Of a stretch of 36,336 nucleotides of DNA, positions 1-36,336 are shown piece by piece. The notes beneath the pieces are model-generated. The model saw only the letters and a list, made by a program, of their open reading frames with translations. It searched no databases and had not been told where the DNA came from. Source of the stretch: Oscillospiraceae bacterium (GTDB taxonomy: Bacteria > Bacillota > Clostridia > Oscillospirales > Oscillospiraceae); the NCBI GenBank assembly GCA_017522015.1, contig JAFXAW010000021.1:1-36336 (forward strand), given 5' to 3'. Each line of letters starts with the position of its first letter. The stretch's first letter is position 1. Position numbers and translations under genes: made by a program.

Positions 1-1
1 A

Positions 2-100
2 ATTAAAACAATACTCAATTCCGCAGATATGAAAGCAATTCCTTTGTATGAAAGAGTGGGTTTCCATACTTCATCAACAATTATGTACATAGACCTTTAA
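2..100 (+). CDS. GNAT N-acetyltransferase, C-terminal fragment (gene enters from the left edge)
   Basis: The second forward frame is open from the window edge to a TAA at 98-100 and encodes 32 residues. They contain MKAIPLYERVGF and then STIMYIDL. This matches the usual end of GNAT-fold acetyltransferases, where a helix carrying a KAIPLYE-type motif packs against acetyl-CoA and is followed by the GF turn and a last beta strand. Only the tail is visible, so the acetylated substrate cannot be named. It is convergent with the FAD-oxidoreductase gene on the other strand. The call rests on a short motif but the fit is good. Confidence 0.7.
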   Translation: MKTILNSADMKAIPLYERVGFHTSSTIMYIDL

Positions 101-122
101 ATTCAAATTGATTTGACAATAA

Positions 123-140
123 GACAAATTCCAATTTGTC
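123..140 (+). terminator. short palindrome after the GNAT gene, possible weak terminator
   Basis: GACAAATT-CC-AATTTGTC is a perfect 8-2-8 inverted repeat 23 bases after the GNAT stop, followed by AT-rich sequence. The two-base spacer is short for a hairpin, so it could instead be a protein site. Confidence 0.3.
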
Positions 141-147
141 GAATAAA

Positions 148-188
148 TTAAAAAATCCGACCTGTGATCGTAAGCATAGGTCGGATTT
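148..188 (-). terminator. intrinsic terminator for the FAD oxidoreductase gene
   Basis: Read on the minus strand, AATCCGACCT and AGGTCGGATT pair around a 14-base loop and are followed by a run of six T and further AT-rich bases. This is a classical rho-independent terminator downstream of the gene that stops at 294. Confidence 0.85.
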
Positions 189-201
189 GCTGTTATACGA
201 A

Positions 202-234
202 CAGCCCCGACAGTCTTCCTGTCGGGGCTGTTTT
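202..234. terminator. second strong hairpin (12-bp stem) in the convergent spacer
   Basis: CAGCCCCGACAG and CTGTCGGGGCTG form a perfect 12-bp stem with a 5-base loop. A four-T run follows on the plus strand only, so it suits plus-strand transcripts better. It sits before the stronger minus-strand terminator and probably keeps the convergent transcripts apart. Confidence 0.6.
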
Positions 235-293
235 GTGCTATTTATGCCCTTTGCAAATGATGCAAAGCGGCGGGGATTATGTTTTTGCTGAGA

Positions 294-1742
294 TTAGTTG
301 CCCGGGCGGAAGGGCTTGGCGTTGCGGCCGTAATCAAAGGCCTCAAGCGCGGCGACCAGCTCGGGATCGGTGTTGTCCTGACGCGGCAGCGGGACATCCT
401 GCTCGTGGGACAGGATGTACTGCACCTTCTTGATGTCCACAGTCTTGACCGTGGTGCCGTCCTTGATGGCGACAGCGGCGGCGACGCCGGCGGCCTGACC
501 GGTCTGGACGCACTGCGGGATGAGCTGCAGCGGGCCGATGGCGCGCTCGTCGGCGGAGAGGTGACGGCCGGGGGCCATCAGGTTCTCAGTCGCCTTGGAG
601 ACGATGCAGCGGAAGGGGATCTCCAGCGGAGCGCCGCCGCAGGAGTGCGTGGTGGACCAGGCGATGACATCGTCGTAAGCCGGGTTGGCGTTGATGTCCG
701 CCATGGTGATGTAGAGCTCGCCGTCGAGTCTGCGGGAGCCGCGGGTGCCGAGCTGCGGCGCGATGTCGACGATGTAGGCATCCTTGAAGCAGAAGGGGAT
801 GGTCTCCTTGCAGTAATCCAGGATGCGGCGGATGGAGTTGCGAACCAGCAGCTCCGTGGCGCGGATGTCGTCGAGGTCGATGCAGTTCATGCCGCTGATC
901 CAGTTGTTGAACCAGACGATGTCGTTGCAGCCGGCGGGGAAGAACATGGTCTTGTAGCCCGCAACTTCAAACAGGCCGTTGATGAAGTTCTTGCCCTCGA
1001 CGGGGTTGGCGCGCAGCCAGCGGGCATAAGCCTCGTAGTCCACGCCGCCGCAGCGCCAGACCAGAGCGGTCTGATCGTCGCGCTGATCCTCGCCGGTGAG
1101 GCCGGATTTGCCGTGGCAGATCGGGTCGGTCTGACCAAAGATGTCGCCGTCGCCGGTGGCGTCGATGACGATCTTGGCGAAGACGGCCTTGCGGCCCTCT
1201 TTGCTCTCAAAGATGACGCCCTTGATGACGTTGCCGTCCATGATGGGCTTGGTGCCCCAGCTGTGCAGCAGCATCTTGACGTTCTTGCACTCCTGCACCA
1301 TCAGGTCGAACTCGATCTTCAGGTGGTTGGGCTCATAGTAGGGCGCGCGCACGAGGGTCTTGGGCTCGGAGAAGGTGGTGCAGCCGTGCACCAGTCCCCA
1401 ACGGTCGACCAGCGCGGGGGTGTCCTTGCCGATGTCCTCAAGCTTGGGGGACATGTAGGAACCGGGGGCTTTCGCGTCGAGACGGGAGAACCACTCCTCC
1501 TGCAGGCCGCGGATGACGGAGAACTTGCCCCAGCTCAGGGACGGAACCATCAGCACGAGGCCGCCGGTGACGTTGCCGCCAAAGTAGCCGTAACGCTCCA
1601 TCAGGATGATCTTGGCATCCGGGTTGGCGCGGGACGCTGCAACGGCAGCACTGTGACCCGCCGCGCCGCCGCCGACGATCAGAATGTCGCACTCGTCATA
1701 TACGGGCAGCTTGTTGGCTTCTTCCAGGTAAATCTGGCTCAT
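294..1742 (-). CDS. FAD-dependent oxidoreductase (FAD_oxidored family)
   Basis: 482 residues. A Rossmann dinucleotide-binding motif GGGAAG lies at residues 24-29 inside ILIVGGGAAGHSAAVAA, with the adenosine-binding acidic residue in ILME about 20 residues later. A second FAD contact, VIDATGDGDIF, occurs mid-protein. The C-terminal region has MAPGRHLSADERA and GQAAGVAAA, typical of FAD-dependent oxidoreductases of the PF12831 type. The substrate is not evident; these proteins often act on small organic acids or thiols. The ATG is preceded by AAAGGAAG at suitable spacing. The gene has its own promoter and lies directly downstream of the URO-D-like gene with a terminator between, so it is a separate transcript, probably in the same pathway. 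Family is secure, reaction unknown. Confidence 0.88.
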   Translation of the reverse strand: MSQIYLEEANKLPVYDECDILIVGGGAAGHSAAVAASRANPDAKIILMERYGYFGGNVTGGLVLMVPSLSWGKFSVIRGLQEEWFSRLDAKAPGSYMSPKLEDIGKDTPALVDRWGLVHGCTTFSEPKTLVRAPYYEPNHLKIEFDLMVQECKNVKMLLHSWGTKPIMDGNVIKGVIFESKEGRKAVFAKIVIDATGDGDIFGQTDPICHGKSGLTGEDQRDDQTALVWRCGGVDYEAYARWLRANPVEGKNFINGLFEVAGYKTMFFPAGCNDIVWFNNWISGMNCIDLDDIRATELLVRNSIRRILDYCKETIPFCFKDAYIVDIAPQLGTRGSRRLDGELYITMADINANPAYDDVIAWSTTHSCGGAPLEIPFRCIVSKATENLMAPGRHLSADERAIGPLQLIPQCVQTGQAAGVAAAVAIKDGTTVKTVDIKKVQYILSHEQDVPLPRQDNTDPELVAALEAFDYGRNAKPFRPGN

Positions 1743-1802
1743 ATGTTACTTCCTTTCCTATAAAAAATTCTTTTTGGATTCACATAATCATTCCAATTCT
1801 AT

Positions 1803-1831
1803 ATTGTAACAGACCTTTCCCGTTCTGGCAA
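1803..1831 (-). promoter_or_regulatory. sigma-A-type promoter for the FAD oxidoreductase gene
   Basis: On the minus strand TTGCCA is followed after 17 bases by TACAAT, about 60 bases before the ATG at 1742. Spacing is ideal and both boxes match well. Confidence 0.7.
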
Positions 1832-1835
1832 GCAA

Positions 1836-1875
1836 AAAACGTGCGTGAGAATTTGTGTATTCTCACGCACGTTTT
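1836..1875 (-). terminator. intrinsic terminator after the URO-D-like gene
   Basis: AAAACGTGCGTGAGA and its complement TCTCACGCACGTTTT form a 15-bp stem with a 10-base loop; on the minus strand it ends in a T run. It separates the URO-D-like gene from the FAD oxidoreductase, and the promoter of the latter begins just beyond it. Confidence 0.85.
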
Positions 1876-1934
1876 CGTCAGGTTTGGAATTTCAGCTTCG
1901 CTGCCGGACAAGTCCGGCGCGAAGCGGGAGCTGC

Positions 1935-2984
1935 TTACATGTAGCCGTTTTTCTCGTACTGCGTCGGGCTGCGGCGGATCTCGTCGCGGTTGATGCCGAA
2001 GTGGGTGGCGTTGTATTCGTCGATGGCATCGCTGATGCAGTCGTACACACCGTCGTAAATGCTGCCGGGGCCACCCTGCGCGATGCAGGGGATGAAGGCC
2101 TTGGGCGTGCAGGCGTCGAGCAGCGCGAAGACCTTTGCCTTCGTCTCTTCCGGATTCCAGCCGTCAAAGTCGAAGTCCGCGCCGTCGAAACCGCCCATGA
2201 AGGCGATCTGGCCGCAATACTTCTTCGAGAGTGCCGGCAGGTCATTGGAGCTCATGCAGCCCTGCCAGACGTCAATGCCCATCTCGATCATGGAGGGAAC
2301 GAGGGTTGCACCGTAGCTGTCGCTGTGGTGGACGATGAGCTCAACGCCGTGGGACTTGTAATAGCCATAGACGGCCTTATAGGCGTCCACAAAGAAATCC
2401 TCAAACATGGCGGGGCTCATGAAGGTGCTGGTGCGGCTGCCCCAGTCGTCATGATGGAAGATGGCGTTGGGCTGGAGGTTCTTGCAGATCAGCTCCGCCA
2501 GCTGCAGCTCATAATCCGTGATGTACTTGATGAGATCATGCATCTCGTCCGGATACAGCGTCAGGTTCATCAGAGTGGTGGCAATCTCGCCCAGGTGGTG
2601 GCACTGCTCAAAGATGCCGGGGGCGACGAAGTTGGTGCGGTAAGCGAGGTCATCGTCCACGTTGTCCAGAATGCCGCGGATCATGGCCCATTCCTCGTCC
2701 GTGATGACATCCAGGGACGGGGCGTGGACATAGTCGCGCCAATGCTCAATGTCCTTAATGACGATCTTGTCCGGCGTATGCACGGGGAAAGCGCCGGGCG
2801 CATCCGCGGGGAAGCTGTTGGTGACGCCCCAGGCGTTGACAATGTTTTCCTGTCCGCGCTTCGGGGAGTTGTTATGGAACATTCCGGGGTGAAGCGTCAG
2901 GCGCAGCGCCTCGTACTGGTTGACGTAGCGGTCGGGATTCAGACCCTTTGCGGCCTGAAAGAAATTTTCTTTCGCGCTTAACAT
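1935..2984 (-). CDS. uroporphyrinogen decarboxylase-like (URO-D fold) methyltransferase-type protein
   Basis: 349 residues from an ATG at 2984 preceded by TTGGAG. The frame stays open far upstream, but that extension crosses the promoter and the antisense of the SDR gene, so it is rejected. Typical URO-D-superfamily signatures are present: IFHHDDWGSRTSTFMSP, where HDDWG recalls corrinoid-dependent O-demethylase methyltransferases, then ELIVHHSDSYGATLVPSMIE, MGIDVWQGC and AFMGGFDGADFD. True heme-pathway HemE is unlikely given these motifs and the absence of heme genes. In this superfamily the barrel moves a methyl group from an ether, thiol or amine to a corrinoid protein or another acceptor. 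No corrinoid-binding protein lies nearby. Divergent from the SDR gene, which suggests a shared pathway. Family confident, substrate unknown. Confidence 0.82.
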   Translation of the reverse strand: MLSAKENFFQAAKGLNPDRYVNQYEALRLTLHPGMFHNNSPKRGQENIVNAWGVTNSFPADAPGAFPVHTPDKIVIKDIEHWRDYVHAPSLDVITDEEWAMIRGILDNVDDDLAYRTNFVAPGIFEQCHHLGEIATTLMNLTLYPDEMHDLIKYITDYELQLAELICKNLQPNAIFHHDDWGSRTSTFMSPAMFEDFFVDAYKAVYGYYKSHGVELIVHHSDSYGATLVPSMIEMGIDVWQGCMSSNDLPALSKKYCGQIAFMGGFDGADFDFDGWNPEETKAKVFALLDACTPKAFIPCIAQGGPGSIYDGVYDCISDAIDEYNATHFGINRDEIRRSPTQYEKNGYM

Positions 2985-3023
2985 ATGTATGCACTCCAAT
3001 CTGTAAGTGTATTTTCCGCAGAC

Positions 3024-3052
3024 ATTGTACCAAAAGCGTCGACAAATTTCAA
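3024..3052 (-). promoter_or_regulatory. promoter for the URO-D-like gene
   Basis: Minus strand TTGAAA, 17 bases, TACAAT, about 40 bases before the start at 2984. Confidence 0.75.
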
Positions 3053-3084
3053 GAGCAAAGCGTCCTTCTGCGCCGCGCTTTTGG

Positions 3085-3113
3085 TTGACGGCAAATCCGT
3101 CCTGTGCTACAGT
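3085..3113 (+). promoter_or_regulatory. promoter for the SDR gene
   Basis: Plus strand TTGACG, 17 bases, TACAGT, about 45 bases before the start at 3159. It lies only about 32 bases from the -35 box of the divergent URO-D promoter, so one regulator could control both genes. Confidence 0.75.
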
Positions 3114-3158
3114 GGTTACAGAACAGAAAATCCGGTTTTTTATTAAGGAGGTTTCATC

Positions 3159-4160
3159 ATGGGAAAAGTTTTGGAGGGCAAAGTTGCCATCGTGACCGGT
3201 TCCGGTCAGGGCGTCGGCCGCGCGCTGGCGCTGAAATTCGCGTCTGAGGGCGCCTGCGTCATCACGAACAACCGCGGCAAAGGACAGACCGAGACCAAGC
3301 AGCTCACGCCGGAGGAGATCGCAACGCTCAGCCCCGAAGAGCGCAAGAAGGTTGCAGACAGATACGCAATGCTCGCGGGCAACGCGGAGACCACGGCCAA
3401 TCAGATCATCGCCGAGGGCGGCAAGGCCGCGCCGTTTTATTGCGACATCGGCAACCATGAGGCGGCAAAAGAGCTTGTTGAGTTCGCCGTGAAGACCTAT
3501 GGAAAAGTGGACATCGTGGCAAACGTCGCGGGCGCTTTCGGCTTCGGCTCGATCTGCGACATCGATGAGGAGACCTGGGATCGCGTTACGACAGTCAAGC
3601 CCAAGGGCTACTACAACGTCATCCATTTTGCTGCGCCCTATATGATGGAGCAAAAGTGGGGCCGCATCATCAACTGCACCTCCCGCGCGTGGCTGGGCGA
3701 CTGGATTCTGCATCCGGAATACTGCACCGCCAACGCCGGCGTTGTGGGCCTGACCCGCGCCGTGGCGATTGAGCTGTTCCCCTACAACATCACCTGCAAC
3801 GCCTTCTCCCCCTTCGCGGCGACGCGCGCTTCCATCGATCTGGAGGCCTCGAACCTCGTGAAGTCCGACCGCAAGAAGGCCATGGCAGGTCTGCCGAACT
3901 TCACCTATGAGCAGACGCCGGCACCGGAGACTATCGCGCCCTTCCTGACCTATCTGTGCACGGATAAGGCCTCTCAGGTGAGTGGCTCCGTGTTCAGCAT
4001 CGTTGGCAACAGCATCGCCCGCTACTCCGAGCCGGTGGAGATTGCCAAGATCACAAAATTCTCCTCCGAGCTCTGGACGCAGGAGGAGCTGGAGCAGGCC
4101 GCGCCGCGCGGACTCTTCGGCGGCTACACCAGCCTTGCCGATCCGGGCAACGTCCACTAA
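3159..4160 (+). CDS. SDR-family NAD(P)-dependent oxidoreductase with altered catalytic tetrad
   Basis: 333 residues, started by an ATG behind AAGGAGG. The Rossmann motif TGSGQGVG is at residues 13-20 and NVAG at 122-125. The catalytic Ser is S175 (in NCTSRAW) and the Tyr is Y188 (in EYCTANAG), exactly 13 residues apart as in classical SDRs. The lysine of YxxxK is asparagine (N192). The Asn expected in the helix-4 motif V-N-x-K-G is lysine (K147, VKPKG). An insertion of about 30 residues (45-75, TPEEIATLSPEERKK) and a tail of about 50 residues make it longer than the usual 250. It probably oxidises or reduces an alcohol/ketone in the pathway of the divergent URO-D-like gene; that role is inference. 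Confidence 0.85.
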   Translation: MGKVLEGKVAIVTGSGQGVGRALALKFASEGACVITNNRGKGQTETKQLTPEEIATLSPEERKKVADRYAMLAGNAETTANQIIAEGGKAAPFYCDIGNHEAAKELVEFAVKTYGKVDIVANVAGAFGFGSICDIDEETWDRVTTVKPKGYYNVIHFAAPYMMEQKWGRIINCTSRAWLGDWILHPEYCTANAGVVGLTRAVAIELFPYNITCNAFSPFAATRASIDLEASNLVKSDRKKAMAGLPNFTYEQTPAPETIAPFLTYLCTDKASQVSGSVFSIVGNSIARYSEPVEIAKITKFSSELWTQEELEQAAPRGLFGGYTSLADPGNVH

Positions 4161-4180
4161 GCCGGAAAACCCGACCATAA

Positions 4181-4214
4181 AAAAGCCTCCCCGACGCCGT
4201 CGGGGAGGCTTTTT
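4181..4214. terminator. bidirectional intrinsic terminator
   Basis: AAAAGCCTCCCCGAC and GTCGGGGAGGCTTTT form a 15-bp stem with a 3-base loop, flanked by A and T runs so that it works on both strands. It ends the SDR gene (plus) and the small protein gene (minus), whose stops lie within 25 bases on each side. Confidence 0.92.
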
Positions 4215-4216
4215 GC

Positions 4217-4414
4217 TTATTCCGCGTCAGCGGTTTCTTCTGCGGGGCTTTCCGCCGCTGCGTCTGCGGGTGCCTGCTGTTCGTCCTTTTCATCGGCCCA
4301 ATCGGTCGCCTTCTGAACGCCGACCCTGACCGATTTGATCAGGCTTTTGCCGAGGTGCTTAAAAGAGCCGCCCAGCTCCTTGCCGGTAGATTTCCAATCG
4401 TCTCTGAGTGCCAT
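4217..4414 (-). CDS. small acid-tailed protein of unknown function
   Basis: 65 residues with an ATG behind AAGGAGG. The N-terminal half, WKSTGKELGGSFKHLGKS, then LIKSVRVGVQKATDW, looks like one amphipathic helix rich in Lys and Gly. The C-terminal half (about residues 43-65) is Ala/Glu/Asp-rich and probably disordered. No signal peptide or membrane segment. I recall small Clostridia proteins of similar build but know of no function. It is monocistronic, closed by the shared terminator at 4181-4214. Confidence 0.75.
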   Translation of the reverse strand: MALRDDWKSTGKELGGSFKHLGKSLIKSVRVGVQKATDWADEKDEQQAPADAAAESPAEETADAE

Positions 4415-4575
4415 ATGCAGGTATCCTCCTTAAAAATATGTAAGTTTGGAATAAACTGTGAAATATGTCCGCAGGCGGCGGGGAAAAACCTCCGTCAGCC
4501 TGTTTGCGCCGGAAATGCGCTTTTTATGGTGATGCATGGAGCGGGAACTGCGCCGCTGCGGCTTGGCGGCAGCGC

Positions 4576-6012
4576 TCAGGACTGCCGCGCCAGAATGCCG
4601 CTGTACCGACTCCAGAAATAGTCCGTAACATAGTCACCGTAGGCCTCTGCGGGCACATAGATAGTCAGGTCGGCGGCAGCGCCGTCTGCCAGGCCGTCGC
4701 CCACCTCCGGCAGGACGGAAGCGTTCAGAATGACGGCGGTCACGGCGGCGTTTTCAAACAGCTCTGCGCCCAGAACCGTGACGCAATCCGGCAGGCTGAT
4801 CTTTGCCGCGGCGCTGTTCCGGAAGGCGCCGGATGCGATTTTATACACTGCCACATTCTCGATTTCCGCGGGCACATTCAATTCTCCGGCGGCCAGACCC
4901 GATGCGTTGAGGCCCGTGATCACAGCGCCTTTTGCGGTGATGTCATAGCTGAAGCCGTCCAGCTCTCCCGAACGCAGGACATCTGCGCCCGCAGCGCCCG
5001 CCGGGGGCTTGGGAATGGCGGTCTGTGTGGTGCTCATGTCACCACGGACACGTTTGATGTCGTTGACCAGCAAAACCGTGTTGCAGACGCTGCCGGCGTT
5101 GTTCATGTGGAAATTGGAATCGTAAAAATATCCCGCATCGAGAATGTGGTCTTCCAGAGATGCAATCACCGGACAGTGGAGTTTCTGCTCCAGCGCGGCC
5201 ACAAAACCGGGGATGTCCACATCCGGAGCCATGTCCACCGCTTTTTGATTCACCGGGCAAAAGCTGAAATACACTTTTGCGCCCCGCAATCGCGCCCCGG
5301 CAACATAGGTGTTGACCATTTCCGCAAAGCTGTTGCTGACCAGTCCGGCAGAGATCTCCGGCAGATTGGTTTCGGAGACCATGCCGTCCATAATGTTCTC
5401 CGGCCGGTCGTAAACAATGTCGCCATACCCGTCAAAGGACGAACGGGCGTATACCCCATTGGGTGTGGGGCTGCCGTTTTTGGCCATGTCCCGCTTGGTT
5501 TGCAGATGGTCGGGCAGCTTGGCGAGCAGGCCTTTCCAATAGCTGCTGCCCAGCGCCGAGATCATATCGCTGCGGCCCTCGCAGCCCTGCAGCAGATATT
5601 CGCTGCCCACATAATCCGAGAACATCTGGCTGCTCAGCTCCGGGGCAAGCACCACGATGTCGCCCTCGTGCAGCGCATCCAGGGAAAGATCGAGCATGCA
5701 CTTCAGGCCGAAGGCGGCGTAGAGCCCGAAATTGACCACCGGAAGACCCAACTCCTGTTCGGCAATCTTGGAGTCGAGCCCGAAGGCCACGGAGGAACCG
5801 CCGATGACCACCAGCTTTTCCCCCTGCACCGCATGCAGGCGGTCATATTTTGCCGGCAGCGCGGCGTAATAGGTTTCGCCGTAGGCTTCCGGCTGTGCGG
5901 CGGCGTAGGCGGTGAGCAGCGCAAGCGGCGCGGATGCAAGCAGCAGCACACCGAGCAGCAGCGCGCCAAAGCGCAGCAGGGCGGAGCCGGGATTCGTTTT
6001 TGCGTGTCGCAT
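4576..6012 (-). CDS. SGNH-hydrolase-like surface protein with C-terminal BspA-type leucine-rich repeats
   Basis: 478 residues from an ATG at 6012 with GGGGGAG upstream; an earlier in-frame start inside the preceding gene has no ribosome site. One membrane anchor (about residues 10-35, LLRFGALLLGVLLLASAPLA) is followed by an SGNH/DltD/AlgJ-like domain. Its block I is VVIGGSSVAFGLDS, and the Asp/His block is FYDSNFHMNNAG, with D-S-N-F-H equivalent to DxxH. The last 120 residues carry leucine-rich repeats of the LRR_5 kind (VAVYKIASGAFRNSA, ISLPDCVTVLGAELFENAA). Last gene of the operon with the MBOAT; SGNH partners of MBOATs move or remove acyl groups on exported polysaccharides. It probably works outside the membrane. 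Confidence 0.78.
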   Translation of the reverse strand: MRHAKTNPGSALLRFGALLLGVLLLASAPLALLTAYAAAQPEAYGETYYAALPAKYDRLHAVQGEKLVVIGGSSVAFGLDSKIAEQELGLPVVNFGLYAAFGLKCMLDLSLDALHEGDIVVLAPELSSQMFSDYVGSEYLLQGCEGRSDMISALGSSYWKGLLAKLPDHLQTKRDMAKNGSPTPNGVYARSSFDGYGDIVYDRPENIMDGMVSETNLPEISAGLVSNSFAEMVNTYVAGARLRGAKVYFSFCPVNQKAVDMAPDVDIPGFVAALEQKLHCPVIASLEDHILDAGYFYDSNFHMNNAGSVCNTVLLVNDIKRVRGDMSTTQTAIPKPPAGAAGADVLRSGELDGFSYDITAKGAVITGLNASGLAAGELNVPAEIENVAVYKIASGAFRNSAAAKISLPDCVTVLGAELFENAAVTAVILNASVLPEVGDGLADGAAADLTIYVPAEAYGDYVTDYFWSRYSGILARQS

Positions 6013-6025
6013 CTTCCGCTCCCCC

Positions 6026-7465
6026 TTAAAAATCAAAGTAGATGAAGGCGCTGCCGCCGCCGCGTGCGGCAATCACCAGCGTCATGAGCACCACCGCCCA
6101 TGCCGCCAGCACGAGAACCGTGAGCAACCGACCCGGCCGGCCGGAAATGCCAGTCCGTCCGGGAGCGCCATCCCTTCCGGAAACCGCTGCCAGCTCCCTG
6201 CCCAGCAGCTTGACTGCCGCATAGGCGAAAACCAGCAGCAGCACTGCCGGCACTGTGACGCCGCAAAGCTGCAGCGCCTCGGAAAGACTGCCCCATCCGG
6301 TGAAAAGACGGGAGAGCATGGTCACGGCGGAATCCAGAGACGCGGCCCGGAAGAATACCCAGCCCAGCGTCACCAGCAAAAAGGTGCGCGCCCGGCAGAA
6401 ATACACAGCCAGCAGGCTGTTCTCCCGCAGGGAAAGCGCTTTGCGCAGCTTTCTGCCCAGCGGCTCCGTCAGTTTTCCGAAAATCTGGAAAAGGCCGTGG
6501 AGCAGACCCCACACCACGAAGGTCAGGTCGGCGCCGTGCCAGATGCCGCTGACCAGAAAGGTGATGAGCAGATTCAGATAGCGGCGAAAAGTTCCGACGC
6601 GGCTGCCGCCCAGGGGAATGTAAATGTAATCCTTCAGCCAGGCGGACAGGGAGATATGCCATCTGCTCCAGAAATCCCGGATGCTGACGGCGCGGTAAGG
6701 CTGATGGAAGTTTTCCGTCAGGCGGATGCCCAGCAGCTGCGCAGCACCCCGGGCAATATCCGTGTAGCCGGAAAAATCAAAGTAAATCTGCGCGGTGTAC
6801 ATGAAAGCGGCAATAAGCACCGACCAGCCGCCTGCCGCGCCGGAGCTGTCAAAAACGGCGTTGACACCCAGGGCCAGATAGTCCGCCAGCACCAGCTTTT
6901 TGATCATGCCCATGGCGATGCGCAGCGATGCCTGCACGGCGTCCTGCCGGGAAAAGCGCCGCTCGCCCTTTAATTGCGCCAGAAACGCCTTTGGCGGCTC
7001 AATCGGGCCGGCGGTGAGCTTGGGGAAGAACAGCGCATAGAGGAAGAAGTCCACAGCGTTGTTCTCCGGATCCAGCCGACCTTTGTGAATTTCCGTCAGG
7101 TAGGCGATGCCCTGAAAGGTGACATAGGAGATGCCGATGGGCACGATGAGGGAAAAGGGCCGCTGCGCCCCGAACAGGGCGTAGACAAAGCCGGTGTATT
7201 TATACACGAACAGGAAGCCGACGCTCAGCAGCAGGCCGAACAGATACAGCGCCCGGCCATGCTTTTTCCGCGAAAGCCCCATCCCGAGCAGGTACAGCAC
7301 CAGCACATAGACCATCATGATGACGGCCTCGGCGGGCATGGCATAGACGAAGAAGCCGACGGAGCAAATCAGCAGCCAGAAATTCCGGAATCGGGAGGGC
7401 AGAAGATAGTGCGCCGCGGTGCAGACGGCCAGAAACACCAGAAAGATAAAGGAGGACAGCGCCAT
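6026..7465 (-). CDS. MBOAT-family O-acyltransferase (AlgI/DltB-like)
   Basis: 479 residues, polytopic membrane protein. MBOAT hallmarks are clear: YFDFSGYTDIARGAAQLLGI, FWSRWHISLSAWLKDYIYIP and SGIWHGADLTFVVWGLLHG, the last holding the catalytic His in WHG. Members take an acyl group, usually acetyl, from inside the cell and pass it across the membrane to a polysaccharide or teichoic acid with an SGNH-type partner. Two such partners flank it here. The start is ATG at 7465 in a TGATG overlap with the stop of the upstream gene, seven bases after AAGGAGG; the GTG one codon earlier is too close. The next gene starts 13 bases after its stop. The polymer acylated is unknown. Confidence 0.93.
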   Translation of the reverse strand: MALSSFIFLVFLAVCTAAHYLLPSRFRNFWLLICSVGFFVYAMPAEAVIMMVYVLVLYLLGMGLSRKKHGRALYLFGLLLSVGFLFVYKYTGFVYALFGAQRPFSLIVPIGISYVTFQGIAYLTEIHKGRLDPENNAVDFFLYALFFPKLTAGPIEPPKAFLAQLKGERRFSRQDAVQASLRIAMGMIKKLVLADYLALGVNAVFDSSGAAGGWSVLIAAFMYTAQIYFDFSGYTDIARGAAQLLGIRLTENFHQPYRAVSIRDFWSRWHISLSAWLKDYIYIPLGGSRVGTFRRYLNLLITFLVSGIWHGADLTFVVWGLLHGLFQIFGKLTEPLGRKLRKALSLRENSLLAVYFCRARTFLLVTLGWVFFRAASLDSAVTMLSRLFTGWGSLSEALQLCGVTVPAVLLLVFAYAAVKLLGRELAAVSGRDGAPGRTGISGRPGRLLTVLVLAAWAVVLMTLVIAARGGGSAFIYFDF

Positions 7466-7737
7466 CACAGAACCTCCTTACGGTTGCGATTTTGGAGATC
7501 CCGGCGGGAGAAGAACAGATATGCGCACAGGAGCATCAGCTCGACTGCCGCCAAAAGCAGCAGATCTCCGCCCCCCGCGATGGCCAAAAACGTGCCCAGC
7601 GCGGTGAGGATCAGCCCCGCTGCCGTTCCGATAGCCTTTCCCCGGGTGATGACGAAAAGCAGCAGCGCGAGCGCAAAGCAGAGCAGGGCCGATACGGGCA
7701 GGTCAATGCCCGAAATGGCGTATGTAAGAAAATTCAA
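7465..7737 (-). CDS. small three-helix membrane protein in the acylation operon
   Basis: 90 residues if started at the TTG at 7737, which has GGGAG five bases upstream. A TTG at 7758 that overlaps the previous stop is possible but has no clear ribosome site. Three hydrophobic segments follow each other (ISGIDLPVSALLCFALALLL, TAAGLILTALGTFLAIAG, LLLAAVELMLLCAYLFF) before a basic tail RRDLQNRNRK. No recognised domain. It overlaps the MBOAT start, so the two are translationally coupled and this protein may be a subunit or chaperone of the acyltransferase. Function is inferred from position only. Confidence 0.7.
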   Translation of the reverse strand: MNFLTYAISGIDLPVSALLCFALALLLFVITRGKAIGTAAGLILTALGTFLAIAGGGDLLLLAAVELMLLCAYLFFSRRDLQNRNRKEVL

Positions 7738-7754
7738 ACGCGCTCCCGCCTTTC

Positions 7755-9965
7755 TCAATCGTTCATGTAGGGCGCCAGATCTTCCAGCAGCTGCTCCGTG
7801 CGAACCCGGGCGCCTTCCGTGGACATATGGTACCGGGTGTCGTAGAACAGATTGGAGGCAAAGAAGCAGTCCTCCATCTCGGAAATCACGGTGCAGTACC
7901 GGCTGTCCAGCAGACCGTCCAGTTTTTCACGGAATGCAGCGGTTTCCGCTGCGATCTCCTCCCCGGAGAGGTCACCGCGCGGGTGAGGAGAGAAGCTGAA
8001 CAGACACTTCACACCCTGCGCCTGCAGCCGCGCGCAGACGGCGTTGAAACGCCCGATGCCCACTTCCTGCACAAGGGCCGGGTCGGGCGCGGTGAAGTCA
8101 ATGCGGTAACGGTTCGGCCGGAACACAACCAGGTCGCCGGCGGCATTGAAGCCCGCGCGGGTATACACATTGTCGGGGTTGGTGACCTTCCCCGGCAGGA
8201 AGCTGCGCTTTGCGTTGAGGTATTCCACAAAATGCCGGAAAATGGCGGGGTTGTTGTGCATGTCAATGTCATCGAGAATGTCGTAATTGCTCTCCAGATA
8301 CTGCCAGTTGTAGATGCTCTCCTGCTCGATGTTGGCATACATGGATTCTTCGTATTCCGGCACAAACAGCACCACATCCCCGGCGCGCACATTCGCCTCA
8401 AGCATATCAAACAAAGGCAGCATACCGTAAAACATGGAGCCGCTGAAATTCACAACCGTATAGTCCGGATATTTCTGCGTCAGCAGAGAGGAGTCCACCC
8501 CGAAGGCGAGGTTGGAGCCGCCCACCAGAATCAGCCGCTTGCCCGTTGAATTTTTCAGACGCATATACTTATCCGCCATGGCGGAGTCGTAGTCATAATC
8601 AAAGGTCCGGCCCAGGTTTGCCAGCACCCGCAGCGTGGTGAAGCTGTCACTGCCGGACAGGACATCCTTGCCCATAGTGGTGAGGCTCTCCGGCAAATAC
8701 ACCGTGTGCAACGCAGGACAGTCGGAAAACGCGCCGTCGCCAATGGATTTGACGCCCAGCGGCACCACCGCCTGCTGCAAAGCGTCCAGATCGGAAAACG
8801 CGCCGGGCGCAACGGAAACCACGGGGCGGCCGTCAATGCTTTTGGGAATCACAAGCTTTGTCAGGCCCGCAGCCGCGCCCTCCCGGCTCAGACCGGTGAC
8901 CGTGATGCCGCCGTTGTCGGCGGTATAGGTCAAAAGCGATTCATCCGTCTCCTTCGCCCATTGGGCATACAGCGTCACATCCCGCCGGGGAATTTCCAGC
9001 ATGGCGCCCAGACCGCAGCGCTCACCGGAACCGTCGGCTTCCGTGTTGTACTCCAGCAGACAGTAGCCCTCGCGGGTGATGCTGCCGTCATCCGAGGCGA
9101 CATAGATATATTCTCCGGGACTGAATTCCTGCTCCGGCTTTTCCCGCATCTGCCCCTCGTTGGCGTCATAGCGCAGCCGGAAGACGGACTGCTCCGTGAA
9201 ATTGGCATACAGAATGCTGTCAGCCGTGAGGGTGTAGTCCAGCTCCGGTTCAGCAGACAGGAAGATGCCGCCGGCATGGAGAAAATCGCCGGTGCTCCAT
9301 CCGCTGAAGGCCACGTCGTCCCGGGCGGCCCGGCAGCGGAGCTGCAGCACGTCACCATAGCGGAAATCGCTGGTCTCGTTTTGAATTTCCACGCTGCCCA
9401 GCTTGCCGGACATCGCCATAAAGGACAGACTCTTTCCCGCAAATTCCACCAGAACGCTGCTGTCATCCCAAACGGTAAAGCGCAGAATGTTGTCTTTCGG
9501 CAGGGGATATTCCTGTCCGCCGACGGTGATGCGCTCCACAACGTGGTTTTCAGCGGGTGTGATTTTCAAAGAGGCCGTCTCGCCGTCCTGCACCACCGCT
9601 GCGCTTAAAAGCTCCGCCGTGCCGCTGCCGGAGACTTCCGTGCGGATGGTACAGTTTTTGCCCACATCGGGATAAATGCTGCGGCTGCGCTCCGGCGCAT
9701 GAATCGTCAGCCGGCCGTTTTCATAGCTGCCGGACTCCGCACCGCGGAAGACATAGCCGTCCTGCACGGCAATATCAAAACCTGCGTCCTCGCCCCGCTT
9801 GACGGTGACCGGGTTTTGGCTGGTGACCGTATACCCCTCGCCGGAGGCGATGCCCAGCGTGACCGTATTCCGTTTTTCCAGAATTTTCGGCGCGCTGCGC
9901 GAAAGCGTCAGCAGCAGCGTCAGGGCCATCAAAAGCGCCACAGGCCACAGGTTTCGGATTTTCAT
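7755..9965 (-). CDS. large secreted SGNH-like protein with Flg_new-type and leucine-rich repeats
   Basis: 736 residues from an ATG at 9965 behind GGGAG; an ATG nine codons upstream lacks a ribosome site. It begins with an anchor/signal helix (IRNLWPVALLMALTLLLTLS). The middle has beta-rich segments and a Listeria-Bacteroides repeat (FRLRYDANEGQ ... DVTLYAQWAKE). LRR_5 repeats follow (VVSVAPGAFSDLDALQ, KSIGDGAFSDCPALHTVYLP). The C-terminal 250 residues are an SGNH-like domain with LILVGGSNLAFGVDS and YDTRYHMSTEGARV. Domain order is the reverse of its partner at 4576-6012, where SGNH comes first. First gene of the four-gene operon, driven by the promoter at 10051-10079. Probably the extracellular acceptor-binding or acyl-transfer partner of the MBOAT. 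Confidence 0.78.
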   Translation of the reverse strand: MKIRNLWPVALLMALTLLLTLSRSAPKILEKRNTVTLGIASGEGYTVTSQNPVTVKRGEDAGFDIAVQDGYVFRGAESGSYENGRLTIHAPERSRSIYPDVGKNCTIRTEVSGSGTAELLSAAVVQDGETASLKITPAENHVVERITVGGQEYPLPKDNILRFTVWDDSSVLVEFAGKSLSFMAMSGKLGSVEIQNETSDFRYGDVLQLRCRAARDDVAFSGWSTGDFLHAGGIFLSAEPELDYTLTADSILYANFTEQSVFRLRYDANEGQMREKPEQEFSPGEYIYVASDDGSITREGYCLLEYNTEADGSGERCGLGAMLEIPRRDVTLYAQWAKETDESLLTYTADNGGITVTGLSREGAAAGLTKLVIPKSIDGRPVVSVAPGAFSDLDALQQAVVPLGVKSIGDGAFSDCPALHTVYLPESLTTMGKDVLSGSDSFTTLRVLANLGRTFDYDYDSAMADKYMRLKNSTGKRLILVGGSNLAFGVDSSLLTQKYPDYTVVNFSGSMFYGMLPLFDMLEANVRAGDVVLFVPEYEESMYANIEQESIYNWQYLESNYDILDDIDMHNNPAIFRHFVEYLNAKRSFLPGKVTNPDNVYTRAGFNAAGDLVVFRPNRYRIDFTAPDPALVQEVGIGRFNAVCARLQAQGVKCLFSFSPHPRGDLSGEEIAAETAAFREKLDGLLDSRYCTVISEMEDCFFASNLFYDTRYHMSTEGARVRTEQLLEDLAPYMND

Positions 9966-10050
9966 AGAATTCTCCCGGAGAGCAGCCGTCATTACGGTTC
10001 ATGTCGGCGTGCAATACTGCAAAATTGGGGCGTTTACACCTTTCCTATAC

Positions 10051-10079
10051 AGTATATCGCCGCTTTGTGCGGTTTTCAA
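10051..10079 (-). promoter_or_regulatory. promoter of the polysaccharide O-acylation operon
   Basis: Minus strand TTGAAA, 17 bases, TATACT, 86 bases upstream of the first start. The 421-base gap from 9966 to 10386 otherwise holds the divergent promoter at 10193-10222 and no other structure that I can see. Confidence 0.75.
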
Positions 10080-10192
10080 TAGGCTCGGCGCGATAATCCG
10101 GGCCTGTTTTGCGGGGGTCCCGGGTTTGTGCCGCAGCAAAAGCCGGCATTTGCCGCAGCGCCGGGCGCATGGGAGCGCGTTTCTGCCATGAC

Positions 10193-10222
10193 TTGCCACC
10201 TGCGCGGCCGTTGTGATATAAT
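10193..10222 (+). promoter_or_regulatory. promoter of the nitroreductase gene
   Basis: Plus strand TTGCCA, 18 bases, TATAAT. The transcript would have a leader of about 155 bases before the ATG at 10387; I see no known riboswitch in it. Confidence 0.65.
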
Positions 10223-10386
10223 TCAGAGTAATCAGAGAAAACATTATGCGCCCCGGCGCGAGGCAAAAACAGGAAAAACGACCGGGCGCAAAAAGTTTTT
10301 GCGCATCCGGTTCGTCCGGCCCGCAGAGGGCGAGAAGCCGGAACATAAAAATGTGTTTTGCGCAGCAAATCAGAAGGAGGACGCGT

Positions 10387-11013
10387 ATGGAACTGGATCA
10401 GGCAATTCTCAGCAGACACGTAGTCCGCAGCTTTTCTTCCCGCCCCGTGGAGCGCGAGTTGATTGAAGCGATCCTGGAGGCCGGAAGACAGGCGCCTTTC
10501 GCCGGCCTCGCGCAGGCGGGACGCAGCGATTTCCGCCGCTTTTTTGTCATCGAGCTCGGAACGGAGCAGGCCGAAGCGGTGACCGAGCTGTGCAACGATT
10601 TTAACCGGTGCTTTGCGCAGCGCGTGCAGGAGGAGAAGCTGGTGGAGAAGTATCCCGCCTATTGCAGCATCTTCACCGGCCCGCACGGCGCGCCGCGCAT
10701 GAAGACGAATTTCGGCTGCCAGTGGCTTGTGATCGCGGCGGAGCGCAAGGGCATGCCGAAGCGGGAACAGTATGTGCTGGGCTATGTCATGGCGCAGATG
10801 TGGCTGAAAGCCACCGAGCTGGGGCTGGGCTTCTGCCCGCGCTCGACGGTTATTGACATTCTGAAAAAGGACGAGCTGTGTGAGATTCTCGGACTCCCGG
10901 ATACGGAGTGGCAGTTTGATGCGTTCACGGTCGGCTGGCCTGCCGAAAATGTGCAGCCCCGCACCGCGCCGCGCCCCACGCCGGTGGCGGATATCACCTG
11001 GTTCACAAAATAA
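10387..11013 (+). CDS. nitroreductase-family FMN protein
   Basis: 208 residues from an ATG behind AGAAGGAGG; the frame is open further upstream but without a ribosome site. The N-terminal FMN-binding signature SRHVVRSFSSRPVERE (residues 9-24) and LEAGRQAPFAGLAQ are typical of the family, as are LGYVMAQMWLKATELGLGFCP and LGLPDTEWQFDAFTVGWP near the C-terminus. These proteins use NAD(P)H to reduce nitro groups, quinones or flavins, and some are dehalogenases or have lost redox roles. It stands alone between a promoter and a strong terminator. Substrate unknown. Confidence 0.85.
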   Translation: MELDQAILSRHVVRSFSSRPVERELIEAILEAGRQAPFAGLAQAGRSDFRRFFVIELGTEQAEAVTELCNDFNRCFAQRVQEEKLVEKYPAYCSIFTGPHGAPRMKTNFGCQWLVIAAERKGMPKREQYVLGYVMAQMWLKATELGLGFCPRSTVIDILKKDELCEILGLPDTEWQFDAFTVGWPAENVQPRTAPRPTPVADITWFTK

Positions 11014-11016
11014 AGC

Positions 11017-11053
11017 AAAGCCCCGGCTTGCCATTCGGCAAGCCGGGGCTTTT
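11017..11053 (+). terminator. intrinsic terminator after the nitroreductase
   Basis: AAAGCCCCGGCTTGCC pairs with GGCAAGCCGGGGCTTT around ATTC, followed by T-rich sequence. A 15-16 bp stem. Confidence 0.9.
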
Positions 11054-11260
11054 GTTTGGCTCGGCGTGCGGCCATTTCGGGCTCTCCGGCGGATTTCGTG
11101 CGGCGGCCACCCCGCGGGAGGCGGATTATATCGCTTTAGGCGAATGGCGACGGAGCATTGAAAACAGAAATGAAAACCCGTTGATTTTTGGGGCTAAAGC
11201 TATACACGGGAAAAAATATATGCTAAACTCTATCCGAAAGAGGAAGGACGGTGCCTGAAT

Positions 11261-12037
11261 ATGCTCGACAGAGAATCCAAAAACGCCTTTGCCCGCCTGG
11301 ACTGCGAATACCAGAGTGTGGCCATCAAGTTCTGCTATGCAAAGCCCGAGGGCATAGAAAAAGCGGAGGAGGTCATGTCCTTCTGTCAGTTCGTGAAGCT
11401 CTGTCAGGATACGGGCAAAACCTTCTGCATCGGCAAGGACAACGACAACTGCTTCGGCAAGATGGTGCTGGGTATGATCCCCAAGCAGCCCTTTGCCGCC
11501 AGCGGACAGGCCGGCATGGATTTCGGCGTGTACCGCACGCCCGCCCCCAACGCCCGCATCCACAGTCAGATCCCCACAATGGTGCAGGGCAGCGTGAATT
11601 ATGTGCTCTTTTCAACCGTGGAAAACTGCGACTTTGAGCCCGACCTCGTGATCGTGGTGGCGGATGTGGAGCAGGCGGACATCGTCATGCGCGCCACCAG
11701 CTACATTTCGGGAGACTTCTGGGAGAGCAAGACCAGCTGCGTGATGTCCTGCGGATGGACCTATGTTTACCCCTATATGACGGGAAAGGTGAATTTCTGC
11801 GTCACGGGCATGCATCACGGCATGGCGCGCCGCAAGGTCTATCCCAAGGGGCTGCACATCATCGCCATCCCCTATCAGAAGCTGGACGAGGTGTGCACCG
11901 CGCTCAAGGAGATGCCGTGGAAGCTGCCCGCCCTGCAGGACGACGAAGAGAGCAGGGCCATCATGGCGGCAAGAATGGCAAAGTGGGAGGAAATGCAGGC
12001 GCAAAGCGGCGGCGAGATTCCCCCGGCGGAGGTATAA
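11261..12037 (+). CDS. DUF169-family protein
   Basis: 258 residues with several conserved DUF169 (COG2043) features: an N-terminal VAIKFCYAKPEGI strand, a Cys-rich stretch SFCQFVKLCQDTGKTFCIG, NCFGKMVLGM, and later SCGWTYVYPYMTGKVNF and GLHIIAIPYQKLDEV. The family is widespread in anaerobes, often near methyl-transfer or metal genes, but has no established function. The multiple Cys residues would suit metal or cluster binding (inference). The ATG is preceded by AGGAAGGACGG at somewhat long spacing. Single gene, closed by the terminator at 12045. Confidence 0.82.
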   Translation: MLDRESKNAFARLDCEYQSVAIKFCYAKPEGIEKAEEVMSFCQFVKLCQDTGKTFCIGKDNDNCFGKMVLGMIPKQPFAASGQAGMDFGVYRTPAPNARIHSQIPTMVQGSVNYVLFSTVENCDFEPDLVIVVADVEQADIVMRATSYISGDFWESKTSCVMSCGWTYVYPYMTGKVNFCVTGMHHGMARRKVYPKGLHIIAIPYQKLDEVCTALKEMPWKLPALQDDEESRAIMAARMAKWEEMQAQSGGEIPPAEV

Positions 12038-12044
12038 AAGAGAG

Positions 12045-12081
12045 AACCCGAACTCCCCCAAAAGGGAAGTTCGGGTTTTTG
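12045..12081 (+). terminator. intrinsic terminator after the DUF169 gene
   Basis: AACCCGAACTCCCC and GGGAAGTTCGGGTT pair around a short A-rich loop, followed by a five-T run and a second T run. Confidence 0.85.
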
Positions 12082-12096
12082 TCTTTTTGCAAGGAA

Positions 12097-12128
12097 AGCC
12101 CCGGCTTACCATCCGACCAGCCGGGGTG
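12097..12128 (-). terminator. hairpin ending the lipase-like gene
   Basis: CCCCGGCT and AGCCGGGG pair with a 12-base loop, about 35 bases after the lipase stop at 12160. The T run on the minus strand is weak (CTTTCCTT). Confidence 0.5.
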
Positions 12129-12159
12129 TTTGTATGCCTGCGGTGTCCGGCTTTGTTTT

Positions 12160-12996
12160 TCAGAAGCCTTGATCGGCAAGGCTTTCCGCGAGGTCGAGGT
12201 AAAACTGCGGGATGTCCGAAATCCCGCTGCCCGGTTTGGAGCTGAGTCTCCGCCGGCGCAGATCCACCTCGTCAAAGTGCGAAACGCCTCTGCGGCCGCT
12301 GCCGGTATAGCTGCCCATATAGTCGCCCCATTTCACCGCATCCGGCGGGAGCAGCCCGTCGTTCTCGCCCTCGATGCGCCCCACGACCAGGTGCGGCAGC
12401 CACAGGAGGATATCGCTGCTCCAGCGTTTCATGATGAAGGCATAGCTCCGGTAATACACCTGCGGCGCATCCGGCGTTTTCGCGTTAAATTCTTTCATCA
12501 CATCGGTTTTGAAATGCTGGATCACAGTATACGTCCGGGGCTTTTTATCCCCGAGGAGGCGCATAAACAGGTCCGTGACGGCGCAGCCGAATTTCACAAG
12601 CGGCGCCGGAAAGCGCAAAAGCCGGTCCACGGTTCGGGAGCCGTGGTGCGGCGTGGCCACGGTGGTGAGGGAGGCAACCCGGTCGGCCATGTCCAGGTGC
12701 GTAATCATATATCTGGAATCGAGTCCGCCCTTTGAGTGCGCGATGATGTTCACTTTTTCGCAGCCGGTCTCCCCGATGGCGGACAAAATGGATTCTTTCA
12801 GCACGGCGGCGTTGTCTTCAATGGAACCGTTGCCGTCCTGCATGCCGTGAAACACAGTGTATCCCTTTTCCCGAAGCGTTTTCGGGATTCTGCCCCAGGA
12901 ATTGATGTGCCTGTAATCCCGAAGCCCCATGCCGTGCACAAAAAACAGGGGGTATTTTGTGATTTTATAATCCGTTTTTTCTTTGATTTGTTCCAT
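12160..12996 (-). CDS. alpha/beta-hydrolase, triacylglycerol lipase-like
   Basis: 278 residues. The oxyanion strand LFFVHGMG lies at residues 17-24, the nucleophile elbow AHSKGG at 86-91 (Ser88), and a likely acid and base at Asp213 (EGENDGLLP) and His240 (GVSHFDEVD). This layout matches bacterial class 2 and LipA/LipB-like lipases, in which GHSxGG is the usual elbow. No signal peptide is visible, so it acts in the cytoplasm or leaves by another route. The ATG follows GGAG at short spacing. Single gene with the promoter at 13076-13104. Substrate, short-chain ester or lipid, is unknown. Confidence 0.8.
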   Translation of the reverse strand: MEQIKEKTDYKITKYPLFFVHGMGLRDYRHINSWGRIPKTLREKGYTVFHGMQDGNGSIEDNAAVLKESILSAIGETGCEKVNIIAHSKGGLDSRYMITHLDMADRVASLTTVATPHHGSRTVDRLLRFPAPLVKFGCAVTDLFMRLLGDKKPRTYTVIQHFKTDVMKEFNAKTPDAPQVYYRSYAFIMKRWSSDILLWLPHLVVGRIEGENDGLLPPDAVKWGDYMGSYTGSGRRGVSHFDEVDLRRRRLSSKPGSGISDIPQFYLDLAESLADQGF

Positions 12997-13075
12997 ACTG
13001 CTCCGATGCGGCCCTTTGCCGGTTTCAGGCCGCCTGTTTGGCGGCGATGCAAATTATGTATAATTTTGTATTTTT

Positions 13076-13104
13076 ATTATAACATACTGCAAGGCAATTC
13101 ACAA
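13076..13104 (-). promoter_or_regulatory. promoter of the lipase-like gene
   Basis: Minus strand TTGTGA, 17 bases, TATAAT, about 80 bases before the start at 12996. Confidence 0.6.
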
Positions 13105-13240
13105 CAAAACGCAAAGGTTTTCTTTGCCGCAGCCATGTTTTTCCTGCGCTGTCAGGGGGAATTTTGGGGCAATGTAACCACAGGACAGCCGCCGTCTCCT
13201 TGTCCGGAATGGGAATTTGCATAAAAATTAGTTTTTGCTA

Positions 13241-13269
13241 TTGACAAATGTGTTTACCGGTGTTACCAT
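13241..13269 (+). promoter_or_regulatory. promoter of the riboswitch-controlled ABC operon
   Basis: Perfect -35 box TTGACA, 17 bases, TACCAT. Transcription would begin near 13276, just before the first stem of the lysine riboswitch. In the 584-base gap from 12997 to 13580, the parts before this promoter hold only the divergent lipase promoter. Confidence 0.7.
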
Positions 13270-13287
13270 ACGGAAAAATTGAATCGC

Positions 13288-13450
13288 TTGGATAGAGGCG
13301 CGGTATCCATCAGTACCGGTTGATAAAGCAAGGCAGCTGTCAACGGGAAAGGGGCCACCGCCGAAGTGCGAAAGTCGGCCTGGGCTTTCGTTGCTGGGTC
13401 GGCAGAGAATATCTGCCGGACTGTCACAGAGTTTTTGTGAAGCGCTATCA
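13288..13450 (+). ncRNA. lysine riboswitch (L box)
   Basis: The leader carries the conserved L-box core. GATAGAGGCGCGG follows the P1 strand, then AGTACCGG. Next comes GGGAAAGGGG with CCACCGCCGAAGTG, the most conserved lysine-riboswitch string, then TTGCTGGG, and finally GCGCTATC, whose CTATC pairs with the opening GATAG to close P1. Paired arms for the intervening helices are visible, for example TCGGCAGA with TCTGCCGG. Riboswitches of this class bind lysine and usually switch off biosynthesis or transport genes by forming a terminator, and one follows at 13500. It precedes a polar amino acid ABC importer, which marks that importer as a probable lysine transporter. Confidence 0.9.
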
Positions 13451-13499
13451 GTGGTATTCGGTTTTTCCGGCATGGCCGTGAATATTCCGTATTTTCCAT

Positions 13500-13530
13500 G
13501 GACCGCTTGACAAAGCGGTCCAGTTTTTTA
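13500..13530 (+). terminator. riboswitch expression-platform terminator
   Basis: GGACCGCTT and AAGCGGTCC form a perfect 9-bp stem with a 4-base loop followed by six T. It lies 50 bases after the aptamer and 51 bases before the first gene. The AAGCG at the 3' side of the aptamer (13440-13444) could pair with CGCTT in the left arm to give an antiterminator when lysine is absent; that pairing is inference. Confidence 0.88.
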
Positions 13531-13580
13531 TTATCCCGCCGGCGGGAAGGATATGCCGGAGAAAAGAAAGGAACACTACC

Positions 13581-14507
13581 ATGAGAAGAATCATCGCAAT
13601 CCTGCTGGCAGCCATGATGCTGCTTGCCCTGGCCGCCTGCGGCGGCACCGACGCCCCCGAAAACGAGAAGGTTTCCCTGGATGACATCCCCGCGGTGGAA
13701 GATCTGACCGGCGTGGACACCAGCAAGATCATCGGCCTGGAGGACGGCGTTCTCACCGTCGGTATGGAATGTGCCTATGCGCCCTACAACTGGACCCAGA
13801 TGAACGACGCCAACGGCGCTGTGCCGATCGCCAACGTGGACGGCGCTTACGCCAACGGCTACGACGTTATGATCGCCAAGCGCATCTGCGAGGCTTACGG
13901 CTGGGAGCTGGAGATCGTTTCCAGCGCGTGGGAATCCCTGACTCCGGCCGTCCAGTCCAAGACCATGGACGCCAACATCGCCGGTCAGTCCATGACCGCT
14001 GACCGCATGGCGGAAGTGGAAATGGCGGGCCCCTACTACTATGCCACGATCGTCTGTGTCACCACCAAGGACAGCGATTACGCTGACGCCAAGTCCATCG
14101 CCGACCTCGCCGGCGGCAAGTGCACGGCCCAGTCCGGCACCATCTGGTATGACTCCTGCCTGCCCCAGATCCCCGATGCCGAGCTGGATGCTCCGGCCGA
14201 CACCGCGCCCGCCATGCTCATGGCGCTGCAGACCGGTACCGTTGACTTTGTCTGCACCGATATGCCCACCGCGATGGGCGCCGCTGCCAAGGACGACAAC
14301 CTTGTGATTCTGGACTTCTCCGGCACCGACGGCGACTTCCAGTTCGCTTCCGAAACCGAGCGTGCGGAGAACGTGAACATCGGCATCTCCGTGCTCAAGG
14401 GCAACACCGAGCTGAAGGACGCTATGGACAAGGTCCTGTCCGCGCTGACCGTTGACCACTTCAACGCCATGATGGACTACGCCATCTCCATCCAGCCCGA
14501 AGTCTGA
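13581..14507 (+). CDS. extracellular substrate-binding lipoprotein of an amino acid ABC importer, probably lysine
   Basis: 308 residues. A lipoprotein signal peptide (MRRIIAILLAAMMLLALAAC) ends in the lipobox LAAC, so the mature protein is anchored by its Cys outside the membrane. The body is a family 3 (SBP_bac_3) binding protein: LTVGMECAYAPYNWTQ near the start, ANGYDVMIAKRICEAYGWEL, and the DANIAGQSMTADRMAEVEM motif that binds the amino acid. It collects substrate for the permease and ATPase downstream. The ATG follows AAAGAAAGG. The lysine riboswitch ahead of it is the main evidence for substrate. A hairpin after its stop may keep its level above that of the membrane parts. Confidence 0.9.
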   Translation: MRRIIAILLAAMMLLALAACGGTDAPENEKVSLDDIPAVEDLTGVDTSKIIGLEDGVLTVGMECAYAPYNWTQMNDANGAVPIANVDGAYANGYDVMIAKRICEAYGWELEIVSSAWESLTPAVQSKTMDANIAGQSMTADRMAEVEMAGPYYYATIVCVTTKDSDYADAKSIADLAGGKCTAQSGTIWYDSCLPQIPDAELDAPADTAPAMLMALQTGTVDFVCTDMPTAMGAAAKDDNLVILDFSGTDGDFQFASETERAENVNIGISVLKGNTELKDAMDKVLSALTVDHFNAMMDYAISIQPEV

Positions 14508-14527
14508 GCAGCCTGATTTGAAGTGCA

Positions 14528-14562
14528 TATATCCCCCAGTCCACCCGGGCTGGGGGTATATT
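14528..14562 (+). terminator. intercistronic hairpin between binding protein and permease
   Basis: CCCCCAG and CTGGGGG pair around a 10-base loop, with AT pairs extending the stem, then TATATTTAAG. Such a hairpin can partially stop transcription or protect the 3' end of the binding-protein mRNA, giving more binding protein than permease. Confidence 0.6.
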
Positions 14563-14580
14563 TAAGAGAGGAGTTCTCCT

Positions 14581-15510
14581 GTGGAACGATTTATCAAGCT
14601 CATTGAAGACGTGGGCAAGCTGTGGGTAAACTATTGGCCCGCCTATCTCAACGGTGCGTTAAACACCCTTGTGCTGGCACTGGTGGCAACCGTCATCGGC
14701 TGCCTGATCGGCCTGATCTGCGGCATTCTCAACACCATCCCCTATTCCAGAAACGATGCGCTGTGGAAGCGGATCATCCTCAAGCTGATCCGGATCGTGG
14801 TGCGGGTGTATGTGGAAGTGTTCCGCGGCACGCCCATGGTTCTGCAGGCAGTGTTTATTTTTTACGGCCTGCCCTATTTCAGCAACAACACCCTGCGCTT
14901 TGACAGCGTGTGGGCGGCGGCAATTCTGATCGTCTCCATCAACACCGGCGCGTATATGGCGGAGTCTGTCCGCGGCGGCATCATCTCCATTGACCCGGGC
15001 CAGACCGAGGGCGCCAAGGCCATCGGCATGACGCATTTCCAGACCATGGTGAACGTGATTCTGCCGCAGGCGCTGCGCAACATCATGCCGCAGATCGGCA
15101 ACAACTATATTATCAACGTGAAGGATACCTCCGTCATGTTCATCATCAGCTTTACGGAGTTCTTTGCCTTCCACCGCTATATTACCGGCCTGAACCTTAT
15201 GTATTTCCCCTCGGCCACGATTGAAATGATCGGCTATCTGATCATGACGCTGACGGCCTCCGTCATCCTGCGCTTCATTGAGAAGCTGATGGACGGTTCC
15301 AACAGCTATGAGCTGGTGGAGGTGGATTCCCTGACGATGACGGCGGGAACCTACAACCATCCCGGCCGGGGAACCCCCTTTGACGAGAAGAACAGAAAAT
15401 ACAAGAGCCATTTGGAGCATGCGGCCAAGGCCGCCCAGGCGGACGAGGCGCGTCATCGCCTGCGCGAGAGCCTGAAAAACCGCAACGGAAGTCCGAGAGG
15501 AGGCCGCTGA
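14581..15510 (+). CDS. amino acid ABC transporter permease (HisM family)
   Basis: 309 residues from a GTG at 14581, seven bases after AGAGGAG. About five membrane helices are visible (for example [20 protein letters not shown]). The EAA loop that contacts the ATPase is [37 protein letters not shown], described here by its ends 138-174; it is strongly conserved. [20 protein letters not shown] is the usual polar-amino-acid permease signature. An unusual hydrophilic tail of about 70 residues follows the last helix, rich in Lys, Arg and Glu; relatives usually stop near 220-240. Only one permease gene is present, so it probably acts as a homodimer. Its stop lies one base before the ATPase start. 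Confidence 0.9.
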
Positions 15511-15511
15511 G

Positions 15512-16246
15512 ATGGAAATTCTGAAAATTCAGCATTTGAGCAAGGCTTTCGGCGCCAACGTGGTGCTTAAGGACATTGATTTCACCGTGAACAAGGGCGA
15601 CGTGATCAGCATTATCGGCGCATCCGGCAGCGGCAAGTCCACGCTGCTGCGGTGCATCAATCTGCTGGAAACCCCCACCTCCGGCGAGATTCTGTATCAC
15701 GACAAAAACGTCAACGCGCGGAACGTCAACGCCGCCGAATACCGCAGCCATGTGGGCATGGTTTTCCAGTCCTTCAATCTGTTCAACAACATGACGGTGC
15801 TGAAAAACTGCATGGTCGGCCAGATCAAGGTGCTCAAACGCAGCCGGGAAGAGGCGCGCGAGCACGCGCTGCATTATCTGGAAAAGGTGGGTATGCTGCC
15901 TTACATCAACGCAAAGCCCCGGCAGATCTCCGGCGGACAGAAGCAGCGCGTGGCGATCGCCCGCGCGATGGCGATGGATCCGGAGGTTCTGCTCTTTGAC
16001 GAGCCGACTTCCGCGCTGGATCCGGAGATGGTGGGCGAGGTGCTGACGGTTATGCAGCAGCTTGCCGAGGAAGGCATGACCATGCTCGTTGTGACGCATG
16101 AGATGGCCTTTGCCCGGGATGTCAGCTCTCAGGTGGTCTATATGAACGAGGGCGTGATCTGCGAGCAGGGCTCGCCGGCGGAGCTCTTCGGCAACCCGCA
16201 ACGGCAGGAAACCAAGGACTTTCTCGCCCGCTTCCGGCAGAGCTGA
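15512..16246 (+). CDS. amino acid ABC transporter ATP-binding protein (GlnQ family)
   Basis: 244 residues. Walker A GASGSGKS is at 36-43, the Q-loop VFQSFNLF near 87, the signature ISGGQKQR near 140, Walker B LLFDEP near 164 followed by TSALDPE, and the switch His in VVTHEM. The length and the ALDPE variant are typical of GlnQ/HisP-type ATPases of polar amino acid importers. It energises the permease encoded directly upstream, with one base between stop and start. Last gene of the riboswitch operon, closed by the terminator at 16270. Confidence 0.95.
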
Positions 16247-16269
16247 GTCGAAATCAAAATATCGTATGG

Positions 16270-16308
16270 AGAGGCATGAACTTTTTCGGTTCATGCCTCT
16301 TTGCTTTT
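16270..16308 (+). terminator. intrinsic terminator of the ABC operon
   Basis: AGAGGCATGAAC and GTTCATGCCTCT form a 12-bp stem with a 7-base loop, followed by TTGCTTTTGC. Confidence 0.85.
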
Positions 16309-16409
16309 GCGGGAGGAAGAATGGAAACAGAGCGGGGCGGTGCTGCACAAAATGCACACAAATCGCTGCTTGCAAGGATAAGAATTCTCGGTTTTTTCGG
16401 CAATTTTTA

Positions 16410-16439
16410 TTGGAAAAATTGGTGGATTTAAGGTATAAT
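16410..16439 (+). promoter_or_regulatory. promoter of the Na/Pi-cotransporter gene
   Basis: TTGGAA, 18 bases, TATAAT. The leader to the ATG at 16581 is about 135 bases. The gap from 16247 to 16580 holds this promoter, the preceding terminator, and nothing else that I recognise. Confidence 0.6.
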
Positions 16440-16580
16440 ACAAACGCATGTGCCGTTATTCGAAAAAAGATGGCGGAGCATGTAGGCAGCTTTATAATCA
16501 ATGGGGTTATTAAGGTGCGCGGTTTCGGTTGCAAAGGTTTTGCAATCCACGCCGCACGGAGTGCCGAAAGGAGACAGTTT

Positions 16581-18266
16581 ATGTTGTCCGCACAAGAGAT
16601 CATGCAACTGATAGGAAGCCTTATATGGCTTCTTGCAGGTGTCGGTGTTTTTATTGTCGGCATGAATTTCATGAGCGAGGCCCTTGAAAAAAGTGCAGGC
16701 GAAGGAATGGAGCGCATGCTGGGCCGCATCAGCAACAACCGGTTTTCGGGTGTCAGCATCGGCGCAGGCGTAACGGCCATTATTCAAAGCTCTTCGGCCA
16801 CGAGCGTCATGGTAATCGGCCTGGTGAACGCGGGCGTTATGACGCTTATGCAAGCCACACCCATTATTATGGGCGCGAACATCGGCACGACCATAACCGG
16901 CGTTTTGGTTGCGCTTAAAAACGACTATTTTAATATGCTGATGTATCTTTGCGCCTTCGCCGGCATTATGATGGGCTTTTCCAAGAAGGAAAAGATCAAA
17001 GTCGCGGGCCTTTTGTGCAGCGGACTTGGCCTGATCTTTGTGGGCCTGAATGTCATGAGCAGCAAGCAGGCCTTCAAAAACCCCCTGGTTGAGTCCATGT
17101 TCCAGGATATTTTCCGCGTAATTGATTTTCCGCTGCTTCTTATCCTTGTCGGCGTAATTTTTACCGCGCTTATGCAGAGCTCATCCGCGGCAACCGGTGT
17201 TGTGATCACAATGGTTGGAACCGGTGTTTTGCCGCTTGACCTTGCGTTGTTCATTGTGCTCGGCGCGAACATCGGCACCTGTGTTACAGCGCTTCTCGCC
17301 TCGGTCGGCGCAAATTCAAACTCAAAACGTGTTGCGCTGATTCACTTTACCTTTAACGTCATCGGCACGGTTATTTTCACGGCGATTGTGTGGCTTTTCA
17401 AGGAGCCGATCATCAATCTTCTCGTATCCCTGTTCCCCGGAAATGATGAAATGTCGCTGCAGATGCGCGTTTCGGTGTTCCATGTCATTTTCAATGTAAC
17501 GACTACGGTTGTCCTCCTTCCGTTTGTTTCCCAGCTGGTGAAATATTCCTGCAAAGTAATTCGGGATAAGAAAACCGAAGAAGAGCCGGTGCATACACTG
17601 AAATATATTGATGACAGACTTCTGACCATTCCGCCGGTCGCGCTGATGCAGGCTAAAAAAGAGATGGACTACATGTTCAGCCTGGTTGAAGAAAACATTA
17701 TGCTTTCCTTCGTTGCGCTGGAAAGCGGCGATGTGGAAAAGGGCGAGATCGTTTATGAAAACGAAGCGATCATTGACTTCACAAACAGTGCCCTGACCAA
17801 GTTCCTCATCAAGCTTTCACCCACCGTGGAGCAGAGCGATGAAGTCATCGTCGGCTCGTATTTCCATGTGCTCAATGACCTTGAGCGCGTGGGTGACCAC
17901 GCAGAGAATTTTTATGAGATCGCGGCGGAAATGGCAGAGAAAAAGATTGCCTTTTCCCCGAAAGCGAAGGAGGACATCAGAAAAATGTGCAGCAAACTGA
18001 TGCGGATGCTGCATATTTCAAAGGAAGCCTTTGATAACACAAACAGAGACAAATTGCCGGAACTGGCTGTGCTCGAAGAAGAAGTTGATGCGATGAAAAA
18101 AGACCTTACCGCGAGTCATTTTATCCGGCTTGCCGACGGTGACTGCAGCATTGAGGTCAGCCCCTATTATTCTTCTGCTATAGCCGGTCTTGAGCGTGTG
18201 GCAGACCACCTCGTCAACGTAGGTTACAGTATTGTGAACCCGGTCGGTTCGCAGGATGAGGAGTAA
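16581..18266 (+). CDS. Na/Pi-cotransporter family protein with PhoU-like C-terminal domain
   Basis: 561 residues from an ATG behind AAAGGAG; the frame is open upstream across the promoter and that part is rejected. Two inverted repeats carry the family motif: QSSSATSVMVIGLVNAG with GANIGTTITG, and QSSSAATGVVITMVG with GANIGTCVTA. They belong to the NptA/PNaS fold that couples phosphate to sodium. About ten membrane helices lie before residue 340. The last 200 residues are a soluble helical PhoU-like domain with HVLNDLERVGDHAENFYE and YYSSAIAGLERVADHLVNVG. The role is probably sodium-driven phosphate uptake or efflux, or its sensing. It uses AT-richer third positions than the preceding ABC operon. 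Confidence 0.92.
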   Translation: MLSAQEIMQLIGSLIWLLAGVGVFIVGMNFMSEALEKSAGEGMERMLGRISNNRFSGVSIGAGVTAIIQSSSATSVMVIGLVNAGVMTLMQATPIIMGANIGTTITGVLVALKNDYFNMLMYLCAFAGIMMGFSKKEKIKVAGLLCSGLGLIFVGLNVMSSKQAFKNPLVESMFQDIFRVIDFPLLLILVGVIFTALMQSSSAATGVVITMVGTGVLPLDLALFIVLGANIGTCVTALLASVGANSNSKRVALIHFTFNVIGTVIFTAIVWLFKEPIINLLVSLFPGNDEMSLQMRVSVFHVIFNVTTTVVLLPFVSQLVKYSCKVIRDKKTEEEPVHTLKYIDDRLLTIPPVALMQAKKEMDYMFSLVEENIMLSFVALESGDVEKGEIVYENEAIIDFTNSALTKFLIKLSPTVEQSDEVIVGSYFHVLNDLERVGDHAENFYEIAAEMAEKKIAFSPKAKEDIRKMCSKLMRMLHISKEAFDNTNRDKLPELAVLEEEVDAMKKDLTASHFIRLADGDCSIEVSPYYSSAIAGLERVADHLVNVGYSIVNPVGSQDEE

Positions 18267-18281
18267 AGCTTCAAACGATGA

Positions 18282-18473
18282 TTGCTGTCCGGCGCCACGC
18301 TTGGCGGAAACTGCACGCCCATTGGCGCGTCGGCCAACATTGCGGGTATCGGCATCCTCCGCCGGGAGGGCTACACCGTGAAAAACGGCGATTTCTTTAA
18401 GATCGGCATTCCGTTCACGATGGCGGCCATTATCCCCGCGTATATCTACCTGTGGCTGCTGTACGGCATCTGA
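18282..18473 (+). pseudogene. C-terminal remnant of an ArsB/NhaD/CitM-type ion transporter
   Basis: 63 residues in a frame directly preceded by TGA, so no start exists. GATLGGNCTPIGASANIAGIG matches the last conserved motif of the ion-transporter superfamily (GATLGGNxTxIGASAN). It is followed by REGYTVKNGDFFKIGIPFTM and a final hydrophobic helix ending in WLLYGI. Family members are over 400 residues, so more than four fifths is gone. The remnant begins only 15 bases after the Na/Pi gene stop and has GC-rich codon use, unlike that neighbour. A deletion or insertion has joined the two. It probably has no function. Confidence 0.85.
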
Positions 18474-18501
18474 TCCAATAAAAAATCTATCCACAAAAAA
18501 G

Positions 18502-18527
18502 ATCCGCCCGAGTTTCCTCGGGCGGAT
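18502..18527 (-). terminator. intrinsic terminator (trailer unit A)
   Basis: ATCCGCCCGAG and CTCGGGCGGAT form an 11-bp stem with a 4-base loop; the minus strand continues into six T. It ends the minus-strand gene at 18604 and also blocks plus-strand readthrough from the transporter remnant. Confidence 0.85.
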
Positions 18528-18531
18528 TTCT

Positions 18532-18603
18532 CTATAGACCGAACGGTTTGGACTCTTTCACAGCCGGCTGCGCCGCGGGCGCAACAGAGGGGGAATTGCA
18601 AGT
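18532..18603 (-). repeat. degenerate gene trailer, copy A (coding-like C-terminal tail)
   Basis: Directly after the stop of the 18604 gene, the minus strand has a C/T-rich stretch and then a reading frame ending APAAQPAVKESKPFGL and TAG. It matches copy B at 33535, which ends AAQAAIKEPKRSDL and TAA, in frame and to the same end position. The codons differ mostly at third positions. It is followed by the terminator at 18502. It looks like the 3' end of a protein gene that lost its body. Confidence 0.6.
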
Positions 18604-19074
18604 TTATTCTTCCATATATTTGGGATAACTCTTTTTGAATCTGGAAATCAGGCTGTCATTCTCTGTAATCATAAACAGACACGTGCTGTCTACAGCATAA
18701 AGCTCAAAATCTGCGTACGGATGCTGAAGCTTTGGCGGATCGGTATGCGGGTTGTATTGCCCTTTTTCAAAGTGATCAACGTAAGGCAAGCCCTGCTTTA
18801 CTATGTCGTCCTTCTGATGATGAGAAGGGATTGCGGAAAACACCGCCCATATCCACTGGAAGTCATCCGCTTCGAGCATGTTCATCAATTCTTTTGTGCT
18901 TAAGAGAAGATAGGTGCTGTTATTCAGAAGCTCTTGATATTCTTTTTTCATGGGGTATGCTTCAAAATCGCTGATCAGCCACAAATAGTCCTGATCGGCC
19001 AAGCCCAGGTCGAGCAAGACTTGCTTTAGCTGCGTATAATATCTGAATTCATGGTTGCAGTACAGTCTTTTCAT
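18604..19074 (-). CDS. small cytosolic protein of unknown function, immunity-protein-like
   Basis: 156 residues from an ATG at 19074 behind GGGGTGAG. An ATG ten codons earlier lies inside the -10 box and is rejected. Rich in Tyr, Trp, Asp and Glu, with no signal or membrane helix. A central segment DYLWLISDFEAYP and ADDFQWIWAVFSAIPSHH look like conserved blocks. The composition recalls immunity proteins of polymorphic toxin systems and, loosely, DUF2691-like proteins, but I cannot assign a family. It has its own promoter and is followed by the trailer repeat and a terminator, forming a self-contained unit downstream of the adhesin gene. Confidence 0.7.
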   Translation of the reverse strand: MKRLYCNHEFRYYTQLKQVLLDLGLADQDYLWLISDFEAYPMKKEYQELLNNSTYLLLSTKELMNMLEADDFQWIWAVFSAIPSHHQKDDIVKQGLPYVDHFEKGQYNPHTDPPKLQHPYADFELYAVDSTCLFMITENDSLISRFKKSYPKYMEE

Positions 19075-19094
19075 TTTTCTCACCCCTTTATCGG

Positions 19095-19123
19095 ATTCTA
19101 ACATCTTTCAGCTTCATGTGCAA
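19095..19123 (-). promoter_or_regulatory. promoter of the 18604 gene
   Basis: Minus strand TTGCAC, 17 bases, TAGAAT, about 20 bases before the start at 19074. The TTCTTGCA...TGTTGCACA string just upstream resembles the promoter block at 30851-30896. Confidence 0.7.
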
Positions 19124-19133
19124 CAGATGCAAG

Positions 19134-19163
19134 AACTCCCCTCGGCGCAATCCGAGGGGAGTT
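19134..19163 (-). terminator. terminator hairpin of the adhesin gene
   Basis: AACTCCCCTCGG and CCGAGGGGAGTT form a 12-bp stem with a 6-base loop. The preceding bases (GGCTAAAATTTAACCCAA on the minus strand) are nearly the same as those before the terminator at 34061, so the two terminators are relatives. Confidence 0.75.
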
Positions 19164-19217
19164 CTTCTTGGGTTAAATTTTAGCCTTTGTTTGCGATCCG
19201 GGGATCACATCTGAGCC

Positions 19218-22200
19218 TTAGTTTTTTTCTTTCTTGCGGCGGGGAAGGAGCATCAGGGCCGTGATGGCGAAGCCAACAACACCGATCGCAGCAAGGAAGC
19301 CCATTCCGGACAGATTGCTGAAATCGCCGGTTTTAGGATTGTCTTCATGGGTGTTGACCACCGTGAAGTTCCAGCCGTCCTGCCGGACGGTCTTGTTATA
19401 GCCGCTGGGTACGGAGGGCTCATCCACCGTCCACTCGAACTCGTCTGTGAGATCCTCCCAGGTGTAGCGCCAGCCGTTCGCTGCGCTGAGCGTTACGGTG
19501 TCGAATTCCTCGCCGTCCCGATACAGGGTCACATTTACAGAATCGGGATGGGATACGCCCGCACCATACCATACCTTGCTGACACCGATGTCGATGTAGG
19601 TAAACTCTTTGGTGTTGGTGATGGTGAAGTCATAGCCCTCGCCGGTCACATTCTTGGTGTAGCCCTCCGGAACGGTCTTTTCGTCCACGTTCCAGGTGTA
19701 TTCGTCGGTGAGGCTGGTCCAGATGTGATTCCACTGGTTTTCCGCATTCAGAACCACGGTGTCGTATTCTTCGCCGTTCCGGTACAGGACGGCCTCCACG
19801 GCCTCGGGATGGATCACGCCCTCAGAGGCGACCCAAACCTTGGTGACTTTGACTTCCACGGGGTTGATGGTGCGGGTGTTGACGATGGTAAACTTCAGGC
19901 CGTCTTCGGTGATGATCTCCTTGGTGTAGCCGGCGGGAACATCCACTTCGTTGACGCTCCACACAGACACGTCCGTGAGCTCGGCCCAGGTGTGGGTCCA
20001 GTTGTTGTCGCCGCTCAGGATGACGGTGTCATGCGCTTCGCCATCCCTGTACAGGACCACCGCAACGGATTCGGGCAGATTCTTGCCGCCGTTGTGGCGC
20101 CATGCCTTGGTGACGGTGATCTCCGCGGGGTTGGGGGTCCGGGTGTTGGTGACGGTCCAGTCGTTGCCCTCGTTGGTGACGGACTTCACATATTCGGCGG
20201 GGATTTCCGCCTCGTCCACACTCCAGCTGTATTCGTCGGTGAGGTTGGTCCAGGAATAACGCCAGTTGTTGTTTTTGCTGAGGGTGACGGTATCAAAGGC
20301 TGCGTTATCCCGATACAGGGTCACTTTCACGGAATCGGGTCTTGCGTGATAGCCGCCGTCATCCCAAACCTTTTCCACGTTGACTGTCAGAGCTTTGATT
20401 GCGGTGTTTTCGATGCGGTAGGTGTAATCGATCTGATTTTCCGTGATGCCGGTGAGTCCGGCGACGCGGATGTGCATCTGCAGCTCGGTGACGGCATCGG
20501 CGGTGCCGGCGTTCTTGACCACGGCCTTCTCCTCTGCGGTAACGATGCGCACCAGGGGGCTGATGTGGTAGCCTGCGGGCGTGGTGGTCTCTGCCAGATA
20601 GTAGATGCCGGCCTTTTCGATGGGCAGCGTCAGCGCGCCGTTTTCATCGCTGAACACTTCCTCGCCAAGTTTGGAGGTCAGCTCCGCATCTGTATAGAGG
20701 GTGAAGCCCGCGCCGGGGATGACCTTGGTGTTGTCGTCCGCGTCGACTTTCAGAAGATTCAGTCCGTTGTTATGGGTGGTGTATTTGTAGGTATTTCTGA
20801 CGATGATCCGATTCTCATACTCCCAGATTAAGCCGTTTGCTTCATCTGTGATGGCACTGGTGTAGGCGGCACCGGCGGTGTTTTCGGTGAGGGTGTAGGT
20901 GGTGCCCCAGGGGATATTTTCGATGGAGATGTTTTCGCCGGCCTTCAGGGTGAAGGTCTTGTCGAAAGCGTCATCGCTGCAGTCCAGCGTGAAGCTATAC
21001 TCCGCATCGGCGTACAAGCCCTTGGGATCGGTGACTTCCTTCGCAATATACAGGCTGCCTCTGCTGCGGACGTTGGCCACGGTGAGTACGCCGTTTTCGA
21101 AGCTGCCCGCGCTGACGTTGCCGACAACCCAATCCCAGAAACCTTCAAAAATATTTTTGTTTTCATTGAGGGTCCAGCGGATCTCCCCATCGTCTTCTGT
21201 GACGGTCACGGTCCAGGTTGCGGAGGTGGCTTCATAGCCTTCCGGCGCCTTGGTTTCGGAGAGGATATAGGTGCAGTCGATGGGCTGGTCATTCTGCTCG
21301 TAGCCGTACAGGAGGTCGAACAGTACGGTGCCGTCAGCGCCGGTGGTGAAGGAAACGGAAGATGCCACGGTTTCGCCGTCAGCGGCCAGCCGGTCCAGGG
21401 TGAAGATTGCGCCGGCCAGAGGCTCGCCCTGTTCGCCAACCTTTTTCACGGTCAGGGCGGTGGGCACTTCAAAGATTTCTTCATTGCGGGTGTACCGGTT
21501 GGTGACTGTGGTGATTCCGGAGATTTCGGTGCCGGGGGCTGTCATGCCGGGATTGGCTTCCGCCAGGGTGACGGTGGTGCTGCTGTAGCTGACATCCCAG
21601 GTGTAGCCGGGAACATTTGCATCCGGCTCGGAAATGGTGTATTCACCCAGAGCCAGGTTTTCCAGCGTCACGCTCCAGCCGTTGGCGTTGTGCAGCTCCA
21701 CTGTTTTGCTGTATCCGTTGGGGCCGCCGATCACGACGGAAACAGAGTCCAGACCGCTGGGAACAAGGCCGTCCGTGAATGCCTTGGTAAGGGTCAGCTC
21801 GCCCAGCACGGGATAGTTGACAACGGTCAGCAAGTCGGTGGCAATATCGAAGCCGGTGCTTCTGCCGGCAACCAACGTGATTTCCGGCTCATAGGTGGTT
21901 TTGCCGTTGGCTGTGACCGCAGCAATTACGACCTTGTACAGCTGATTGCTCAAATAGTATCCTGCGGGCGCCTTGGTTTCCCGGAGGTAGTAGGTCGCAG
22001 AGGTTTGACCGTCCGGCACGGTGAAGCCATCAAAATGCGCGTAACCGTCAGCGCCGGTGGTCTTGGTCGTGACTACGTTTGCGCCTGCTTCGTCAGAGGA
22101 GAGGGTGAAGACTGCGCCGGCAAGCGCGGTGCCGTTTTCGCTCAGCTTCTTGATGTAGAAGTCGGCGGCTGTCCATTCCTCATAGGTGTTGGTCAGGGAC

Positions 22201-24911
22201 AGGTCAATGGGGGTGTCATCCACAACCCGGAAGATGCCGGAGGTGATTTGGTTATATACGGTGGTTTCCAGATCGCCGTAGGTCACGCCGATCCAGGTGT
22301 AGCCATGGACAGAGGCGAAGCTCTCGTGGATGAGATACTCGCCAAGGGGCAGGTTTTCCAGAGAAGCGGCCCAGCTGTTTTCGCTGTTGAGCTCCAAATG
22401 CCAGGTGGAGCCGATGGCGGTGATGCTGTTCTGGCTGTCACGGGTGATGGGGCCGTGCACAATGACCACTGCGTCCAGGCTGGGCTTGTGGGCGTCCGCC
22501 ATGCCGGTGATGGTCTTGCTCAGATTCAGGCGGCCCAAAACAGGTTCGTTGTAGATGTGCAGGCTGTTGCTGCCTTCTGTATAGGTTGCGGAAGATCCGT
22601 CAGGCAGCGTTACCGACAGCGTGTAAGAGGTGATCTGCACATACTGATCGTTTCTCAGCTCCTCTGTGCTCCGGGAAGTCAGGCGGATGGCATACACATA
22701 AGGATCTGCATGGTATCCGGCCAAGGGCGCGGTTTCTTTCAGATAATAGGTGCCGGATGCTGCGTTTTCAATGTCAGCAAAATTGAGGTGGGCCAGGCCG
22801 CCGTCATCCGTGGTGATGACGGCCACCGCGTTGGAGCAGGCTTCGTCGCTATACAGGGTGAAGCCAACGCCGTCCTGCGCAAGCTGGGTGTCCGCGGCGG
22901 TTTTCAGCACGGTCAGCACCGGGTATTCGGAAACAGGCGTGCCGACATTCTTCGTGTAGCTGTTGGTATAGGTGACGGTGCCCAGATGGATGTTTTCGCC
23001 CTGATAAACCGGATTCATGCGCACGGTGACGGAATCGCCGTTGATGGCATAGTCCTCAATGCGATCCCCATTGACGGCGATCGTGGTGGTTCTTGTGTAG
23101 CCGGGGACATCCGCATGGTATTCCGTGAACACAAAGGGCGTGTCATACTGGTAAACAGGGATTTTGTATTCGCCGGTGGCGCGGAGCATGGAATAGGTCA
23201 CATCAATGAGGCTGTCGCCGTCGCCATCCCGGTCAATGCCGGTGTCCACCAGGAACCAAAGGCCTTCGGCCTCCGCGGGCGTCATCTCCACCCCGTCCAC
23301 GATGAAGACCTTTTCAATGGCAATATGAGCGGCGGAGGGCTCCAGCTCGGTGACGGTCCAGTTGCCGTAGATATAGGTGCCGGCGGTGATTTCGATGGTG
23401 GGATTGTTGGCGGCGTTGGTGTCCCCGTCATCCAGCGCGTAGTAGCCTGCGCCGGGATTGGGGTTATAGGTGCCGGAGTGGCTGTAGGTGTCCCAGCCGT
23501 GGAAGGTGTACAGAAGTCCGTTATCGTAGTCGTAGAAAGAGGTGCCGGTCACATACTCGGTATCATAGACATACTGGGAACCGATCTTTACATTCGTTAC
23601 GGGAGCGGGCGCGTCCGGCGCGCCGGCCGGCAGGTTGGTATAAGTGCCGTTTGTGTTGTAGACCTTCCATTCGTAAGTAACGGTGACGGGCTTGCGCTCG
23701 TTCTCAATCGCAACGCGGCGCATAACGGTATAGGGTCCGGAGGGCGCGGTGCTGTACTGAACGGTACCGTTGGGCGCGATGCAGATATAGAGGGCATCGG
23801 CTTCGCTGGTTTGGGTTCGGCCTCTTTCGTCGGTCAGCGCGATGCTGGCCATCTGCCAGTCCTGGTTGCTGATCTCCGTCATCTTATAGTAGCCAAAGGT
23901 GATCTCGGAGCCGCCGATGATCTGGGCTTCCGTTCTGCCGGCGGGGATGGTGGCCGTCAGCGTCAGGGGCGCGAAGCCGGGATCCACCGCGGTGGCAGAG
24001 GTGGGGGGCGTGGTCAGGCTGGCCTGCAGCATCTTCTCCAGCTTGAAATGGAAGGAGGTGGCAGCGGTCTGGGACACGGCGGCTTGGGGGATGGTCTTGA
24101 AGACTTCCATTTCGCCGGGCTCAACCTTCTTGACCAGCAGGCCGTCCACATGGATGTGCTCATCCCTGTAGTTGTACTGGTTGCAGTTCATGCCCCGGTC
24201 GTTGAGCTTGTTGTCGCGGCACATGATGGAGACCCACTTGATCTCATACTCGGTGTCCCGGTAGGTGGTGCCGTTGATGGTCACGCTGCCGAAATCCTTG
24301 AATGAGGCGGCGTTGTGACCGTTGGGGTAGGACGCGATGTACTGGGTTACGATGGATTCCTCGGAGATGTTCCGGATGCCGTTCTGGGTGTACATGGTAC
24401 TCCAGCTGGCGTTCTGCTTGATGTTGGGGATGGTCCAGGCGCCGTCCCAGTTGTTTGCACTGCCGGAGGGACCGTAGTAATTGATATAGGATCCGTTGGG
24501 GTTGGTGATGTTGCCGGGAGATGCCAGGAAGAAGTGGATGGGCAGCTCACCCGCATACAGGGCGGCGCCATAGCATTCGCCCTCGTGGCCGTCGGGACCT
24601 TCGCAGCCCTCGGTGGCGGTGCAGGGGATCCAGACGAGGCACTCGCCATCGTTTTCCAGATGCTCTTCCTCTCCCTCCAGGATGCAGCCTTCCTCACAGA
24701 CTCTTTCCGCAGGGGGCGCCGCCGTCAGGAGGTCGGGTTCCCCGGCGGGAGCCGGCTCCGCAGGAACGGGCACGTCCGAGGGAGTGGGGTCTCCGGTTAC
24801 AACCGGGATGTCGGTATTTTCGTTTCCGGTTTCCGTTGCAAAAACCTGCGCGGGAAGCGTCGAGAGCACCATGACAAGCACAATCAGGATGCTTAAAAGT
24901 TTTTTCTTCAT
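19218..24911 (-). CDS. giant SpaA/Cna-B repeat adhesin or pilin with NPKTG sorting signal
   Basis: 1897 residues. A signal peptide ends near residue 26 (VMVLSTLPAQVFA). A Pro/Glu-rich linker leads to a six-Cys segment (Cys72, 76, 91, 97, 103, 113; GHEGECYG) and then an N-terminal adhesin-like region. Next come many SpaA/Cna-B beta-sandwich domains with the marks of isopeptide-bonded folds: ETAPLAGYH, ETKAPAGYY, ETKAPEGYE, ETTTPAGYH. Four tandem Cna-B repeats of about 88 residues precede the sorting signal NPKTG at about 1858-1862, a hydrophobic helix and a basic tail RRKKEKN. It is anchored to the wall by the sortase encoded 29 bases upstream. The ATG follows AAAGGAGG. It probably mediates adhesion to host or mucus glycoproteins; the ligand is unknown. 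Confidence 0.92.
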   Translation of the reverse strand: MKKKLLSILIVLVMVLSTLPAQVFATETGNENTDIPVVTGDPTPSDVPVPAEPAPAGEPDLLTAAPPAERVCEEGCILEGEEEHLENDGECLVWIPCTATEGCEGPDGHEGECYGAALYAGELPIHFFLASPGNITNPNGSYINYYGPSGSANNWDGAWTIPNIKQNASWSTMYTQNGIRNISEESIVTQYIASYPNGHNAASFKDFGSVTINGTTYRDTEYEIKWVSIMCRDNKLNDRGMNCNQYNYRDEHIHVDGLLVKKVEPGEMEVFKTIPQAAVSQTAATSFHFKLEKMLQASLTTPPTSATAVDPGFAPLTLTATIPAGRTEAQIIGGSEITFGYYKMTEISNQDWQMASIALTDERGRTQTSEADALYICIAPNGTVQYSTAPSGPYTVMRRVAIENERKPVTVTYEWKVYNTNGTYTNLPAGAPDAPAPVTNVKIGSQYVYDTEYVTGTSFYDYDNGLLYTFHGWDTYSHSGTYNPNPGAGYYALDDGDTNAANNPTIEITAGTYIYGNWTVTELEPSAAHIAIEKVFIVDGVEMTPAEAEGLWFLVDTGIDRDGDGDSLIDVTYSMLRATGEYKIPVYQYDTPFVFTEYHADVPGYTRTTTIAVNGDRIEDYAINGDSVTVRMNPVYQGENIHLGTVTYTNSYTKNVGTPVSEYPVLTVLKTAADTQLAQDGVGFTLYSDEACSNAVAVITTDDGGLAHLNFADIENAASGTYYLKETAPLAGYHADPYVYAIRLTSRSTEELRNDQYVQITSYTLSVTLPDGSSATYTEGSNSLHIYNEPVLGRLNLSKTITGMADAHKPSLDAVVIVHGPITRDSQNSITAIGSTWHLELNSENSWAASLENLPLGEYLIHESFASVHGYTWIGVTYGDLETTVYNQITSGIFRVVDDTPIDLSLTNTYEEWTAADFYIKKLSENGTALAGAVFTLSSDEAGANVVTTKTTGADGYAHFDGFTVPDGQTSATYYLRETKAPAGYYLSNQLYKVVIAAVTANGKTTYEPEITLVAGRSTGFDIATDLLTVVNYPVLGELTLTKAFTDGLVPSGLDSVSVVIGGPNGYSKTVELHNANGWSVTLENLALGEYTISEPDANVPGYTWDVSYSSTTVTLAEANPGMTAPGTEISGITTVTNRYTRNEEIFEVPTALTVKKVGEQGEPLAGAIFTLDRLAADGETVASSVSFTTGADGTVLFDLLYGYEQNDQPIDCTYILSETKAPEGYEATSATWTVTVTEDDGEIRWTLNENKNIFEGFWDWVVGNVSAGSFENGVLTVANVRSRGSLYIAKEVTDPKGLYADAEYSFTLDCSDDAFDKTFTLKAGENISIENIPWGTTYTLTENTAGAAYTSAITDEANGLIWEYENRIIVRNTYKYTTHNNGLNLLKVDADDNTKVIPGAGFTLYTDAELTSKLGEEVFSDENGALTLPIEKAGIYYLAETTTPAGYHISPLVRIVTAEEKAVVKNAGTADAVTELQMHIRVAGLTGITENQIDYTYRIENTAIKALTVNVEKVWDDGGYHARPDSVKVTLYRDNAAFDTVTLSKNNNWRYSWTNLTDEYSWSVDEAEIPAEYVKSVTNEGNDWTVTNTRTPNPAEITVTKAWRHNGGKNLPESVAVVLYRDGEAHDTVILSGDNNWTHTWAELTDVSVWSVNEVDVPAGYTKEIITEDGLKFTIVNTRTINPVEVKVTKVWVASEGVIHPEAVEAVLYRNGEEYDTVVLNAENQWNHIWTSLTDEYTWNVDEKTVPEGYTKNVTGEGYDFTITNTKEFTYIDIGVSKVWYGAGVSHPDSVNVTLYRDGEEFDTVTLSAANGWRYTWEDLTDEFEWTVDEPSVPSGYNKTVRQDGWNFTVVNTHEDNPKTGDFSNLSGMGFLAAIGVVGFAITALMLLPRRKKEKN
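19335..20398 (-). repeat. four tandem Cna-B repeats in the adhesin stalk
   Basis: Four copies of about 264 bases each encode V-x-K-V/A-W at the start, then LYRDG/LYRNG, then a W in NNW or NQW, then SLTDEYTW-type and VPxGYTK-type motifs, and end in VTNTR, IVNTR, ITNTK or VVNTH. The Lys of the first strand and Asn of the last could form intramolecular isopeptide bonds, as in known Cna-B domains. Confidence 0.85.
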
Positions 24912-24940
24912 AATCTGTTTCCTCCTTTAGGGGCGGCGTT

Positions 24941-25750
24941 CTATTTCAGGATGCCCACCAATACATACCGGGCATCATTATATTCATAGGTGCAGGTGGA
25001 GAGCGTGACCACCCGATCCTGCGGGGTGGGCTCGGCGGCGCCGGTGAAGGTGGATTTGGAAACCGCGTCCTGCAGCCAGAGGAAGAACTCCTCGTCGGAT
25101 GCAAATTCCATTTTCCAGGCGTCGTCATTCATGTCGGTCACATATCCGGCCACAAATTCTATTTTGTAATTTCCGTCGGGCGTCATAAGCAGGCCGGTGG
25201 GATGCTGATCGTAAAAGGCCTGGTCCTTGTATTTGGTGATCTGGTTGAACATGATGCCGTTTTGCATATGGTGGCCGTACAGGATGGTGTTTCGGTCGGA
25301 CAGATCCCGCTCGTTCCGGTAATCCATGAAGATGCTGCCTGCGCTGTTGCTGTTTCCGTCAAAGAGACGGTACAGGTAATAGCTGTTGTCCGGGCCCTGA
25401 ACCACCGGATAGTTGATGTTCGTGCCTTCAATACAAATCCAGCCGGTCACATCGGGATTGATTTCCTGCAGAGCATCGAAATCCACAAGGGGCCAGACTG
25501 TGCCGTCCGCTTCTTCTGCGGAGACAGCCGTCCCGGGCTGTGAAGCTTCCGGACGGAGGGGGGAAGACTCTGCCTTTTCCGACTCCGCGGAAGCAGAAGG
25601 CGTCTGCGGGACAACATACTGCATCAGAACTTCGTAGGCATCTTCCCCGGCTTTGTTTTCCCGCCACTGCCGACAGAGCCCGAGGCCAAAGTAGACCGCT
25701 ATGCCGGCAAAGAGAACACACAGGATAACCAGTGGTATTTTATGCTTCAT
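24941..25750 (-). CDS. class B sortase
   Basis: 269 residues. An N-terminal membrane helix (residues 5-24) and a Ser/Glu/Pro-rich linker (about 48-85) precede the sortase domain. Catalytic His160 (ILYGHHM), Cys253 in TLSTCTYEY and Arg261 (DARYVLVG) are all present. The TLSTC motif and the helix-containing insert EEFFLWLQDAV before it are typical of class B. It cuts the NPKTG signal of the adhesin encoded immediately downstream and joins it to the wall or to another subunit. The ATG follows CAGGAGG. It ends in TAG, which shows that amber is an ordinary stop here. Confidence 0.93.
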   Translation of the reverse strand: MKHKIPLVILCVLFAGIAVYFGLGLCRQWRENKAGEDAYEVLMQYVVPQTPSASAESEKAESSPLRPEASQPGTAVSAEEADGTVWPLVDFDALQEINPDVTGWICIEGTNINYPVVQGPDNSYYLYRLFDGNSNSAGSIFMDYRNERDLSDRNTILYGHHMQNGIMFNQITKYKDQAFYDQHPTGLLMTPDGNYKIEFVAGYVTDMNDDAWKMEFASDEEFFLWLQDAVSKSTFTGAAEPTPQDRVVTLSTCTYEYNDARYVLVGILK

Positions 25751-25804
25751 CCGACACCTCCTGTCCTGCTCGTTTTCCGGTTCCCCGGAATCCTGCGCAT
25801 TTTT

Positions 25805-26131
25805 CTATTCCTTTCTTCGTTCAGGACAAAGGCAGTGTCCCATTTTCTCCCGATATCCGCCGTAATGCAGACAGTCGCCGCACCATTCTTCCGGGTGCGT
25901 GTGCTGTCGGGGAATATAATGCGTGCAGGGCGCCTGGACATAGGCTGTTACCGGGATTCCGCGGCTGGTGTAAACCGGGGTGGCAACCATGTCCGGAAAG
26001 ATGGGCAGGGGCTCTATCCGTCCCCGCTCGTTTTCCGCGTGATATCCATACCGGATCTCAAAGGAGAGGTTATCCACGGTATAAACCCTGTAGAGGTCGC
26101 CCTCGCTGGGAACTGTGGCATCTCGCTTCAT
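25805..26131 (-). CDS. small Cys/His-rich protein of unknown function
   Basis: 108 residues, ATG behind AGGGGG. The C-terminal third is rich in Cys and His: APCTHYIPRQHTHPEEWCGD, then CLHYGGYREKMGHCLCPERR, with five Cys that could bind zinc or a cluster. The N-terminal part (SEGDLYRVYTVDNLSFEIRYGYH) looks like a small beta domain. No signal peptide. It lies between the LuxR-type regulator and the sortase and is probably the first gene of the sortase-adhesin operon (54 bases to the sortase). Function unknown. Confidence 0.7.
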   Translation of the reverse strand: MKRDATVPSEGDLYRVYTVDNLSFEIRYGYHAENERGRIEPLPIFPDMVATPVYTSRGIPVTAYVQAPCTHYIPRQHTHPEEWCGDCLHYGGYREKMGHCLCPERRKE

Positions 26132-26153
26132 GGTCAGGCCCCCTTAACAAAAA

Positions 26154-26197
26154 ATCCTCTATACTATCTCGTTCCTTCTGAAGATAGTATAGAGGAT
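26154..26197. terminator. long perfect inverted repeat between regulator and adhesin operon
   Basis: ATCCTCTATACTATCT and AGATAGTATAGAGGAT form a perfect 16-bp stem with a 12-base loop. On the minus strand it is followed by six T, so it terminates the regulator gene. On the plus strand it also runs into T. It sits only 23 bases before the start of the next gene, so it could act as an attenuator or operator for the adhesin operon. Confidence 0.8.
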
Positions 26198-26244
26198 AAT
26201 TTTTGAGAAAACATCCCTTGTGCTGAGGATAAAAAATGGGGATA

Positions 26245-27492
26245 TTATATATACAGCGAAAGGTCGATGCGGCGGTCCACGCCGATTTTGTCCCGGGCGG
26301 AGTCCAGAAGAGAGCGCACGGTATGGACGGACAAAGAAAGCTGCGTTGCAATCTCCTGATTCGTCAGGCCAAAGGCAGCAAGCCGGGCCACCTCCAGCTC
26401 TCTGACGGTGAGGGATTCCTGCACCGAGCGGTCCAGAACCGCATTGTGCAGCTTTGTCCAGCCGGCATGAAGCTGTTTGTGCAGAGTCTTGACTTTTTTC
26501 AGAGCCTGGGGATCAATCTGGGCAAGGTGATCGTCCAAAAACAGACCCAGCTGCCGCCGATGCTCCACCAAAGGGCCGTACAGGCCATCTGCAAGACACA
26601 GGCGGATGGCCTTGTCCAGATGGGCGCTGCCCAGCGTGTCATCGCCGATCTGATGGTAGGCCACGGCGGCCATCAGCCGCAGATAAATCTCTGCCATGAT
26701 GATCTTGTCTGCCACCATCTGGGAAATCATGGGTTCCAGAATATAGGGGAGAACTCTCATGGGCCCCATGCGGCCCAGGTCCTTCATTTTTATGTTGCCC
26801 AAGGCACACTCCTGAGCAAGAATCAGCAGGTGCTTGATGTAGTAAACTCTGGCGGCAGGGTGGGAATCCGGAGGAAGATTATCAAAACAGCCCCGGGCGA
26901 ACCAGTCGGGGAATTTGTTGGTGTCCCGGATGGCGATGTCCGCGGAAGCTATGGCCAAGTCAATAATGTCCCGGTCCACATCGGTTTTGCAGGGCGCGTC
27001 AAAGAAGTGCCTGTGGGCTTCGTTCCAGAGCTTGATGTCGCCCTCCCACATGGCGACCAGACCCAGCAGTATGCCGCCCGCCATAACCGCATAAAAGCCG
27101 CTGCGGTCCATCAGAAACTCCCGGGCGTGGCGGTAGACCTCGTCGATCTGTCCCCGGCTGTAAGCAATCTCCGCCATGAAAAGCGACTGGGTTTCCGGAT
27201 GCTCCGACAGCGCCTCGATGCATTTGTCCGCCGTGCCGGGCTCTGTATACAGATTCGTCATGGACAGGATGGGGCTTTTGCGCAGCAGCGGAACATAAGC
27301 CGCCGCGGCTTCTTTGGCGGCTTTGCCCGCCTTGCTCCGGCCGTCCGGGGGTCGGACTGCATTTTCCGGAATCATCCAATCCCGGCCCCAGCGCTGCGCT
27401 CCGGGGATCAGCTTAAGTCGGCACAGGTCCTGAACCCGCCGTTTGGACATATTCCATCTTTCTGCGACTTCCGATACTTTCAGATAGACCAC
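26245..27492 (-). CDS. LuxR-family transcriptional regulator with N-terminal excisionase-like HTH
   Basis: 415 residues. The first 45 (VSEVAERWNMSKRRVQDLCR) look like a MerR/excisionase-type winged helix. A long helical middle (about 70-350) resembles TPR-like sensor regions of MalT-type regulators. The C-terminal LuxR HTH is clear: LTVRELEVARLAAFGLTNQE, then IATQLSLSVHTVRSLLDSAR. Two DNA-binding domains in one chain is uncommon. The promoter contains two copies of GCGTTATAACGC, suggesting autoregulation. It precedes the Cys-rich protein, sortase and adhesin genes and is the best candidate regulator of them; the signal is unknown. Confidence 0.85.
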   Translation of the reverse strand: MVYLKVSEVAERWNMSKRRVQDLCRLKLIPGAQRWGRDWMIPENAVRPPDGRSKAGKAAKEAAAAYVPLLRKSPILSMTNLYTEPGTADKCIEALSEHPETQSLFMAEIAYSRGQIDEVYRHAREFLMDRSGFYAVMAGGILLGLVAMWEGDIKLWNEAHRHFFDAPCKTDVDRDIIDLAIASADIAIRDTNKFPDWFARGCFDNLPPDSHPAARVYYIKHLLILAQECALGNIKMKDLGRMGPMRVLPYILEPMISQMVADKIIMAEIYLRLMAAVAYHQIGDDTLGSAHLDKAIRLCLADGLYGPLVEHRRQLGLFLDDHLAQIDPQALKKVKTLHKQLHAGWTKLHNAVLDRSVQESLTVRELEVARLAAFGLTNQEIATQLSLSVHTVRSLLDSARDKIGVDRRIDLSLYI

Positions 27493-27514
27493 GCAGATCT
27501 ACGCCTCGCTTTCA

Positions 27515-27572
27515 GCGTTATAACGCAATTTATGCCGATTCGCATTATACAGCGTTATAACGCTGTTTGCAA
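27515..27572 (-). promoter_or_regulatory. promoter with twin palindromic operators for the LuxR-type regulator
   Basis: Minus strand TTGCAA, 17 bases, TATAAT. The spacer is almost wholly filled by CAGCGTTATAACGCTG, a perfect 16-base palindrome (27550-27565). A second GCGTTATAACGC lies at 27515-27526, between the -10 box and the start, with centres 37 bases apart. A bound dimer would cover the promoter, which points to repression, most simply by the regulator itself. Confidence 0.85.
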
Positions 27573-27641
27573 GCGAAATGTGGAGATTTCCGGCGGCGTT
27601 CGCCTTGGAGCAGCACCCGGATGGTTTTCCGTATACGAGAA

Positions 27642-27670
27642 AACTCCCCTCGGATTGCTCCGAGGGGATG
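27642..27670 (-). terminator. terminator after the zinc-ribbon protein gene
   Basis: CCCCTCGGA and TCCGAGGGG pair around a 4-base loop, then AGTTTTCTC on the minus strand. It has the same stem as the terminator at 34061 and is close to that at 19134. Confidence 0.8.
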
Positions 27671-27676
27671 TGTGTT

Positions 27677-28084
27677 TTATAAATCCAGCAAATTGGGGTC
27701 GACGTATTCCACGACAAAGGAATTCGTCCAGAATCCGGGCTTGATATACACCTTTGTGTAAGCAACGGGGTTTTCGGGCGTGATGGAAACCTGCAGATCG
27801 CGGCATTTTCTGCTCATACCGACGGCGGAATGAATGTTATACGTGCCGTATTTCACAGGAATGCGGAGCAGCTCCTTGTTGCCGATGTGGCCGTAGGGCT
27901 GCTGATTGATGTACAGGCCGAAACCGCCTGCGATTCCATAGGCAGAGCCCTGACGGTAGATATAAATGCTGCCCTCTTCCTGTATGCCCAGCGGCTGTTT
28001 GCAATTGGGGCAAGGCTCGTATACGGAGTGGACGTTGCTCGCTTCGCCACAATGCGCGCACTTGATTCTGATTTTTGCTGACAT
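27677..28084 (-). CDS. zinc-ribbon protein with DUF2846-like domain
   Basis: 135 residues from an ATG seven bases after GGGAGG. An N-terminal zinc ribbon has Cys pairs CAHC and CPNC. The rest resembles the DUF2846-type beta domain: SIYIYRQGSAYGIAGGFGLY, then INQQPYGHIGNKELLRIPVK, with a YGTYNIHS turn. Such domains occur in small surface or stress-linked proteins, and the function is not established. Single gene with a good promoter and its own terminator. Confidence 0.72.
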   Translation of the reverse strand: MSAKIRIKCAHCGEASNVHSVYEPCPNCKQPLGIQEEGSIYIYRQGSAYGIAGGFGLYINQQPYGHIGNKELLRIPVKYGTYNIHSAVGMSRKCRDLQVSITPENPVAYTKVYIKPGFWTNSFVVEYVDPNLLDL

Positions 28085-28114
28085 GATGATTCCTCCCAAG
28101 CTTTTCTTTTATTT

Positions 28115-28143
28115 ACTCTACCATAAATGTCCGATTTAATCAA
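28115..28143 (-). promoter_or_regulatory. promoter of the zinc-ribbon protein gene
   Basis: Minus strand TTGATT, 17 bases, TAGAGT, about 30 bases before the start. Confidence 0.65.
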
Positions 28144-28209
28144 TTGCGAAGTTGGATGCGGCCGGGAGGTGTCTGCAAAAGAGGGCACCGTCATAAAGGG
28201 ATGAAAGCT

Positions 28210-29844
28210 TTACGAAGCCGCGGGGAGGACGCCGGAAAACTGGTTTCCGCCCTTTACGATTGTGAATGTGGTGGAGGTTTCGCCGCCCGGCATCCTGTTT
28301 CCGCCCATCATTCCGCCGCCGCGATCGGGAGGCGTCATGCCGTCGGGCATGACGGGGGGTTCTCCGGTGGGCATTTCGGGAATTTCACCGTCGGGCATGA
28401 CGGGCATCTCCCCGGCGGGGGGCTCGGGCATCTCACCTTCCGGCATTACGGGCAGCTCGCCCTGCGGAAATTCACCGTCTGGCTTCTCGGGCCGTTCCAT
28501 TCCTTCCGGGATTTCGGGCGGGACATTTTGCCCGTTTTGTTCGCCTTCCGGGATTTCCGGCATTTCGCCATTTGGCATGGCAGGCATTCCGCCCTGCATG
28601 GCGTTTGCCTGACTTCCGGCCAACTGGGTTTCGTCCTGCCAGAATGTGTAATCACCCGGAGCGAGTTCATCACCGGCAACAATGAGGTATGAGAACGAAT
28701 TTGTGGGCGTATACGCAGCAACGGCTTCGCCCGCGGCGTTTTTAAGGGTGTATGTGCTGCCGCCGTTCTGTCGGCTTGCAAAACCAAACACGGCATAGGT
28801 CTGATCGCCGCCTGCGATGCGGTCAAGCATGCTTCCGGAAGCCATCACGCTGCCGCCGTTAATGTAAATGCCCTTGTCCGAATCGATGCCGGCATCGCCG
28901 CTTGTGGCACACGCCTGCGCCGTAAGGGTGCCGCCATTGATTACGAGCCATCCGTTTGAGTCGATTCCGTCCCCTTCGCCGGTGCTGCCGTCACAAAGAA
29001 TATGCAGCTCGCCGCCGTTTACCGTGGTAACGGATACGTTGTCCTCGTTGGTGTTGATGCCGTCGTTGCCCGATGTGATGTTGATGATGCCGCCATTGAT
29101 TGTAAGGTGGAGCTCTGAGTCAAGGCCTTCGTTTTCGGCCTTGATATTCAGTATGCCCGTTCCGCTCTCTCCACCGTTTATGTTCATGGTTTTCTTTGAA
29201 TAGAAAGCGCCGTCGTACTTGTGAAGCTTTTTGCTGTCTGCAATTTCGGTGCCGTCTTCGCTCAGTTCGTATGACTTATAAATCTTCGCGACATAAGAAC
29301 CGCTGATGTTGTTTTCCGTTCCGTCCGCGATGACAACATTTGCACCGGCTTTTGAAGTGTCTACGTCTTTTGTGGCGGTCTCCGCGTCGCTGCTGCAGCA
29401 TTCATATACATTATAGAAGATGATGGCGGGCGCAACTTCGCAGGTGATGTTCACGCCGCTGAGAACCAGCGTGACAACCGCTTCAGGATCCGTTTCAGCT
29501 TCCTCGCCGAGGTCAACTGCAATTTGCCCGAGTGACAATTCACCGCTTAAAACATATCTGCCCGGTTTCGTGATGTGAACAACCGTATGCGCGTCTGCCT
29601 CGCTCTGCGCGTGCTCATCGGCCTTTTCGCCCTAGCCGTAAGTGAAGCCTTGATCCGCGAGATAAAACACAATGTCTCTGGCGCTGTAAACTGCCTGCGT
29701 GCTGTCATTTGTGATTTCTTTGCCGTCAACCGTAATGCGGCTGTCGGAAAGCCGGATGTGTGTGCCCTCCGCGCTTTGCCCGGTGTAACCGCAGCCGGAA
29801 AGCAAAAGGACGAACACAGCCAAACAGATAAGAAGTCTTTTCAT
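28210..29844 (-). pseudogene. Cthe_2159-like carbohydrate-binding lipoprotein, interrupted by an in-frame amber codon
   Basis: One continuous minus-strand frame of 545 codons is broken only by TAG at 29632-29634. Upstream of it are a lipoprotein signal (LLICLAVFVLLLSGC) and the first 70 residues. Downstream the frame resumes without shift (GEKADEHAQSEADAHTVVHI, GRYVLSGELSLGQIAVDLG) and continues into a right-handed beta-helix with NGG-x-hydrophobic repeats (NINGGESG, TINGGIINI, VNGGELHI, INGGTLTA, INGGSVMA). This is the DUF4353/Cthe_2159 fold, which binds pectin or cellulose on the cell surface. The C-terminal 110 residues are a Met/Pro/Glu-rich region of MPEGE/MPDGE units. An internal start at 29538 would give a protein without a signal. 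Most likely a recent nonsense mutation or a sequencing error. Confidence 0.85.
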
Positions 29845-29931
29845 TTCGCACCCCTATAAACTGGAATTGATTTTGATTATAAGAAGCTTAACCTTTGAAA
29901 TAGTTTAATAAAACATGAATTGTCTGCAAAA

Positions 29932-29959
29932 AATCCCCACCTGCGCACAGGTGGGGATT
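29932..29959 (-). terminator. terminator (trailer unit F)
   Basis: AATCCCCACCTG and CAGGTGGGGATT form a perfect 12-bp stem with a 4-base loop; the minus strand continues with six T. It ends the nitroreductase gene at 30034. Confidence 0.9.
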
Positions 29960-29967
29960 TTGTCTGC

Positions 29968-30033
29968 TTTATGAAATCCGGACGCGGGGATTTTAAGTTC
30001 GCGGCTGGGGCGGCGCGAGGGAAAAGAGAGAGA
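29968..30033 (-). repeat. degenerate gene trailer, copy F
   Basis: After the stop of the nitroreductase gene the minus strand has a C/T-rich stretch and then a frame reading RAAPAANLKSPRPDFIK. It resembles the trailers at 18532 and 33535 but has lost the stop at the usual place. It is the most diverged of the copies that I accept. Confidence 0.4.
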
Positions 30034-30762
30034 TTATTTCTGAAAATCGTCTAAAAAGACCCCGACGGAGCGGGTCATTTCCCGGGAGAAATCGGAATTG
30101 TATTTCCGGTTGCAGAAGGCGCGGATCCATTCGGCATAGTCCTGCGTGCCCGCTTTTACGGAAAGCATCTGCTTAAGCTCATCGGCATCCATATCCCGAT
30201 AGCCGTTTTCGTGCACGATGTGGCGCATATCTGAGCGGGGCGGCTTCGGGCGGCTGATCTGCTGCTCGGTGGGATAGCCGAAAACGAGCATCGCCGCCGG
30301 GAAAACATAGGGCGGCAGGCTGAGCAGTTCCCGCTGCTTTTCTGCGTTTTCCATGATGTCGCCAATGTAGCAGGAGCCGATGCCAAGACTTTGCGCCGCC
30401 ACAACGGCGTTCTGCGCGGCAATGTTCGTGTCGCTGACGGCGAGCATTAAATCGCCCACGCCGGGCAGTCTCGGCTCACAGCCGGATTCCAGAAAAGCCT
30501 GATACCACTTGCGGCAGTCCGCGCAAAACACAAGCACCAGCGGCGCCTTTGCGATAAAGGGCTGATGGTCGCAGCTTTCCGCAAGCTCCGCTTTGAGCTG
30601 CGCATCGGTCACGTGAATGATCGTGTAAAGCTGCTGATTTCCCGCCGTGGGGGCATTTACCGCGGATTCAAGAATAACGGCCGTCTCCTCAGGTGTGATG
30701 GGCCTGTCCGTAAAAACGCGCACGGATTTTCTCTCTTTGAGCTGCTCAATGACGCTGTTCAT
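30034..30762 (-). CDS. nitroreductase-family FMN protein
   Basis: 242 residues, ATG behind GTGAGGAG. Motifs: ERKSVRVFTDRPITPEE (FMN phosphate and dimer contacts), LESAVNAPTAGNQQLY, and AAQNAVVAAQSLGIGSCYIG, followed by LPPYVFPAAMLVFGYPTEQQ. This is the NfsA/FRP-type fold, with an added C-terminal segment (about residues 185-242) that often caps the active site. It probably reduces nitroaromatics, quinones or flavins with NAD(P)H. The promoter overlaps a palindrome, so expression is probably controlled. Followed by a trailer repeat and terminator. Confidence 0.88.
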   Translation of the reverse strand: MNSVIEQLKERKSVRVFTDRPITPEETAVILESAVNAPTAGNQQLYTIIHVTDAQLKAELAESCDHQPFIAKAPLVLVFCADCRKWYQAFLESGCEPRLPGVGDLMLAVSDTNIAAQNAVVAAQSLGIGSCYIGDIMENAEKQRELLSLPPYVFPAAMLVFGYPTEQQISRPKPPRSDMRHIVHENGYRDMDADELKQMLSVKAGTQDYAEWIRAFCNRKYNSDFSREMTRSVGVFLDDFQK

Positions 30763-30796
30763 ATAGTCTTCTCCTCACCGATCATAGGATACATTT

Positions 30797-30825
30797 ATTA
30801 TACGCCTGTCTTGTGATTTCACAAG
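30797..30825 (-). promoter_or_regulatory. promoter with palindromic operator for the nitroreductase gene
   Basis: Minus strand TTGTGA, 16 bases, TATAAT, about 30 bases before the start. The -35 box is part of CTTGTGAAATCACAAG, a perfect 7-2-7 palindrome (30810-30825), a probable repressor site. Confidence 0.75.
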
Positions 30826-30850
30826 AGGGCATGGTTTCAAGTTTTTATTT

Positions 30851-30896
30851 CATTATAACACAGCTTGTGTGCAACAAAAGGCCTTTGCAAGAAAAA
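30851..30896 (-). repeat. conserved promoter block, copy 1 (TGTG palindrome plus TATAAT)
   Basis: Minus strand TTGCAAAGGCCTTTTGTTGC, then ACACAAGCTGTGTTATAATG. It shares about three quarters of its positions with the block at 34015-34060, including TTGCAAAG-CCTTTT, the ACAC...TGTG dyad and TATAATG. It lies right after trailer copy E, so the trailer and promoter block form one spacer unit. It gives the nitroreductase gene a second, upstream promoter. Confidence 0.6.
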
Positions 30897-30952
30897 ATCC
30901 AGTTACCCGGATTCTTTGATGGCTGCCTGTGGTGCGGTGCGCAAAGGGGGGA
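30895..30952 (-). repeat. degenerate gene trailer, copy E, with short terminator
   Basis: After the stop of the 30953 gene the minus strand reads a C-rich stretch, then TAPQAAIKESG and TAA (30903-30905). The last codons overlap a small hairpin (AATCC with GGATT) followed by six T, a weak terminator. The peptide matches copies B and C in QAAIK, with different codons. Confidence 0.55.
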
Positions 30953-31387
30953 TTATTTATAGAAATCAAATAGTTCTTCGTAGAGTTTTCCTGTTTGCGC
31001 TTTATCGCCCCAAGACAAAGGCTCATCGGCATAACTTAAAGTATGAAAAGGATCTACTGTGTTAAGTTCGCTGGGTAATTGTTGCCATATAGAGTAACAC
31101 ATTTTTGCGTAGTCTTGGATTGAAAAGATATTTGAAAAATAAATTGCTTTCAAATCTTCAAGTAAGCACTTACCAAAGGTATCGACAGAAAAATCGTTAT
31201 ATTCGTATTTCCAAAATCTTTGCAAAACATCAAAGGTGGCATCGCAGTCGGAAGAGCAACTTTCTAATTCCAAAAGCATATCATTGTCAGAATTTGCAAG
31301 GAACATTTCATCAAGTTTTTTATTATAATCTTTACCTGTGGTTAGCCCTGTTTTCCATAGTAACGATTTGCATATCAATCTTTCCAT
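30953..31387 (-). CDS. AT-rich small protein of unknown function
   Basis: 144 residues, ATG behind AAAGGAGG. Acidic and helical, with many aromatic residues (FDVLQRFWKYEYNDFSVDTF, AKMCYSIWQQLPSELN). No signal peptide or membrane helix, and no family that I recognise. Size and composition are like immunity proteins, which often occur without a nearby toxin. Its base composition is much more AT-rich than the operons on the left half of the window, which suggests recent acquisition. Followed by trailer copy E. Confidence 0.72.
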   Translation of the reverse strand: MERLICKSLLWKTGLTTGKDYNKKLDEMFLANSDNDMLLELESCSSDCDATFDVLQRFWKYEYNDFSVDTFGKCLLEDLKAIYFSNIFSIQDYAKMCYSIWQQLPSELNTVDPFHTLSYADEPLSWGDKAQTGKLYEELFDFYK

Positions 31388-31489
31388 ACTGCACCTCCTT
31401 TTTATAATGATAGCATAGCGGTACGAAAAAGAGGGAAATTATGATGATCTGGATTACCGTTTCGGGAGGCTTTTTGATATTGCCTGTCC

Positions 31490-32023
31490 CTATTCTTCGA
31501 TGATTTTCACAAGCTCAACGAAGTCCTTGCGCTGTTTTGTGCGGAGTTTATCGTCTGCCGAAGCATATCCCAAAGTGATAACAAGCCGCACTGCACTGTC
31601 TAAACCGCAAATTTCGCGGATTTTTGCATCCTCGAACCAACCAAGGATACAAGTGCCAAGCCCCTGCGCGGTTGCTTCGGCGGTAATATACGCCGACACG
31701 ATGCCGATGTCGATCGAGCGGTAATCGTTGTGTTTAACCTTGGCGCCGAATGCCGCAGTTTTAACGTAAGGCTTTTCCGACAACACAATCATAACGGGAG
31801 CGTCCGTTGCGAATTTGTTCATGCCCATTCCTTGGGTTGCTTTCGCCACTTTTTTCGCCGTCTCACCCTTGCAAACGGTTATTTGATACGGTTGACCGTT
31901 GCATGCAGACGGGGAAAGCCTTGCGGCCGCTAAAATGCAGTCTAATTTTTCGTTTTCTACCGGTCTGGACGAATCGTAAGAGCGGCAGGACTGTCTGTTT
32001 TCTGCAATTTCGGTATAATTCAT
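31490..32023 (-). CDS. nitroreductase-family FMN protein
   Basis: 177 residues from an ATG at 32023 behind AAAGGAG; a further upstream extension lies in the gap after the PHP gene and has no ribosome site. Motifs: ENRQSCRSYDSSRPVENEKL, AAARLSPSACNGQPYQITVC, and AYITAEATAQGLGTCILGWF, then VRLVITLGYASADDKLR. This is the short SagB/YdfN-like nitroreductase type common in Clostridia. It ends with TAG. It follows the PHP phosphoesterase with a 58-base gap and may be cotranscribed with it. Substrate unknown. Confidence 0.88.
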   Translation of the reverse strand: MNYTEIAENRQSCRSYDSSRPVENEKLDCILAAARLSPSACNGQPYQITVCKGETAKKVAKATQGMGMNKFATDAPVMIVLSEKPYVKTAAFGAKVKHNDYRSIDIGIVSAYITAEATAQGLGTCILGWFEDAKIREICGLDSAVRLVITLGYASADDKLRTKQRKDFVELVKIIEE

Positions 32024-32081
32024 AATTTTCTCCTTTGTAATTGAAACCCGATAAACCGAGGTGGCGTTTTTGTTGTATTTA

Positions 32082-32786
32082 TCATTCTTTGCTTGTGCAG
32101 AGGCGCCATTCATTCTCCAAAGTAAAGATTTCCATTTCCCCGTTTTTTACGCGGCGGATGAAATCTTCAAGGCTGCTGATTGGAGTTTCGCAGCAAAGGC
32201 CTGCGAGCTTTTTCTGTTTTGCGGCGCTGTGATTATCCGAACCCGCAAACTCGATCAGGTCATAGCCTTTGGCGTACAGACCCGCCAAATGGTTCTCGTG
32301 ATCTGTGCGGCAGGCGTTCACCACCTCGACCCCGTGGACGTTTCTGGGGAAAAGACGAATATGGTCAATGTACGGCGCTTCCCGGTACGGATGCGCCTGA
32401 ATCACAAGCGCGCCCTGCTCCATCATGAAGGAAAGCTCGGCGCTCTTTTTCATATCCATAATTTCCGGATGAGCAAGAAACCACGCCTTGTCAAGGCCAT
32501 AAATCAGAAAATCCGTGCCGCCGTAGGAAAGCTCGACGCCGCAAAAGACCTTTATGCCAAGTGTTTTGCCGATTTCCAGGCCTTTTTCATAGTCTGAAAA
32601 ATAGAATTGAAGCTTTTCTTCATAGGATTTTTCTTTTTCGACGTTGATGTTGCCGTCAAGAAAGTGGTTTGTGATAAAAACGCCGTCATATCCAAGCTTC
32701 TTATAGAATTCCAAGGTTTCCTGAATCCCTGCCCGTGCGCAGCGGCTCACAGGAAACGTGTGTAAATGTGTTTCATACTTATACAT
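32082..32786 (-). CDS. PHP-domain phosphoesterase
   Basis: 234 residues from an ATG at 32786 behind CCGGAGG; the longer frame upstream crosses a probable promoter and is rejected. The metal ligands of the PHP fold are visible in order: YETHLHTFPVS (His7, His9), VFITNHF, FCGVELSY, VIQAHPYR and FAGSDNHS. These enzymes hydrolyse phosphate esters such as histidinol phosphate or nucleotide derivatives, using two or three metals. No histidine-pathway gene lies nearby, so this is probably a stand-alone phosphatase. It is followed by a nitroreductase gene. Confidence 0.87.
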   Translation of the reverse strand: MYKYETHLHTFPVSRCARAGIQETLEFYKKLGYDGVFITNHFLDGNINVEKEKSYEEKLQFYFSDYEKGLEIGKTLGIKVFCGVELSYGGTDFLIYGLDKAWFLAHPEIMDMKKSAELSFMMEQGALVIQAHPYREAPYIDHIRLFPRNVHGVEVVNACRTDHENHLAGLYAKGYDLIEFAGSDNHSAAKQKKLAGLCCETPISSLEDFIRRVKNGEMEIFTLENEWRLCTSKE

Positions 32787-32848
32787 GGGGCCTTGCCTCC
32801 GGATTGTTGTAACACGTTGTGCGTGAAGGGAAATGACGGATTTTCGCT

Positions 32849-33307
32849 TTATCCGTATAACCAACTTGACGGAACCAAAAACGTGTATGGCGCCGTAACG
32901 ATTGCAAATGTGAGTGAAAACTTGAGCCGCAATAATTTGTCCGCTTTTTTGAAGGTGATCAGGTAATTCAGAATAAAAATCAGAGCAGAGGAGATAACCA
33001 GCGCGGGCAGCGTTAAATATAGCTCGTCGCCCATTTGCCCGACTTCAAAAACCGTCATGAGCAGTAGCATATATCCTGCGCCGATAAGATCGGAAATCAT
33101 GCCGAACAGATAGATTTTTAGGATATGCCGTTTGTACCACTGCTTTTTGTCCGCAATTTTCAGCACGATCATGCTGAGGATCAAAACGATGCTGTCAATA
33201 ATAAAATTGCCGGGAAGCACAATCAGCCATAGCTGCGGAAACAGCAAAAGCATCCAAAACGGGAACAGCACATTATAAAGTTTAACCTCGCGTTTCTTGT
33301 GATTCAC
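32849..33307 (-). CDS. small integral membrane protein of unknown function
   Basis: 152 residues if started at the GTG at 33307, eight bases after AAAGGG. Earlier candidate starts fall inside the TATAAT box at 33344-33349. Four or five hydrophobic segments are visible (FPFWMLLLFPQLWLIVLPGN, IIDSIVLILSMIVL, ILKIYLFGMISDLIGAGYML, LPALVISSALIFILNYLI) separated by short basic loops. No domain recognised. The next gene (PHP) starts 62 bases later. Confidence 0.7.
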   Translation of the reverse strand: MNHKKREVKLYNVLFPFWMLLLFPQLWLIVLPGNFIIDSIVLILSMIVLKIADKKQWYKRHILKIYLFGMISDLIGAGYMLLLMTVFEVGQMGDELYLTLPALVISSALIFILNYLITFKKADKLLRLKFSLTFAIVTAPYTFLVPSSWLYG

Positions 33308-33343
33308 AGTCAAAACCCTTTCGCAAAACAGGCATTTCATCAT

Positions 33344-33349
33344 ATTATA
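33344..33349 (-). promoter_or_regulatory. -10 box of the membrane-protein gene
   Basis: TATAAT on the minus strand, about 35 bases before the GTG start. The best upstream -35 candidate, TTGTCC, is 15 bases away, so the promoter is less than ideal. Confidence 0.45.
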
Positions 33350-33423
33350 ATATATCGTATTTGTGGACAATTCAATCCTTCAACATAAAGAAAACAGGTG
33401 GTGGGGCGATAAGTTTTGCTTTA

Positions 33424-33461
33424 TCACGAACTGCCGGATTCTTTTGCAGACTGCGGGGCGA
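33424..33461 (-). repeat. degenerate gene trailer, copy B2 (no gene attached)
   Basis: Minus strand frame APQSAKESGSS ending in TGA, close to APQAAIKESG of copy E with one codon lost. No gene precedes it: it lies directly after the terminator of copy B, so two trailers stand in tandem. Confidence 0.5.
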
Positions 33462-33490
33462 TTTGCAAGGCGCAACAAACAAAAAGGAAA

Positions 33491-33516
33491 ATCCGCCCGG
33501 GTTTCCTCGGGCGGAT
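33491..33516 (-). terminator. terminator (trailer unit B)
   Basis: ATCCGCCCG and CGGGCGGAT pair in an extended stem with a short loop, followed by TTTTCCTTTTTG on the minus strand. The sequence is nearly the same as the terminator at 18502. Confidence 0.85.
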
Positions 33517-33534
33517 AAAGTTGCTTATAAATCC

Positions 33535-33587
33535 GATCGCTTGGGTTCTTTAATCGCGGCCTGTGCTGCCATCAGCAAAAGAGGGAA
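33535..33587 (-). repeat. degenerate gene trailer, copy B (best-preserved)
   Basis: The minus strand after the stop of the 33588 gene reads FPLLLMAAQAAIKEPKRSDL and TAA, in the same frame as that gene. The AAQ-A-A-I/V-K-E-x-K pattern matches copy A (AAQPAVKESKPFGL). Between A and B, the Ala, Lys, Glu and Leu codons differ mainly at synonymous positions, the sign of a once-translated sequence. Confidence 0.6.
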
Positions 33588-33995
33588 TTATAGCCAATCG
33601 CCGTTCGCATCTTTCTTTTCAAAATATGTATATTGGTTTAGCCTGGAAAACATCTTTGCAAGGCGCTCCTTCAAATCTACACCAGTAACGATTACAAGTG
33701 CGCTTTCGGCAAATTGAGATAACACAGCCGCAAATTCGTATTGCGTGGATTCACGCCCCTTATACCAATCCAAATCCTCAACACAAATACACTGATGTTG
33801 TGCGTAGGCTATAAGCAGGTCTGTTTTATCCTCTTTCAGTTTTTGAAGAATTGCATCAGTTAACTGTTCACTGGAAATAGCAATGGCCTTTTCTTTCCTC
33901 TTTGTAATCTCTTTGACAACAGTTGTTTTTCCACCGTTAGTCGGTGCAGATAAAAAAACAAGACCGCTTTCCATTACAAGTAACTTGTTCAGCAT
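33588..33995 (-). CDS. minimal P-loop ATPase-like protein
   Basis: 135 residues from an ATG at 33995, eight bases after GAGG. Walker A is APTNGGKTT near residue 20, and a probable Walker B is CICVEDLDWY near 72. VIVTGVDLKERLAKMFSRLN near the end resembles a sensor/arginine-finger region of DnaA-type or other AAA+ ATPases. At half the size of a normal AAA+ module it has no lid domain and no other domain. It may be a nucleotide-binding accessory or immunity-type protein; role unknown. Followed directly by trailer copy B, in frame after its stop. Confidence 0.72.
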   Translation of the reverse strand: MLNKLLVMESGLVFLSAPTNGGKTTVVKEITKRKEKAIAISSEQLTDAILQKLKEDKTDLLIAYAQHQCICVEDLDWYKGRESTQYEFAAVLSQFAESALVIVTGVDLKERLAKMFSRLNQYTYFEKKDANGDWL

Positions 33996-34014
33996 ATTTC
34001 TCACCTCTTGAGTG

Positions 34015-34060
34015 CATTATATCACACCTCGTGTCCGATAAAAAGGACTTTGCAAAGGGA
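34015..34060 (-). repeat. conserved promoter block, copy 2 (TGTG palindrome plus TATAAT)
   Basis: Minus strand TTGCAAAGTCCTTTTTATCG, then GACACGAGGTGTGATATAATG. It matches the block at 30851-30896 and lies 20 bases before the P-loop ATPase gene. The ACAC...TGTG dyad sits directly upstream of the -10 box, where a repressor or activator could bind. Confidence 0.6.
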
Positions 34061-34088
34061 AATCCCCTCGGATTGCTCCGAGGGGATT
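34061..34088 (-). terminator. terminator (trailer unit C)
   Basis: AATCCCCTCGGA and TCCGAGGGGATT form a 12-bp stem with a 4-base loop, with a short T run on the minus strand. Same stem as at 27642. Confidence 0.85.
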
Positions 34089-34105
34089 CGTTATTGGGTT
34101 AAATC

Positions 34106-34175
34106 TTAGCCCTTGATGGCAGCCTGCTGGGCCATTCACAAACTGCACCAATCAAAAGTTCTTAAAACAAGGAAA
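34106..34175 (-). repeat. degenerate gene trailer, copy C
   Basis: After the stop of the 34176 gene, the minus strand carries a short frame MAQQAAIKG and TAA (34106-34108), matching the QAAIK core of copies B and E with other codons. The bases after it (GGCTAAGATTTAACCCAA) are almost those before the adhesin terminator at 19134. Confidence 0.55.
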
Positions 34176-34478
34176 TTACATATCAAAGAGCAACAATTCC
34201 ATCTCTTTTTCAAACGATGATGAATCAGCACTCTTCCAACTTTTTGGCTGCCGCCATTCCTCTTTCAGTTCTCGTGCTTCCATCGCATCCAATGCGTATG
34301 CTTTCACAAAAAGGAGTTCTTCCATTTCAAAGCTATCTCCGATATATTGCATACCGGTTGATCTCAGATATCCCTGAAAGCCATACTTTTTGATTGCCTC
34401 TGTATAACCCCTCGCTATCGCATAACACAAATCGCGACCATCGACCTCATACTTAAAATCACCTTTATGATATTCGGG
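34176..34478 (-). pseudogene. N-terminally truncated small protein, immunity-like
   Basis: The frame is open from just after a TAG at 34479-34481 and has no ATG or ribosome site before the conserved-looking segment GDFKYEVDGRDLCYAIARGY; internal TTG and ATG codons are poor starts. The rest (TEAIKKYGFQGYLRSTGMQY, LLFVKAYALDAMEARELKEE, FEKEMELLLFDM) reads as an intact C-terminal half of a small acidic cytosolic protein. I know no family name. The 5' part has been replaced by the methyltransferase fragment on the other strand. Followed by trailer copy C. Confidence 0.65.
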
Positions 34479-34664
34479 CTAAACATCCTGATTTAACTAT
34501 AGCGGAAATGTATAATCCGAAACTCGGGATTATTTCGGACTTGTTGACTGCTCATCAGCAAAATGACAAGGCAGTTATGCAAGCCTATGGTTTCTGGGGT
34601 AAACTTAACACAGAAACAGAATGTGTTGCCGAGCTCATGAAGATGTACCAAGAACTGACAAAGG
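34463..34664 (+). pseudogene. C-terminal remnant of a class I DNA methyltransferase
   Basis: The plus-strand frame reads LYDIRAKHPDLTIAEMYNP, then LTAHQQNDKAVMQAYGF, then TETECVAELMKMYQELTK. This is the far C-terminus of the MmeI/YeeA-like DNA methyltransferase family, in which a RA-x-xPD-x-xLAxLYDP-type motif and a D-x-AV-x-x-AYGF motif are followed by a helix near the end. No start and no catalytic motifs are present; the protein would be around 900 residues when whole. It is wedged between two other broken genes and is certainly nonfunctional. Confidence 0.75.
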
Positions 34665-34894
34665 GGTACTCTGCCGCCAGCAGCGCCACCTCGGGGTCGG
34701 TGACCATAATCATACGCAGGTTGTCGTGATGTCCTTCACTTGCATCGCCGTCTGTGTAAATAAAATAATTGGGTGCTTTCGGTGTGGGGAATTCAAATTG
34801 CGAAATGTCGTTTTCCTCTGCTGCAAATGCGGTTGCCGGGAAAAGGGATAACAGCAATAAGAGCAGAAGAAGGACAGGAAGGGTTCGTTTTCAT
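34665..34894 (-). pseudogene. broken secreted-protein gene (frameshift in signal peptide, 3' end lost)
   Basis: An ATG at 34894 follows AGGAGG. The signal peptide and mature start (LLLLLLSLFPATAFAAEEND) are in the next frame. Removing one A from the AAAA run right after the ATG would give MKRTLPVLLLLLLLLSLFPA, a perfect signal peptide. After about 70 mature residues (APNYFIYTDGDASEGHHDN, VTDPEVALLAAEY) the gene is cut at the methyltransferase remnant. It is 37 bases after the lipoprotein gene and once ended that operon. Function unknown. Confidence 0.75.
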
Positions 34895-34931
34895 ATCATT
34901 TCCTCCTGTTTGCTGCGGAACAACCACTGCC

Positions 34932-35417
34932 TTACTCCATGTCTTCCATACCCTCAAACATTTCCATCATTTCCGGGTCGGTCATAGCTTCCTGCATTTC
35001 CTCAAATTCTGCCTGGACATCCGGGGGGAGCTCATCCAGGAAGTCTGTGAACTCCACACCCTCGGCGCTGCCGCCGTCGGTGAAGATAATGGAATTGGAG
35101 AAGCCGGAGTAGGGCTCGTCGCCGCCGGTGTCCACCGGGTCTGCCGGAGCTTCGGGGTCAACGGAGAGATATTCGGAGAAGTCGCCGCTTTCCAGCATGG
35201 CCAGCAGCTCTTCCTCAGAGTGGTAATCGCCGAAGGGGGTGTCCTGAAGCTCCTGGGGCTGGGTCTCGGTGCTTTCTGTGCTTTCGGTGGTCTGCTTGCC
35301 GGGGTCGGCGGCGGACTGACCGGGTGCGGTGGTTCCGGCGGGAGTCTCACCGCCGCCGCAGGCGGCAAGGGACAGAAGCAGCCCAAGGGTCAGAAGCAGC
35401 GCGATATACGTTTTCAT
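34932..35417 (-). CDS. acidic lipoprotein of unknown function
   Basis: 161 residues, ATG behind GGAGGA. A lipoprotein signal (MKTYIALLLTLGLLLSLAAC) ends in LAAC. The mature protein is very rich in Glu, Asp, Thr and Pro: a low-complexity linker (about 25-60) and then repeated acidic helices such as EEELLAMLESGDFSEYL and MTDPEMMEMFEGMEDME. No known domain. It starts 12 bases after the stop of the preceding gene, so both are one operon. Probably exposed outside the membrane. Confidence 0.8.
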   Translation of the reverse strand: MKTYIALLLTLGLLLSLAACGGGETPAGTTAPGQSAADPGKQTTESTESTETQPQELQDTPFGDYHSEEELLAMLESGDFSEYLSVDPEAPADPVDTGGDEPYSGFSNSIIFTDGGSAEGVEFTDFLDELPPDVQAEFEEMQEAMTDPEMMEMFEGMEDME

Positions 35418-35429
35418 GATCCGTCCTCC

Positions 35430-36336
35430 TTAATCCACACCGGTGATGGTGATGGAGCAGCCGTTCTTAAGTTCCTCGTAAACCGTATTATCCACTGCCA
35501 CAGTGGCGCTGACCATACCGCCGTCGCTATTGTCAATGGTATTGCTCCAGAACGGAGTGGTTACACTGACGATCACAGTGTTGTAATAGCTGTACATATC
35601 GATCATCAATCCCTCGTTGCCTGCGGTGGGCTCGCCGTGGAACCAGTATTTGATCTCACAGTCACCGCTGACCGTCACACCGCCCTCACTGACACGGGCA
35701 TGGCCGTTGACCCAGAGTCCGGCATTCAGACCGCCGCGAATGGGATGGCTGATCCAGATGTAGGACAAGTCCTCAAAGCCCGCAAGGCTGAAATCCTTCT
35801 GCACCTGGCCGTTTTTGATATCCGCAAAGCCCAGCTGGATGGAGAAATCAGCGTTTCGCAGCTGCCGCTTCATGGTGCTGCCCGTTGTATACTGGTCGGA
35901 AAAACTATAGTAGCCGGATATTTGGCCGAACACAGGGCTGGACTTCAGGGCAACGCTGTTCATAAACTGCTGGTCGAAGGGCTTCATATCGTGGTTCACA
36001 TTGATCTGCACCACACCGGTGTAGATGCCGCCCCAGCCGTTGGGATCGATGGGGTCTGGGGTGGTCTGGGTCAGATCCACCGCCAGCTTCCAGATCTGGG
36101 GCACGTTGATGGAACCGAACAGGGTCTTGGTGGTGATGACCGTTTCGTTGCAGGTCAAGCGCCACTGGGCCTGCCCCAGCTCCCGCTCTTTTGCCTTGAT
36201 CCGGGCATTGCACAGGGAGTAGAACTTCTCCAGCGCCAGGGCAGCGGCAAAGCTGCGCTGGGCATTTTCGTCGCTGGCCACATACTCCATATACTCCCGG
36301 GTGGCAACGGTGCCCACATTCTTCACCAGACCGAAC
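35430..36336 (-). CDS. protein of unknown function, incomplete at the right edge
   Basis: At least 302 residues. The frame is open to the window end (FGLVKNVGTVATREYMEYV), so the true start lies outside and the internal GTG at 36326 is not convincing. The first 60 residues are helical (SFAAALALEKFYSLCNARIKA), followed by a beta-rich body with many Tyr, Thr and Asn (QISGYYSFSDQYTTGSTMKR, YNTVIVSVTTPFWSNTIDN). I do not recognise the family. With the lipoprotein 12 bases downstream and the broken secreted protein after it, it belongs to an envelope-related operon. Confidence 0.7.
   Translation of the reverse strand, partial: FGLVKNVGTVATREYMEYVASDENAQRSFAAALALEKFYSLCNARIKAKERELGQAQWRLTCNETVITTKTLFGSINVPQIWKLAVDLTQTTPDPIDPNGWGGIYTGVVQINVNHDMKPFDQQFMNSVALKSSPVFGQISGYYSFSDQYTTGSTMKRQLRNADFSIQLGFADIKNGQVQKDFSLAGFEDLSYIWISHPIRGGLNAGLWVNGHARVSEGGVTVSGDCEIKYWFHGEPTAGNEGLMIDMYSYYNTVIVSVTTPFWSNTIDNSDGGMVSATVAVDNTVYEELKNGCSITITGVD

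Follow-up and report, generated by a model that had tools for sequence, protein, structure and literature searches.

What places the same short 3′ end behind genes that are otherwise unrelated? The window, by which we mean the whole 36,336-nt stretch analyzed (contig JAFXAW010000021.1, from an Oscillospiraceae bacterium whose genome is referred to in the following as G000), poses this question. The first-pass annotation had placed similar trailers after at least five genes on the minus strand, with stops at 34176, 33588, 30953, 30034 and 18604, and proposed a cassette array, in which variable cargo precedes a fixed 3′ end, leaving the mechanism open.

Trailers in the window

The positions and the strand of the five trailers were correct, and the described layout, a C/T-rich start and a coding-like tail with its own stop, followed by a terminator, is visible in the sequence (Table 1). 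A sequence-only model (R1) was built from the five trailers and searched against the 1.87-Mb genome. It returned these five, on which it had been trained, at E 3e-11 to 7e-6, and the next match was not below E 0.14. Since this search found trailers at this locus only, a genome-wide 3′ element was ruled out. Misbinning of the contig was ruled out as well, because the same locus lies within a 328-kb contig of a sister species (G061). No Rfam family corresponds to the trailer; the sole Rfam match at the gathering threshold was a lysine riboswitch at 13285–13455.

An independent matrix was derived from 91 trailers of other genomes, with 200 shuffles of the window as the null (largest shuffled maximum −3.0, mean −18.1). 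The trailers at 34127, 33564 and 30930 scored above every shuffled maximum, the one at 18571 fell between the mean and the largest, and the one at 30009 was indistinguishable from chance. By these scores, three of the five trailers are clear, one (18571) is weak, and one (30009) is without independent support. A sixth, decayed copy without a gene was detected by R1 as well; its counterpart in G061 is well preserved (E 4.6e-5). Of the promoter blocks annotated in two spacers, the upper one (34015–34055) has copies with no more than 8 mismatches in other genomes' cassettes, while the relationship of the other to it was recognized by eye.

Table 1. Features of the cassette array in the window. 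Scores are from the independent matrix, with the scored position; E-values are from R1 in the own genome.
Feature	Position	Strand	Remarks
Cargo gene, 84-aa ORF	34176..34430	−	Resembles 3′ part of gene downstream of ppdK in another genus (G114); product 43% aa identical to L076 over 93 aa; no Pfam or NCBIfam family
Trailer 1, putative hybrid site, CAGGC core 34123–34127	34091..34143	−	Score 18.0 (34127); exact pattern match
Conserved promoter block of next cassette	34015..34055	−	3 mismatches to block in other genomes' cassettes
Cargo gene, 138 aa, weak DnaA ATPase domain match	33588..34004	−	No counterpart in searched G061 region
Trailer 2, best copy: TTCCCTCTTTTGCTGATGGCAGCA + CAGGC + ppdK-like tail	33527..33585	−	Score 52.3 (33564)
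Decayed tandem trailer, no gene before it	33431..33468	−	E 0.64; exact pattern match in G061 (C7:128032)
Three genes without own trailers: 163-aa membrane protein, PHP-like metallohydrolase (weak), nitroreductase	31490..33340	−	Conserved in G061
Cargo gene, 144 aa, no known family	30953..31387	−	Relative (66% aa) in L139 also precedes trailer
Trailer 3	30895..30951	−	Score 45.6 (30930)
Promoter block related to 34015–34055	30851..30890	−	One 1-nt gap; by eye
Cargo gene, nitroreductase, 242 aa	30034..30762	−	
Proposed degenerate trailer 4	29971..30029	−	Score −21.6 (30009), not above chance
Cargo gene, 166 aa, no known family	18604..19104	−	Inserted relative to G061
Weak/degenerate trailer 5	18534..18592	−	Score −8.3 (18571)

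The trailer ends in a copy of the ppdK 3′ end

In its 3′ half, the trailer reproduces the end of ppdK, which encodes pyruvate, phosphate dikinase (identified by TIGR01828), and the match continues into the ppdK stop and terminator. The tail peptide Q-A-A-I-K-E-S is the PpdK C-terminus, which the first-pass annotation had overlooked. Comparison of 44 ppdK/trailer pairs showed agreement to the right of CAGGC and hardly any to its left, CAGGC and a few other positions having been preset on the trailer side by the search pattern. The left half bears no relation to ppdK but is conserved between genera: in the cross-species consensus, the left ≈27 bp read TAATTTCCCTCTTTTGCTGATAGCACCA, and the right part reads CAGGCTGCTATCAAGG..., followed by a stop, a hairpin and a terminator. 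The core forms a dyad, with two 8-bp arms separated by 8 bp, and is conserved in sequence; covariation, considered as proof of the dyad, did not exceed column composition.

A pattern scan of 84,980 species yielded 98 stretches, of which 80 were kept. Six of these were dropped as chance matches (Bradyrhizobium, Comamonadaceae, Bordetella, Janthinobacterium, Hymenobacter and Paenibacillus). The remaining 74 loci look clostridial and together hold 94 trailers, behind different genes, showing that the trailer extends beyond this locus. By title, 72 loci belong to Clostridia, Clostridiales, Oscillospiraceae or Ruminococcus, one to Bacillota and one to an uncultured bacterium; L154 may be a chance match, and three pairs of loci share an assembly (L140/L168, L153/L188 and L148/L183). 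An animal gut sample is named in 50 of the 74 titles. Nearly all the records are metagenome-assembled genomes (MAGs), and the arrays appear to occur in several dozen uncultured Clostridia, mostly gut inhabitants of herbivores. The first-pass annotation placed similar tail peptides in spurious predicted proteins of gut Clostridia, which agrees with the scan and with the trailer/ppdK matches. Reversed-pattern controls gave no match in 40 and in 400 genomes. Prevalence across the family was 7 in 400 genomes, a count that includes two unchecked one-mismatch candidates (G081, where ppdK lies on a contig other than that of the match, and G348) and one genome, G415, repeating another (G309). A short core pattern (14 of 61 genomes) was dropped for longer patterns, several of its matches being ppdK or other coding sequence.

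The arrays themselves lie behind ppdK. The window's contig ends short of this gene; in G061, the array begins directly behind it. In all 31 of the 74 loci that include ppdK, the gene is 118–3390 nt upstream on the same strand. A ppdK match was found in 27 of 40 array genomes picked for holding a pattern match: 18 had it on the same contig, with the array downstream, 7 had it ≈110–260 bp from a contig end, and in 2 it was unlinked.

Cassette units and their borders

The repeating unit consists of a terminator, a promoter, usually one gene, diverse in kind, and a trailer, with median sizes of 745 bp (n = 31) and 878.5 bp (n = 38). Multi-gene units also occur (e.g., 31490–33340 in the window). 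A promoter block is shared by cassettes of several genomes, and terminators follow the trailers. Within each locus, all trailers are on one strand (74/74), and for 44 of the 94 trailers the cargo stop precedes TTTG by exactly 12 nt. The 86 cargo sequences, some same-genome duplicates among them, fell into 71 clusters. Neither conjugation genes nor an integrase of the cassettes' own occurred among the 25 listed of 36 Pfam families in 70 scanned proteins.

Most of the window locus is common to both sister species, since it is 97.6% identical to that of G061 over 14,430 bp. Unit 18604–19104 and the two units in 33588–34430 have no counterpart in the searched 60-kb region of G061, which carries a different gene there. 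The sister species thus differ by whole gene-plus-trailer units. The two observations that the first-pass annotation took as contrary to a cassette array, a trailer confined to one locus and an invariant gene order among relatives, were not made, and the proposal of variable cargo before a fixed 3′ end is supported.

Near-identical cassettes were found in different species representatives (L123/L144, 95% nucleotide identity; L143/L185, 98%; L146/L163, 99%), with almost nothing alignable between the loci beyond the shared cassette. Transfer detectable as cassette identity above ppdK identity was not borne out in the two pairs measurable for both: the L139 cassette is 72.5% identical to that of the window (ppdK 71.7%, with G061), and the L162 cassette is 83% identical to that of G278 (ppdK 82.6%). 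Being no closer than ppdK, these cassettes give no sign of transfer.

Right borders of the cassettes are at the core, and left borders fall between core and terminator in L123/L144, L143/L185 and L151/L118. Both indels between G000 and G061 break between hairpin and terminator, and several borders are 20–60 bp off the core. Such borders in the hairpin or terminator, together with the repeated nature of terminators and trailers, would suit homologous or hairpin-mediated recombination between these repeats, shuffling genes after natural DNA uptake, the ppdK tails being mere homology. We consider this very improbable, because it leaves unexplained both the fixed location behind ppdK and the conserved left half of the trailer, which is unrelated to ppdK but like the attP half-sites of large serine recombinases (LSRs).

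LSRs at the ppdK core

In 5 of 46 genomes, including the query's own, an LSR gene lies next to a trailer and shares its strand. Four of the five have the LSR domains PF00239 and PF07508, and the fifth is without the N-terminal domain. LSR genes join the core in three ways, as judged from the sequences. In the viral contigs L274–L277 (two distinct sequences), the core is inside the LSR gene, 151 nt before the gene end, as an attP within a phage gene; an endolysin gene is beside the LSR in L274. In L263, L264, L266 and the provirus L278, the LSR frame crosses the core and ends 28–31 nt past CAGGC in a ppdK-like tail, the attR-like junction seen at arrays; upstream of the LSR in L263 is a tail-length tape measure gene. 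An attL-like junction occurs in L272, where ppdK leads into the 3′ end of an LSR of the L274–L277 type, and probably in L268 and L269 too. Within L272 (genome G309), the LSR remnant beside ppdK differs in type from the LSR at the array, so that the two ends may derive from separate elements.

The left ≈27 bp of the trailer resemble, but only partly agree with, the half-site of the phage LSRs that integrate at ppdK. A half-site pattern of the cassette type had no match in viral contigs, nor did two stricter trailer patterns; the general trailer pattern had none because the continuation of the phage attP is ATTAACG. A search of viral contigs for relatives of the L266 LSR was negative as well. 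No resident LSR common to the array genomes was found; their other LSRs are diverse, without a type in common. A PF07508 match was absent from 5 of 20 array genomes (MAGs, possibly incomplete), and G000 has one, unlinked to the array. The window itself contains no integrase, as had been annotated, and no cassette circle or excision junction was seen.

On these comparisons, the window probably carries the downstream portion of a small-cassette array accreted at the 3′ end of ppdK, integron-like, by LSRs acting in trans; the mechanism left open by the first-pass annotation is now tied to that site. The trailer would be a hybrid attachment site, with a phage-type left half-site and a right half from the ppdK end. 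LSRs of phages and related elements use the ppdK end as attB, and the attP is located at the 3′ end of the LSR gene itself. Brought by passing elements and acting in trans, these LSRs could also join the phage-type half-site of a cassette, presumably circulating as a circle, to the ppdK end. Each insertion, taking place next to ppdK, would restore the C-terminus of PpdK with both sites still available for use, and cassettes would therefore stack beside ppdK as integron cassettes do at attI. Serine integrases are reported to be strict in their choice of site pairs (PMC3783163); accretion would thus require the right halves to be interchangeable, as we infer them to be.

The units might instead be decayed prophages or integrative elements that repeatedly entered ppdK, each leaving one gene and one attR, with single cassettes immobile. 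Large elements do occupy the ppdK site (L263, L267, L272 and L084), the ppdK ends of close relatives diverge after the core even without arrays, and several window trailers are decayed. Nevertheless, such passive accretion is unlikely: the gene beside attR in integrated elements is an LSR, whereas cassettes have a host-like gene, often with the 12-nt spacing, and the units are uniform in size, retain promoter and terminator, and in some cases recur near-identical between otherwise unalike loci.

Comparison with known systems

Most of what is known of cassette capture concerns integrons, which use tyrosine integrases. Like integron cassettes, the ppdK units are tandem, same-orientation, mostly single-gene units of ≈1 kb with very diverse cargo; each terminates in a recombination site, and they are gathered at a single landing site in the chromosome. 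They differ in that a motif scan found no convincing IntI beside the arrays, the landing site is the ppdK 3′ end, and the linked recombinases are serine rather than tyrosine recombinases. Integron cassettes also usually lack a promoter (PMC6557892) and are driven from a common one, whereas a ppdK unit has a promoter and a terminator of its own.

SCC/ECC elements, as far as covered in the cited sections of PMC6222049, likewise combine LSRs (Ccr) with a site at the 3′ end of a conserved gene (rlmH), dyad-symmetric sites and direct repeats at the ends; a dyad-symmetric site and a regenerated 3′ end of the target gene are present at ppdK as well. However, ECC elements span tens of kb and carry ccrAB, while the ppdK units are as a rule below ≈1 kb and without recombinase. 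The temperate phages with attP inside the LSR gene (L274–L277) share the core CAGGCTGCTAT and a similar left half-site, but carry phage genes and the LSR; the cassettes carry neither, and their left half-site consensus is distinct.

A precedent for the site itself comes from PvCTn-like conjugative transposons of Bacteroidota, whose 20-bp attB overlaps the same codons of the ppdK 3′ end and whose insertion regenerates the stop (PMC11005914, in the sections cited). By eye, their attB, GYSGCNCARGCKGCHRTHGA, covers the same codons as in the array genomes, but the array ppdK continues ATC-AAG, not RTH-GA. These elements are large and conjugative, have their own integrase and belong to another phylum; the cited sections mention no small cassettes. 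A tyrosine recombinase could similarly move the ppdK cassettes, the LSR elements being neighbors at a hot spot; the core dyad would also suit such an enzyme, and tyrosine recombinases are present in 9 of 10 array genomes tested. We nonetheless think this improbable. The genes joined to the core are LSR genes, a motif scan of the 74 loci revealed no convincing tyrosine recombinase beside the trailers, and no tyrosine integrase common to the arrays emerged from that scan or from 30 integrases of 10 array genomes, where the sole type common to most was a XerC/D-like pair.

A search of mainly open-access journal articles returned no description of ppdK cassette arrays. We tentatively suggest that the arrays could be a second, separately evolved capture system of the integron type, with serine half-site cassettes, the ppdK 3′ end in the place of attI, and LSRs supplied by phages. 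If true, phage integrases would serve a chromosome-borne cassette pool common to Clostridia, and gene-cassette logic would have arisen more than once, here with serine recombinases and at a housekeeping gene. The array model might also account for the many assemblies of this kind that break ≈120 bp behind ppdK and, if correct, points to one predictable spot, just behind ppdK, for accessory genes of uncultured Clostridia.

The trailer repeats the end of ppdK

The first-pass annotation described a common trailer behind five unrelated minus-strand genes of the window. The trailer itself is real, but in a comparison with an independent matrix only three of the copies were clear, one was weak and one did not rise above chance; a sixth, decayed copy was also present (Table). 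A model built from the five trailers matched nothing further in the window's own genome, G000 (next E 0.14). Across 300 genomes of the family it matched four: G000, its sister species G061, G278 and G148. In G278, three trailers 1.05 kb apart lie directly downstream of ppdK, the pyruvate, phosphate dikinase gene, with an unrelated gene before each, and the G148 match is the ppdK end itself. The identity of ppdK was confirmed by TIGR01828. At its 3' end, ppdK encodes ...RVPIARLAAAQAAIK followed by a short variable tail in almost every locus surveyed; in a few loci the survey returned a second, different gene end. The ppdK end is repeated in the trailer from the core, CAGGC, onward. No ppdK match was found in G000 and, since the window is the whole of contig C21, the gene presumably sits in an assembly gap.

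Among 44 ppdK/trailer pairs, in which the trailer side was partly fixed by the search pattern, identity to the right of CAGGC was high (mostly 0.6–1.0 over 16 nt) and that to the left was low. The ppdK of genomes with arrays bears the cassette type of right half, with a stop-codon hairpin forming 4.9 of 6 pairs (18 tails), compared with 1.9 in array-less genomes (11 comparable ppdK tails). Trailers form 4.8 pairs (52 trailers; shuffled 3.6, maximum 4.0 in 500). In array genomes this hairpin shows compensatory changes, both at the end of ppdK and in the trailers; it is absent from array-less ppdK. Right halves differ between the close relatives L132 and L191 (ppdK 94.7% identical in nucleotides) and likewise between array-less relatives, a pattern consistent with repeated integration at that end of the gene.

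Coordinates of features in the window and in related loci
Feature	Location	Position
Acyltransferase-type genes	window	4431–9914
Lysine riboswitch	window	13285–13455
Trailer-bearing unit	window	18604
Region of the surface-protein gene and adjoining sortase-like gene (by appearance)	window	19218–25750
Sixth trailer copy, decayed, without gene	window	33431–33468
Further units	window	33588–34430
End of ppdK	G061, C7	near 125380
Trailers	G061, C7	from 127916 on
ATATCACT hairpin runs	core–terminator interval of L143 and L146	about 1000–1190 and 1200–1290 (oriented)

Arrays lie behind ppdK

An exact pattern scan of one genome per species (84,980 species), for which we estimate about two chance matches, gave 98 stretches, 80 of which were examined. 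Six of these belonged to phyla or genera unrelated to the rest; in the remaining 74 loci there are 94 trailers, which share one strand within any locus and have the consensus TAATTTCCCTCTTTTGCTGATAGCACCA-CAGGCTGCTATCAAGG. Exactly 12 nt separate the cargo stop codon from TTTG in 44 of the 94. The trailer is rare in the window's family (7 of 400 genomes, two of these being candidate one-mismatch matches). ppdK lies upstream, on the same strand and 118–3390 nt away, in 31 of the 31 loci that include it, some of which share an assembly. With one mismatch allowed, the pattern matched 74 times in 40 array genomes and the reversed control not at all. A ppdK match was present in 27 of the 40, with trailers downstream on the same contig in 18. 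In seven, ppdK ended within about 110–260 bp of a contig end (distance confirmed for G302, G318 and G339), so assemblies tend to break directly behind ppdK. The remaining two, G316 (partial ppdK match) and G335, had no ppdK–trailer link.

Cassettes and their cargo

The median distance was 745 bp from ppdK to the first trailer (n = 31) and 878.5 bp from trailer to trailer (n = 38). The cargo is diverse: 86 sequences fell into 71 clusters, and 70 scanned proteins matched 36 Pfam families, the commonest (YbjQ, nitroreductase, DMP19) with two members each, while each of 25 defence models matched a single member. The promoter block of the window recurs in cassettes of L125 and L265 (one genome), L148 and L183 (one genome), L184, L186 and L076. 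Near-identical cassettes occur in representatives of different species (L123/L144, 95% of nucleotides; L143/L185, 98%; L146/L163, 99%), with hardly anything alignable outside them. Their right border is the core, and the left falls from the core up to the terminator. By contrast, where both could be compared (L139 with the window, L162 with G278), cassettes were no closer than ppdK. The array reading proposed from the sequence alone is supported, and its landing site, the ppdK end, has been found.

Inside sites of L143 and L146 are runs of short hairpins spaced by ATATCACT, another repeat family. Downstream of ppdK in L076 (G114) are cassette-like genes with a different trailer type (GCACCACAACCCCCGCCGAGAAATCGGCGGGGGTT), among them a relative of window gene 34176.

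G000 and G061 have 14,430 bp in common at 97.6%. The tabulated trailer-bearing unit and further units have no counterpart in the 60-kb G061 region searched; G061 instead has a long surface-protein gene adjoining ppdK. Neither break is at CAGGC; both fall past the small hairpin that follows the core but before the terminator. The acyltransferase-type genes (by appearance) of the window are almost wholly absent from G061, where their flanks lie close together; no trailer is tied to the position of this indel. The window also encodes a 1897-aa surface protein with SpaA/Cna_B domains, adjoining a sortase-like gene (by appearance), and the 3' end of its gene bears a decayed trailer-like tail. The lysine riboswitch lies upstream of an apparent amino-acid ABC transporter operon.

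Large serine recombinases at the ppdK end

With the large serine recombinase (LSR) of L159 as query, any LSR match was found in 16 of 46 genomes, and an LSR adjoining a trailer, in the same orientation, in five (G340, the query, G339, G338, G308 and G309). The LSR frame traverses the core in L263, L264 and L266, and stops 28–31 nt past CAGGC in these and in provirus L278. In viral contigs L274–L277 the core lies inside an LSR frame of 613–620 residues, 151 nt before its end; it constitutes the phage attachment site (attP), which is read in two frames. Behind ppdK, L272 has an LSR 3' end of the L274–L277 type, whereas L268 and L269 have the apparent end of another LSR (by eye); these junctions look like attL. 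Both PF00239 and PF07508 are present in the LSRs, with the exception of L267/L159, which lacks PF00239. A tape measure gene is present in L263 and an endolysin in L274. Bacteroidota conjugative transposons are known already to use the ppdK end as attB (PMC11005914).

An LSR is plausible as the enzyme class behind the cassettes. No LSR was common to the array genomes: a PF07508 protein was present in 15 of 20 and absent in five, and ten such proteins were diverse. The cassette half-site was not found in viral contigs.

L084 (G297), L159 and L185 share a motif, ATCAAGGGTTTT, just behind ppdK, followed in L084 and L159 by ParA-like genes, which suggests another integrative element at the site.

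A model for cassette capture

If right halves are interchangeable, a circular cassette with its phage-type left half could recombine with the ppdK end and come to adjoin ppdK. Insertion would rebuild the ppdK C-terminus and leave both site types usable, and the ppdK and cassette sites would follow the logic of attI and attC in integrons. This model is inferred. Serine integrases are described as strict about site pairs (PMC3783163), which counts against it, as do the failure to find the cassette half-site in viral contigs and the lack of a common LSR. Integrons and SCC elements work similarly, yet the array lacks defining features of each, and we therefore assign it to neither. We tentatively entertain, at somewhat less than an even chance, a separately evolved integron-type capture, in which phage-supplied LSRs would add cassettes next to ppdK, its 3' end acting as attI.
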